Source: a virus. Taken from it: a stretch of DNA of 32,681 nucleotides. Both the position numbers and the translations under genes were made by a program. Shown in pieces: positions 1 through 32,681 of the stretch (positions are counted from its first letter, which is position 1; every line of letters begins with the position of its first letter). Location of the stretch: positions 1-32,681 of the IMG/VR virus record IMGVR_UViG_3300037541_000387; one strand, written 5' to 3'. Below the pieces are notes generated by a model that had not been told where the DNA came from, ran no database searches, and was given only the letters and a program-made list of their open reading frames with translations.

Positions 1-33
1 CTCATCAATAGTTGCTTTTATATCGTTGCTCAT
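1..33 (-). CDS. Tail fibre, N-terminal end (continues at right edge)
   Basis: These are the first 11 codons of the tail-fibre gene whose body is at 30990-32681. The ATG is at 33-31 and its first two bases overlap the TGA stop of the 120-residue gene upstream (ATGA). Reading past base 1 into base 32681 keeps the same frame with no stop. The peptide MSNDIKATIDE joins NITGGGGGG and then the fibre domain. The fit shows that the two window edges are adjacent in the genome. Confidence 0.85.
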   Translation of the reverse strand, partial: MSNDIKATIDE

Positions 34-392
34 ACTATTCTTTTAGTTGTGTCGTCTATAATTTCAAACTGCCCAATTATAACTGTAGTTATCGCTCCAG
101 CAGGTGATTTTATTTGTATATCATATTTATATATATTTGGCTCAATAGCCATTTCACTAGCTGTTGCAGTTAATAAAGTTTTTCCATTTGTTGGATCACT
201 ATGAGTTGTCCAAGATTTAGCAAAAATAGCGGAACTATCATCAATGCTTTCATCATCTAAATTTTTAATAGTAAAAAACGCCGTATATCCAGTTAAATTG
301 AAAGGAGTACCGTCACTATATTCAATTGTAATAAGCCTAGATAAATTATCTCCTCTTATATGATTTAATTGACTTCCTGATAAATTGTTCAT
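30..392 (-). CDS. BppU-like baseplate/fibre attachment protein
   Basis: A 120-residue beta-rich protein. Its N-terminal half (RGDNLSRLITIEYSDGTPFN, then LTGYTAFFTIK) resembles the N-terminal domain of upper baseplate proteins of the BppU type. In that family the pattern of a short extended strand, 'G...dG.p.dLtG..v.f.ik' and a terminal G.f.i strand is typical. It lies between the holin-like genes and the tail fibre, consistent with a part that attaches fibres to the baseplate. Its stop overlaps the fibre start by one ATGA, so translation is probably coupled. The family call is by pattern only. Confidence 0.6.
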   Translation of the reverse strand: MNNLSGSQLNHIRGDNLSRLITIEYSDGTPFNLTGYTAFFTIKNLDDESIDDSSAIFAKSWTTHSDPTNGKTLLTATASEMAIEPNIYKYDIQIKSPAGAITTVIIGQFEIIDDTTKRIV

Positions 393-393
393 A

Positions 394-747
394 TTATATT
401 ACATTAAAAAATCTTAAAGCTATATCTATTGTTACCGCTCCAATCATAGCCCATAATAGCTTGGTAAAATTATCAAAGCTCCTTTTCATCATATCCACCT
501 GAGTAGTCAATGTATAGATTGTACCTTCATTGTCTTTATTCCCAAATAGTTTATCATCTAGGCTTTCTAAAGTCCTTTGTATAGTCTCAATCATACCTCT
601 CAACAGTGTTATGTCATTGTAATGTCCTCTAACTTGCATAGCTATATCTCTTAAAACTCTAACCACAATATTAACCTTTTCCTCAGTGGTGTGCTGACTA
701 GGATTGTCTATGATTGAGTCTAGCTTTTCAATATGCTCTGTCTTCAT
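394..747 (-). CDS. XhlA-like membrane protein, probable holin partner
   Basis: A 117-residue protein with a long amphipathic/coiled-coil N-terminal region (about residues 1-90). A single hydrophobic segment follows near the C terminus (LLWAMIGAVTIDIALRFF, about residues 96-114). This layout matches hemolysin XhlA-type proteins that work with holins in lysis. The next gene downstream (749-937 lies just upstream in transcription) is a small two-helix membrane protein, which supports a lysis pair. It could equally be a membrane-anchored tail component. No catalytic motif is visible. Confidence 0.5.
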   Translation of the reverse strand: MKTEHIEKLDSIIDNPSQHTTEEKVNIVVRVLRDIAMQVRGHYNDITLLRGMIETIQRTLESLDDKLFGNKDNEGTIYTLTTQVDMMKRSFDNFTKLLWAMIGAVTIDIALRFFNVI

Positions 748-748
748 A

Positions 749-937
749 CTACTTTATAAAGTCTTTAGCTGTAATTCGCCCATAAACTGCCACTGCAGAG
801 GTGATTAAGGTTATGATAGCTGTATCATCTACCCCACCACCTAATAGAGCTGATTGGACTAATTCTAAAGCCGATATAACTAAAGTGATTATACTAGCTA
901 TTATTGTTTTTGATTGGTACCATTTCTTGTTATTCAT
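749..937 (-). CDS. Small holin-like membrane protein
   Basis: A 62-residue protein with a basic N terminus (MNNKKWYQSK) and two hydrophobic segments (about residues 11-33 and 38-56) separated by a short GGGVDD turn. It ends in a charged tail (KDFIK). This is the usual shape of a class II holin, which forms lesions in the cytoplasmic membrane and lets endolysin out. It sits at the end of the tail genes beside an XhlA-like protein, yet the M23 endolysin is in a different transcription unit (28256-28966). The holin call rests on topology and position. Confidence 0.55.
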   Translation of the reverse strand: MNNKKWYQSKTIIASIITLVISALELVQSALLGGGVDDTAIITLITSAVAVYGRITAKDFIK

Positions 938-947
938 AGTGTTGTTG

Positions 948-2273
948 TTATATTCTATAAGTTATTTTATTGGTAACTCCCCTATTTGCCCCCAATCCAA
1001 AATTAGCAGCATCAAATCTAGCCGTATTAAGAGTTGTGCTAATAAAATGGATACAACTAATTCCCACATTATCTACTGCCCCACCACCAAATCTTTGATT
1101 ATTTCCAGCAGGTGTTGCACCAAAAGGAATTGTTGCTCTTAATTCTGTACTAGCAGTCCCACCTGTAGTCCCCAAAGCAAATAGTTCTAAACTTAAATTA
1201 TCCGAAATAATTTTATACGCCGAAGTAGTTGTCGTAACTGAAGTCCAAGTCATAGACCCACTAGCTGAATATGTTGGAGTATAAGTAAGCCACCTCGTCT
1301 CATAAATAGGCTCTTGTATAAGATTAGCATTGGTAAAGGCAGGTACAGACCAGTTAAATGAAGCTGTAGCAGATAGGGTAGCAGCAAATCTTCCTATGTT
1401 GACATAATTATCTCCAGCAGCTGCATTAGTTATGGTAGATATTCTAGCATACTTCTCATTGGTGGTCGTGACTGAAAAATCTGAGTATAGTTTGGCATAG
1501 GGGATACGAGCATATCCTAAGGTTATACCATCTGTAGCATTGTATCCAATATAAGCAAAATAGTCTATTTCTCTAGTAGCTAACTCAGCACTTCCAGAAG
1601 CAAACCAGTTAGTCCCAGCATTAGCAGCAATAGATAGTGATGATGTTATCCACCTTAGGTTATTCCCAATCCATATCCCAACAGGGTTTGTTGTGGTTGG
1701 GGCTACTAATGATGTAGGGCTTGTACTTATAGCTACAGTTAAATTGTTTGAGGCTACAGTTGCTCTTATATATCCATTTATAAGCCCTTGATTTCTCGCT
1801 CCGGTGGGTGCTACAAACACAGACCTTCTTGTGTCTGTAATATTAGCATTGGTAATTGTAGTCACAGATATTCCAACAGCTATTTCAGCTAATTTATAGT
1901 GAGAAGCTGGTGTTGCGGGTACGGCTGGTGATCCTGATGGAGTTCCAGCTACAGCTACAATACTTGCAACCTGTGTAGATGCATCTACTTTTAGACAGAT
2001 TATATCTATTCTTGCCTGTACTCCAGAAGCTCCAATAGTTACAGTTTCATTGGCGTCTGAATAAAACTCATACATTACATTGGCATTGCTACCTGATCCA
2101 TAAAAATACCCAGTCCCAGGAGCTACTACCACACTCATCCCAGGAGTACCTGATTGGGTGACTTTCATTCCATCAAAAGCTACACCTTTGTTTATAATAA
2201 AATTTCTATTAGTACGAGATAAATCCTCTGCTGAAGTTGTATATGTATCTCTGTAGCTTACATCTATTGCCAT
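948..2273 (-). CDS. Tail fibre / receptor-binding protein
   Basis: A 441-residue protein rich in Ala, Thr, Ser and Asn with short beta-type repeats, as in trimeric fibres. The first 150 residues look like a baseplate-proximal domain seen in siphovirus fibres: a 'V..GtGYFYGSG' turn, then 'QARIDIICLKVD'. The remainder lacks any enzyme motif. It follows a small coiled-coil tail protein in the tail cluster. The start ATGGCA has no ribosome-binding sequence and lies 31 bases downstream of a copy of the dispersed 15-bp repeat. Receptor binding is inferred from position and composition. Confidence 0.7.
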   Translation of the reverse strand: MAIDVSYRDTYTTSAEDLSRTNRNFIINKGVAFDGMKVTQSGTPGMSVVVAPGTGYFYGSGSNANVMYEFYSDANETVTIGASGVQARIDIICLKVDASTQVASIVAVAGTPSGSPAVPATPASHYKLAEIAVGISVTTITNANITDTRRSVFVAPTGARNQGLINGYIRATVASNNLTVAISTSPTSLVAPTTTNPVGIWIGNNLRWITSSLSIAANAGTNWFASGSAELATREIDYFAYIGYNATDGITLGYARIPYAKLYSDFSVTTTNEKYARISTITNAAAGDNYVNIGRFAATLSATASFNWSVPAFTNANLIQEPIYETRWLTYTPTYSASGSMTWTSVTTTTSAYKIISDNLSLELFALGTTGGTASTELRATIPFGATPAGNNQRFGGGAVDNVGISCIHFISTTLNTARFDAANFGLGANRGVTNKITYRI

Positions 2274-2304
2274 ATATCTATATTATTACTTAATAGATAT
2301 AGTT

Positions 2305-2319
2305 TACCATCTGTTGCCT
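2305..2319 (-). repeat. Dispersed 15-bp repeat, copy a
   Basis: Minus-strand sequence AGGCAACAGATGGTA, identical in six places. Its AG is part of the TAG stop of the upstream coiled-coil gene. It sits 31 bases before the ATG of the 441-residue fibre. Confidence 0.9.
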
Positions 2320-2758
2320 ACCAGGTTGTCAAATCTACTCTTCTCCAAGTGTTAGTTGCTATACATATATACAAATGAGTGGTATTAGCTGCTATTTCAC
2401 CAGTTGTTCCACTTGATGTAGTAGTTGCGGGAACTGATACAAAAACTATTTGTTGAGCCTGTAAAGCTGTTAAAAAAGGAATATTTATAACATTTGTCCA
2501 ACTATCCCAAGTTATATCCATTTGAGCAGTTATATCTCCACTAGGATTATTTGTATATAATCTAATAAGATCTTTTCTTATTTCTATTCCAGAAGCATTA
2601 GGCCCTAAAACAGGTTCTCCTACTGATACATTATCACCAGCTACATTAGCTCCCGTATTTGTAGCAATAGTCCTTTGCTGTCTTTCTAAATCACTTACTC
2701 TTTGCTGTAAGTCTTTTATTGTTTGGATTAAATCTTGTTCTTGTATACTTGTGCTCAT
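2318..2758 (-). CDS. Small tail protein with N-terminal coiled coil
   Basis: A 146-residue protein. Residues 1-35 form a heptad pattern (LIQTIKDLQQRVSDLERQQR), then a Gly/Asn/Ser-rich linker, then a beta-type C-terminal domain containing AANTTHLYICIATNTWRRV. That last pattern is a short module often found near fibre attachment sites. It lies between the Tal-like protein and the large fibre, so a connector or trimerising role in the fibre is plausible. It ends at a TAG that is shared with repeat copy a. The specific family is not recognised. Confidence 0.55.
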   Translation of the reverse strand: MSTSIQEQDLIQTIKDLQQRVSDLERQQRTIATNTGANVAGDNVSVGEPVLGPNASGIEIRKDLIRLYTNNPSGDITAQMDITWDSWTNVINIPFLTALQAQQIVFVSVPATTTSSGTTGEIAANTTHLYICIATNTWRRVDLTTW

Positions 2759-2763
2759 ATATT

Positions 2764-3804
2764 TTATATTATAGGTGATATTGTTAACTTTATGCTTTCC
2801 TCTCCTGCATTTGAAACTCTAACATCTATGCCATATATTCTCATAGTGGTATTTATATCTACATAACCATATTTTATTCTAATTGGCACTATATCCCCTA
2901 CATCGTACTTACCAAAATCATTATAGGCATTATTAAGAGTTATATCATAAATTGGTTGTTCTGTCTTGTGGACTCTAATATATTCATCTGCCTTCTGGTC
3001 TAATGTAGCTTGCTCTGTTACCGATTTGTCTTGCTTTCTACCTTCTAATAATCCTACTGCATTAATTAAAACATTGTCAGTTTGTGTAGATGTAAGCCTT
3101 GCATCTCCTAACCCTTGTCCTTCTACCACTATGCTGTTAAACATATCTGATAAAGTCCTTTTTCTGCTCCAAGATTGTATATTATTTTTTAACCCCTCAC
3201 CATATTCTAATCTAAAATCTGTGATTGTAGATCCTCTCTTAGCATATACATTAAATACACCTAAAGTATTTATTTTTATACTAGGAGTTATAAGAAAGTC
3301 AAACCCATTGATTACCTCTGTTAATTGGATAATCTTTTCACCTATACTCTCATCAAAATACTGTCTATCTCTATTCTGAGTAGTCTCTATTGTCCCCTGT
3401 GTCAGCCCTAAATTACCACCTGTAAGCCCTTGTGTAGTGTTAATCAACCCCCAAGCTATAGTCCCTGCATCTGTAGCGGTATACGTGTTAGAAGTATACC
3501 GTTTTTCACTTAATATATGGAATATCTCTGTGCATTGTATAGTCACATCCCCATCATCACTAGCACCCTCTTGTATTTCCCATACTACCCCCGCCCATAT
3601 TAAAACATTTTCTCTATATATAAGCAGTCTTGTCACCCCAAGGTATATATCAAATCGTTGTAACCTTTCAACTGTGATAGGTACAGTAAAACTAGCCTTA
3701 CCTGCTCGGTTAAGCTGATAAGAATATTGTCTATTCATCACCTCTGGGAAGATTTCTTTCTGCCCAGTTCTATAATCCCATAAGATATATTTATATTCCG
3801 ACAT
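2764..3804 (-). CDS. Tail-associated (Tal-like) minor tail protein
   Basis: A 346-residue protein starting MSEYKYILWDYRTGQKEIFP and followed by beta-rich sequence. The pattern RLLIYRENVLIWAGVVWEIQ near residues 55-75 and IRIKYGYVDINTTMRIYGIDV near the C terminus fits the siphovirus ReqiPepy6 Gp37-like/tail-associated family. These proteins form the baseplate hub under Dit. The order tape measure, Dit, this protein, fibres is the standard siphovirus order. It overlaps the Dit gene by 14 bases. There is no attached lytic domain, unlike many Tal proteins. Confidence 0.65.
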   Translation of the reverse strand: MSEYKYILWDYRTGQKEIFPEVMNRQYSYQLNRAGKASFTVPITVERLQRFDIYLGVTRLLIYRENVLIWAGVVWEIQEGASDDGDVTIQCTEIFHILSEKRYTSNTYTATDAGTIAWGLINTTQGLTGGNLGLTQGTIETTQNRDRQYFDESIGEKIIQLTEVINGFDFLITPSIKINTLGVFNVYAKRGSTITDFRLEYGEGLKNNIQSWSRKRTLSDMFNSIVVEGQGLGDARLTSTQTDNVLINAVGLLEGRKQDKSVTEQATLDQKADEYIRVHKTEQPIYDITLNNAYNDFGKYDVGDIVPIRIKYGYVDINTTMRIYGIDVRVSNAGEESIKLTISPII

Positions 3805-4624
3805 AAGTGTTATACCAAGTTATTATTGCCTTAGTGTCTGAAGTAGCTCCACTATCTACATATAATGCAAGATTGTTATTTCCAGGAGCTAAAGTAATAA
3901 AGTTAGAGTCAGATGTTACAAATTGATAAATAGATACACCTTGCTGAGTGACTGTTTGTGTAGATCCAAACACTTCTATAATTTGCGCAGCGGTTAAAGT
4001 TAATCCGTCCACCTTAAAGATATCCCCAGTTGTTTGATTAAGAATAGTAAACCCTTCACCAGGGCCTATAATCTGTATATCTACTGTAGCATATCCATTC
4101 CCAGCATTGGCTAAAGTTCCTGACCCTGATACAGTTCCTAGTAAGACAGGCAATGTCCAAGGCAAAACTGCCCCTGTCGGCACTCCTGCTTGTTCAAGAG
4201 TAATAGAGTTTAAGTTTCCATTAGTAATCGTTCCAGAAGGCACATATATTGAGAAACCTATAGTCTGATATGCTCCTGTCCTCTCACCTTCATTGACACC
4301 AGTTCTAAGATATCCCTCAAAAGTATAAACTTGACTATCCTCAGTGGTATAAGCAAAACTTACTATCTGATTAGTGTTTGGATATATAGCTTTTAATAAA
4401 GCCTGTCTTTTGATATAAAAGTCATCTATATCTGTACCTCTGACCGCTATATCTATGCTTATCACCTTACTATGAGTGTAATTGGATACAAACCCTGCCT
4501 TATTGCTTTGAGGTATGTTATATGAGGCAAATTCAAGCCCACTAATTAGAAGCCCCTCTATATTGGCTAAATGATACTGACCTCCTATTGTAGCTGTAAT
4601 TCCATTAAATGCTAAAGTTTCCAT
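3791..4624 (-). CDS. Distal tail protein (Dit)
   Basis: A 277-residue protein directly after the tape measure gene, with only one base between them. The N-terminal part (about residues 1-125) has the beta-sandwich signature of Dit proteins: an early 'l.g......Y.I......', then VRGTDIDDFYIKRQALLKAIYP, then TFEGYLRTGV. A galectin-like beta domain with alternating Gly and Thr follows to the C terminus. Dit forms the hexameric ring that starts the tail tube and carries the baseplate. Position and pattern agree; no search was run. Confidence 0.65.
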   Translation of the reverse strand: METLAFNGITATIGGQYHLANIEGLLISGLEFASYNIPQSNKAGFVSNYTHSKVISIDIAVRGTDIDDFYIKRQALLKAIYPNTNQIVSFAYTTEDSQVYTFEGYLRTGVNEGERTGAYQTIGFSIYVPSGTITNGNLNSITLEQAGVPTGAVLPWTLPVLLGTVSGSGTLANAGNGYATVDIQIIGPGEGFTILNQTTGDIFKVDGLTLTAAQIIEVFGSTQTVTQQGVSIYQFVTSDSNFITLAPGNNNLALYVDSGATSDTKAIITWYNTYVGI

Positions 4625-4625
4625 A

Positions 4626-6248
4626 TTATGATAATCTTAATTTTTGTGCCATATAAGAAGCCCCTAATTCCCAGTCTACTCCACTCTTAATATTCATAGT
4701 CTCAATGGTAATACCACCACCCCCAGCTGTCATCTTTCGGCTTTCTTCATTAGTAAACACATCAGTCCCTTTAGGTAGATTGACAAGTTCTGGGCCTCTC
4801 TCACCTACTACAGCTAATCCTCCAGAGAAGTTTCTAACACCATCAGCAAATCCTGGTATTTTGCCTTTCAAAAAGTTTCCTAATCCAGGTATATTTCCTA
4901 ACCCTTTCATTTTGTCCATTATATCTGTTAATGCTTTGGGCATTCTAATATTTCCTAATGCTTGGATAAGTCCAAATACAGAGTCTTTTAATTGATTAAA
5001 TCTATCTTTTACCCATTGTATTTTATTTCCTAAAAATGTCCCCTCAGCAGTAAGTGAACTCCAGTTTCTCCATAGAGTGTACCCTATAGCAATTAAGGCG
5101 GCTATTGCAATAACAATCCAACCTATTGGACTTGTGATAAAAGCCAAGACAGCTGCAAATCCACCTGTTAAAGCTGTAGATATTGCAATCATTGTGTTAT
5201 ATGCCAACAAAGCTCCTCTAACAATACTTAAACTAATTACAAAAGATCCAAGTGTCACCATTACTACTTCAATAGCTATTTTATGTTGATTGTACCAACT
5301 AATTAAATTTTCAATAGTTGTTCTTAAATTGTTTATAGCCGTAACAATATTGTTATTTATATCCTGACCTACTTTTGCCCAATTTATTGCTCCAAGTCTT
5401 TCATTAAGATAATTAACACCTTTCTGTACAAGAGATAATAAGCTACCCTCTACAATAGTTCCATCTTCAGCAAGCCCTACTAACCCTGCAGCCATATTGC
5501 TTATATTGTCCATCAAAGTTGAGAATGTACCATTTAGAGTTTGTGCTCCTTTATCCATCCCCTTGTAGAATAATCCTCCTTCACTGGTGGCAGTTTTAAA
5601 AGCATCAGCTACCATTTCCGTGGTTATCTTTCCTTCTTCCATCTCTTTCTTAAGAGTTTTCATAGATTTCCCAGTCTTTTCAGATATAATCTGCAATGGG
5701 TTAAATCCCTGATTGATCATCTGAAGCAAATCCTGCCCCATTAATCTTCCTGTAGATTGTACCTGTGAAAAAGCTAATGTTAATCCTTGCAATTTTTCTT
5801 TATTTCCCAAAGATATATCTCCAAGCATTTTAAGATTTTTTTGACTATCTTCTACAGATATTCCAAAAGATAACATTGTTTGAGTAGCTTTAGCTAAATC
5901 TCTAGTTTCAAATGGAGTAGTAGCACCCATCTTTTTAAGATCCATAAATACTTTACGACCTTTTTCTGCACTCCCTGTAAGAGTTTCAAAACTAGCAGAT
6001 AATGATTGTAATTCTCCAGCTGTTTTAATTCCAAAAGTAGCAAATCCAACTCCAGCTACTCCTATTATTTTACTAGCATTAAGAGCCGCAGTCCCTATCC
6101 TAGCAAAAACTGCCCCTATTCTTTTTCCAGCATTATTAAGTCCACCAGTAAACCCTTCTACTTTATTTTGTGCCTGTTGCAAACCTTTATTAAGACCTGA
6201 GAAGTCTCCATCAAATTGTGCTACTACTGCTCCTGCTGATAATGCCAT
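4626..6248 (-). CDS. Tape measure protein
   Basis: A 540-residue protein. The N-terminal half has the conserved tape-measure domain: SLSASFETLTGSAEKGRKVF near residues 83-102, then TTPFETRDLAKATQTMLSFG, then GQDLLQMINQGFNPLQ. Hydrophobic segments follow at about residues 325-400, and a Gly-rich C-terminal part contains AVVGERGPELV. The length predicts a tail of about 80 nm at 1.5 angstrom per residue, which is on the short side. It follows the frameshifted chaperone pair as in other siphoviruses. The ATG lies 27 bases after repeat copy b. Confidence 0.85.
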   Translation of the reverse strand: MALSAGAVVAQFDGDFSGLNKGLQQAQNKVEGFTGGLNNAGKRIGAVFARIGTAALNASKIIGVAGVGFATFGIKTAGELQSLSASFETLTGSAEKGRKVFMDLKKMGATTPFETRDLAKATQTMLSFGISVEDSQKNLKMLGDISLGNKEKLQGLTLAFSQVQSTGRLMGQDLLQMINQGFNPLQIISEKTGKSMKTLKKEMEEGKITTEMVADAFKTATSEGGLFYKGMDKGAQTLNGTFSTLMDNISNMAAGLVGLAEDGTIVEGSLLSLVQKGVNYLNERLGAINWAKVGQDINNNIVTAINNLRTTIENLISWYNQHKIAIEVVMVTLGSFVISLSIVRGALLAYNTMIAISTALTGGFAAVLAFITSPIGWIVIAIAALIAIGYTLWRNWSSLTAEGTFLGNKIQWVKDRFNQLKDSVFGLIQALGNIRMPKALTDIMDKMKGLGNIPGLGNFLKGKIPGFADGVRNFSGGLAVVGERGPELVNLPKGTDVFTNEESRKMTAGGGGITIETMNIKSGVDWELGASYMAQKLRLS

Positions 6249-6275
6249 ATATATGTTAATTTATTACTTATATCT

Positions 6276-6290
6276 TACCATCTGTTGCCT
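6276..6290 (-). repeat. Dispersed 15-bp repeat, copy b
   Basis: AGGCAACAGATGGTA on the minus strand. Its first two bases are inside the TAG stop of the chaperone T frame. The copy lies 27 bases before the tape measure ATG. Confidence 0.9.
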
Positions 6291-6938
6291 ATCTACTCCC
6301 TAGCAGTCCTTTCAATCTATCCAAATTCTTTTCTATATCTTGCGGTTTTGCCTGTTTATTTTCTAGCTTCATCTTGATCCTCTTAAACTCATTAGGTAGC
6401 TTCCTAGCCTCACTTGCCTTTATGTGTGGATTAGTTGCAATAGCTAATAATATCTCATATTTAGAGATTTCATCTACCGCTTTAATCTTTTGTCTTTTCT
6501 GAGTTTGTTTATAAAAAAACAATGCCTCTGGGATAGTCAGTTGCATTGTCTCTTGTTTTGAATACGAATAGTTATGAGCCATAAACTCATAGGTAAAAGT
6601 CATCAAGCTAGGAGGATATTCCTCTACTTCTGGCTCTGAAACTTTTGGCTGATTTTGGTAAATAAACCCAGCAGTTCTTGCACTCCGTTAGCTTCTAAGA
6701 TTTCATCCACTAACTTAGTCAACTCTACAAGGTTCATCTCTTTGATTTGCTCTTCTGTGTAAGTTTTTCCACTTAGGATAACTAATACAGGGATAGCCTT
6801 TTCAAGATTACCTAGAATTGTAGCCATAGTTGACTGTGCTACATTCTCTGGATCTATTTGTGAAGATAACTCAAGAATTGGTTGTAATTCCTGAGTTAAA
6901 TCTAATACTTGTGATATTGTTAATGCTTTAATTGCCAT
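6289..6938 (-). CDS. Tail assembly chaperone GT, made by -1 frameshift
   Basis: The G frame (6938-6624) contains a canonical X-XXY-YYZ slippery heptamer, G GGT TTA, at 6669-6663. The -1 frame is open from 16 bases before it (after a TAA) through to TAG at 6289. Shifting there gives 92 residues of G followed by 124 residues of T, 216 in all. The T part continues with PPSLMTFTYEF and ends RLKGLLGSR. Siphoviruses make G and G-T in a fixed ratio to coat the tape measure. The T frame also has a TTG (6606), but no start context supports it as a separate gene. T-frame identity is inferred from position, size and the site. Confidence 0.8.
6624..6938 (-). CDS. Tail assembly chaperone G
   Basis: A 104-residue, mostly helical protein (MAIKALTISQVLDLTQELQP...) located between the tail tube and the tape measure genes. 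That is the standard position of the lambda G-type chaperone that binds the tape measure before tube polymerisation. It terminates at a TAG 13 codons after the slippery heptamer, so most ribosomes should release this short product. The start ATGGCA has no Shine-Dalgarno sequence. Confidence 0.8.
   Translation of the reverse strand: MAIKALTISQVLDLTQELQPILELSSQIDPENVAQSTMATILGNLEKAIPVLVILSGKTYTEEQIKEMNLVELTKLVDEILEANGVQELLGLFTKISQKFQSQK
6663..6669 (-). promoter_or_regulatory. -1 ribosomal frameshift site GGGTTTA
   Basis: In the G frame the bases read G GGT TTA. After a one-base slip both codons re-pair as GGG TTT, so the first two positions of each are preserved. This is a classical -1 heptamer. 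The codon start at 6668 is in the frame that begins at 6938. It is the only X-XXY-YYZ match I found in the overlap. Confidence 0.8.
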
Positions 6939-6947
6939 AATTTATGA

Positions 6948-7445
6948 TTAAGCTGGTGTTCCGATATATCCTAGTATACCATCTGTATTTGTAGCGTCAA
7001 TAAGAGCCATAAATTCTACTTCTATTTGACTTCTGTCATTTGACCAAGAAACTTCAATTGTCTCAGAAGATACAACTGCTTTGTGTAAAGTTATATCTGA
7101 ACTTAGATCACTTCCTTTAATAACAGGGTGGACAACTAATTTTTTAGCTAATGCTCTGGTTGAAGCTCCTACAGTCTCTCCAATCTTTAATTTCCCTCCA
7201 GCTGTATCTGCAGTTTGTATTATGTTTTGTAATACTGAGAAGCTATATTCTGACATAGGAACTGTAACTTTTAATTGTCGTCCTACCTCAATCATATCAA
7301 AAGGAGTTTCTACTCCATAAGTATCAGATGATTGCATAACTCTCTGAGTTATAACCTCTAATCTTACTTCTCCTTCGGTCTCACCTAAAGATGTTCCTCC
7401 CCAAGTGACTGTAGCGTATCCAACATTGATGTCTTGTAATGCCAT
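6948..7445 (-). CDS. Major tail tube protein
   Basis: A 165-residue protein that looks like a siphovirus tail tube subunit. It starts MALQDINVGYATVTWGGTSL, has alternating beta strands (GGTSLGETEGEVRLEV; RQLKVTVPMSEYSF) and ends with a polar tail. It lies between the tail terminator and chaperone G, the expected place. Tube proteins are made in large amounts. The gene has its own upstream copy of the 15-bp repeat, 29 bases before the ATG. Confidence 0.8.
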   Translation of the reverse strand: MALQDINVGYATVTWGGTSLGETEGEVRLEVITQRVMQSSDTYGVETPFDMIEVGRQLKVTVPMSEYSFSVLQNIIQTADTAGGKLKIGETVGASTRALAKKLVVHPVIKGSDLSSDITLHKAVVSSETIEVSWSNDRSQIEVEFMALIDATNTDGILGYIGTPA

Positions 7446-7474
7446 ATTCGTATAAATTAATTATATTCTTATAT

Positions 7475-7489
7475 TACCATCTGTTGCCT
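7475..7489 (-). repeat. Dispersed 15-bp repeat, copy c
   Basis: AGGCAACAGATGGTA on the minus strand. Its AG is part of the TAG stop of the tail terminator gene. The copy lies 29 bases before the tail tube ATG. Confidence 0.9.
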
Positions 7490-7865
7490 AATTTTTTATT
7501 TCAAGCACATAATTCCCTGTAAACACTGCTCGACCCGTTTCATCTTCCCCTATATCTGTAGGCTCTTGCAAGGCAAATACAGTATAAATTTCAGTCCCTC
7601 CCATTGTCTGAGCATATAATTGATGTAGGCTATCATATATCTCATAAGATAACTGTTGAGCAGTTTCATAATTAGTATTTCTAACTACAATTTGTATAGT
7701 AGGTTTTATTATGTCTAAATATGTAGTAGGCTCTACACCCCCTGACTGAAATATACCAACACAATTATCTACATTGGCAGGTAAAGTTCCTATAAATAAA
7801 TCTGTCCCTAATGTAAGACTTGTATTGCTGTTTATGTAATTGGCTATATCTGTAAGTAATGTCAT
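7488..7865 (-). CDS. Tail terminator protein
   Basis: A 125-residue protein. It resembles the 'minor capsid protein from bacteriophage' family that caps the tail tube: helical start (LLTDIANYINSNTSL), then GTLPANVDNCVGIFQSGGVE, then ETAQQLSYEIYDSLHQL. The sequence NVDNCVGIFQSGG followed by a helix with QQLSYEIYD is typical. It overlaps the preceding tail-completion gene by an ATGA, suggesting coupled translation. It ends at a TAG shared with repeat copy c. Confidence 0.7.
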   Translation of the reverse strand: MTLLTDIANYINSNTSLTLGTDLFIGTLPANVDNCVGIFQSGGVEPTTYLDIIKPTIQIVVRNTNYETAQQLSYEIYDSLHQLYAQTMGGTEIYTVFALQEPTDIGEDETGRAVFTGNYVLEIKN

Positions 7866-8242
7866 AGTTTTTTCTTTAATTCACTTGCTAAGACTTGTCG
7901 AGCCACTCTATTCCAAGTGCTGATATTCTCTTTTAATGGATTTTCTAAGTATTTACTTTTCCTACCATTGCTCCAATTTCTAACTACTCGGCTTCCATCT
8001 CTTCTCATACCCTCGTGCTGATACATTGCATACTTTGTATTATATCCTGTAATCCAATACTGCCCTTCTCGTCTAAAAAACCCTGATTGAGATAATCTCC
8101 CACTAGCAAAAGGCACAACAAACCTAGACAATCTAAGCAATTCACCAGCACATATTCTACCCCATTCATCCATAGGATTTATAGTCTGAAGCTTTTTTAA
8201 GTTTTTGCTTAATGTATTTTTTTTAATTTTAATACTAGACAT
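7862..8242 (-). CDS. Tail completion protein (gp10-like minor capsid protein)
   Basis: A 126-residue basic protein. It has a conserved-looking core from RFVVPFASGRLSQSG to GYNTKYAMYQHEGM, characteristic of HK97 gp10/minor capsid family proteins at the head-tail joint. In that family 'vP.dtG.Lr.S' and 'YA.yqHeG' are the usual landmarks. The gene overlaps the stopper gene by 8 bases and the tail terminator gene by 4. It is part of the four-gene connector set (8554 to 7488). Confidence 0.75.
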   Translation of the reverse strand: MSSIKIKKNTLSKNLKKLQTINPMDEWGRICAGELLRLSRFVVPFASGRLSQSGFFRREGQYWITGYNTKYAMYQHEGMRRDGSRVVRNWSNGRKSKYLENPLKENISTWNRVARQVLASELKKKL

Positions 8243-8552
8243 ACTTTTGGCATAATAGCTTCTTATGGTGAATATTCCCTAGCCTGTCTCTTAATATCTG
8301 GACTTCTATCACTCTAAATTCAATATCATCTGCTGTAATTGTATCATCTACTGCTACTGTTGTGTCTGGATATACCCATACCTCTACATCATAATCTAAG
8401 GGTTTTGCTTGTAATCCTCTATCTTGTCTATTAGCATATACTAACCTAGCTTTAATATAAGTAACTGTAGTAGTTGGTTTCCCATACTTATTATAAGCAG
8501 TTCTAGTGTTTAACTCTATATCTTGATTTAAGTATCTGGATAAATCAATCAT
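8235..8552 (-). CDS. Head-tail stopper (head closure) protein
   Basis: A 105-residue beta-rich protein beginning MIDLSRYLNQDIELNTRTAY. It has VEVWVYPDTTVAVDDTITADD in the middle, where small barrel-shaped closure proteins carry an internal loop. Position is between the connector and tail completion genes, the usual place for head closure. It is only one base downstream of the connector gene. The fold assignment is from position and strand pattern and could be wrong in detail. Confidence 0.6.
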   Translation of the reverse strand: MIDLSRYLNQDIELNTRTAYNKYGKPTTTVTYIKARLVYANRQDRGLQAKPLDYDVEVWVYPDTTVAVDDTITADDIEFRVIEVQILRDRLGNIHHKKLLCQKYV

Positions 8553-8553
8553 A

Positions 8554-9282
8554 CTAGTATGTCATATAGCCTGTTGTATCAATCAAGCCTTGTAATAACT
8601 GATTAGCAAGAGGGGAGAATGGCATACCTCCGACTAGTGCAAACCTTACACTATCTGTACCATAAGTCTCAGACAAATCTCCTATTTTGTATGAATTAAC
8701 TCCTGAGATTATATTTAATATATCCTCATCTTTATATCTACTCAAAAAATATGCCTGTTCTATCTGTGCATTCTTTATCTTTTTATCTATTGGAGATATA
8801 AATAACACTTGGCTAGTTGTATCTGGTTGTATATCCCACCCTGACACGGTTGCTGTGCCTGTAGAGCTTGTCCAATCTGTTATAGCTCTTACCTGCCCTC
8901 TACCTGTACCTTCTCTAATTACAGCTACTCCTCCATTTAAAACATCATCAGCTAAATACTGCTGTCCTCCTAACTGCAAAACTGACACTGTGGTGCTAGT
9001 TGCACTGCTTACATTGCCATAGTATAACCTGTCTATATTAACCCTTGGGAAGGCTAAATTCTGCTCTCTACGGTAGTCTTTATCTGTATGATATACTTTA
9101 TATCCTTTATACCTTAGTTGATCCATTTGCAAAGCGGCTTGTTTTAAGAAACCTTCTTTTTGTACTGTGGATAACCCAGCCCAATGTGAATAATTCTGCT
9201 TAACAGCTAAATAATCATTAGCTTCAGCAATGCTTACATAAGAGTCTTGGTCTGGATGTGATAATATTGTGTTTAATGCCAT
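8554..9282 (-). CDS. Head-tail connector (DnaT-like) with inserted beta domain
   Basis: A 242-residue protein. The N-terminal region (residues 9-80) carries the phage 'DnaT-like' connector pattern: DQDSYVSIAEANDYLAVKQN, then LKQAALQMDQLRYKGYK, then QNLAFPR. The C-terminal helical part (KNAQIEQAYFLSRYKDED) completes it. Between them, residues about 88-160 form a Val/Thr/Gly-rich beta segment (VSVLQLGGQQYL...VSGWDIQPDTT) not usual in the compact family members. The DnaT label reflects the family's name and does not imply a replication role here. ATGGCA lies 27 bases after repeat copy d. Confidence 0.65.
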   Translation of the reverse strand: MALNTILSHPDQDSYVSIAEANDYLAVKQNYSHWAGLSTVQKEGFLKQAALQMDQLRYKGYKVYHTDKDYRREQNLAFPRVNIDRLYYGNVSSATSTTVSVLQLGGQQYLADDVLNGGVAVIREGTGRGQVRAITDWTSSTGTATVSGWDIQPDTTSQVLFISPIDKKIKNAQIEQAYFLSRYKDEDILNIISGVNSYKIGDLSETYGTDSVRFALVGGMPFSPLANQLLQGLIDTTGYMTY

Positions 9283-9300
9283 AATCTTATAGGTTTATTA

Positions 9301-10281
9301 CTATAAGTTTACCATCTGTTGCCTTATCTCATTATATGATTTCCTTAAACTAAATTGACTTGCATACTCTGACCGCTTCTTATCTAATCCTCTTCTAAAT
9401 TGTCCTTTTTCTGCTTTCCAGTCGTTAAAAGCTTGTCTCATCTGTTTTCTTAATGACTTAATTCTAGGCTCATACCATAATCCTAAATCGTGCTGGTCAT
9501 AATCCTGCCTATAATATACAGCTTTACTCATATCACAGCCTATCTCATAGCAATATCTCTCATCAAAGTATTCAGCTATCCCGTGTGCATTAGGAATTAT
9601 AACTGGTGAGCCTACATTCATAGCTTCAAGTGGTGTCATTCCAAAACCTTCTCCTCTAGATGGGAATACAAAGCAATCGTGACTAGCTAATAAGTCTACT
9701 AACTGCTCTGGAGTGTAATCTTCTATAATAGACTCTATATTTAAGTTCATATAGGGATAATTATTGCCTCCAATCCCCTTAACTGTTAATTTTACCCATT
9801 CTTCTGGATGAAACTCCTGTGTAAAAGCATCTACTACAATATCAAAACCCTTTCTAAAGTCAAAAGCATTATAATGAAGGAACCTAAACACTCTATTCTC
9901 TGGTCTTGGTCTGTAAGTATATAAATCTGTATCTATTCCGTGTGGTATAACTATACTATCTATTCCAAACTGATTATAAAATATATCTCTTGCAAACTTG
10001 CTAGGTGTTATGAGTAAATCTAATTCTCTGATATAAGGCTCCCAATCTGGTGGACATTTTGTCGACTCAAACATAAAATAACCTATTTTCTTCTTACATC
10101 CATCTAACATTGGCACTTGTGGTGGTTGATAATATAAGAAACCTACATCTTGCCCTTTATTTTTGGTCTCTAAGACTATTTCTTTATCTTCTTGGCTAAT
10201 TCTATACCAAGTGTTAGCTACATTGCCAAAACCGCCTATTTTAGTCTTAAGCGGTGGGGTAGCATAGTATATTGATTTCAT
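9301..10281 (-). CDS. GT4-type glycosyltransferase inside the head gene cluster
   Basis: A 326-residue GT-B family 4 glycosyltransferase. It shows ITPSKFARDIFYNQFG, then VIPHGIDTDLY (the conserved PHGID turn), and the sugar-nucleotide binding E-x7-E pair at E211 and E219 (EGFGMTPLE) followed by VGSPVIIPN. These bind the nucleotide-sugar diphosphate. The gene lies between the coat protein and connector genes and is translationally coupled (ATGA) to a 55-residue gene. An internal promoter at 10474-10502 serves both. Its last codons (AGG CAA CAG ATG GTA) coincide with repeat copy d. A role in glycosylating the virion is inferred from location. Confidence 0.85.
   Translation of the reverse strand: MKSIYYATPPLKTKIGGFGNVANTWYRISQEDKEIVLETKNKGQDVGFLYYQPPQVPMLDGCKKKIGYFMFESTKCPPDWEPYIRELDLLITPSKFARDIFYNQFGIDSIVIPHGIDTDLYTYRPRPENRVFRFLHYNAFDFRKGFDIVVDAFTQEFHPEEWVKLTVKGIGGNNYPYMNLNIESIIEDYTPEQLVDLLASHDCFVFPSRGEGFGMTPLEAMNVGSPVIIPNAHGIAEYFDERYCYEIGCDMSKAVYYRQDYDQHDLGLWYEPRIKSLRKQMRQAFNDWKAEKGQFRRGLDKKRSEYASQFSLRKSYNEIRQQMVNL
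9310..9324 (-). repeat. Dispersed 15-bp repeat, copy d
   Basis: AGGCAACAGATGGTA on the minus strand. Unlike most copies it is inside a coding end, read as RQQMV before the TAG of the glycosyltransferase. It is 27 bases before the connector ATG. Confidence 0.9.
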
Positions 10282-10445
10282 ATTAACTTATTTCTTAATT
10301 CCTTTAGCTTAAGAGCATAATCTAAAGCTTCTTTCCCTCTAGCTCCAAATAATAATAAAGTATAATGTCTAATTTCTTTATTTATTTTAGCATTATGCTT
10401 ATCTACCCAATTATATAAACTATCTACTTGTTTAGTGATTTTCAT
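10278..10445 (-). CDS. Small helical protein, 55 residues
   Basis: An open frame of 55 codons starting MKITKQVDSLYNWVDK and ending KLKELRNKLI. It is charged and probably helical; no family is recognised. Its TGA overlaps the ATG of the glycosyltransferase (ATGA). It has its own promoter (10474-10502) and an untranslated leader identical to that of the 114-residue gene at 19667. It is therefore probably a real gene and the first of the internal transcript. Confidence 0.75.
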   Translation of the reverse strand: MKITKQVDSLYNWVDKHNAKINKEIRHYTLLLFGARGKEALDYALKLKELRNKLI

Positions 10446-10466
10446 ACTTGATATGATTAATTATTA
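10441..10466 (-). repeat. Conserved 5' leader and start, copy 1
   Basis: A 26-base stretch running from the probable transcript start into the start codon. It is identical to 19663-19688. The core next to the start is TCATATCAAGTATG. No Shine-Dalgarno sequence is present, so the leader may itself be the initiation signal. Confidence 0.8.
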
Positions 10467-10473
10467 TATTTTA

Positions 10474-10502
10474 ATTATAAACTAAAAAGAGCTATATTTC
10501 AA
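10474..10502 (-). promoter_or_regulatory. Leftward sigma70-type promoter
   Basis: Minus strand TTGAAA (10502-10497), a 17-base spacer, then TATAAT (10479-10474). The -35 box and spacer overlap the coat-protein terminator. Start of RNA is expected near 10467, giving a leader of about 22 bases for the 55-residue gene. Confidence 0.75.
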
Positions 10503-10508
10503 GCTCTT
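10484..10508 (-). terminator. Terminator after the coat protein gene
   Basis: Minus strand AAGAGCT (10508-10502), an 8-base loop, AGCTCTT (10493-10487) and TTT. It lies 26 bases after the coat protein stop. The T-run is short, so it may be partial and allow readthrough. Confidence 0.65.
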
Positions 10509-10533
10509 AATAGTAGGTGAGTAGGGTTATAGA

Positions 10534-11439
10534 TTAAACTGTTCTATAAGCTACTGCTAATCCTTGTCTCATTATAGCAACACCATAAAGGATTTCAGCT
10601 CTTGCAAACATTCCTCCTACTTTGGCATCATATCCCATAGTCAATCTTAGAGATAATCCTGTTGCTGGATCATTGTATACTCCTTGTTTTACTCCAAGTC
10701 CATCTCCATCAACTGGAAGTGGTCGTACAGCAATAGCAAAAGCATCTCTGTGGAAAGCCATATTTTGTTTTCGTACTGGGCTTCCTCCTGATTGGATTAA
10801 TTGAGTTTCAAATAATCCTAATCCAGCTACTTTAGGAATTATAGCATCTTGTACTGGCATTGGGCTTCCAAATTCTAGAGCTTTGCTAATATTAGTGTCT
10901 TTTAACAAACTAGCATATACATCTTCATTTAATGTAAAAATGAAAGGTCCAGAAAGAGGAGCTTTGTTTTTAACTAAAGTTTTTCTAAGATCTACTAAAT
11001 CCTGATAAGCATTAGCAGTAGGAGTAACTGAATTTGTTAAAGAAGTTCCAAGGGAAGCAACAGAAATATCTACAGCTTCTAATACTGAACTAATAGCTTC
11101 ATTGATATATCCTTGTAATACATCTGGTCGTGATTGTGCTCGTCCAACATCTTCAATCAAAACGGTCTTGTGTCTGTGTTGGTTAAGAGTAACTGTTACA
11201 TCACTGTCAGCAGGAGCAGTATTTGCATATTCAGATCCAGCTACTTTAGTATCAGCAGATCCTAAATCTCCTAAGAAACCAACTTTTACAGCTTCTCCAA
11301 ATTGTCTTACATCATTTGAAAAATCAGTGTTTACAAATCGAGAAATTCCTCTGTTTGCTCTTAAGGTCTTCATAGCGGTTGCAGCAGCAACTGTAGGAAT
11401 GAATGAGTCAAGTAATGACTTTGTTATTTCATTGGCCAT
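10534..11439 (-). CDS. Major capsid protein (P22-type coat, HK97 fold)
   Basis: A 301-residue protein following a scaffold-like gene. It has the P22 gene 5-like coat pattern: MANEITKSLLDSFIPTVAA at the N terminus, a basic GEAVKVGFLG strand, TVTLNQHRHKTVLIEDVGRA, then a spine helix with VLEAVDISVASLG. Near the C terminus come FHRDAFAIAVRPLP and a beta-rich end LRLTMGYDAKVGG. Such proteins form the icosahedral shell. The terminator just after it and the strong scaffold pairing support high expression. There is no protease gene, so maturation is probably without proteolysis. Confidence 0.85.
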   Translation of the reverse strand: MANEITKSLLDSFIPTVAAATAMKTLRANRGISRFVNTDFSNDVRQFGEAVKVGFLGDLGSADTKVAGSEYANTAPADSDVTVTLNQHRHKTVLIEDVGRAQSRPDVLQGYINEAISSVLEAVDISVASLGTSLTNSVTPTANAYQDLVDLRKTLVKNKAPLSGPFIFTLNEDVYASLLKDTNISKALEFGSPMPVQDAIIPKVAGLGLFETQLIQSGGSPVRKQNMAFHRDAFAIAVRPLPVDGDGLGVKQGVYNDPATGLSLRLTMGYDAKVGGMFARAEILYGVAIMRQGLAVAYRTV

Positions 11440-11453
11440 ATTGGTAATTTAAT

Positions 11454-12047
11454 TTATTGTCCTATTAATATTCGTCCTTCTTTTTTAGCTTCGGTTATAG
11501 CTTGTATATTCTTAGCTACAAAATCTGAGTCCTTCAATTGTGATTCTTTGAATATAACACCAGTTGAGCTTGAGGAGTTCCCTCCATTAGCGTTCCCAGC
11601 ATTGCTAGTTGTTTCAGCTTTGAAAAGATAAGGCATTTCGGTCTTGATACGAGTCAATTCTGATGTAAGTCCTGTGATGTTAACCTCACCTGTCTCATCA
11701 GTAACATTATCAGTTTCGATAAACTTCATAACTGCTTTTAAGTCGTGAGGATTATACTTTACTGCTTCCTGTATTAGAGATTTTTCAAGATTGCTTTGTC
11801 TATACCTATTTTGTACATCCTTTAGCTCCTGTTCTCGGGTCTCTGCAATTTGTTTCCAGTTACCTTGTTCCTCGGCGATTTTGGTTTCGAATTCTGCTAA
11901 TTTAGCTTTATATTCGTTTCTTTCTTTATTAACCTGGTCAAACCTTGATTTTGGAATTTGGATTTCTTGTTTTGTCTCTTCTACTGGTGTTTCAGTAGTT
12001 GTATCTTGAGTGGTTTCGCTCTCCAGCGTTGTTGTATCCTCTGCCAT
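11454..12047 (-). CDS. Scaffold protein
   Basis: A 197-residue acidic protein with a Thr/Glu-rich start (TTLESETTQDTTTETPVEE). A long charged coiled coil follows (about residues 45-90: KERNEYKAKLAEFETKIAEE, then KDVQNRYRQSNLEKS). A Ser/Asn/Gly linker and a short C-terminal helix with FVAKNIQAITEAKKE complete it. This is the phage GP20-type scaffold layout, placed directly before the coat gene. I chose ATGGCA at 12047; a TTG at 12056 in frame is a weaker option. Repeat copy e lies 56 bases upstream, with an imperfect hairpin between. Confidence 0.8.
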   Translation of the reverse strand: MAEDTTTLESETTQDTTTETPVEETKQEIQIPKSRFDQVNKERNEYKAKLAEFETKIAEEQGNWKQIAETREQELKDVQNRYRQSNLEKSLIQEAVKYNPHDLKAVMKFIETDNVTDETGEVNITGLTSELTRIKTEMPYLFKAETTSNAGNANGGNSSSSTGVIFKESQLKDSDFVAKNIQAITEAKKEGRILIGQ

Positions 12048-12103
12048 ATAATGCAAATTATGTTGATAACATCCGTATCGTGGATGATCCGTTATTCCTA
12101 ATC

Positions 12104-12118
12104 TACCATCTGTTGCCT
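12104..12118 (-). repeat. Dispersed 15-bp repeat, copy e
   Basis: AGGCAACAGATGGTA on the minus strand. Its AG is part of the TAG stop of the minor head gene. The distance to the scaffold start is larger than for the other copies (56 bases to ATG). Confidence 0.9.
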
Positions 12119-13205
12119 ATTCTTGTATATAATCGGATAGTATGTCTAGGCTTTCTTTTAATCTCTCGTCTTTAGTCCTTTTTTTGACCTCTTGGATAGT
12201 TTTTATATCTTTGTTCTTGATAGCTTCGTTGATTATATTATAATCTTTAATTCCTATCTTGGTCGTAAACTGCTCATAGGCTTTTAAAATAGACTTAGGA
12301 CTGTTAGTGGTTAGGTTCTGAGACTTTACATTTTCTTTGGGCTGATAACTCTGGGTTTCGGTATCCCATACCTTGCTTACCTCAGCTAATCCCTCTGTAA
12401 ATGGTGAGATTGAGTGTCTACAGTTAGCATGTTGCAATCCATTGGCTTTAGCTTCGGCTAAGGTAGTATATCCTCTAGTTCTACCTGTTAGGGATAGCAC
12501 CTCATTCTCATATGGTCGGCATAAAGCACATTCCCCAAAGTGGTCTGACACTTGTACTAGATCATAACCTTCTTGAATTATAGTATTGCTAGTCCCCTGC
12601 CATTGAGCGTCTGTGAGTATACTTCTAGCTAAAGTTGAGGCGTAAGTGTCAATTCCCTGTCTTCTACCTGATACAGACACAACTGCTGTAGCTTGAGATT
12701 GCTTTAACACACTAGCCACTCCTTTAGCTATAGCATTCTGGTCAGCTCCTGTGACTAATCCTTTCCCTATCTCAGCTTTTATCTTTTCCTGCTCAGCAAA
12801 TGTTAAGGCTCTAGTTCCAGTGTCTTGTATCCCTTGAGCTATCTTGCTGGTATATGTATAGCTTTGAGATATAAGGGCATCTAATGCTTCCTGATGTAGA
12901 CTTACAAATGATTGGTTAAACTCATATACCTGCCCACCTTTGATTGAAGCATTGACTGCATTGTTCATTCCTTCATAGTATAGAGAGGGGATGGTTATGT
13001 TAGCCCAAGCCTCTAGCTGTAGATTATACTTATTGGCAATATTTTTAATAGCTCTAGATTTAGCCGACAATGTACCTTTGTCTAATCTATCTGCATATGT
13101 AGCAAGGTCAAGATAAGCCTCTTTCACAATAGCTTCGGCTAGTTTAACTTGTATATCTGATTGGACTATCCCTTCGGGTCTAATCCTCTTCTTCGTCTCC
13201 GCCAT
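12117..13205 (-). CDS. Minor head protein (phage minor capsid 2 / MuF-like)
   Basis: A 362-residue protein after the portal. The C-terminal half has the metal-site-like pattern of this family: CALCRPYENEVLSLTG, then AEAKANGLQHANCRHSISPF. The C..C, H and NCRH residues are the family landmarks. N-terminal helices (LAEAIVKEAYLDLATYAD) bind head or portal. It overlaps the portal gene by 26 bases. In SPP1-like phages the equivalent protein (gp7) is carried in the head and affects DNA release. It ends in a TAG shared with repeat copy e. Confidence 0.75.
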   Translation of the reverse strand: MAETKKRIRPEGIVQSDIQVKLAEAIVKEAYLDLATYADRLDKGTLSAKSRAIKNIANKYNLQLEAWANITIPSLYYEGMNNAVNASIKGGQVYEFNQSFVSLHQEALDALISQSYTYTSKIAQGIQDTGTRALTFAEQEKIKAEIGKGLVTGADQNAIAKGVASVLKQSQATAVVSVSGRRQGIDTYASTLARSILTDAQWQGTSNTIIQEGYDLVQVSDHFGECALCRPYENEVLSLTGRTRGYTTLAEAKANGLQHANCRHSISPFTEGLAEVSKVWDTETQSYQPKENVKSQNLTTNSPKSILKAYEQFTTKIGIKDYNIINEAIKNKDIKTIQEVKKRTKDERLKESLDILSDYIQE

Positions 13206-14601
13206 TTATTCCTCTGTTAATTATTGAGAACGGGTTGGCTTTATTCTTAGCGTCTAATTCCTCTTGTATTCTAGTTAGTTTGTCTTGAGCTTCATTGCTG
13301 GTAATTCCATCTATATTTGAGATTGCGTCTTCCTTGGTTGTTAGATCATAGTCTAATTTGGCCTGTTCAGCTTGTAGGATTTCTAATTCATCCATAATAA
13401 TACCATCTTGCCAGTAGATTGTAGGTACTTCAGTCTCAGCTGGTTTTAATCCATCACTAGTCAATTGGTTATTCCTTGCAAATTCAATAGCAGACTCTAT
13501 AAGTGCTTTAAGTCCATTATCCCAATACATCTGTTTGCGGTGTTTCAAAGATAAAGTTCTTAATAACTTATACTTCAAAGCTCTACCTGACTCTGCTACT
13601 CCATATTTAGTAAGTCCAAACAAAGTAGGGGATGATTGTGCGGCAATAAATAACTGTTCTAATAACACATCTATCTGTGCAAATGATGATTCTAGTTTAC
13701 TATCCCAAACAATATATTCTGGCTTGTCTGCCTCACCTGTCATTGGGTGACTTGGTAGTTCTATCATTCCTAGTTGCTGTCTTGAAACATTCCCGTTGCT
13801 ATCTAATACACCTTTAGGCACTGCTAAGATTGGGTCTCCGTGTTTGTCTAAGATATGCTCGTTTCTAGATAATCTGTTGTTGATAGCAAAGAATAAGTCC
13901 ATTAAGTCCTCATAGTCGCTAATCCCCCAAAACTTACCACTCATTCCCCAGTTCTTTATGTGATGGATAAGGCTAAACCCCTGTTCTAAGTTAGTCTTTA
14001 CTATAGGTTCTATCCCTAGCATATCCATAGAATTATATTCTCCACCTATAACACCATCTTTAAAATCATACACCCGTGTTTCTATCTCTCCTACTCTATA
14101 AGTTTCTACTACAATGTATTGCTTCTCATTAATCATTTGGATATAAGCAAGTACATGCTCTTTTACTGGAGCTTTGACATTGTTGTCATTATATACTGGG
14201 AAATATACATCTGGTTTGACTGTATCTATCTTAACTTGTCCATCTACAGCTAATATTCTAAGTACTGAGTCTCCTTTATAGCTTGTAACTAAAGCCTCCT
14301 CATATAAAGTAGTCCACATACTATTCTCATACCATAACTTGTCTACAAAGTTTTGGTTAGTCTCATTTTCTAACACAATCTTTGGTTGTTCCTCAAATAA
14401 AAGGTCAGCTGAGATAGTGCTAATAATTCTAGGATAGGGAAGTACCACATATCTTACAAGAGACATATCCCCTGCAAATTGTTCAGCATAATGCTCTAAT
14501 CTTTTGCTAAAGGCTATTCTATGGTTCCCTTCGAATAACTTCTCGTAGGTATCATATTTGGCTAATCTGTCTATGTCTTTTTGAGGAGGATATTGCTTCA
14601 T
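13180..14601 (-). CDS. Portal protein (SPP1 gp6-like)
   Basis: A 473-residue protein of the SPP1 gp6 type. It has an N-terminal RYVVLPYPRIISTISADLLF, central RVYDFKDGVIGGEYNSMDML, LMDLFFAINNRLSRNEHIL and GLTKYGVAESGRALKYKLLR (the stem and crown helices), and a C-terminal acidic tail (GGDEEED). The dodecameric ring feeds DNA into the head and connects to the tail. It follows TerL, and ATG is at 14601, overlapping the TerL end region by none. The repeat copy f lies 35 bases before the start, inside terL. Confidence 0.85.
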   Translation of the reverse strand: MKQYPPQKDIDRLAKYDTYEKLFEGNHRIAFSKRLEHYAEQFAGDMSLVRYVVLPYPRIISTISADLLFEEQPKIVLENETNQNFVDKLWYENSMWTTLYEEALVTSYKGDSVLRILAVDGQVKIDTVKPDVYFPVYNDNNVKAPVKEHVLAYIQMINEKQYIVVETYRVGEIETRVYDFKDGVIGGEYNSMDMLGIEPIVKTNLEQGFSLIHHIKNWGMSGKFWGISDYEDLMDLFFAINNRLSRNEHILDKHGDPILAVPKGVLDSNGNVSRQQLGMIELPSHPMTGEADKPEYIVWDSKLESSFAQIDVLLEQLFIAAQSSPTLFGLTKYGVAESGRALKYKLLRTLSLKHRKQMYWDNGLKALIESAIEFARNNQLTSDGLKPAETEVPTIYWQDGIIMDELEILQAEQAKLDYDLTTKEDAISNIDGITSNEAQDKLTRIQEELDAKNKANPFSIINRGINGGDEEED

Positions 14602-14604
14602 ATA

Positions 14605-15777
14605 TTAAAATCCAAATGGTTTATTATTATATATCTTACCATCTGTTGCCTTTTCAAGTTCCATATAGTCTATACAATACCGCATAGCATCCATAATATG
14701 GTCTTTGACTTTGATAGGCATATCCATAGTCTGGCCATCTTTATTCTTTTGCCACCTGTAGAATTGTAACTCTTTGATCATATTGATTGAGGTATTAGTT
14801 ATATGTATCTTTTTAACTTTAACTGCATTTATACCTCTAATAACTGAGCCTTTATTCTTATAGGCTGGTTTAATATTGTATCCTGCCATATAAATGTCAT
14901 TTATCTTACCAGGGTCTTCACTATCTCCTACTATAACCGCGTCTCTAGGTATGTTTAGCTCTTGTAGCTTTCTTATAATCTCATCTGAATTAAGTCCTGA
15001 TTGATATAATAGCTCTTGCACATATAACACATTATCTAATTCTCTTATTTCTACAATAGCAGTTTGATTGTTAAATCCCCAGTCAGCTCCATAATACCGT
15101 CTATCATAGCTTTCTGGTAAAGTCTCACATCTTTGCCAATGGGTATAGATTAAATCTTCTGATACTCCCCTTTCTCCTAATCCAAACACTCTCCAAAAGT
15201 TTGGATCTAACACTTTATACCTTTCTATCTCATCTATCACCTCCTGAGGTAAAAATGGGTTATCCCTGTAGGTTGATTTTATAACTACACAGTCATCTCT
15301 GGTCATAACATCATCATAAATCCAGTGGAATGAGTCTGAGGGGTTGAAGTCTAATGTAATCTCCCCTGTTGTTCTCATAGCTAACTGCCTCCAGTCTTCT
15401 AGGGATAATTCATTAGCCTCATTAAGCCACAAATAGTCTCTCTTAGCTCCTCTTTTCTTCTGAGGGTTATCCATACCAAGGAACTCTACCAAGTTGCCAT
15501 TAAGGTTATATGTCTTTAGTGTTTTGTTATGGTTCTTGCTATCGTATAAGTTCCAGTTAATAAGTATTTCAAAGAAGTCTCTAGCTACAGTTAAATCTAA
15601 AGCAGGGGATGTCTTTCTTACAATAGATAAAATCTTACCTTTCTCTTTTAGAAGTTTAAGGATATATTTCTGAGCTATAGAATAAGTCTTAGAACTTCTA
15701 GAGCTTCCTTGATTGACTATAATTCTTTTATTAGCCTCCCAGTTCTTTTGGAATACTACTGTCGCTTGTATCTTCAT
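14605..15777 (-). CDS. terL: Terminase large subunit
   Basis: A 390-residue packaging ATPase-nuclease of the PBSX/SPP1 sort. The Walker A motif is GSSRSSKT (residues 24-31). The Walker B region YLWLNE (115-120) carries the catalytic Glu at 120. The C-terminal RNase H-like nuclease has acidic residues in YYGADWGF, VIVGDSEDPGKI and DHIMDAMRYCIDY. The gene overlaps the NUMOD1-like gene by ATGA. Repeat copy f is read here as KATDG near the C terminus. TerL cuts concatemers and pumps DNA through the portal. Confidence 0.9.
   Translation of the reverse strand: MKIQATVVFQKNWEANKRIIVNQGSSRSSKTYSIAQKYILKLLKEKGKILSIVRKTSPALDLTVARDFFEILINWNLYDSKNHNKTLKTYNLNGNLVEFLGMDNPQKKRGAKRDYLWLNEANELSLEDWRQLAMRTTGEITLDFNPSDSFHWIYDDVMTRDDCVVIKSTYRDNPFLPQEVIDEIERYKVLDPNFWRVFGLGERGVSEDLIYTHWQRCETLPESYDRRYYGADWGFNNQTAIVEIRELDNVLYVQELLYQSGLNSDEIIRKLQELNIPRDAVIVGDSEDPGKINDIYMAGYNIKPAYKNKGSVIRGINAVKVKKIHITNTSINMIKELQFYRWQKNKDGQTMDMPIKVKDHIMDAMRYCIDYMELEKATDGKIYNNKPFGF
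14637..14651 (-). repeat. Dispersed 15-bp repeat, copy f
   Basis: AGGCAACAGATGGTA on the minus strand, inside terL (AAG GCA ACA GAT GGT AAG) and 35 bases before the portal ATG. Confidence 0.9.
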
Positions 15778-16073
15778 TGTCTTGTATTACAGATAGGGCA
15801 GAGCTGAACTTCTAAGCTTAATATTATCTGGCACTTCCTACACTGTTTCTTTTTACCACTTGAGAGTAGAAAGTCTTTGTGAATAGATAGGGTAGAGTCA
15901 GTCGCTTCTTTAAAAACCCAAACTCCTTTAAGTGTTCTGTTTTTATCTTTCCATCTATTGATGGTAGATCTATTAACCGATACAACTCTAGCAAAATCAG
16001 TTTGAGACCCAAATTCAATAATCTCTCCTGTTTCAATATTAATAACACTAATCGGTTTCTTGTTGTGCCTCAT
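15774..16073 (-). CDS. NUMOD1-like DNA-binding protein with zinc ribbon
   Basis: A 99-residue protein. Residues 7-55 (PISVINIETGEIIEFGSQTD, then RSTINRWKDK, then GVWVFKE) match the NUMOD1 repeat that usually recognises DNA in homing endonucleases. Residues 78-95 carry C78-x2-C81 and C92-x2-C95, a zinc ribbon. No nuclease domain is present. It sits between terS and terL, overlapping both. It could be a reduced homing element or a packaging cofactor. The domain call is by pattern. Confidence 0.7.
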   Translation of the reverse strand: MRHNKKPISVINIETGEIIEFGSQTDFARVVSVNRSTINRWKDKNRTLKGVWVFKEATDSTLSIHKDFLLSSGKKKQCRKCQIILSLEVQLCPICNTRQ

Positions 16074-16449
16074 CTTTGTTAGTAAGTATTTCTATTTCGA
16101 ACTTGTTGTCTATTTTCTCATTCTTGCTAGTAATGTCTGTGTATGTCTGGTTTAGTTTCTTATGCTCATCTTCTCTGGAAGTCAATCTATAAAGTGCTAT
16201 CTGAAGTGTCGGATTATCTGACTCATACCATTTGTTTCTTAACCCTGATTTTATAGACACAGAATTATCTTCAAGCAAAGTCTTTAATTCGTTAATTTCG
16301 TTAGAACCAATAGGGAAGTATTCGTAGAATGTAGGTTTGGATATTGGAAGGTAAGACACAATCTCTTCAATAAAAATAAGGTTGTGCTTGGCTATCACCT
16401 CTTTTGCTTTCTCAAATATTTTGTTAATTTCCTTTTGGTTTCTTGCCAT
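16048..16449 (-). CDS. terS: Probable terminase small subunit
   Basis: A 133-residue protein with an N-terminal helix-turn-helix (VSYLPISKPTFYEYFPIGS, residues about 28-46). A helical region follows containing GLRNKWYESDNPTLQIALYRL. A WY.S.NPTLQIALY.L segment is found in small terminase subunits of several phage groups. It lies just upstream of terL, with a G-rich iteron region and a promoter immediately upstream. It should bind packaging sites as an oligomer and hand the DNA to TerL. The identity is from pattern and position. Confidence 0.7.
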   Translation of the reverse strand: MARNQKEINKIFEKAKEVIAKHNLIFIEEIVSYLPISKPTFYEYFPIGSNEINELKTLLEDNSVSIKSGLRNKWYESDNPTLQIALYRLTSREDEHKKLNQTYTDITSKNEKIDNKFEIEILTNKDEAQQETD

Positions 16450-16452
16450 AAA

Positions 16453-16503
16453 TTATTTTTTCTTCTTACCTGAATTATTGTATCCTGATTTCTTTTTTGG
16501 CAT
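16453..16503 (-). CDS. Tiny basic peptide, 16 residues
   Basis: The frame MPKKKSGYNNSGKKKK starts at 16503 and ends four bases before terS. Such tiny Lys-rich peptides occur upstream of packaging genes in many phages and can be real. The promoter at 16535-16563 would transcribe it first, with a leader of about 25 bases. Too short to be sure it is translated. Confidence 0.45.
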   Translation of the reverse strand: MPKKKSGYNNSGKKKK

Positions 16504-16534
16504 AATGTTTTGATAATTGTTAGTAACTATAATT

Positions 16535-16563
16535 ACTATATCAATTAGTATATTGTTTGTCAA
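16535..16563 (-). promoter_or_regulatory. Leftward promoter of the packaging/structural operon
   Basis: Minus strand TTGACA (16563-16558), a 17-base spacer and TATAGT (16540-16535). Consensus -35 and near-consensus -10. The start would be near 16528, just upstream of the tiny basic peptide and terS. Confidence 0.8.
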
Positions 16564-16605
16564 TAATGATTATATAGTGGGGAAGTATTGGGTGAGCTAA
16601 TGGTG

Positions 16606-16775
16606 ACCACTCCCCTACTCTCTCCCCTACCGAGTAAGCATATCAAAAAGGGGGTTTTACCACTCCCCTACCCTATCGTGTATCGCTTTTTTTGGCTTAT
16701 ATATGCCATTTTGCATTTTTACCACTTCTCCGCTATTTTTTAGCGGGGGAGAGGGGTTTTTAGGAGCGGGGGAGT
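16606..16775. other. G/C-run iteron region, candidate packaging site
   Basis: A 170-base patch unlike the AT-rich surroundings. On the plus strand CTCCCCTAC occurs at 16610, 16622 and 16663. Two of these are within a 13-base repeat (ACCACTCCCCTAC at 16606 and 16659). A degenerate third copy (ACCACTTCTCC) is at 16721. The reverse motif AGCGGGGGAG occurs twice near 16742 and 16764. A hairpin CCGCTA/TAGCGG with a five-T loop is at 16730-16746. It lies directly upstream of terS. That is a typical place for pac or cos. Confidence 0.55.
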
Positions 16776-16778
16776 AGT

Positions 16779-17312
16779 TTACTTACCTAAAATTATTGTT
16801 CCTTGCCCATTTTTATCTATAAATTTTAAACTATAATTTTTATAATCTAATCTATCATATCCATAGTAGGGGAAGTTTGTATCGTGAAATATTATATACT
16901 GATGTTGATTAAGATTTATTAATTCTTGAACTACCTCACCTCTAAAATGAAATCCAAAATCTACAAAGATTACTTCAGCTTTATGCTTTTTAATTTCCGC
17001 CATATAGTTTGCAATTTCTTTATTAAATTCTGGTCTATAACTTCCTTCTGTTTTTATCAAAATATCATCCTTTAAATTTGTAGTTTCTTCTGGTTGCAAT
17101 TCTATGTAGCTGTGATTTTCTATTTGTGTATATGGGTATGTGTATCTGGATAATTCTATTGAGATTACTTTCTTAAAATTATCTAATAAATAAAATGTAC
17201 CTTCTCCCCAGCCTAACTCGACTATAGTCATCTTATCTTTATCTGGGATATTATCAAAGGCAACCTGCCAGTCTGTAAACTCATTGATTGTAGTTTCTTT
17301 TTTCTGCGACAT
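16779..17312 (-). CDS. Methyltransferase-like protein
   Basis: A 177-residue protein with a Rossmann-type class I motif, IVELGWGEGTFYLL at residues 30-43, where ELGWGEGT is close to the SAM-binding E/D-x-G-x-G-x-G. A strand-acidic turn VIFVDFGFHFRG follows, then a late YIIFHDTNFPYYG. This fits a small SAM-dependent methyltransferase that may methylate a sugar or protein. It is the last gene of the glycosyltransferase cluster, overlapping the previous gene by 32 bases. Substrate unknown. Confidence 0.55.
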   Translation of the reverse strand: MSQKKETTINEFTDWQVAFDNIPDKDKMTIVELGWGEGTFYLLDNFKKVISIELSRYTYPYTQIENHSYIELQPEETTNLKDDILIKTEGSYRPEFNKEIANYMAEIKKHKAEVIFVDFGFHFRGEVVQELINLNQHQYIIFHDTNFPYYGYDRLDYKNYSLKFIDKNGQGTIILGK

Positions 17313-17790
17313 AATATATATCTTTAGTTATTTTTACCTTGTTATATTTCTGGAGTAGCTTCTCGAGAAACCTCCAGTCCTCACCCTCTCCATTGCTATC
17401 AAACTCTGGGAGGTCTTCCCACTTGATCCTATCCATATTGAGGGCAAAGTTTATCCCTACATTTCCAAATCTTAATTCATCTGTTTCATTTGGGACAATC
17501 AAATCTCCTTGTTTCATTCGAAATATTATTATATCATAATCATCGTTTAATTGATTAGTCCAAAAAAACCCATCATAATTATAATAATCATCGTCATCAA
17601 GAAAAGTTACCCAATCTGCATTTAATGTTTTTGCAATCTGCATTCCTTTATTTCTATTTTCACCCGCAGTGCCTCCCATTATTGGCAATGCCATTGCTTG
17701 AGGATCTGTATCATAACAACCATAAGTTATAGATTCTACAGCTTTCTTTAGTGTATCTCTTCCTATTGTGGGTATAATTGTAATTACCAT
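17281..17790 (-). CDS. Family 2-like glycosyltransferase
   Basis: A 169-residue GT-A type protein. It starts with VITIIPTIGRDTLKKAVESI, a typical family 2 opening with the conserved IPTIGR. WVTFLDDDDYYN follows at residues 60-71, where the DDDD (65-68) is the DxD-type metal and nucleotide-sugar site. A later GEGEDWRFLEKLL resembles the E-D motif of the acceptor side. It is shorter than usual family 2 enzymes (over 200 residues), so it may be a minimal version. Confidence 0.75.
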   Translation of the reverse strand: MVITIIPTIGRDTLKKAVESITYGCYDTDPQAMALPIMGGTAGENRNKGMQIAKTLNADWVTFLDDDDYYNYDGFFWTNQLNDDYDIIIFRMKQGDLIVPNETDELRFGNVGINFALNMDRIKWEDLPEFDSNGEGEDWRFLEKLLQKYNKVKITKDIYYVAEKRNYNQ

Positions 17791-18407
17791 TGTGGATATT
17801 TTAATACTTCCTGCCAGTTGTCTCCGTACTTTTCTCTTAATCTACCATTCATCTCTATATTTGCATAGTGGCTATATTCTCCATGGTCTGTTTGTGATTT
17901 ATGCCCATAGTGATATATTTCTACAGTTTGGATAAGATTAGTGCTAAATCCAGCCTGTTTTGCCCTGTAGCAATAATCTAATTCTATCCCCCAACCTCTA
18001 GGCATCCCTGTGTCTAATAGCCCTATTGCCTTTACTACATCTTTGTGGATAATTGGACATACAAATTCTACCCAAGGTACTTTACGATATGTAGCATTTC
18101 CTTGTTTACTCATAACTGCACTATGCGGTGAATTTATTATTGGTGAAAATATACCTTTCTTTCTTCTAACTGCATTTTCTAACTGGATTAATCTATCATA
18201 ATCTAAATCTATATCATTATTACAAATCATAGCGTGGCTAAACTTAGATCGCATAAAAGTTTCTAAAGCTACATTAAAACTTTCTGTAAAATGTGTGCCT
18301 AATTTACTAGAATCTACAATAAAAGGTATTCTAGCTTCTAATCTATCCCATAAAACATTGGTATATTCTGTAGAGCTATTGTGATGAAGTACAATTGGGA
18401 ATATCAT
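17784..18407 (-). CDS. Family 2-like glycosyltransferase
   Basis: A 207-residue GT-A type protein. It has an N-terminal HNSSTEYTN, the NND metal-site motif (residues 63-65, MICNNDIDLDYDRL), and WVEFVCPIIHKDVVKAIGLL. Near residues 147-162 comes GWGIELDYCYRAKQAG, the family 2 'G.g.ed.Dy..R....G' pattern that positions the acceptor base. Similar to rhamnosyl- or galactosyltransferase-like proteins. It overlaps the next gene by 7 bases. Confidence 0.75.
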   Translation of the reverse strand: MIFPIVLHHNSSTEYTNVLWDRLEARIPFIVDSSKLGTHFTESFNVALETFMRSKFSHAMICNNDIDLDYDRLIQLENAVRRKKGIFSPIINSPHSAVMSKQGNATYRKVPWVEFVCPIIHKDVVKAIGLLDTGMPRGWGIELDYCYRAKQAGFSTNLIQTVEIYHYGHKSQTDHGEYSHYANIEMNGRLREKYGDNWQEVLKYPQW

Positions 18408-18410
18408 ATA

Positions 18411-18683
18411 TTATAAATTGTTTAATAAATCACTAGCTGGATGATGATCTTGCTCGTTATTTTGCCAATACTGTTTAAGTTTTTTTATATTTGGATATAA
18501 CTTTTCTAAATTTTTTCTATGATCTCCTTTAAGAATTAAATATCTATTTGAATTATTTTTTCCATTTATAATAACTATTGCTGTTTCATTTATTGTATAT
18601 TTATCTATATGCAAATAAGACAAATAAACTTTTCCTTTTTTGTTATCTAATATATATTGAGGGTCACTGTAATACCATTCCAT
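18411..18683 (-). CDS. Unknown 90-residue protein
   Basis: A 90-residue protein (MEWYYSDPQYILDNKKG...), rich in Lys, Asn and Tyr, within the glycosyltransferase cluster. It lies between two GT-A genes, 3 bases from one and 5 from the other. Residues about 16-55 have a beta pattern (GKVYLSYLHI; ETAIVIING), and the end is polar (QDHHPASDLLNNL). No family is recognised. By position it may belong to the same sugar pathway. Confidence 0.6.
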   Translation of the reverse strand: MEWYYSDPQYILDNKKGKVYLSYLHIDKYTINETAIVIINGKNNSNRYLILKGDHRKNLEKLYPNIKKLKQYWQNNEQDHHPASDLLNNL

Positions 18684-18688
18684 ATAAT

Positions 18689-19321
18689 TTATCTTACATC
18701 ATCTACAAAATTAAAACATTTATGCCCATTTCCTAATCCTGTGCTTACATCTCCTATATGCTGTACTAGGGATAATTTACTAGCATATAATACAACTTCT
18801 GGATCTACTTCCTTGATATATGTCTTCAAAGCTAAATCATAAGGCTCTCTACCTATATTTTGAGCTAAATACTCACCAAATCCTCGAGCTGTTTCTATAT
18901 CGTATAACATTGCCTGAGTTCCATAAAACATATCTATTGGATATTCTGCAATTGTAAGTCCATTAGGTATTTGAGTCCATTGATAACAAGAATACAAAGC
19001 TAAAGCATATCTTGGTGTAGGTATATCTAATTTAACTTTGTCTAAATATTGGTCAAACTTTCTAGATAATTTAACATCATCCTCAATAATAAGTTTATCT
19101 ACGGTTTGTCTTAATGCCACAGAATAGTTATATTGGCTGTCTCGGTGTCTAGTTTCGTCTTGCTTATACTTCTTATCCACTGGCACTAAATCTCCTGCCC
19201 TAGGTTGTATAATTTGCCCCTGAGATACATACTGGATATGATAATCCTCTGGTATTGTAGCTACAGTGTCTGCTAAGTAACTTGGTGTTCTATCGCAAGT
19301 GAGTATAGTGATTGTTTTCAT
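18689..19321 (-). CDS. GT-A type glycosyltransferase
   Basis: A 210-residue protein. It opens with TITILTCDRTPSYLADTVAT, has an acidic metal-site-like LIIEDDV (EDD at residues 80-82), and ends with LSLVQHIGDVSTGLGNGH. This arrangement recalls family 2/25-type transferases working on nucleotide sugars in the cytoplasm. It is the second gene in its operon, one base after the anchored protein. The exact family is not certain. Confidence 0.65.
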   Translation of the reverse strand: MKTITILTCDRTPSYLADTVATIPEDYHIQYVSQGQIIQPRAGDLVPVDKKYKQDETRHRDSQYNYSVALRQTVDKLIIEDDVKLSRKFDQYLDKVKLDIPTPRYALALYSCYQWTQIPNGLTIAEYPIDMFYGTQAMLYDIETARGFGEYLAQNIGREPYDLALKTYIKEVDPEVVLYASKLSLVQHIGDVSTGLGNGHKCFNFVDDVR

Positions 19322-19322
19322 A

Positions 19323-19667
19323 TTATTTTTTCCAATCTGGGGTTATTATACTATCATAAATCCTCATAACAGCTTCTTCTGGAGGATATGATCTTATAGT
19401 TGCTATTACATAATCTTCAATTGCTTTTGCTCTTTCTAGATTTTCAATAACTTGTGGCTCACATTTTTGAGTTACAGTTTCTTTAACAATTTTAGGTACT
19501 TCTACTTTCTTTTCAACTTCTACAATTTTTTCTATTTGAACTTCTTTTATAATTTCTACAGGTACTTCTTTTACAACTTCTACGGTCTTTGTTTGGCTTT
19601 TACCTATATTATATGCTCCTATAACTAAACCTAAACTTATTGTAGTGAATATTAGTGATTTCTTCAT
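19323..19667 (-). CDS. Membrane-anchored protein with a KEV repeat stalk
   Basis: A 114-residue protein. A signal or anchor helix (residues 4-20, SLIFTTISLGLVIGAY) is followed by a low-complexity charged stalk of VEV/KEV repeats (about residues 28-67: TVEVVKEVPVEIIKEVQIEK...) with one Cys (QKCEP). A helical C terminus completes it. The stalk is like those of spanins and cell-surface spacers. It is the first gene of the leftward unit, with a promoter at 19696-19724. Its function is not known. Confidence 0.65.
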   Translation of the reverse strand: MKKSLIFTTISLGLVIGAYNIGKSQTKTVEVVKEVPVEIIKEVQIEKIVEVEKKVEVPKIVKETVTQKCEPQVIENLERAKAIEDYVIATIRSYPPEEAVMRIYDSIITPDWKK

Positions 19668-19688
19668 ACTTGATATGATTAATTATTA
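19663..19688 (-). repeat. Conserved 5' leader and start, copy 2
   Basis: Identical over 26 bases to 10441-10466 and ending in the start codon of the 114-residue gene. A shorter related leader (ATCAAGTATG preceded by AATAACTAACCA) is at the 29717 start. Confidence 0.8.
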
Positions 19689-19695
19689 CTTTTTT

Positions 19696-19724
19696 ATTAT
19701 AACATATTTTTGACAAAATTACAA
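19696..19724 (-). promoter_or_regulatory. Leftward promoter of the glycosyltransferase unit
   Basis: Minus strand TTGTAA (19724-19719), a 17-base spacer, then TATAAT (19701-19696) preceded by TGT, an extended -10. RNA should start near 19689. It interleaves with the rightward promoter at 19710-19738. Confidence 0.7.
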
Positions 19725-19738
19725 TAATATGATATTAT
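19710..19738 (+). promoter_or_regulatory. Rightward sigma70-type promoter
   Basis: TTGACA (19710-19715), a 17-base spacer and TATTAT (19733-19738). Expected RNA start near 19745. The -35 lies within the spacer of the leftward promoter. Confidence 0.8.
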
Positions 19739-19744
19739 ATATTT

Positions 19745-19894
19745 AATCACAGCTGAAGTGAATAAAACAGGGCAAGATAAAAAGGTTCAAAACTTATCTA
19801 TACAAAATAACTTGAATTAGAAAAGTCTTTTGACGAACCTCCTGAGAGCAATCTCGGGGTTTTGCCAAAGGACTTTTTGGTTTAATAAAAAACA
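19745..19894 (+). ncRNA. Structured leader or small RNA ahead of the 64-residue gene
   Basis: The stretch from the predicted RNA start to the 64-residue gene has no open frame of note. It ends in a long hairpin (19821-19877). If the hairpin terminates, most RNA is a transcript of about 135 bases; if it is passed, the RNA is the leader of the next gene. A smaller possible pairing is GATAA with TTATC near 19775-19797. Confidence 0.5.
19821..19877 (+). terminator. Long terminator-like hairpin with GCAA loop
   Basis: A 12-bp outer stem (AAAAGTCTTTTG at 19821-19832 with CAAAGGACTTTT at 19866-19877, one G-U). An inner stem (AACCTC/GGGGTT) and GAGA/TCTC are closed by a GCAA tetraloop at 19848-19851. 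A run of T follows (CTTTTTGGTTT). It could be a terminator or an attenuator for the gene beginning at 19895. Confidence 0.65.
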
Positions 19895-20089
19895 ATGAAT
19901 AGAAATCAGGCATTCCCAATAATATATAGAAAGCTAAAAGAAAGCGGTGTAACAATGGATAGTTTATCTTTGATTGAAAGATTAAAATTATTTGAAACTA
20001 AAGTTGAAAATGGAGATATTCAAGATATTCATATAAAAGCAATAGTTAAAAAACTTGTAAGCAATAATAAAGGCTATAAATCTAAATAA
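19895..20089 (+). CDS. Small unknown protein, 64 residues
   Basis: A 64-residue mostly helical, charged protein (MNRNQAFPIIYRKLKESGVT...). There is no recognised family. Codon use is like the neighbouring early genes, and its start has no Shine-Dalgarno sequence. It is preceded by a strong promoter and the long hairpin at 19821-19877, which suggests attenuation. As the first rightward gene it may be an early host-takeover or regulatory protein. Confidence 0.6.
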   Translation: MNRNQAFPIIYRKLKESGVTMDSLSLIERLKLFETKVENGDIQDIHIKAIVKKLVSNNKGYKSK

Positions 20090-20483
20090 GGTTTGTGGCT
20101 TTTTAATTCTTTACAGTTCTACGAAGGCGTAGACAAGCTACTTACAAACACCTATCTAAGTGAGGTTTACTCAAAGTCTGCTCACTAAAATAAAACAAAC
20201 TTAATACTCTTGCCGATATGAGTGGTTGGGGTGGAGTGTAAGAACTTCACTTAAATTCTCCCCAGCTATAGCATATAGAGAGTAGATGTACAATTCTGAT
20301 AAGATATATCTTGGAGAAATTGGAACATATTTTGAATAGTAAAATAAAGATCATACCTTTAGGAAGTAACATCTCCACTATAATATAAGATATGGGATAT
20401 ATCAGGAATAATTAGATTAGGTAATCACATATAGGATAACTTCTAATAGTAGGAGAATAAGATTGTTTTGCTTAATTTTAGAA
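20090..20483 (+). other. Gene-free stretch with predicted RNA folds
   Basis: No convincing gene. The first half can form stems: GTTTGT 20091-20096 with ACAAAC 20144-20149 enclosing TCTACG/CGTAGA (20118-20133); AGTGAG 20159-20164 with CTCACT 20181-20186; and TGGGG 20227-20231 with CCCCA 20260-20264 enclosing AGTG/CACT. The rest (20270-20480) is AT-rich and I see nothing in it. The folded half may be the 3' part of the 64-residue transcript or an independent RNA. Confidence 0.4.
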
Positions 20484-20512
20484 TTGACAATTATAGATTT
20501 TGGAATTATACT
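20484..20512 (+). promoter_or_regulatory. Promoter of small-RNA unit 1
   Basis: TTGACA (20484-20489), 17 bases, TATACT (20507-20512). RNA start is expected near 20519, exactly where a 6-bp hairpin begins. Confidence 0.85.
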
Positions 20513-20518
20513 TTTATT

Positions 20519-20600
20519 GTAACTTTTTGTTAGTTAGTTACACCCTAGACAATATAATATGCTGGGTATTCCCGTAGTGGACTATCTGGTTTATTTTTTT
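20519..20600 (+). ncRNA. Small RNA 1 (about 80 bases)
   Basis: Starts at the 5' stem GTAACT (20519-20524)/AGTTAC (20536-20541). ACCC (20542-20545) can pair with GGGT (20564-20567). A weak GTAG/CTAT hairpin follows, then TTTATTTTTTT (20590-20600). There is no open frame. The last stem is weak, so the 3' end is uncertain. Its T-run leads into the promoter of unit 2. Confidence 0.55.
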
Positions 20601-20609
20601 ATAGATATG

Positions 20610-20618
20610 TGTTATACT
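20610..20618 (+). promoter_or_regulatory. Extended -10 promoter of small-RNA unit 2
   Basis: TG-T-TATACT at 20610-20618. The -35 position (20590-20595, TTTATT) is weak and lies in the T-run of unit 1. RNA start is expected near 20625, exactly at the first stem of unit 2. Confidence 0.65.
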
Positions 20619-20624
20619 TTTATT

Positions 20625-20740
20625 ACCACAGAATTAGTGAGCTGTGGTTACTTGATATTGATGCTGGTCATCACTCCCCTCTTGGTCTGATGACATTTAA
20701 TTCAATGAACATTTACTCCCTTTGGGGAGTTTTTGTTTTG
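20625..20740 (+). ncRNA. Small RNA 2 (about 115 bases)
   Basis: 5' stem ACCACAG (20625-20631)/CTGTGGT (20642-20648) at the very start. A second stem is GTCATCA (20667-20673)/TGATGAC (20688-20694) with a 14-base pyrimidine-rich loop. A terminator follows. The loop's ACTCCCC (20673-20679) can also pair with GGGGAGT (20724-20730) of the terminator, an alternative fold that would remove it. I saw no similarity to a known RNA family. Confidence 0.65.
20715..20740 (+). terminator. Terminator of small RNA 2
   Basis: ACTCCC (20715-20720), TTTG loop, GGGAGT (20725-20730), then TTTTGTTTT. The T-run contains the -35 box of the next promoter. Confidence 0.85.
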
Positions 20741-20766
20741 ACAATTTATAATATATTTGATATACT
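20738..20766 (+). promoter_or_regulatory. Promoter of small-RNA unit 3
   Basis: TTGACA (20738-20743), 17 bases, TATACT (20761-20766), starting inside the T-run of the preceding terminator. RNA start near 20773. Confidence 0.85.
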
Positions 20767-20772
20767 AACTAT

Positions 20773-20842
20773 GCTTTATAAGATTTACGAAAGATAACAT
20801 CTTTCTACAAAGACTCTGAGGGAACAGAGTTTTTTGTTTTTT
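20773..20842 (+). ncRNA. Small RNA 3 (about 70 bases)
   Basis: A 7-bp stem GAAAGAT (20789-20795)/ATCTTTC (20799-20805) with a three-base loop is followed by the terminator stem ACTCTG/CAGAGT and a T-run. Only about 15 bases are unpaired at the 5' end. No open frame exists. Promoter and terminator both look strong, which supports a discrete small RNA. Confidence 0.7.
20813..20842 (+). terminator. Terminator of small RNA 3
   Basis: ACTCTG (20813-20818), loop AGGGAA, CAGAGT (20825-20830), then a long T-run interrupted by one G. Confidence 0.85.
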
Positions 20843-20849
20843 TAAAACA

Positions 20850-20870
20850 TTTGACCAGTAAACAGTCAAA
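20850..20870 (+). promoter_or_regulatory. Operator-like inverted repeat, copy 1
   Basis: TTTGAC, 9 bases, GTCAAA. It is 9 bases upstream of the -35 of the early promoter. A near-identical copy, differing at two spacer bases, is at 24529-24549 before the second early promoter. Confidence 0.75.
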
Positions 20871-20879
20871 CATAAATAT

Positions 20880-20908
20880 TTGACAAAATGTTAAATTTAT
20901 GTTATTAT
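20880..20908 (+). promoter_or_regulatory. Early promoter 1
   Basis: TTGACA (20880-20885), 17 bases, TATTAT (20903-20908). The spacer and flanks are nearly the same as in early promoter 2 (24564-24592). The leader contains two CGAG motifs and TATCAAGTA before the first gene. Confidence 0.85.
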
Positions 20909-20992
20909 ATATTTATACAGATTGAGACGCCGAGTATATAGTTTACCGAGCCAATCCTAATCAGTATCAAGTATCAGTTAATCACTAAACAT

Positions 20993-21325
20993 ATGAGAGC
21001 TTTTGGAGAACCTAGTTATAACAGTGACTTAGATGAGTGGCAAACTAATATTGTTTACACTCCAGACCGTGATGATGATGGTGAATATGAAATAGTAGCC
21101 TCAGAGCTTAATGAGCGATTACAAAACAAAGCTATTCCATTCCCTTGGGTTATAGCAAATTTTTATAGCTACCTTTACGATGGTAAAGATGTAGTAGTAC
21201 ATCCTAATAGAGTATGTAGCCAGTTATACGATATGATAGCAGTTGTAACTTGGCAGGATCTAATAGATATGCAAATTGTAACTGAGACTGAACTGTTCAA
21301 TTATTTAGATGAATTAAGCAAATAA
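20993..21325 (+). CDS. First early gene, unknown 110-residue protein
   Basis: A 110-residue acidic protein (MRAFGEPSYNSDLDEWQTN...). The middle has DRDDDGEYEIVASELNERLQ, and the end is QIVTETELFNYLDELSK. No family is recognised. It is the first gene of early promoter 1, with one base between it and the ERF gene, so a role in recombination or takeover is possible. The ATG is 85 bases after the -10, in a leader shared in part with the second early unit. Confidence 0.65.
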   Translation: MRAFGEPSYNSDLDEWQTNIVYTPDRDDDGEYEIVASELNERLQNKAIPFPWVIANFYSYLYDGKDVVVHPNRVCSQLYDMIAVVTWQDLIDMQIVTETELFNYLDELSK

Positions 21326-21326
21326 T

Positions 21327-21935
21327 ATGACAAACATATATCCACAATTAGCAAAGTTCCAGCAATCAGTTGGAACTATAACAAAAGACAGTACTGGACA
21401 TAATTATAAATATGCAAGTTTTGATAAAATTGTAGAGACTATTACTCCTTTTCTTAAAGAATGTAATCTAGGGTTTACACATACCTTTGATACTTCAATG
21501 GACGGTATAGATATTATTTGTACACTGTTTAGCACCAAAGAAGATGTTGAACCTATAGTTTCTCGAGCTACACTGCCTAAAGAAATGATGAGAGGTATGA
21601 ATGCTTCTCAATCAGTTGGAGCTAGTATAACTTACTTTAGAAGATATACATTATCTGCAATATTAGGGCTTGTGACTGATGAAGATACCGACGGAGTAGC
21701 AAGTACACCCCCAGCTAAAGAAAATACTTCACAAGGGCAAAATTCAAACGATGACAAGCCTTGGCTTAATGTTAAGTCTGAGCAATTTGCTAAAGTCTTA
21801 GAGCAAGTAGGTAAATACAGTCCAGATGACCTTGTAAAAATGGCTCGTATGAAATACAAGGTAAGCAAGACAACAGAACAGGCTATTCGAGATAGCTACC
21901 GAGACAATTATGAAGAAGTAATAATAGTAGATTAA
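21327..21935 (+). CDS. erf: ERF-family single-strand annealing protein
   Basis: A 202-residue protein of the ERF group. The N-terminal domain (about residues 1-125) shows KYASFDKIVETITPFLKECN, then LGFTHTFDTSMDGI, then SQSVGASITYFRRYTLSAIL and GLVTDEDTDG. The pattern 'G...TY..RY.L...lgl..d.D.DG' is the family signature. A Ser/Asn linker and a short helical C terminus follow. Erf anneals single strands during recombination and helps circularise or repair phage DNA. It is followed by an SSB-like gene, a usual partner. Confidence 0.85.
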   Translation: MTNIYPQLAKFQQSVGTITKDSTGHNYKYASFDKIVETITPFLKECNLGFTHTFDTSMDGIDIICTLFSTKEDVEPIVSRATLPKEMMRGMNASQSVGASITYFRRYTLSAILGLVTDEDTDGVASTPPAKENTSQGQNSNDDKPWLNVKSEQFAKVLEQVGKYSPDDLVKMARMKYKVSKTTEQAIRDSYRDNYEEVIIVD

Positions 21936-21940
21936 ATTAT

Positions 21941-22498
21941 ATGGAAAAGAAAATATTGTACAATGGAAATAAATCTATATATGCCCAAATGCATAAAGAT
22001 TTTGTATTATATGATAGTAATTTTAAATTAAATAAAAAATATAGAGAAAGTATAAATAGTACAAGTAAAGAAGAGATTTTAGATAAAAAAATGGCAAAAA
22101 ATCAAGAAATTGCAAAAGATATAATATTAAGAAATAATGATGTTATTTTTAACGGTAAAACATATATGTGGATATATTTAAATCAATATACACATTATTT
22201 TGGACCAGATGTAACTATAAGAGGGCATATATTAAATAAAGATGAAATTTATTCTATTAAAAATGAAAAAACTAAACCATATGAAAATAATGACGACGAT
22301 AAAGGATGGCATTGGGGACGGGGATTAGTTGGAGAAGTTTTTGGTCAAATGTTATATCAAATCGATGGTCATTGGATACCAGAATTATATGAAAATATAA
22401 GTGGATATAAAGTTGTACATAATATGACACAAGGAGATTTTATTATCCCAAAAGAAAAAAGTTTATTAGATAAAATTATACAATTATTTAAAAATTAA
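21941..22498 (+). CDS. Unknown 185-residue protein
   Basis: A 185-residue protein placed between the annealing protein and the SSB-like gene, five bases from each. It is unusually rich in Lys and Asn with AAA/ATA codons, more so than its neighbours, which may point to separate acquisition. Visible parts are a helical N terminus, YMWIYLNQYTHYFGPD near the middle and GWHWGRGLVGEVFGQ, a Trp/Gly-rich stretch. No nuclease or helicase motif is seen. It may take part in recombination by position only. Confidence 0.6.
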   Translation: MEKKILYNGNKSIYAQMHKDFVLYDSNFKLNKKYRESINSTSKEEILDKKMAKNQEIAKDIILRNNDVIFNGKTYMWIYLNQYTHYFGPDVTIRGHILNKDEIYSIKNEKTKPYENNDDDKGWHWGRGLVGEVFGQMLYQIDGHWIPELYENISGYKVVHNMTQGDFIIPKEKSLLDKIIQLFKN

Positions 22499-22503
22499 AT
22501 TAT

Positions 22504-22767
22504 ATGGCAGATAAAATATTTATAGGAAAAATAGAAGTTAAAGAAACTCAATTTGGAGAGATAATCAAGATAGGTTTCTCTCCAGAAGATAGAGAAAAGA
22601 TGAAGCAATATGCTAATGGTATGGGTTGGATCAACATCTCTATTTTAAACAGTAAGAAAGGTGGCAAATATGCAGTTGTAGATGTATACAATGCAACCGC
22701 TAAGCCAGTAGCCCCTAAACCCGTTCAGGAAGATAATGATCTAGACCTTAGCGTTATCCCATTCTAA
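22504..22767 (+). CDS. Short SSB-like protein with IPF tail
   Basis: An 87-residue protein. The first 65 residues are beta-rich (IFIGKIEVKETQFGEIIKIG; KKGGKYAVVDVYN), as in a small OB-type fold. A Pro/Lys linker and an acidic end EDNDLDLSVIPF follow. Bacterial SSB proteins end in an acidic tip of the form DDDIPF that recruits repair and replication proteins. This is about half the usual SSB length. It follows ERF, fitting a single-strand binding partner. Confidence 0.65.
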   Translation: MADKIFIGKIEVKETQFGEIIKIGFSPEDREKMKQYANGMGWINISILNSKKGGKYAVVDVYNATAKPVAPKPVQEDNDLDLSVIPF

Positions 22768-22771
22768 AGAT

Positions 22772-22954
22772 ATGAAAGAAGTAGACATAATACTCAAAAA
22801 AAAGATTAGAGACATTAATATCCCAGCCACTATAAACCGCCGAGATAAGATTATTATAGAGGCATATAACAGGGGAGCTAATATTAATCTTTTAGCTCAA
22901 GAATTTGGACTGACAAGACAACGAATATATCAAATTATTAAATTAGCTAAATAA
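22772..22954 (+). CDS. Small helix-turn-helix protein
   Basis: A 60-residue protein whose last 30 residues form a helix-turn-helix of the sigma-region-4/Mor type: YNRGANINLLAQEFGLTRQR then IYQIIKLAK. The first part is a short basic helix with NRRDKIIIEAY. Proteins of this sort bind DNA as activators or repressors of phage genes. It could control the operator-like repeats at 20850 or 24529, but nothing in the sequence proves it. Confidence 0.7.
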   Translation: MKEVDIILKKKIRDINIPATINRRDKIIIEAYNRGANINLLAQEFGLTRQRIYQIIKLAK

Positions 22955-22958
22955 CTTT

Positions 22959-23096
22959 ATGAAAATAAAATATATACATTGGATAGAAATAGATGAAAAA
23001 CATTATTTGTCGATAGGAAAAAAAGCACCTTGGAATAATAAATTTCAAATTAGAGTTCCGTTATTTATAGCAAAATTATTAAATCATATAATATAA
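22959..23096 (+). CDS. Very small unknown protein, 45 residues
   Basis: A 45-codon frame (MKIKYIHWIEIDEKHYLSIG...) directly after the helix-turn-helix gene and four bases before the next gene. It is AT-rich like its neighbours and has a TTTATG start context found across the operon. There is no family. Treated as real because the spacing to both neighbours is tight and the frame fills the gap. Confidence 0.6.
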   Translation: MKIKYIHWIEIDEKHYLSIGKKAPWNNKFQIRVPLFIAKLLNHII

Positions 23097-23100
23097 CCTT

Positions 23101-23334
23101 ATGAAAAACCTTAAACTAGCAATCGAACTTTGCCAACATCTTAAAAAATGTTTGGAAACAAAACAAGAATTTGAACTAAGAATAAAAAAGTCTAAAGAAA
23201 AAAATCCAGATTTGAAATGGTCTTGGGACCACGAAACTAAAGTTAAAGCAGATATGAAAATAAATAAAAAAATAACATTATCTGAAATTAACAGAATTAG
23301 AATAATGCTTAATGATATTATTAAATCACTATGA
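23101..23334 (+). CDS. Small basic coiled-coil protein
   Basis: A 77-residue Lys/Glu-rich helical protein (LAIELCQHLKKCLETKQEFE...). It has no known family. The last four bases overlap the next gene (ATGA), so the two are probably coupled in translation. It is soluble and has two Cys near the start (C11, C17). Confidence 0.6.
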   Translation: MKNLKLAIELCQHLKKCLETKQEFELRIKKSKEKNPDLKWSWDHETKVKADMKINKKITLSEINRIRIMLNDIIKSL

Positions 23335-23867
23335 AAAACCTTACATACGAACAACTAATAGAACTCGCCCCTAAAGATAGACCATTTCAGATTGAGACAG
23401 AATCAGGTTTTAATGGCTATAATGAATCAATTATAACCTGGGCTAGAATAAATCCTAGTAAAGAAGAAGAACTAGAAACTTGGTATGGGTTTGATTGGCT
23501 TTGGAAGCACACATACAAAGGCACATTCACCCTCATAGACACAAGATACCAGAAGCCAGAAGTATTGAAAGTAGGGCAGAAAGTGAGGATATTAGAAAGT
23601 GCAAGAGATGTAGGATATTATAGAACAAGTAAAAACAGTAAAGAAATTACAAATCAAATTGGAGAATTAAATATTATAGATAGAGTTTTAGATGATGACT
23701 ATGGTATTTATTATGAAACTAAAAAAGGTTATCGCTTCCCCCACTACTGCGTAATGCCAGTTGAAGATGATGAAGTACAGGAAATCCCAGAGTTAGAAAA
23801 TACATTGGAGCAGTTAGACAATTTGGTATCTAAAGCACAAGATATTATTAGCAAGTATAAAAAATAA
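23331..23867 (+). CDS. Unknown protein with an SH3-like segment
   Basis: A 178-residue protein. Residues about 1-75 include a Trp-rich stretch (WYGFDWLWKHTYKG). Residues 80-145 have LKVGQKVRILESARDVGYYR and then RFPHYCVMPVEDDE, a beta arrangement like KOW/SH3 modules. A C-terminal helix (LENTLEQLDNLVSKAQDIIS) looks like a coiled coil. Function unknown; proteins with such modules may bind nucleic acid or proteins. Confidence 0.6.
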   Translation: MKNLTYEQLIELAPKDRPFQIETESGFNGYNESIITWARINPSKEEELETWYGFDWLWKHTYKGTFTLIDTRYQKPEVLKVGQKVRILESARDVGYYRTSKNSKEITNQIGELNIIDRVLDDDYGIYYETKKGYRFPHYCVMPVEDDEVQEIPELENTLEQLDNLVSKAQDIISKYKK

Positions 23868-23869
23868 GT

Positions 23870-24001
23870 ATGAAACTAGCATTAGCAATATTAAGTGAAT
23901 ATGTAAATACCATAATCAGAATTATAGGATTTATAGCTTGGCTACCTATCCTTATAGCAGGACTTGTAATTGCACAAATATTAGCTTGGTTTAAGATATA
24001 A
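23870..24001 (+). CDS. Small one-helix membrane protein, 43 residues
   Basis: A 43-codon frame (MKLALAILSEYVNTIIRI...). One long hydrophobic segment (about residues 14-40, GFIAWLPILIAGLVIAQILA) makes a membrane helix. It lies two bases after the previous gene in the early operon. No family. Tiny membrane proteins in early operons often disturb host functions, but nothing here shows it. Confidence 0.6.
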   Translation: MKLALAILSEYVNTIIRIIGFIAWLPILIAGLVIAQILAWFKI

Positions 24002-24094
24002 ATATGAAACACCCAACATCAGCAGACTTACCTCCCTAAGGTCGATAGGTAAACTGCAATCTCAAGTACACATTAATTAATTAATATCACTTAT

Positions 24095-24469
24095 ATGGCA
24101 CAAAATAAAGCAAAATCAGACAATTTATTAAATTCAATGGCTCGTATAGATTTCTTAGTACAAGAAGGCTACAGCAAAAAACAATTAGCTCAAATGTCAG
24201 GAATTGAATATGGTACATTTCAAAAAATATCTATAGGATTTTCTAAAGATATCCGTAAAGATAATCACGAAAAGATTAAAAAACTTCATTTAGATTATAT
24301 TATAAATAGAACTAATGATCTATTAGATGATGATTTAGTTATAGATAGCAAAGATGCAGAAAAAGGAGCTAGAGAAGTAGCAATATGGTTAGGAATTACA
24401 GCATCAATTGCAATATTAGCACTTGTAGGACTAGGGTTCGTTGTAAAATATATAATTAGTTTATTTTAA
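24095..24469 (+). CDS. Helix-turn-helix protein with C-terminal membrane helix
   Basis: A 124-residue protein. A helix-turn-helix-like part is at residues 21-48 (QEGYSKKQLAQMSGIEYGTF). A charged linker (DDDLVIDSKDAEKGA) and a C-terminal hydrophobic helix at about 98-120 (ASIAILALVGLGFVVKYI) follow. A DNA-binding head fixed to the membrane is uncommon in phages. It ends the first early sub-operon, just ahead of a terminator, and might regulate the operator at 24529. It could also be a superinfection-type membrane protein. Confidence 0.65.
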   Translation: MAQNKAKSDNLLNSMARIDFLVQEGYSKKQLAQMSGIEYGTFQKISIGFSKDIRKDNHEKIKKLHLDYIINRTNDLLDDDLVIDSKDAEKGAREVAIWLGITASIAILALVGLGFVVKYIISLF

Positions 24470-24480
24470 TATATACTATT

Positions 24481-24514
24481 AAAAGGAGGGATATACAAGC
24501 CCTCTTTTTATTTT
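24481..24514 (+). terminator. Terminator of early sub-operon 1
   Basis: GAGGG (24486-24490)/CCCTC (24500-24504) with a 9-base loop, flanked by AAAAG and a T-run (TTTTTATTTT). The stop of the helix-turn-helix membrane protein is 12 bases upstream. Confidence 0.75.
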
Positions 24515-24528
24515 GTGGATAAAAACTA

Positions 24529-24549
24529 TTTGACCAGCAAGCAGTCAAA
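24529..24549 (+). promoter_or_regulatory. Operator-like inverted repeat, copy 2
   Basis: TTTGAC, 9 bases, GTCAAA. Copy 1 at 20850-20870 differs only in two spacer bases. It is 14 bases upstream of the -35 of early promoter 2. Confidence 0.75.
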
Positions 24550-24563
24550 GTTTATAAAAACAT

Positions 24564-24592
24564 TTGACAAAATGTAAAATTTATGATATTAT
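24564..24592 (+). promoter_or_regulatory. Early promoter 2
   Basis: TTGACA (24564-24569), 17 bases, TATTAT (24587-24592). Its leader has two CGAGCC motifs and TATCAAGTA, as after early promoter 1. Confidence 0.85.
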
Positions 24593-24688
24593 TAAAATGT
24601 AAGGTTAAGAGATACAGCGAGCCGTATATATAGAAACGAGCCGACACCATCAAATAACCTCAACAATATCAAGTAATACACTAAACTT

Positions 24689-24814
24689 ATGAGAAACTGG
24701 CTATTTACTCCATTCAACGACCTAGAAGACCGTCCAATAGATGTTATATCTTTTTTTGTACTATTACCAGCTTTGGTATATGTAGCTTATATGTTATTAG
24801 AAATATATGGATAA
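24689..24814 (+). CDS. Small membrane protein, 41 residues
   Basis: A 41-codon frame (MRNWLFTPFNDLEDRPI...) with one hydrophobic helix (VISFFVLLPALVYVAYMLLE). It is the first gene after early promoter 2, and its end overlaps the next gene by 8 bases. No family recognised. The start context is AAACTTATG, as at other genes here, without a Shine-Dalgarno sequence. Confidence 0.6.
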   Translation: MRNWLFTPFNDLEDRPIDVISFFVLLPALVYVAYMLLEIYG

Positions 24815-24980
24815 TATATATATTAAGATCCAACAAATAGAAGATAAAGTGTTCCAGGAAGTAGACCAATATTTTAGAGACAATATGTTCAAAACTAGAA
24901 TATTAGACAACCTTTTAGACAAATGTGCTAAGATGACAAATGAACTTACTGAGAAGTATATTAACTTATATATTAAATAG
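24807..24980 (+). CDS. Small helical protein, 57 residues
   Basis: A 57-codon frame, MDNIYIKIQQIEDKVFQEVD and on. It is charged, probably helical, with one Cys. It overlaps the end of the previous gene by 8 bases and stops one base before the YopX-like gene. No family. Tight packing and overlap argue for a real coupled gene. Confidence 0.6.
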   Translation: MDNIYIKIQQIEDKVFQEVDQYFRDNMFKTRILDNLLDKCAKMTNELTEKYINLYIK

Positions 24981-24981
24981 T

Positions 24982-25221
24982 ATGAAAGAGATTAAGTTTC
25001 GAGGATACAATGAAGGTTGGCACTATGGATATTATGTAAGAATGGCTAGAGCTTTAATCAACGGCGAAGTAGCTATCAATTTATATCAATGTGAAATTGC
25101 AAACTACATTATTTACGATAAAGATGGTCAATTAAACATAGTAGAAATTGAAGACGGTAGTCTTGGACAATACACAGGACTTAAAGATAAAAATGGAGTA
25201 GAGATTTATGAATGGAATTGA
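24982..25221 (+). CDS. YopX-like protein, C-terminally short
   Basis: A 79-residue protein with the YopX pattern: KFRGYNEGWHYGYYVRMARA at the start and GSLGQYTGLKDKNGVEIYEW at the end. Family members usually continue with 'GD..' after EIYE and are over 100 residues, so this one lacks the last part. I chose ATG at 24982, right after the previous stop. An upstream in-frame ATG at 24940 overlaps the preceding gene and is less likely. Function of the family is unknown. Confidence 0.75.
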   Translation: MKEIKFRGYNEGWHYGYYVRMARALINGEVAINLYQCEIANYIIYDKDGQLNIVEIEDGSLGQYTGLKDKNGVEIYEWN

Positions 25222-25324
25222 AACTCAAAGATTATATGCAATAAAAAAAGGAATTACAAATAAACAAATTATTGAAGCGTTAGAATATATAATTGTAGTT
25301 TATAAAGAAGAATTAAATAATTAA
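25208..25324 (+). CDS. Very small protein, 38 residues
   Basis: A 38-codon frame (MNGIETQRLYAIKKGITNKQ...) overlapping the end of the YopX-like gene by 14 bases. It is helical and basic at the start. No family. It is the last gene before the structured RNA region. Confidence 0.5.
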   Translation: MNGIETQRLYAIKKGITNKQIIEALEYIIVVYKEELNN

Positions 25325-25331
25325 ATGCTTA

Positions 25332-25340
25332 TGATATAAT
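25332..25340 (+). promoter_or_regulatory. Extended -10 promoter before the structured RNA
   Basis: TG-A-TATAAT at 25332-25340, a perfect extended -10. No good -35. RNA start near 25347, about 17 bases upstream of the closing stem of the RNA at 25364. Confidence 0.55.
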
Positions 25341-25363
25341 AAGTACAGCACATTAAAATATAG

Positions 25364-25496
25364 AGTTCTCAATGGAGGGGTGGCGGAATATAAACGCAAG
25401 AGTTCGGTTTAATATTACCGATTGATAAACAACCTCTGATAGCAGGTGAAACTATCTTGCAATGGTGAAAGTCCATTGCCCCTTCCACTGAGAACT
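25364..25496 (+). ncRNA. Compact multi-branched RNA, tRNA-like or riboswitch-like
   Basis: All pairings nest. The outer stem is AGTTCTCA (25364-25371)/TGAGAACT (25489-25496). Next is a 7-bp acceptor-like stem GGAGGGG (25374-25380)/CCCTTCC (25480-25486). Inside it are GCG/CGC (25383-25397), then AGAG/CTCT (25399-25402, 25434-25437) around TCGGT/ACCGA (25404-25421). Then come GATAG/CTATC (25438-25456) and GCAATGG/CCATTGC (25459-25479) with loop TGAAAGT. The 5' part GGGGTGGCGGAAT matches tRNA-Leu starts. The loop GGTGAAAGTCC is also found in cobalamin riboswitches. The anticodon part is about 22 bases too long for a tRNA. Class undetermined. Confidence 0.65.
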
Positions 25497-25621
25497 TTAT
25501 ATCTCAAACACTGATTATGTCTGTTGACTCGAAAGAGTATTATCATTAACTTAAACATATTAAACGATTAAAAGATTGTAAACTACCTAAAAAAACTATC
25601 ACTAGATACAAATGGAATTTA

Positions 25622-26119
25622 TTGATAGCACTGTACTGTTTACTATTTCTATTCTGGATATTAAAATATTCTGAAGCAATAGCTGAACCTTATACACCAA
25701 TTAAACAGGACTTTACCAAATTAGAGAAATTAGAGACTATATCTATACCAAAGCCTATACAATCTATCCCTAAACCTAAAACTCTTGCAAGAGAGGCAAA
25801 AAATGACCAAATAGCATATAATAGAAGCTGTTATGACTATGTAGATGAGATGGCTACCAAATATAATGTAGATGGAGACCTTATGAGGAGGATTATAAAA
25901 GCTGAGAGTGGAGGTAATCCAAATGCAAAGAATAAGAACTCTACTGCCTCAGGTTGTAGCCAGTTTATAAAATCTACTTGGGAAGGTACACTAAGACAAA
26001 TGGGTAGAGAATATATATCCCCTTTTGACCCTAAGACAAATGTAGAAGCTATGGCTTTTAAGATATCTAGAGGAGGTATAAATGCTTGGAATGCTAGTAA
26101 AAGTAAATGGAGTAAATAG
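25622..26119 (+). CDS. Secreted lytic transglycosylase (SLT/lysozyme-like)
   Basis: A 165-residue protein. A signal or anchor helix (residues 1-21, IALYCLLFLFWILKYSEA) and a Pro/Lys linker (about 35-60) precede an SLT domain from residue 70. The catalytic Glu is at about 95 in RRIIKAESGGNPNAKN, followed by ASGCSQFIKSTW and NAWNASKSKW. It cleaves the glycan strands of murein. It starts at TTG 25622, since no ATG or GTG lies in frame upstream before the stop at 25547-25549. The structured RNA at 25364-25496 is in its leader, which may control it. Confidence 0.8.
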   Translation: MIALYCLLFLFWILKYSEAIAEPYTPIKQDFTKLEKLETISIPKPIQSIPKPKTLAREAKNDQIAYNRSCYDYVDEMATKYNVDGDLMRRIIKAESGGNPNAKNKNSTASGCSQFIKSTWEGTLRQMGREYISPFDPKTNVEAMAFKISRGGINAWNASKSKWSK

Positions 26120-26120
26120 T

Positions 26121-26249
26121 ATGAAAAACTTAATATATAATCTTAGACTTGCACTATTTGGATTGCTGTTTGGTTTAATAATAAAAATTATTCCTAAAAA
26201 ATGTATAAAAACTTGGCAATGGATAGCAATAATGCCATTTGAAGATTAA
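26121..26249 (+). CDS. Small membrane protein, 42 residues
   Basis: A 42-codon frame (MKNLIYNLRLALFGLLFGLI...), with one hydrophobic helix (about residues 9-24), one Cys, and an acidic end (PFED). It is one base after the transglycosylase stop, and could be a holin or partner of the secreted enzyme. There is no direct evidence for either. No family recognised. Confidence 0.6.
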   Translation: MKNLIYNLRLALFGLLFGLIIKIIPKKCIKTWQWIAIMPFED

Positions 26250-26261
26250 ATAATTAAACTT

Positions 26262-26495
26262 ATGAAAAAAGATATACTTAAAGAAAATATAATAGATGTT
26301 TCTACTGCTGAAACTTTTTATAAACTACCTAATTTTAGATATAGATTAAGAGAGGTAGAACACGGAAAAGAATATAGTTTTGAAAATGGTATTTATAAGA
26401 AACTTGAATTGATGTTACAGCAAGAATATCAGGGTTCATCAGGTAAAACAAAATGGGAATGGGTTGATTATCAATTTATAGAGCCTGAAGATTAA
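26262..26495 (+). CDS. Unknown 77-residue protein
   Basis: A 77-residue protein (MKKDILKENIIDVSTAETFY...) with a C-terminal WEWVDYQFIEPED. No family recognised. It is the last sizeable gene of the rightward early unit. The frame at 26515 (13 codons) is too short to call. The terminator at 26571 follows. Confidence 0.6.
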   Translation: MKKDILKENIIDVSTAETFYKLPNFRYRLREVEHGKEYSFENGIYKKLELMLQQEYQGSSGKTKWEWVDYQFIEPED

Positions 26496-26570
26496 AGAAT
26501 TAACTATAAACTTATGGAAGAGAGAGCTAAATATACTAAAAAAAGATATTATTAAAGTATGGTACTAGAA

Positions 26571-26601
26571 AAAAAAGAGGGGTCAAGTGAGACCCCTTTT
26601 G
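26571..26601. terminator. Bidirectional terminator
   Basis: AGGGGTC (26578-26584), loop AAGTGA, GACCCCT (26591-26597), with A-run before and T-run after. It ends the rightward early genes and also fits as the terminator of the leftward gene at 26605. Confidence 0.85.
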
Positions 26602-26604
26602 GGT

Positions 26605-26907
26605 TTAGATGTTGTAATCTGGAGCAATGTATCCAGAGTGGAAGTTTTGTTGCATAGGAAGGTGCGGGATGTACTCAGGATCAGATTTAGAAATAGGACG
26701 AACATTGAATAAAGTGTAATTCATTAAGGCATATCCTTTAACAATATAAGTGTCAGTACAATCCAAATCAGCACAATAATACTCTTCATAAGAGTCAATC
26801 TTGCGAATAAAGGTTTCAAATCTAACATACCTTAATTGACCTTCGCAGATGATGTTAGCCCTATAAACATAGAGCTGACGAACTGGTTTGGGAAAAAGCG
26901 TTGCCAT
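26605..26907 (-). CDS. Unknown 100-residue protein
   Basis: A beta-rich protein (MATLFPKPVRQLYVYRANII, then CEGQLRYVRFETFIRK). It has three Cys and ends HFHSGYIAPDYNI-like (NFHSGYIAPDYNI). An open frame extends up to 26991, but the promoter (26934-26962) starts RNA at about 26927, so ATG at 26907 is the likely start. A conserved-looking Tyr/Cys-rich middle (EEYYCADLDCTDTYIV) may bind metal. It is convergent with the early unit. No family recognised. Confidence 0.65.
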   Translation of the reverse strand: MATLFPKPVRQLYVYRANIICEGQLRYVRFETFIRKIDSYEEYYCADLDCTDTYIVKGYALMNYTLFNVRPISKSDPEYIPHLPMQQNFHSGYIAPDYNI

Positions 26908-26922
26908 TGTTATAGTGGCAAT

Positions 26923-26951
26923 TGGACACTTATATAATAATATGTAATAAT
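26923..26951 (+). promoter_or_regulatory. Rightward promoter of the HNH gene
   Basis: TGGACA (26923-26928), 17 bases, AATAAT (26946-26951). It forms a near-mirror pair with the leftward promoter 26934-26962. The outer bases make an inverted repeat ATTGGACA/TGTCCAAT. Confidence 0.55.
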
Positions 26952-26962
26952 AAATTTGTCCA
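26934..26962 (-). promoter_or_regulatory. Leftward promoter of the 100-residue gene
   Basis: Minus strand TGGACA (26962-26957), 17 bases, TATTAT (26939-26934). Expected RNA start is near 26927, 20 bases before ATG at 26907. Confidence 0.6.
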
Positions 26963-26979
26963 ATACAAACATTTTGTAT
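26963..26979 (+). repeat. Perfect hairpin over the HNH start codon
   Basis: ATACAAA, loop CAT, TTTGTAT. The last two bases are the AT of the HNH start codon. In RNA it could hide the start; in DNA it could be an operator. Confidence 0.5.
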
Positions 26980-27265
26980 GGCTTCCGTCAAATCTTCGGT
27001 AAGACATGCAATAAAAGAAGATTACGATTACACTTGCCAATTCTGTTTTGAACAACTCCCTCCAAATAAACTCCAAATTCATCATATTATAAGGCGGAGG
27101 GACTCAGGCACAAATCATTACTCCAATTTAATCCCCCTTTGTTCGCACTGTCATTGTCTAGTCCATAAGCACAATTACACTCACAATCCTAAAGGGAATA
27201 GGATAATGTACCTTAGCTATATATACTCACCAGCACCACACTCATTCCAGAGAGTTGTCGTTTGA
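26978..27265 (+). CDS. HNH endonuclease
   Basis: A 95-residue HNH nuclease: C20-x2-C23, H35-H36 (LQIHHIIRR), N50 (SNLIPLCSHC), C55-x2-C58 and H63. The Cys pairs hold structural zinc; the HH-N-H set is the metal-dependent active site. In phages, small HNH proteins often help terminase cut DNA. Here it lies away from the packaging genes, alone, with its own divergent promoter and terminator, more like a mobile or defence-type nuclease. Confidence 0.85.
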   Translation: MASVKSSVRHAIKEDYDYTCQFCFEQLPPNKLQIHHIIRRRDSGTNHYSNLIPLCSHCHCLVHKHNYTHNPKGNRIMYLSYIYSPAPHSFQRVVV

Positions 27266-27283
27266 TTACTCTCTTTTTTCTTT
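27249..27283 (+). terminator. Terminator of the HNH gene
   Basis: AGAGAGT (27249-27255) pairs with ACTCTCT (27268-27274), followed by a T-run. It overlaps the TGA stop of the HNH gene. Confidence 0.75.
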
Positions 27284-27285
27284 AT

Positions 27286-27318
27286 AAAACAAAAACCTAC
27301 AACCGCTCAGATGTAGGT
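27286..27318 (-). terminator. Terminator of the leftward lysis/nuclease unit
   Basis: Minus strand CCTACA (27317-27312), a 10-base loop, TGTAGG (27301-27296), then TTTTTGTTTT. It lies about 100 bases after the last gene. The gap holds a 6-bp inverted repeat, TTAGAC/GTCTAA (27353-27368), of no assigned role. Confidence 0.75.
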
Positions 27319-27419
27319 AATTGTTTAGCTTTAAGATCTAGGTGTACACCAATTAGACATTAGTCTAAAGATTTGAAACTTAATAGCTATGTATATATTA
27401 TATCATATATTTTCTAATA

Positions 27420-27680
27420 CTAACAATTAAAATCTTGATTAAAATAACGATAATAAGAAAAATCCATATGATAACAATTTTCACACTTTAACACTTGTAT
27501 TTTATCATCTTCATAGAATAAAACAAAACTATGAGAACTAATTTGAAAACCACCCTTTGCATTTATTGCTTCTATTTCTTTGTCCTTAAATAAACATTGA
27601 ATACATTGAGTAGCATTTGGATTATATCCGTGATAATGTTCACATATAGCAAGATTATTAGAAGTAAATAACTTTTTCAT
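27420..27680 (-). CDS. Small Cys-rich protein, possible zinc binder
   Basis: An 86-residue protein. C13 with H15/H17, C27 and C30 (TQCIQCLFKD), and C64 and C67 (KCENCYHMDF) with a terminal C86 look like a zinc-binding arrangement. No family is recognised. Its start overlaps the previous gene's stop by ATGA. It is the last gene of the leftward lysis/nuclease unit. Confidence 0.6.
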   Translation of the reverse strand: MKKLFTSNNLAICEHYHGYNPNATQCIQCLFKDKEIEAINAKGGFQISSHSFVLFYEDDKIQVLKCENCYHMDFSYYRYFNQDFNC

Positions 27681-27889
27681 ATACTTTCTAAATCATCTAT
27701 CGTTTTGCTGGGGTCGGGAACACGATTGTCTTTTTTACTATAATCTCTAGGAGCTAGTCTTGCATAGACAAACATTCTAATTTGCTCATATTCTGGAATT
27801 ATCCAACTATCTTGCTCATAAATTTTAGCCATAATTTCATCTAATTTGGCTTCAAATTCTTTTTTCTTATCTACTTTTTTTAATCCCAT
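27677..27889 (-). CDS. Unknown 70-residue protein
   Basis: A 70-residue charged protein (KKVDKKKEFEAKLDEIMAKI...). Helical N terminus, then IRMFVYARLAPRDYS and a polar end. No family recognised. It overlaps both neighbours by a few bases, as is usual in this unit. Confidence 0.6.
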   Translation of the reverse strand: MGLKKVDKKKEFEAKLDEIMAKIYEQDSWIIPEYEQIRMFVYARLAPRDYSKKDNRVPDPSKTIDDLESI

Positions 27890-28059
27890 ATATGTTTTCT
27901 TAAATATTCTCTACAAGCATCATATACTAATTCAATTTCACTTTCTAATATTGGAAGTGCTACACCTTCATCTTCTCCACCTTCTAATATTATATAGCAA
28001 GTATCATCATTAGGATTTTGTGGAAGTAATTTTTCTACTTTAGCTATTCTATCATTCAT
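27880..28059 (-). CDS. Small acidic protein, 59 residues
   Basis: A 59-codon frame starting MNDRIAKVEKLLPQNPNDDT and ending EYLRKHIWD. It overlaps the start of the next gene by 10 bases and lies two bases after the membrane protein gene. Acidic with a helical end; no family recognised. The tight fit between neighbours argues that it is translated. Confidence 0.65.
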   Translation of the reverse strand: MNDRIAKVEKLLPQNPNDDTCYIILEGGEDEGVALPILESEIELVYDACREYLRKHIWD

Positions 28060-28061
28060 AC

Positions 28062-28253
28062 TTATTTATATACAAAAAATATAAAATCGTGCAATAAAAA
28101 CAATGAGATTATAATTTTTACTATATCCCATTTATTTATTTTATAATTGTCTTGTATTCCTTTTGCCATTAAAATTGAAAAAAATAAAACAGGAATTCCA
28201 AAATTTATTAAAATTCTAATAAAATTTATTAAACTTATTATATAATTTTCCAT
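28062..28253 (-). CDS. Small two-helix membrane protein, holin candidate
   Basis: A 63-residue protein with two hydrophobic segments (about residues 8-32, and 42-61) separated by a short polar KGIQDNYKINKWD. It lies directly after the M23 endolysin gene, the normal place of a holin. A second holin-like protein is in the tail cluster at 749-937, so one or both may be used. Topology-based call only. Confidence 0.55.
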   Translation of the reverse strand: MENYIISLINFIRILINFGIPVLFFSILMAKGIQDNYKINKWDIVKIIISLFLLHDFIFFVYK

Positions 28254-28255
28254 AT

Positions 28256-28966
28256 TTATTTACCTTGTTCTTTTTTCCAAGTTTTAAAGTCAGCCTCAAC
28301 TGCTTGTTTGAATTGTTCTTTACTTCTATACTGCCCCCACCAACGAACAAAGTTTCTAAACCCACCTTTGTCATTCCAAGCAAATTCTCCGTCCTTATAT
28401 CCGTATTTATGGGCTATAAATAATACAGGATATGCTAATAGTATCTCATAGTTTTCAAAAATTCTAGTTTGGAACTCTTTTCCTTGAAAGTTAAACTCTT
28501 GTGGTTTTGGTTGTTCTGGCATAGTAGTTGAATATTTAAGTGTTAATGGGTCAATAAAATTGCTAAACTGATTTATATTAGTTGGTACTCCCTTAAAGAT
28601 GTCAATGTGGCTATGTGCCGCTGTGCTAGTACCTGTATTCCCAGAATATGCTATTAAATCTGCTCTTTTTACCATACCGTTGTGTTTAACAGTTGTATTC
28701 AAATGCATAATCCTTACACTCAATCCTGTATTAGTAATAAGTGTAATCATCAATCCACTTTGTTTGCCAGTAGATATTTTTATAGAACCATCTGCTATGG
28801 CATATACTGGAGTTCCTACTTTACAAATATAGTCCTGTCCTAAATGTCTTTGTCCAGTAAGGGAACCAAATCCAGCAGGGTAGCGTTGACCGTGCTTAAA
28901 TCCTATTTTGACAGGGTCTAAATGTAGCGGATGGTATATGTAATCTTTCCAGCTTTTTAATTCCAT
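28256..28966 (-). CDS. M23 peptidase endolysin
   Basis: A 236-residue protein. An M23/LytM metallopeptidase domain at about residues 25-135 shows H41-x3-D45 (RHLGQDY), H88 (IMHL) and H118-x-H120 (AHSHID), the zinc and catalytic set. It cuts peptide cross-links in murein. The C-terminal part (about 155-236) has FAWNDKGGFRNFVRWWGQYR, possibly a wall-binding module. No signal peptide, so release should need a holin; a holin candidate follows directly. It is next to the DUF1064 gene, not to the tail genes. Confidence 0.85.
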   Translation of the reverse strand: MELKSWKDYIYHPLHLDPVKIGFKHGQRYPAGFGSLTGQRHLGQDYICKVGTPVYAIADGSIKISTGKQSGLMITLITNTGLSVRIMHLNTTVKHNGMVKRADLIAYSGNTGTSTAAHSHIDIFKGVPTNINQFSNFIDPLTLKYSTTMPEQPKPQEFNFQGKEFQTRIFENYEILLAYPVLFIAHKYGYKDGEFAWNDKGGFRNFVRWWGQYRSKEQFKQAVEADFKTWKKEQGK

Positions 28967-28968
28967 AA

Positions 28969-29310
28969 TTATGTTTCTATATGCTTATATATATCCTGAT
29001 ATTGATGTATAAAGAGTTTTCTTTTAATCTTATAGTCTGAGGTTTTCATTCCTTTTACATCTTCCACTATTATAACACCATTCTCTAAATACATAAAGTC
29101 AGCTACATATTCAATAGCTCTCTCTTTCTTGCCTGTATGTATGTTCTTAAACCCCTCCTGAAGCATAAAACAAGGCTGTAAAGACAAATGTTGTATGTGA
29201 CCAGCCCTTTCTATTATTTTTAACTCTTGATACCTCTTAGCCTCAGCTTTTGAGTCAAAAGTAATCCCATCTATAACTGTCTTTTTAGCTTTGTATTTTG
29301 AGTAAAACAT
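28969..29310 (-). CDS. DUF1064 nuclease-like protein
   Basis: A 113-residue protein of the DUF1064 type: YSKYKAKKTVIDGITFDSKA, then ELKIIERAGHIQHLSLQP, and YVADFMYLENGVIIVEDVKG. The E-x..-D-(x)n-E-x-K arrangement in AEAKRY, YVADF and VEDVKG fits the PD-(D/E)xK fold. The family is thought to act on branched or damaged DNA in phages. It lies between an unknown gene and the endolysin. Confidence 0.8.
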   Translation of the reverse strand: MFYSKYKAKKTVIDGITFDSKAEAKRYQELKIIERAGHIQHLSLQPCFMLQEGFKNIHTGKKERAIEYVADFMYLENGVIIVEDVKGMKTSDYKIKRKLFIHQYQDIYKHIET

Positions 29311-29312
29311 TT

Positions 29313-29717
29313 TTATTTTTTATTTTTAATATAATTATTTACTAATATCTCTAATATTTTAGGACTAATCCGAGACCCCTCATAATCAGTATGCACACTA
29401 TAATTATATATATTATCAGCTAACTCTTTATAATCTTTAGACATTGTATTATATATTTTATCTATATATGCTTTTGTTTTTTCTTGTAGTTCAATAAAAG
29501 CATCTTCAACTAGTTTAGCTTTAATTTTTTCTATTTCTTGCAAAATTAGATCTTGATTTTTTGTTTTTAGTATTTCTATATCTACCAATAAATTTGGATT
29601 AGAAATATAGCTAACATCAGTATCCCATTCATTATCAACATAAGAACTTATATAACAATATTGTTTATTATGTTTATATGTAATCTTAAAATTTTTATAT
29701 ATTTCTGAGTGTTTCAT
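29313..29717 (-). CDS. Unknown 134-residue protein
   Basis: A 134-residue helical, Lys-rich protein (MKHSEIYKNFKITYKHNKQY...). A long helix at about residues 45-95 (LLVDIEILKTKNQDLILQEI, then KAYIDKIYNTM). No family. It is the first protein gene behind tRNA-Trp, with a leader (AACTAACCAATCAAGTATG) close to the two conserved leaders at 10441 and 19663. Confidence 0.6.
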   Translation of the reverse strand: MKHSEIYKNFKITYKHNKQYCYISSYVDNEWDTDVSYISNPNLLVDIEILKTKNQDLILQEIEKIKAKLVEDAFIELQEKTKAYIDKIYNTMSKDYKELADNIYNYSVHTDYEGSRISPKILEILVNNYIKNKK

Positions 29718-29739
29718 ACTTGATTGGTTAGTTATTACT

Positions 29740-29813
29740 TGGCAAAGACGGTAGGAATTGAACCTACAACAATAGTTTTGGAGACCATCGTTATACCATT
29801 TAACTACATCCTT
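29740..29813 (-). tRNA. tRNA-Trp (anticodon CCA)
   Basis: A complete 74-base cloverleaf on the minus strand with encoded CCA. The acceptor AAGGATG (29813-29807) pairs with CGTCTTT. The D stem is GTTA/TAAC, with GG in the D loop (AATGGTA). The anticodon stem is ATGGT/ACTAT with loop CTCCAAA. The T stem is GTAGG/CCTAC with loop TTCAATT. CCA reads only UGG, so it does not recode UGA. It lies in the leader of the gene at 29717, 22 bases upstream. Confidence 0.9.
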
Positions 29814-29932
29814 CGAAATTGCCCCCCTATAAGTACATCGTATAGACAGCTAGTCTTGTCGAAGACCTATAGAGGGTGTTTTACAGGAGCGACCCAACCA
29901 TATCTCTTACTGCAGGTGAAAGATATGGACAT
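29814..29932 (-). ncRNA. Structured leader upstream of tRNA-Trp
   Basis: Between the promoter (RNA start near 29932) and the tRNA are about 119 bases with pairings: CCATATCT/AGATATGG, GGGT/ACCC, GTCTT/AAGAC with a CGAC loop, and a 10-bp CCCTCTATAG/TTATAGGGGG with G-U pairs. On the other strand the decamer GCAGGTGAAA at 29912-29921 is the same as at 25442-25451. No second tRNA could be folded. It may be a tRNA-processing leader or an independent RNA. Confidence 0.4.
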
Positions 29933-29938
29933 ACTATA

Positions 29939-29967
29939 ACTATATCACACTTTATAACTTTTGTCCA
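29939..29967 (-). promoter_or_regulatory. Leftward promoter of the tRNA/lysis unit
   Basis: Minus strand TGGACA (29967-29962), 17 bases, TATAGT (29944-29939). RNA start near 29932. Confidence 0.7.
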
Positions 29968-30019
29968 TATAGACCATTTTGTTGACATCACCGCTATGGT
30001 TTTAACCTTTATTTAAGCC

Positions 30020-30055
30020 AAAACAAAAAAGCACAAGGTGAATCAATTCTTGTAC
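30020..30055 (-). terminator. Terminator of the structural operon
   Basis: Minus strand GTACAAG (30055-30049), an 11-base loop, CTTGTGC (30037-30031), then TTTTTTGTTTT. It lies about 90 bases after the last tail gene. A palindromic hairpin GGATAA/TTATCC (30106-30122) precedes it, with no T-run. Confidence 0.8.
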
Positions 30056-30143
30056 CTCTTTGTATGAGTGATGTGTCATATCCACTTAAAAGAACAGATA
30101 CATTTGTGGATAACTATATTATCCTATATTTTATTTAATTTGT

Positions 30144-30986
30144 CTAGTTTAATTGTTGATAATACACTACAGAACCTGCAAGAGCAGTTATGGCAGAAGA
30201 AGCAACCTCAGAAGCAAATCTAGCTATAACATTACCATCAGCAGAAACGGTTATCATACCTTCTATTATAGCCCAGTTGCTTCCAGTTGTAGCTGAGGTA
30301 GCGTTAGAAGCTGCAGGTAAATCATAAGCTGTATTTTGTGTATTTCGTGTAGTAGTAGTTGTAGTTAAAGAATACTCAGATATATAATTAAGTCTAGTAG
30401 TAGAAGGACCGTTAATTGCCCACCTAGAACCAGTAGTAGTTGCAGCCGCAGAATATTGAATTTGAAAATTAAACCAATATGTTTTATTGGCAATTACTGG
30501 GAAAGATAATCCAGTTACATCTTGAATTGTGTTAGCTGTTGCATTGTTATTGACTACATCTGAAGCCAATACACTAGCCGAAGTAGAAGATGAAGTGGGT
30601 GAATTACCTTGATTGATAGATGATTTTCTACCTCCAGAGTTAGCATATACTTCCCAACCCAACATATCTGTATATTCCAATCTTTCATTTTGAGACAAAA
30701 CAGCTCTAATAATATCATATTCTGTACCTCCAACATCTTTTTTTACAATAACTGTATTTGTTGTAGAGCTAGTATTGTTAATTGAAATCATTTTTACTTG
30801 CCTTTGAGTAGAAGAAGCAGGAGCTGATAAAATGGTTGTATTTGTAGCAGTTGTAATTAAAGCATCTTGAGTTCCTAAAGTTCCTCCAGTAGTCGTGTGG
30901 TCTGTAAAAGATACAATTACATCTATATTAGATGTAGATGATGTATTAAGTTCTAGTATTTGATTTGTTGCTGTTAATGCAATCAT
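30144..30986 (-). CDS. Tail fibre or appendage protein
   Basis: A 280-residue beta-rich protein, full of Thr, Ser and Asn repeats (TTTTTTRNTQN; SSTSNIDVIVSFTDHTTTGG). It has the N-terminal domain MIALTATNQILELNTSSTSN found in small fibre proteins. The end carries GNVIARFASEVASSAITALA and VVYYQQLN. It is the last gene of the structural operon, three bases after the long fibre, and probably forms the outer fibre or a fibre assembly factor. Confidence 0.65.
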   Translation of the reverse strand: MIALTATNQILELNTSSTSNIDVIVSFTDHTTTGGTLGTQDALITTATNTTILSAPASSTQRQVKMISINNTSSTTNTVIVKKDVGGTEYDIIRAVLSQNERLEYTDMLGWEVYANSGGRKSSINQGNSPTSSSTSASVLASDVVNNNATANTIQDVTGLSFPVIANKTYWFNFQIQYSAAATTTGSRWAINGPSTTRLNYISEYSLTTTTTTRNTQNTAYDLPAASNATSATTGSNWAIIEGMITVSADGNVIARFASEVASSAITALAGSVVYYQQLN

Positions 30987-30989
30987 ATT

Positions 30990-32681
30990 TTATATTCTTA
31001 ATGATATTGCTGATAATAATTGTGGATAAGTGAAACCACCCCCACCCATTGATTCTATCTTATCTCGGATAGCGTTTTTTGTAGGAACAGTTGTATTGCC
31101 GTTCCAAGTAGTAGCGTCATAAGCGCCATCAGGCACTTGAACAGCCCCATAAAATGTACTATTAGCTGTATTTCCAACTCCAAAATCTGCAACATCTGTT
31201 CCATTATTTGCTTCAATAATAAGTCCAGCCGAAGATGAAGCCCTTGCCTTAGGTGAAACAACTTCTCCTCCTACAGTTAATGTATCTGTAGCGGTATCAA
31301 AAGTTAAGTTGGCATCTCCCTCAATAGTTCCATCACCAGTCCATACACCTACCTGATTATTGACAGGAGTACCGACCTTAGAAACATCTCCTGAACCAGC
31401 TGGGGTATAATATCCTAAAGCTCCACCAGATACTCCAAGAAATGAGCCATTAGCTCCTTGTGCAAGTCTAGTAGTAGCCCCAGCAACACGAGCTATAATA
31501 TCTCCATTAGTTGTCAATGGGTCAGCAAATCCTGAACTAGGTGCTGCAAAAGTACCATCCCCTCTTAAGAAAGTAGTAGTATTATTGGGTGGAGTTGGAA
31601 CTCCTCCTCCTACAGTTGAGGTCATTGTAGCTACACTTGTAGCAGCTATTGGGGTAGAAAATGTTTGTACCCCAGTAAATGTATTAGCCGCATCAGTACG
31701 AGCTAAATTAGCGTCAGTAACAGCAGTATTAAATTGTGCCAAAGTTCCTGTAATACCTACAATAGATGTTTGGTCTCCTGTATTTGTACCTGATATAGTT
31801 GGTTTATTTAATATTTGAGCATCTCCTGAGACAGCATTCCAATCAGCATTTACATTAACTTCAGCTCCAGTAGCAATCCCTGCTAATTTAGTTTCTTGAG
31901 CTGTCGTAAAAGAAGCAGTGGTATTTGTAAGCACAGTTGCTATAGGTTGTTTACCATCTAAAGCAGCTTGAGTAGCACTAGATATAGGTTTGTTTAAATC
32001 AGAAGTATTATCTACATTGTTTATAGCTAATATAGTTTTTACATCAGCAGGAGTTATGTTCTCCCAGCGAGTAGCTTTTCTAACTAAAAAATCATTTGTA
32101 GTTTTATTATTTATATATACATCAGATAACTCTTCTAACTCCTGATAATTCTGCACTCTAATATCTATTTCACCAGCATTTCCATTAGAAGTTTTTATAA
32201 CAAATCCTAACAATACACCGTGATTAGGTGCTGTAGGTATTCCAACTCTATATCCACCAGCAGTTGTTTCAGATAGATATATAGTATCTCCATCACTAAA
32301 TGTAGCAGTTGGCACAGTAGATAGTCCTGTCAATCTACCATTTTGAATAACAAACCCATCATTACTTGAAGTTATGGTTGTGGCTGCAATTCCAATAGTA
32401 TAAGCAGAAGTAGCTTCTACATCAGCTCTTGCCAATTCTACAGTTAAATGATTACCAGTTGATCCTACAATATATACTGCTTGTCCTTTAGTTATAGTCC
32501 CAGAGGTAGCTTTTCTAACCTTTATAAGCAAATCTTGATTAACTTTAGAAACATAAGTACCAGTTGTAACTGTTGCATTTTCATCCATATTTTGGATTGT
32601 CCAAGTTTCACCAGCTCCGGATACAACAATATCTCCTTTATCTCCGTCAGTGACACCGCCACCACCACCGCCTGTAATATT
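30990..32681 (-). CDS. Tail fibre, main part (N terminus at left edge)
   Basis: 563 codons here plus 11 at the left edge give about 574 residues. After the Gly run comes VTDGDKGDIVVSGAGETWTI, a tail-fibre module often repeated in large fibres. A domain at about residues 44-170 (TKGQAVYIVGSTGNHL, LLGFVIKTSNGNAGEIDI) is a beta domain of fibre shafts. Further on are NNTTTFLRGDGTFAAP, a collagen-like shaft marker, and a C-terminal NAIRDKIESMGGGGFTYPQL. There is no stop up to 32681. Receptor recognition by the distal part is inferred. Confidence 0.8.
   Translation of the reverse strand, partial: NITGGGGGGVTDGDKGDIVVSGAGETWTIQNMDENATVTTGTYVSKVNQDLLIKVRKATSGTITKGQAVYIVGSTGNHLTVELARADVEATSAYTIGIAATTITSSNDGFVIQNGRLTGLSTVPTATFSDGDTIYLSETTAGGYRVGIPTAPNHGVLLGFVIKTSNGNAGEIDIRVQNYQELEELSDVYINNKTTNDFLVRKATRWENITPADVKTILAINNVDNTSDLNKPISSATQAALDGKQPIATVLTNTTASFTTAQETKLAGIATGAEVNVNADWNAVSGDAQILNKPTISGTNTGDQTSIVGITGTLAQFNTAVTDANLARTDAANTFTGVQTFSTPIAATSVATMTSTVGGGVPTPPNNTTTFLRGDGTFAAPSSGFADPLTTNGDIIARVAGATTRLAQGANGSFLGVSGGALGYYTPAGSGDVSKVGTPVNNQVGVWTGDGTIEGDANLTFDTATDTLTVGGEVVSPKARASSSAGLIIEANNGTDVADFGVGNTANSTFYGAVQVPDGAYDATTWNGNTTVPTKNAIRDKIESMGGGGFTYPQLLSAISLRI

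Follow-up and report, generated by a model that had tools for sequence, protein, structure and literature searches.

The repeated element and the virion genes

Why should one 15-base sequence stand, letter for letter, before six structural genes of an uncultivated phage? The window analysed here is a virus contig of 32,681 bases with 33% GC. According to its gene order in comparison with that of a 39-kb relative, the two ends appear to be joined, which suggests that the window is close to complete. The minus strand carries exactly six copies of AGGCAACAGATGGTA, at 2305, 6276, 7475, 9310, 12104 and 14637, and the plus strand carries none. The copies precede the virion genes for portal, scaffold, connector, tail tube, tape measure and fibre, and neither the early (plus-strand) units nor the lysis units contain a copy. 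A sequence-only reading of this DNA had placed five of the copies 27–35 bases before an ATG. The distances from motif end to ATG are 31, 27, 29, 27, 56 and 35 (in order from 2305 to 14637), in agreement with that statement. As that reading also had it, the motif overlaps the TAG stop of the upstream gene in four of the six copies, and the other two lie in coding sequence, in the last part of terL (KATDG) and of the glycosyltransferase gene (RQQMV).

When up to three mismatches were allowed, eight matches to AGGCAACAGATGGTA were found against 1.05 expected, and none of 100 shuffles reached eight. In 200 order-3 Markov genomes, no 15-mer had more than two copies. These shuffles and simulated genomes exclude chance as the origin of the six-fold repeat. 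Many further viral contigs have a single exact match to the 15-mer; these were taken as chance, since a rough estimate gives about 100 expected for so large a collection. Searched against Rfam, the window gave a tRNA as its sole match, and no known RNA element corresponds to the repeat. No DNA match to the window was found among known phages. A collection of 50,697 phage records contains no protein match to the connector or to one tail protein. GTDB genomes were scanned twice for the host, and nothing was found.

Three roles had been offered for the repeat: a late-gene promoter element, an RNA-processing or translation signal, and a recombination linker at module edges. The comparisons below strongly support the promoter and disfavour the other two. 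The six copies and the units that they would serve are as follows, each with the box AGGCAACA, TGG and a -10 hexamer.

14633–14651, minus strand: predicted late promoter, copy 1, portal and minor head unit; -10 TAAGAT; predicted start near 14625
12100–12118, minus strand: predicted late promoter, copy 2, scaffold and major head protein unit; -10 TAGATT; predicted start 12093
9306–9324, minus strand: predicted late promoter, copy 3, connector unit (within the glycosyltransferase gene, at its 3' end); -10 TAAACT; predicted start 9299
7471–7489, minus strand: predicted late promoter, copy 4, tail tube unit; -10 TAATAT; predicted start 7464
6272–6290, minus strand: predicted late promoter, copy 5, tape measure unit; -10 TAAGAT; predicted start 6265
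2301–2319, minus strand: predicted late promoter, copy 6, fibre unit; -10 TAAACT; predicted start 2294

Anatomy of the element

The 15 bases are identical as described, but this boundary is too short: at the 3' end the element runs four bases on (NNNT) in every copy. The "TATA-rich" bases noted after the copies are present, and they are really the rest of the -10 hexamer plus the start region. The full element, which is also the deeper consensus, is AGGCAACAnnTGnTAnnnT, and the exact 15-base identity is limited to the clade of the window. When the final T of the -10 hexamer is set as -7, the box occupies -25 to -18 and abuts an extended -10, TGnTAnnnT, at -15 to -7. The box AGGCAACA has eight bases, is asymmetric without evident dyad and is centred near -21.5, within the promoter spacer.

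Related sites were examined in about forty contigs of the phage group, retrieved by scans with TerL and the major head protein. The element was found at the corresponding junctions in these contigs, and the near-complete relatives carry six elements each. Four subtypes are seen: AGGCAACAGATGGTA in the window clade, AGGCAACA(AG/AA)TGnTA, AGGCAACATATGnTA and AAGTCTCAT(T/A)TGnTA. The first three are jointly called type A, and the last is called type B.

The T at -7, which was not preset by the search pattern, is found without exception, both in three genomes (18 sites) and in the 49 distinct sites of type A. A T at -1 followed by an A at +1 is found in five of the six window copies and in 14 of the 18 sites; in the distinct A-type sites, T(-1) and A(+1) each reach 89%. 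A TGn directly 5' of a TAnnnT hexamer is the mark of extended -10 promoters read by the primary sigma factor. A consensus -35 is dispensable in such promoters, and in type A as in type B sites no consensus is seen at -36 to -31. The distance from box to ATG varies from 27 to 56 bases, whereas the distances from box to the -10 T and to the start A are fixed.

The concerted box switch

Type B phages form a sister clade, with TerL 65–67% identical to that of the window. In this clade GTCTCAT replaces GGCAACA at all six sites, and the -10 and the start are kept. When the window was compared with the B genome G007 at the six junctions, box positions 2, 4, 5 and 6 differed at 6/6, and positions 3, 7, 8, 11, 12, 14, 15, 19 and 26 were identical at 6/6. 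The unchanged positions include box 3, 7 and 8, the TG, the TA, the -7 T and the +1 column. Most flanking positions match in only part of the six junctions. Probably, the reader of the box sequence changed along with the six promoters.

In the B contigs L022 and L163, the scaffold promoter lacks the G of the TG, yet its -10 is a perfect TATAAT, which reads as a promoter compensating for the loss. The terL copy has its box in coding sequence, and where the box differs between the clades so does the C-terminus of TerL, which suggests that selection at the DNA level dominates there. Two relatives (L045 and G015) have extra copies of the element, each heading an extra cassette of virion-type genes. 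These copies fit late promoters that travel with late genes.

The distant TerL relatives G012 and G017 do not share the late module of the window group. G013 (L212/L213, 35,624 bases) has the early module in common with the window group (ERF, SSB-like, both HTH proteins described below, lysozyme 87%), and its head genes are unrelated. It has a different late module, before whose genes no equivalent element was found. The early promoters of G013 have a repeated core, TTGACTTTTGTATA..TGnTATnnT, in common, which is probably a promoter plus operator. The left end of another assembly, G002 (L168/L181 and L021/L146, 36,401 bases), has the B-type set of portal promoter, TerL and X (the protein described below), and the right end has the A-type set; the assembly is either chimeric or a recombinant.

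Two promoter classes

The early promoters of these phages consist of TTGACA, 17 bases and TGnTATTAT. Canonical promoters of the window are listed here.

20880–20908, plus strand: canonical early promoter, TTGACA-17-(TGT)TATTAT
20738–20766, plus strand: canonical early promoter, TTGACA-17-(TGA)TATACT
24564–24592, plus strand: canonical early promoter, TTGACA-17-(TGA)TATTAT
19710–19738, plus strand: canonical early promoter in a divergent intergenic region, TTGACA-17-(TGA)TATTAT
16535–16563, minus strand: canonical promoter before TerS-X-TerL, TTGACA-17-(TGA)TATAGT

A promoter like that before TerS-X-TerL is present in two A-type relatives, and in G007 it lies further upstream. Compared with the early class, the late class retains the extended -10 and has the box in place of the -35. 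The two classes would be explained by a single host sigma factor together with a step that depends on the phage.

Some further features of the window were observed. About 900 bases between early genes (20090–20992) hold no recognised gene and at least two canonical promoters. A terminator-like hairpin (10487–10508, minus strand) lies immediately 3' of the major head gene, and a promoter-like site, TTGAAA-17-TATAAT, is located after this hairpin and before the glycosyltransferase gene. ATA is the commonest Ile codon, and Shine-Dalgarno sequences are nearly absent though the early promoters are of canonical sigma-70 type.

Leader hairpins

One 5' leader contains a covarying stem.

12070–12086, minus strand: hairpin with loop ACGATA(C/A) and covarying stem, in the leader of the scaffold-major head unit

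The stem variants by clade are CATCC/GGATG, GTCC/GGAC and GCTC/GAGC, with three pairs changed on both sides. Pairing holds in 93.8% of cells for this hairpin, and slid controls reach no more than 46%. The hairpin may serve to stabilise the mRNA or in autoregulation. In the fibre (2273–2300) and connector (9282–9308) units, both on the minus strand, the 5' leader can fold an A/T-rich hairpin just before the ATG, and the fibre leader stem shows a compensated C/G exchange between clades.

The role of the element

Very probably, the six copies are late promoters for the host RNA polymerase, in which a box read by an early or middle phage protein takes the place of the -35. The extended -10, the fixed spacing to the T/A step, the restriction to virion genes, the lack of a -35 and the concerted switch of the box all argue for the late-gene promoter that had been proposed. 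By analogy with T4 middle promoters, activator-dependent late promoters would be the best reading. The host primary sigma factor would read TGnTAnnnT at -15 to -7, and transcription would begin about 7 bases past the -10, usually at an A after a T. The missing -35 would be replaced by the AGGCAACA box (-25 to -18), bound by the early or middle phage protein. The virion genes would then switch on together as six overlapping transcription units. We infer from the sequence that the promoters are actually used and that the box has an activator protein as its reader and, more weakly, that this activator is the protein X encoded at 15774–16073. One difficulty is that, with the box directly against the extended -10, an ordinary activator would have scarcely any space next to sigma.

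An element that acts in RNA, either as a processing site or as a translation enhancer standing in for the missing Shine-Dalgarno, would agree with its position near gene starts and with the near lack of Shine-Dalgarno sequences in this phage (2/50 genes against a background of 9.5%). However, many other genes without a Shine-Dalgarno are also without the element, and it is the distance to the ATG that varies (27–56) and the distances to the -10 T and the start A that are constant. The box changes at all sites between sister clades. Because four of its bases change together, pairing with a conserved host rRNA is unlikely. If the copies are promoters, the element also lies upstream of the transcript start. 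A role in RNA is therefore very unlikely. We consider it even less likely that the copies are recombination linkers at module edges, maintained by exchange. They do separate modules, and the extra cassettes of L045 and G015 bring their own copy. However, the flanks differ, so that the copies share little homology beyond 19 bp; a linker requires neither a conserved TGnTAnnnT nor a start A; and a joint substitution at four positions with the rest conserved would be unexpected.

The least probable of these roles is that the whole element is read by a phage single-subunit RNA polymerase or by a sigma-54-type factor. The contiguous conserved block is similar in style to such promoters, and clade A has GG at -24/-23. 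On the other hand, no unassigned gene of polymerase or sigma-factor size was found in the near-complete 32.7-kb contig, and TGnTAnnnT is found in the canonical early promoters too. Of the sigma-54 features (GG at -24, GC at -12), the GG is present in clade A and lacking in clade B, and -12/-11 is TA in both clades.

Candidate readers of the box

Three DNA-binding proteins were found in both A and B genomes.

15774–16073, minus strand: protein X, 99 aa, HTH (NUMOD1-like) and zinc ribbon, between TerS and TerL; candidate box reader, on correlative grounds only
22772–22954, plus strand: Mor / sigma-region-4-like HTH protein, 60 aa; ranked lower as reader
24095–24469, plus strand: HTH protein with C-terminal predicted membrane helix, 124 aa; ranked lower as reader

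The N-terminal HTH of X gives weak, sub-threshold NUMOD1-like matches, and the zinc ribbon has the form CxxC...CPxC. X would be made with TerS and TerL from the canonical promoter. It is located immediately upstream of TerL wherever both are covered, except in L028, where the two are about 1.3 kb apart. In L022 and L023 a methyltransferase gene precedes TerL and X was not seen; X is also absent from G013. The available contigs of the TATATG subtype (L152, L159) did not show X. An alignment scan with X gave matches only within this phage group, and the search against the 50,697 phage records gave one weak partial match. The recognition helix is V[NH]R[SA][ST][IV][NST][RK]W in A and VDRM[TP][VI]TRQ in B. 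On this correlation X is the leading candidate, and we place it somewhat below an even chance, because TerL tracks the box equally well and, with only two independent box types, the link between X and box rests on one switch. The fuller proposal is tentative and somewhat doubtful: X would represent a new activator family that binds the spacer (-25 to -18) against the extended -10 and sets all virion transcription, its specificity having changed once with six promoters following.

There is nearly an even chance that the reader is instead a different phage protein or a host factor, which would leave the promoter reading unaffected. For the 60-aa protein, matches were obtained to phrog_532, "late transcriptional activator" (9e-7), and to the Mor family of Pfam (5e-6). 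Its model (pLDDT 76) shows similarity, with weak E-values, to sigma domain 4 and to further HTH proteins. The model of the 124-aa protein shows an XRE-type HTH resemblance, also with weak E-values. Both are early-region genes in those A and B genomes that have them. However, the 60-aa protein has a near-identical recognition helix in A and B (TRQRIYQII / SRQRIYQII) despite the different box. The 124-aa protein differs between the clades but also within A. G013 has both proteins, yet it has another late module and no element. Each of these two was set aside as reader on these grounds.

Comparison with known systems

In T4 middle promoters, the host primary sigma reads a -10 that is often extended, and the box of a phage activator replaces the -35 (PMC6755090; PMC7403470). 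The window promoters would be alike in both respects. The MotA box of T4 is centred at -30 (PMC6755090), whereas the box here is centred at about -21.5, nearly touching the extended -10, and serves structural, not middle, genes. Pfam scans of ten early and middle proteins, and PHROGs scans of a subset of these, gave no match to MotA or AsiA. In Thermus phage P23-45, middle and late promoters have an extended -10 with no need of a -35, and the host polymerase is shifted from -10/-35 promoters (PMC7403470). The extended -10 class without a -35 is shared, but here there is an additional invariant box, switched between clades, and no gp39 relative was noticed. As in the late promoters of Mu (C / Mor family), several virion-gene promoters would depend on one small early or middle activator. 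Mu C has its sites upstream of the -35 or overlapping it (PMC4461284), whereas the box here is in the spacer and without evident dyad, and the Mor-like 60-aa protein does not track it. The late promoters would resemble the T4, P23-45 and Mu systems in working, and by these comparisons belong to none of them.

Meaning for the phage group

For phages with structural genes unmatched in 50,697 phage records, comparison alone yields predicted starts, promoter classes and a candidate activator. The two clades form a natural experiment in which the DNA specificity of a regulator changed and six promoters were obliged to follow. If X is the reader, the A/B pair would give orthogonal activator-promoter sets. 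If X indeed represents a new family, this would be a natural rewiring of regulator and promoters with both states preserved.

Follow-up and report, generated by a model that had tools for sequence, protein, structure and literature searches.

Most of what is known about antisense control in phage development comes from a small number of coliphages. The P4 CI RNA is a small phage immunity RNA derived from the leader region of the operon that it controls, and it causes premature transcription termination. The sar RNA of P22 is encoded on the strand opposite its target. By base-pairing at the start of a phage regulatory gene, this small RNA keeps that gene from being translated (PMC12197685). The OOP RNA of lambda is a short phage RNA that has its own promoter and acts on a phage decision gene (PMC12197685). 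In the c4 RNA of P1 and P7 (RF01695; target motif c4-a1b1), the complementary sequences lie in loops (PMC12197685; P1 immI, PMC8198154; Weinberg 2010, PMC2864571). The c4 RNA binds close to the ribosome binding site in the leader of ant, and heteroimmunity has its basis in the c4 sequence (PMC12197685, PMC8198154).

The virus record examined here (32,681 bases, hereafter the window) has structural genes on the minus strand up to 19667, including those for terminase (14605-15777), portal, major capsid, and tape measure. Early genes, with an ERF single-strand annealing protein among them, follow on the plus strand from 20993 onward. A Shine-Dalgarno-like sequence is present at 3 of the 55 genes. 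The nearest deposited terminases are 36% identical and belong to Bacteroides phages, capsid matches are at 26-29% with mixed hosts, and a terminase search of genome contigs gave no host identification. About ten relatives, most of them fragments, were gathered by scanning for the early-leader motif and by early-protein searches; the leader-motif matches L065, L066, L068, and L071-L074 were left out as unrelated. No Phage_integrase match occurs in 12 records (the window and 11 relatives), some of which are fragmentary, and other integration or plasmid lifestyles are possible.

The original prediction placed three tandem small-RNA units directly 5' of the first early promoter. This arrangement is borne out, with stems that are conserved and co-vary. 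The promoters are also as claimed, with TTGACA-17-TATACT in units 1 and 3 and an extended -10 in unit 2, and each unit ends in a hairpin and a T-run. The features of the three units are as follows.

20484-20512, + strand: unit 1 promoter, TTGACA-17-TATACT, 11/12 consensus matches
20518-20599, + strand: predicted unit 1 RNA (ends approximate), two hairpins and a T-run, from folding and homologues
20519-20541, + strand: unit 1 hairpin, GTAACT..AGTTAC
20545-20552, + strand: unit 1 single strand, CTAGACAA
about 20556-20593, + strand: unit 1 terminator hairpin and T-run
20610-20618, + strand: unit 2 extended -10, TGTTATACT; TGNTATAHT is kept in all unit-2-type copies
20625-20648, + strand: unit 2 hairpin 1, ACCACAG-AATTAGTGAG-CTGTGGT; stem pairs vary across copies
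20634-20640, + strand: unit 2 loop element A', TTAGTGA, antisense to leader boxes
20649-20660, + strand: unit 2 element B', TACTTGATATTG, single-stranded, antisense to leader box
20667-20694, + strand: unit 2 hairpin 2, loop CCCCTCTTGG; stem replaced and loop motif kept in L035
20715-20737, + strand: unit 2 terminator, ACTCCC-TTTG-GGGAGT, and T-run
20738-20766, + strand: unit 3 promoter, TTGACA-17-TATACT, 11/12 matches; its TT is supplied by the unit 2 T-run
20773-20842, + strand: predicted unit 3 RNA, hairpin GAAAGAT-AAC-ATCTTTC and terminator, from folding

Compared with shuffled sequences, folding was strongest for unit 2 (z = -3.9; 0 of 200 shuffles), followed by unit 3 (z = -2.5) and unit 1 alone (z = -1.0). 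The promoter count in the wider region is unexceptional (17 sites vs 13.3 in shuffles), whereas terminator-like sites are exceptional (three vs 0.6 expected). The combination of an extended -10, a hairpin with a 7-18 nt loop, and a terminator was found at 14 sites in 210 kb of relatives, 13 of which are these RNAs or their neighbors, and at no site in 20 shuffled windows. That the region holds no open frame was nearly right: a mechanical 62-aa GTG frame (20609-20797) crosses unit 2, but all sense frames are interrupted in the copies of L035, L039, L064, L040, L063, and L076. Conservation is thus not coding, and a hidden protein over unit 2 was rejected. With Rfam at gathering thresholds, tRNA alone was matched in the whole window, and no known RNA family matched in L078. 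A sub-threshold match to STnc230 on the opposite strand (E 0.65; 24.5 bits vs a 50-bit cut-off) was dismissed as chance. The exact unit 2 core has no match in 84,980 genomes, and no similar DNA was found in plasmids or deposited phages.

Conservation of the stems in relatives had been set beforehand as the test on which the proposal could fail. The stems are kept, and they co-vary in L035, L036, L039, L040, L063, L076, and L078. Aligned with MAFFT, the full set of copies had too many gaps to build a covariance model from, so the comparison of stems was made by hand. Six stem positions of hairpin 1 each have several Watson-Crick pair types and no mismatch across copies, and the hairpin 1 and terminator stems are maintained via compensatory changes. 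L006 is 95% identical over 20507-20739, compared with 77% in the adjoining early gene; it has another sequence on the left flank and lacks unit 3. The block conserved with L006 begins at the unit 1 -10 box, and the L006 unit 1 promoter has another sequence of the same form (TAGACA-17-TATAAT). Homologues of unit 1 are present in L006, L036, and L078, its promoter is replaced by an extended -10 in L036/L044 and L078, and the RNAs of L063 and L076 have the same terminator hairpin. Units 1 and 2 retain promoter, hairpin, and terminator despite sequence drift. Outside near-identical contigs, unit 3 has a single, strongly diverged counterpart, in L078; it is absent from L006, L035, and L036. On this comparative evidence, which settles the question at the level of sequence, units 1 and 2 (20484-20737) are genuine small-RNA genes.

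Upstream of the units, at 19710-19885, a promoter (TTGACA-17-TATTAT) is followed by a leader with a long hairpin and then a 64-aa ORF. A diverged counterpart of this leader is present in L006 (~1955-2140), with stem changes that are apparently compensatory. This element is possibly an additional, fourth RNA unit, or else an attenuator.

The three units differ in their targets: unit 2 has targets in its own genome, unit 1 only in a relative, and for unit 3 none was found. The early and late regions in which matches to unit 2 lie contain the following features.

20880-20908, + strand: early promoter 1, TTGACA-17-TATTAT
20919-20957, + strand: conserved leader motif at the 5' end of the early mRNA, GATTGAGACGCCGAG...CGAGCCAATCC
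20962-20973, + strand: target box B of early leader 1, CAGTATCAAGTA, predicted to pair with B' of unit 2
20982-20988, + strand: early leader 1, target box A (TCACTAA), 5-11 nt 5' of the start codon (ATG, 20993), predicted to pair with A'
20993-21325, + strand: first gene of early operon 1, without Pfam or PHROG match
21327-21935, + strand: ERF single-strand annealing protein gene, directly after the first early gene
24564-24592, + strand: early promoter 2, TTGACA-17-TATTAT
24666-24684, + strand: early leader 2 boxes, ATATCAAGTA (24666-24675) and CACTAA (24679-24684), 5 nt before the ATG at 24689
19667-19676, - strand: late leader with a B box overlapping the start codon (ATATCAAGTATG) and no A box
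10445-10454, - strand: second late leader, same B box overlapping the start codon, a weaker candidate target

Two boxes in leader 1 have their complements, arranged in the correct order, in the hairpin 1 loop of unit 2 (UUAGUGA) and in the strand that follows (UACUUGAUAUUG). This leader (start 20993) reads CAGUAUCAAGUA-UCAGUUAA-UCACUAA-ACAUAUG, and both segments fit one antiparallel complex. Early leader 2, located 3.7 kb from leader 1, reads AUAUCAAGUA-AUA-CACUAA. Pairing energies with unit 2, in which accessibility entered only through the choice of loop and single-strand segments, are -29.6 for leader 1 and -25.6 for leader 2, the two best of 55 start regions. Dinucleotide-shuffled RNAs did as well in 4 of 2000 cases for leader 1, and in 0 of 2000 for leader 2 and for both leaders together. 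A two-box scan of both window strands likewise returned leaders 1 and 2 as the best non-self matches, each ending 5 nt before the ATG, and the outcome was the same in the relative G001/L043. Within the window, the box TATCAAGTA is confined to the two early leaders, two late leaders, and, as its complement, unit 2. Unit 2 might also touch late genes, via the box overlapping late start codons; the late leader at 19667-19676 is a weaker candidate target because it has no A box. The loop motif of hairpin 2, CCC(C/T)TCTTGG (window 20667-20694), is kept in L035 (~4476-4510) on a wholly different stem, and hairpin 2 found no convincing partner among the start regions.

Several other elements accompany these leaders. 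A conserved structured motif, GATTGAGACGCCGAG..TATA..CGAGCCAATC, is located at the predicted early transcript starts (window 20919-20957 and 24599-24662), with a closing stem of different sequence in early leader 2. It is also found in L039, L040, L063, L064, L075, L076, and L078, and could be an mRNA-stability or antitermination element. Just 5' of both early promoters (20849-20869 and 24529-24549) is a palindrome, TTTGACCAG(T/C)AA(A/G)CAGTCAAA, which is absent from this position in L006 and is likely an operator for a phage repressor or activator. Late operons (window 19667-19676 and 10445-10454, both on the minus strand; L078, L024, and L027) have a common leader ending in ATCATATCAAGTATG or similar.

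Nearly every early leader found in relatives has such an RNA gene just upstream, and loop and leader change together. The loop and leader sequences are UUAGUGA and UCACUAA in the window and L006, AUAGUGA and UCACUAU in L035, GAAGUG and CACUUC in L039, L064, L069, and L075, GUAGUUA and UAACUAC in L040, UUUAGUGUUU and AAACACUAAA in L063, and GUGUUUU and AAAACAC in L076. The second segment follows suit in L076 (AACUCGAUA / UAUCGAGUU), L063 (UACUCGAUA / UGUCGAGUA), and L078 (a perfect 14-base match). The summed pairing energy of cognate combinations beats 20,000 of 20,000 re-pairings for 10 RNAs, and all but 2 for the 7 distinct RNAs. When the best start region was compared with those of shuffled elements, the shuffles did as well in 1 of 300 cases for unit 2 of the window, in 0 of 300 each for G006 sRNA-A, G007, and G011, and in 1 and 2 of 300 for G008, with a weaker result for G006 sRNA-B (9 of 300). 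In L035, the paired elements are visible, yet the leader is not the top start region of its own genome and is not significant alone. The pairing was first seen by eye and the elements were defined afterwards, with some matches already known; protection against post-hoc choice comes from the permutations, the shuffles, and the use of independent relatives, although the latter share some ancestry. Gene structure, conservation, complementarity, and the joint change of loop and leader were all established by computation, and the predicted pairing of unit 2 with the early leaders is strongly supported.

These patterns also bear on where the RNAs act. The original prediction had allowed that they bind host mRNA or sequester a host protein, for which unit 2 offers no support. 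It is very unlikely that the tandem RNAs are aimed mainly at the host (mRNAs or protein), with the leader matches being secondary: such an aim would fit the lack of a target for units 1 and 3 in this contig and the retention of the hairpin 2 loop motif, for which no partner was found, but the fastest-varying parts of unit 2 track the leader of the phage itself, and a sequence dictated by a host target would not be expected to do so. G006 has two such RNAs, each beside its own matching leader, and the loop energies for the cognate vs the other leader are -14.9 vs -3.4 and -8.5 vs -4.7; the second segment is interchangeable between the two leaders. The RNAs of G006, G008, and G011 each match two or three leaders. 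The several matching leaders in G008 and G011 are distant, which argues against unit 2 being a 5' attenuator, that is, the upstream leader of the early operon acting in cis by termination or readthrough instead of in trans. Unit 2 does lie directly 5' of the early operon on the same strand, and its hairpin 2 loop ACTCCCC could pair with the terminator GGGGAGT. A strong early promoter nevertheless separates the unit 2 terminator from the leader, and the second leader 3.7 kb away has the same boxes, making attenuation quite unlikely.

Taken together, these findings indicate that unit 2 is probably a self-contained trans-acting antisense RNA gene that blocks translation of early genes. It has the attributes of a trans-acting phage antisense RNA, namely a separate promoter and an intrinsic terminator, no conserved reading frame, and complementarity to start regions kept by joint change of RNA and target. 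A predicted RNA of ~113 nt would be transcribed from the extended -10 promoter and ended at the intrinsic terminator. Its hairpin 1 loop (A') and single strand (B') would pair in antiparallel fashion with leader boxes B, then A, and the duplex, covering the stretch 5-11 nt before the AUG, would stop ribosomes from starting. Early proteins, including those of the operon with the ERF recombination protein, would thereby be held down. The unit has its own promoter beside the early promoter, so its RNA could build up in infection, and its use may be early shut-off; alternatively, should the phage be maintained in the cell, the RNA may confer immunity by repressing newly arriving phages that share its specificity. 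An earlier suggestion that the RNAs guide the early-to-late switch came close in that unit 2 is antisense to start regions of early operons; the repression itself we infer, as we do the production of the RNAs and their pairing in the cell.

Repression is favored over activation because of the position of box A, which is the sole basis for this choice. The RNAs might instead pair with the leaders and activate translation, e.g., by opening a 5' leader stem that holds part of box B, and in several phages the basal helix of the conserved leader stem does take up the 5' portion of box B in predicted folds. Box A, however, is mostly unpaired in the predicted leader folds, leaving nothing obvious to free, and the sequence immediately 5' of the AUG would lie within the duplex; activation is therefore unlikely. 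Since these phages hardly use Shine-Dalgarno sites, the placement of the ribosome, and thus what the pairing would block, is uncertain.

Unit 1 encodes a second RNA built like that of unit 2 but differing in specificity. Its candidate pairing sequence in the window is GUCUAG...UAACUAAC, and no start region of the window or L043 matches it above chance. Of all RNAs tested, the G004 homologue of unit 1 matches start regions most strongly (0 of 300 shuffled elements): GUCUAGCUU and UAACUAACUAAC just 5' of one ATG match this homologue, as do two further leaders. No significant target was found in their own contigs for unit 1 and unit 3 of the window, unit 2 of G004, and unit 1 of G012. A role of unit 3 as a decoy for unit 2 was dropped, as the possible pairing segments are in the wrong order for a simple duplex. 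In L044 (3530-3551, 2712-2746, and 7824-7860), TAAC repeats that match its unit 1 loop stand directly before the ATG of several early genes, possibly reflecting a larger unit 1 regulon. A tRNA-Trp (CCA) gene is located at 29740-29813 on the minus strand of the window, and also in L043 and L042; the gene start just after it reads TAACTAACCAATCAAGTATG and resembles unit 1 targets. Tentatively, these RNAs may be a fast-diversifying family in which every loop-leader pair sets a group for immunity or early control, with one or more orthogonal pairs per phage; units without a home target, such as units 1 and 3, would then be aimed at the leaders of competing relatives as a small RNA arsenal between phages.

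One small intergenic module thus recurs in uncultured phages and reaches several operons per genome; its architecture stays while its pairing sequences turn over with the target. With this natural collection of cognate RNA-leader pairs, reporter assays could directly test antisense immunity in phages and its specificity. Moreover, the signature of an extended -10, a loop antisense to the next leader, and a terminator could find similar switches in phages without Shine-Dalgarno sites, where control at start sites is little understood.

No description of this antisense RNA module was found in the literature searched, which covered few subscription journals. The unit RNAs would work like the c4 RNA of P1/P7 yet are outside that family: the C4 antisense RNA model (RF01695) matches none of the 11 records of the group at E <= 10, and has no match in window 19700-21000 at E <= 5. 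Among the other systems, sar is also a small phage RNA pairing at the start of a phage gene, but the RNA described here lies 5' on the same strand and its complementarity is short and discontinuous. OOP shares the short length and own promoter, but is antisense to cII and encoded opposite it. The P4 CI RNA is similarly a small phage RNA by the leader region of the operon controlled. Whereas c4 is processed from the transcript of its target operon, a separate promoter and terminator are present here in the sequence. Further unlike c4, there are two or more predicted target operons per RNA, the units are in tandem, and the genomes hardly use Shine-Dalgarno sites. The predicted targets here are early operons that encode an ERF protein but lack a recognized antirepressor (ant) with icd, although the first gene of the target operon has no Pfam or PHROG match, so it could be an unrecognized antirepressor. 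As with c4, the RNA is phage-encoded, lies 5' of its target operon on the same strand, and is predicted to pair at the leader start region; in both cases, complementary sequences are in loops and specificity varies among related phages.

What the first reader, a model, noticed from the sequence alone, without database searches (positions are those of the whole stretch)
25364..25496. A cloverleaf-like RNA of unknown class upstream of a secreted lytic enzyme
Six nested stems enclose the element and the fold is compact. The 5' part and the acceptor-like stem resemble tRNA-Leu, yet the D loop lacks GG and the T-like loop is TGAAAGT instead of TTCRANN. Both parts of the tRNA elbow contact are missing together. 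The anticodon arm is replaced by a larger branched domain. The GGTGAAAGTCC hairpin followed by CCNNNCCACTG resembles the core of cobalamin riboswitches. It has its own extended -10 promoter and leads into the transglycosylase gene with a TTG start. It may be a riboswitch, a tRNA mimic, or a regulatory RNA controlling wall lysis.
Basis: partly seen in the sequence, partly recalled or inferred. Interest (0 to 1): 0.85.

Follow-up and report, generated by a model that had tools for sequence, protein, structure and literature searches.

The report
Phage tRNA-like RNA without anticodon arm
The element is a folded RNA that resembles a leucine tRNA in which the anticodon arm is replaced by a highly variable insert; it belongs to a large family, absent from Rfam, found in phages and plasmids of Gram-positive bacteria, and its function is not yet known.

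Summary
The structure is real and more than chance (fold z = -5.8). It is not a cobalamin riboswitch and no Rfam family matches it. It belongs to a large tRNA-Leu-like RNA family carried by phages and Enterococcus pheromone plasmids. The constant parts are an acceptor stem of exactly 7 bp followed mostly by A, a tRNA-Leu D arm, and a 6-bp T stem with a TGNAAAT loop. The anticodon arm is replaced by an insert of 9-233 nt. On 42 members 99.2% of pair cells are paired and 15 of 17 pairs change on both sides. A model built without the window's relatives finds the window at 44.1 bits, E = 4e-9. The missing GG and missing C56 are coupled: the elbow pair co-varies (GC, GU, UA). In the window's phage group the element is an optional cassette, sometimes in tandem, between a promoter and the lysozyme gene. 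Elsewhere it sits in phage tRNA arrays, ahead of terS, ahead of SPP1 gene 11, and in the prgA-prgB leader. The mechanism is inferred: a tRNA-style processing or stability module that displays a variable RNA domain.

The parts
25332..25340 (+). extended -10 promoter TGATATAAT
   Evidence: sequence; TATAAT core kept in most relatives, including L002 and L010 that lack the element; not called by the generic scan
25353..25508 (+). optional cassette, approximate bounds: absent between ..GTACAGCAC and ACACTGATTATG.. in L002/L003 and at the same place in L010/L011
25360..25371 (+). outer (sheath) stem, 5' strand ATAGAGTTCTCA; conserved in the copies of the window's phage group whatever lies inside
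25374..25380 (+). acceptor-like stem, 5' strand GGAGGGG
   Evidence: family acceptor pairs 98.6% paired, all 7 with double changes
25381..25397 (+). TG (positions 8-9) and D arm GCG-GAATATAAA-CGC; D loop without GG
25398..25456 (+). variable insert in place of the anticodon arm; hairpin 25405-25420 and closing helix GATAG/CTATC 25438-25442/25452-25456; possible pseudoknot ACCT 25432-25435 with AGGT 25444-25447 (unproven)
25457..25458 (+). 2-nt linker TT (usually AT in the family; its T matches U48)
25459..25479 (+). T arm GCAATGG-TGAAAGT-CCATTGC
25480..25486 (+). acceptor-like stem, 3' strand CCCTTCC, followed by A
25489..25501 (+). outer stem, 3' strand TGAGAACTTTATA
25510..25549 (+). conserved downstream leader with a small hairpin (ACTC-GAAA-GAGT) that changes compensatorily between relatives
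   Evidence: by eye
25622..26119 (+). SLT-domain lytic transglycosylase, apparently secreted; coding similarity reaches further upstream without an ATG
   Evidence: PF01464 E=2.5e-11

Best explanation
SHOWN: the element is an RNA of a large family that keeps the acceptor stem, D arm, T arm and D-loop/T-loop contact of a leucine tRNA but has a variable RNA domain where the anticodon arm should be. In the window it lies in the 5' leader of the lysozyme gene and is an exchangeable cassette. INFERRED: host factors that read the elbow and acceptor of tRNAs (RNase P, RNase Z, perhaps the CCA-adding enzyme), or the compact fold itself, act on it. It thereby cuts ('punctuates') or protects the phage transcript and leaves a stable small RNA that carries the variable domain, a natural counterpart of the laboratory 'tRNA scaffold'. 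In the window's group the long outer stem may do the excision instead, by RNase III-type cleavage. What the variable domain binds is unknown; I expect it to be element-specific.
For: Covariation on 42 members: 99.2% paired, 15/17 pairs with double changes, 162 double-change cells against 36 +/- 6 in shuffles, collapsing when slid by one column. Unbiased check: of 71 distinct T-arm hits with a D arm, 70 have at least 6 of 7 acceptor pairs against 12.7% with swapped partners. The acceptor ends after 7 bp: 94-100% paired at positions 1-7, near or at background from position 8 on; the next base is A in 47/71, as A73 in tRNA-Leu. The elbow pair is GC 36, GU 3, UA 2; the window and Listeria A511 lost the GG and C56 together. 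The T of the linker is invariant, as U48 facing A15. A helix closing the insert ends 2 nt before the T stem in 34/65 inserts against 3.2 expected. A model built without the window's group finds the window, E = 4e-9. Context in tRNA arrays, even next to real tRNAs. The prgA-prgB leader, which holds a member, is already implicated in unusual control of prgB (PMC8265641).
Against: I found no processing, abundance or binding data for any member in what I could read. The window copy has a weakened elbow and an outer stem beyond the acceptor, which might block RNase P. Acceptor plus T stem is 13 bp (14 in the window), not the 12 of normal tRNA. No CCA is encoded. If only processing mattered, the strong sequence conservation of D and T arms would be hard to explain. 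Four loci of the window's own group lack the cassette, so it is dispensable there.
Confidence: 0.5

Rival explanations
1. Trans-acting decoy: the RNA imitates tRNA to occupy a defence nuclease, aminoacyl-tRNA synthetase or other tRNA-binding host factor; the variable insert escapes recognition or adds a second binding site.
For: Sits with phage tRNA arrays; Leu-type D arm, A after the acceptor, U48 and the elbow kept; insert shows no match to its own phage.
Against: No consistent neighbour protein seen; a pure decoy does not need long inserts with a closing helix; there is no anticodon to imitate, so anticodon nucleases are unlikely targets.
Confidence: 0.17
2. A phage Y RNA: a tRNA-like effector module joined to a Ro60/Rsr-binding arm.
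For: YrlA also keeps D, T and acceptor arms and puts another domain where the anticodon arm would be (PMC8394870, PMC11472068); authors of a Listeria phage RNA-seq study speculated about Y RNAs near its tRNA genes (PMC12282133).
Against: YrlA is circularly permuted relative to tRNA, this family is not; the Ro-binding motif (recalled as GNCGAAN0-1G) is not enriched in inserts (3 of 74, 2.3 expected) and absent near the window element; no Y RNA match in Rfam scans.
Confidence: 0.07
3. Decaying pseudo-tRNA-Leu genes without function.
For: Clear tRNA-Leu likeness of the D arm; the SPP1 copy scores 21.6 bits with the tRNA model, below its 29-bit cut-off; optional in the window's group.
Against: Decay does not keep 99% pairing through compensatory change, an exact 7-bp acceptor, a family-specific T loop (TGNAAAT) and a 6-bp T stem across many phages.
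Confidence: 0.06
4. A DNA-level feature: inverted repeat for recombination, replication or packaging.
For: Cassette-like presence/absence, tandem copies and near-palindromic ends in the window's group; often near terS in temperate phages.
Against: G-U pairs outnumber A-C 14 to 3 on the strand given, as RNA pairing on that strand predicts; loops are the conserved part; also found far from terS and on plasmids.
Confidence: 0.07
5. A metabolite riboswitch of cobalamin type controlling the downstream gene.
For: Leader position; GGTGAAAGTCC resembles a cobalamin-riboswitch hairpin.
Against: No cobalamin hit at E <= 10; conserved parts are tRNA-like; downstream genes unrelated to cobalamin; hypervariable core.
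Confidence: 0.02

Closest known systems
tRNA-Leu (Rfam RF00005)
   Same: 7-bp acceptor, TG at 8-9, 3-bp D stem with GAATAGGTAGA loop, A15/U48, elbow contact, A after the acceptor
   Different: no anticodon arm, insert of 9-233 nt, 6-bp T stem, T loop TGNAAAT in place of TTCRANN, no encoded CCA; window copy gives no tRNA hit
Bacterial Y RNA, YrlA
   Same: non-coding RNA that keeps D, T and acceptor arms of tRNA and carries another domain in place of the anticodon arm
   Different: YrlA is circularly permuted (its ends lie where the anticodon arm would be); no Ro-binding motif enrichment here
tmRNA
   Same: tRNA-like end domain plus a large inserted domain
   Different: tmRNA lacks a D stem (own knowledge); here a D stem is kept and no tmRNA model match to the element was seen
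Pseudo-tRNA tRNA-Other of Bacillus cereus (PMC3399842)
   Same: tRNA-like element inside a larger regulatory RNA, not used in translation
   Different: has a Trp anticodon; chromosomal; not of this family by its description
Cobalamin riboswitch
   Same: a GGTGNAANTCC hairpin
   Different: everything else; no model match

Membership tests
tRNA-Leu-like phage RNA family described here | match to a covariance model built without the window's phage group | tested here: met
   44.1 bits, E = 4.4e-9; sister copies E 6e-15 to 4e-18
tRNA-Leu-like phage RNA family described here | 7-bp acceptor, D arm, T arm in this order with an insert between D and T arms | tested here: met
tRNA-Leu-like phage RNA family described here | closing helix of the insert ending 2 nt before the T stem | tested here: met
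   GATAG/CTATC then TT then GCAATGG (sequence)
tRNA-Leu-like phage RNA family described here | elbow pair (GC, GU or UA) | tested here: inconclusive
   GG and C56 both lost; a U-A pair is possible but the D loop is 2 nt shorter
functional tRNA | anticodon arm with a 7-nt anticodon loop | tested here: not met
   ARAGORN and Rfam find no tRNA here
functional tRNA | 5-bp T stem and TTCRANN loop | tested here: not met
   7 bp (family 6 bp), TGAAAGT
functional tRNA | aminoacylation, RNase P/Z maturation | not testable with these tools
   needs experiment
cobalamin riboswitch | Rfam model match | tested here: not met
   none at E <= 10
Y RNA (YrlA) | circularly permuted tRNA-like module | tested here: not met
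   order is acceptor-D-insert-T-acceptor
Y RNA (YrlA) | Ro60/Rsr-binding motif | tested here: not met
   motif as recalled: 3 of 74 inserts, 2.3 expected; none near the window element

The most novel reading that the evidence does not exclude
Phages and conjugative plasmids use a leucine-tRNA chassis as an interchangeable display scaffold: each element matures like a tRNA (RNase P, RNase Z, CCA, perhaps leucylation) but presents a fast-evolving, element-specific RNA domain that acts on the host or its defences.
Probability: 0.25. Interest if true: 0.92.

Novelty: new variant of a known kind. Interest (0 to 1): 0.75.

Why it matters
It adds a large, strongly supported structured-RNA family that Rfam lacks and that no paper I could search describes. 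It occurs in classical laboratory phages (SPP1, PSA, A511, a phi3T/SPbeta hybrid) and in Enterococcus pheromone plasmids, so function can be tested at once in B. subtilis. It shows natural replacement of the anticodon arm, as engineers do with tRNA scaffolds. It also offers a candidate cause for the poorly understood control of prgB by its leader.

Tried and rejected
Cobalamin or other Rfam family: none. Antisense guide: inserts match their own phage no better than shuffles. A general pseudoknot in the insert: attractive by eye and suggested, but not supported once the closing helix is held fixed (median p 0.50, 1 of 48 at 0.05); only L005/L027 show compensating changes by eye. Y RNA Ro motif: not enriched. 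Non-AUG start driven by the tRNA-like leader (IRES-like): rejected because L002, without the element, has the same start-less reading frame. Lysozyme-specific control: rejected by contexts. CAAGGTGNAAATCCTTG hits inside coding sequence were set aside. Genome-collection hits of the 5' pattern: the one read, L031, is a chance match, the others were not read. Weak R2 hits of 80-85 nt in bacterial genomes have the size of ordinary tRNA-Leu but were not checked one by one. The host of the window's phage could not be settled.

Full report
Observation. The RNA at 25360-25501 folds at -52.5 kcal/mol, z = -5.8 against dinucleotide shuffles. No Rfam family reaches threshold and none of tRNA or cobalamin type appears even at E <= 10; ARAGORN sees only a tRNA-Trp at 29740-29813. 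The window is a 32.7-kb virus record with terminase, portal, coat, tape-measure and ERF genes.

Same place, other phages. Relatives of the downstream SLT lysozyme show that the element is an optional cassette between a TATAAT promoter and the lysozyme leader. It is absent in L002/L003 and L010/L011, single in the window, L005, L006, L009 and L012, present in two copies in L007, and in L004 in two full copies preceded by the end of a third. The outer stem ATAGAGTTCTCA/TGAGAACTTTATA is constant; what lies inside changes between architectures. Most are tRNA-Leu-like (window, L004 twice, L005, L007 second copy, L012, L027). L007 first copy, L089 and L009 have a different arm around CAGTGAGCC; L008 and L129 share loops with CGGC and GCCG. 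In L008, L027 and L129 the reading frame that follows directly is not an intact lysozyme gene, so the element is not tied to that gene.

A much larger family. Most carry [acceptor] TGGCGGAATAGGTAGACGC [insert] GCAAGGTGCAAATCCTTGC [acceptor]. Without using the acceptor as a criterion, 71 distinct hits have the D arm, and 70 of these pair at 6 or 7 of 7 acceptor positions, against 12.7% with partners swapped. On 42 distinct scaffolds 99.2% of cells pair, 15 of 17 pairs have double changes, and sliding by one column drops pairing to below 40%. The T stem was fixed by the search pattern in most rows, so its covariation rests on the few rows found otherwise (L073, phi3T) and on its first pair; the acceptor of these rows was required to pair by the scanner, which is why one search was run without that requirement. 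D stem and elbow are free of both biases. G-U pairs outnumber A-C 14 to 3, which supports RNA on this strand.

tRNA-type details. The acceptor is exactly 7 bp: positions 1-7 are 94-100% paired, position 8 on is near or at background, and A follows in 47 of 71. The linker T before the T stem and the A15 equivalent are invariant, as in the A15-U48 pair of tRNA-Leu (pair from general knowledge of tRNA). The elbow pair is GC in 36, GU in 3 and UA in 2. Differences from tRNA: T stem of 6 bp, T loop TGNAAAT, no anticodon arm. Insert lengths run from 9 to 233 nt, with a form of about 3 nt between the arms in phages such as phiFL2B. A helix closing the insert ends two nucleotides before the T stem in 34 of 65 non-redundant inserts, 3.2 expected. 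A further pseudoknot is not supported in general.

Membership of the window. Model R2 was built only from members outside the window's group. It finds the window at 44.1 bits (E = 4.4e-9) and its sisters at E 6e-15 to 4e-18; L006 is marginal (0.0014), and L008, L009, L089, L129 and the first copy of L007 are not found.

Where the family occurs. In INPHARED the T arm gives 168 records, nearly all phages of Listeria, Bacillus, Enterococcus, Leuconostoc and Brochothrix, and 136 plasmids, 134 of them Enterococcus; not every one of these records was checked for the rest of the scaffold. Most lie in unannotated gaps. Contexts: tRNA arrays of Enterococcus phiSHEF16 and Listeria A511 and of metagenomic phages, in L272 within a few nucleotides of a tRNA-Tyr; between a late transcriptional regulator and terS in Brochothrix BtpYZU01 and Enterococcus phiFL2B, and next to a transcriptional activator in Listeria PSA and Enterococcus EG-TP1; between gene 9 and scaffold gene 11 of SPP1; in a phi3T/SPbeta hybrid with T stem GGGAGG/CCTCCC; between sea1/prgA and asa1/prgB on pheromone plasmids, in a more diverged form. 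Only 5 of 299 bacterial genomes of one phylum have it at 1e-7, and one member used as query finds nothing in E. coli genomes. So it travels with mobile elements and is not a housekeeping RNA.

Mechanism. What is shown is a tRNA-like outer architecture under selection, with a hypervariable inner domain, in leaders and tRNA arrays. The exact 7-bp acceptor followed by A, and adjacency to real tRNAs, suggest that an end is made there, as RNase P and RNase Z would do. This is inference. In the window's group the acceptor is prolonged by an outer stem beyond a small internal loop, so excision there may instead use an RNase III-type cut, or the element may stay in cis and shield the 5' end of the lysozyme mRNA. 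The leader between prgA and prgB has been reported as part of an unusual translational control of prgB (PMC8265641), an independent hint that such leaders matter.

Comparison. YrlA Y RNAs keep the same three tRNA arms but are circularly permuted and bind Ro60 proteins (PMC8394870, PMC11472068); permutation and Ro motif tests fail here. A Listeria phage RNA-seq study reports very abundant unexplained non-coding RNAs near tRNA genes and speculates about Y RNAs (PMC12282133); its coordinates do not obviously coincide with this element, so this is only a lead. No description of the family was found in ten full-text searches; subscription papers were not searchable.

Verdict. Class identity is about 95% secure; the mechanism is open. 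The finding is a good lead that grew into a broad, testable RNA family.

Noticed in passing
window 25550-25622 and the same region in L002, L004-L007, L009, L010: Coding similarity of the lysozyme N-terminus extends upstream to a TAA stop without any ATG/GTG/TTG (TAA-ATT/CTT-AAA-CAT-ATT...), so the real start codon is unclear.
   Followed up: partly
window 25510-25549: Leader block ACTGATTATGWCTGTT-hairpin-ATTATNATTAA is conserved and its hairpin changes compensatorily (ACTC/GAGT, CTCC/GGAG, CTAG/CTAG), also in relatives without the tRNA-like element.
   Followed up: no
L008 3504-3638 and L129 (reverse strand) 1056-1192: Same outer stem but a different core: two hairpins with loops ACGGCAAC and AATCGCCGATAA that could kiss; the stems differ between the two while the loops are kept.
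   Followed up: no
L320 3040-3084 (SPP1): A 45-nt possible mini-tRNA shape (6-bp acceptor, small D-like hairpin, T arm CGGG-TTCAATT-CCCG) directly after the main element; only a weak tmRNA T-arm match.
   Followed up: partly
L319 4188-4261 (pTEF1) and L322 2650-2723 (phiFL2B): A second tRNA-like type with acceptor TTGGCGTG and a canonical T loop, without an evident anticodon stem, shared by an Enterococcus phage and a pheromone plasmid; Rfam calls the phage copy tRNA (42.8 bits).
   Followed up: partly
L202 4363-4413 (reverse strand): Rfam mcrA RNA lies about 90 nt downstream of a family member.
   Followed up: no
L190 14441-14508 (reverse strand): Type II hammerhead ribozyme in a phage contig that also has a family member.
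   Followed up: no
window 26978-27265: Small HNH endonuclease gene about 0.9 kb downstream of the lysozyme gene.
   Followed up: no
L027 (reverse strand) about 2990-3420: Two different cassettes in tandem, followed by a lysozyme reading frame that is broken after its N-terminal part.
   Followed up: no
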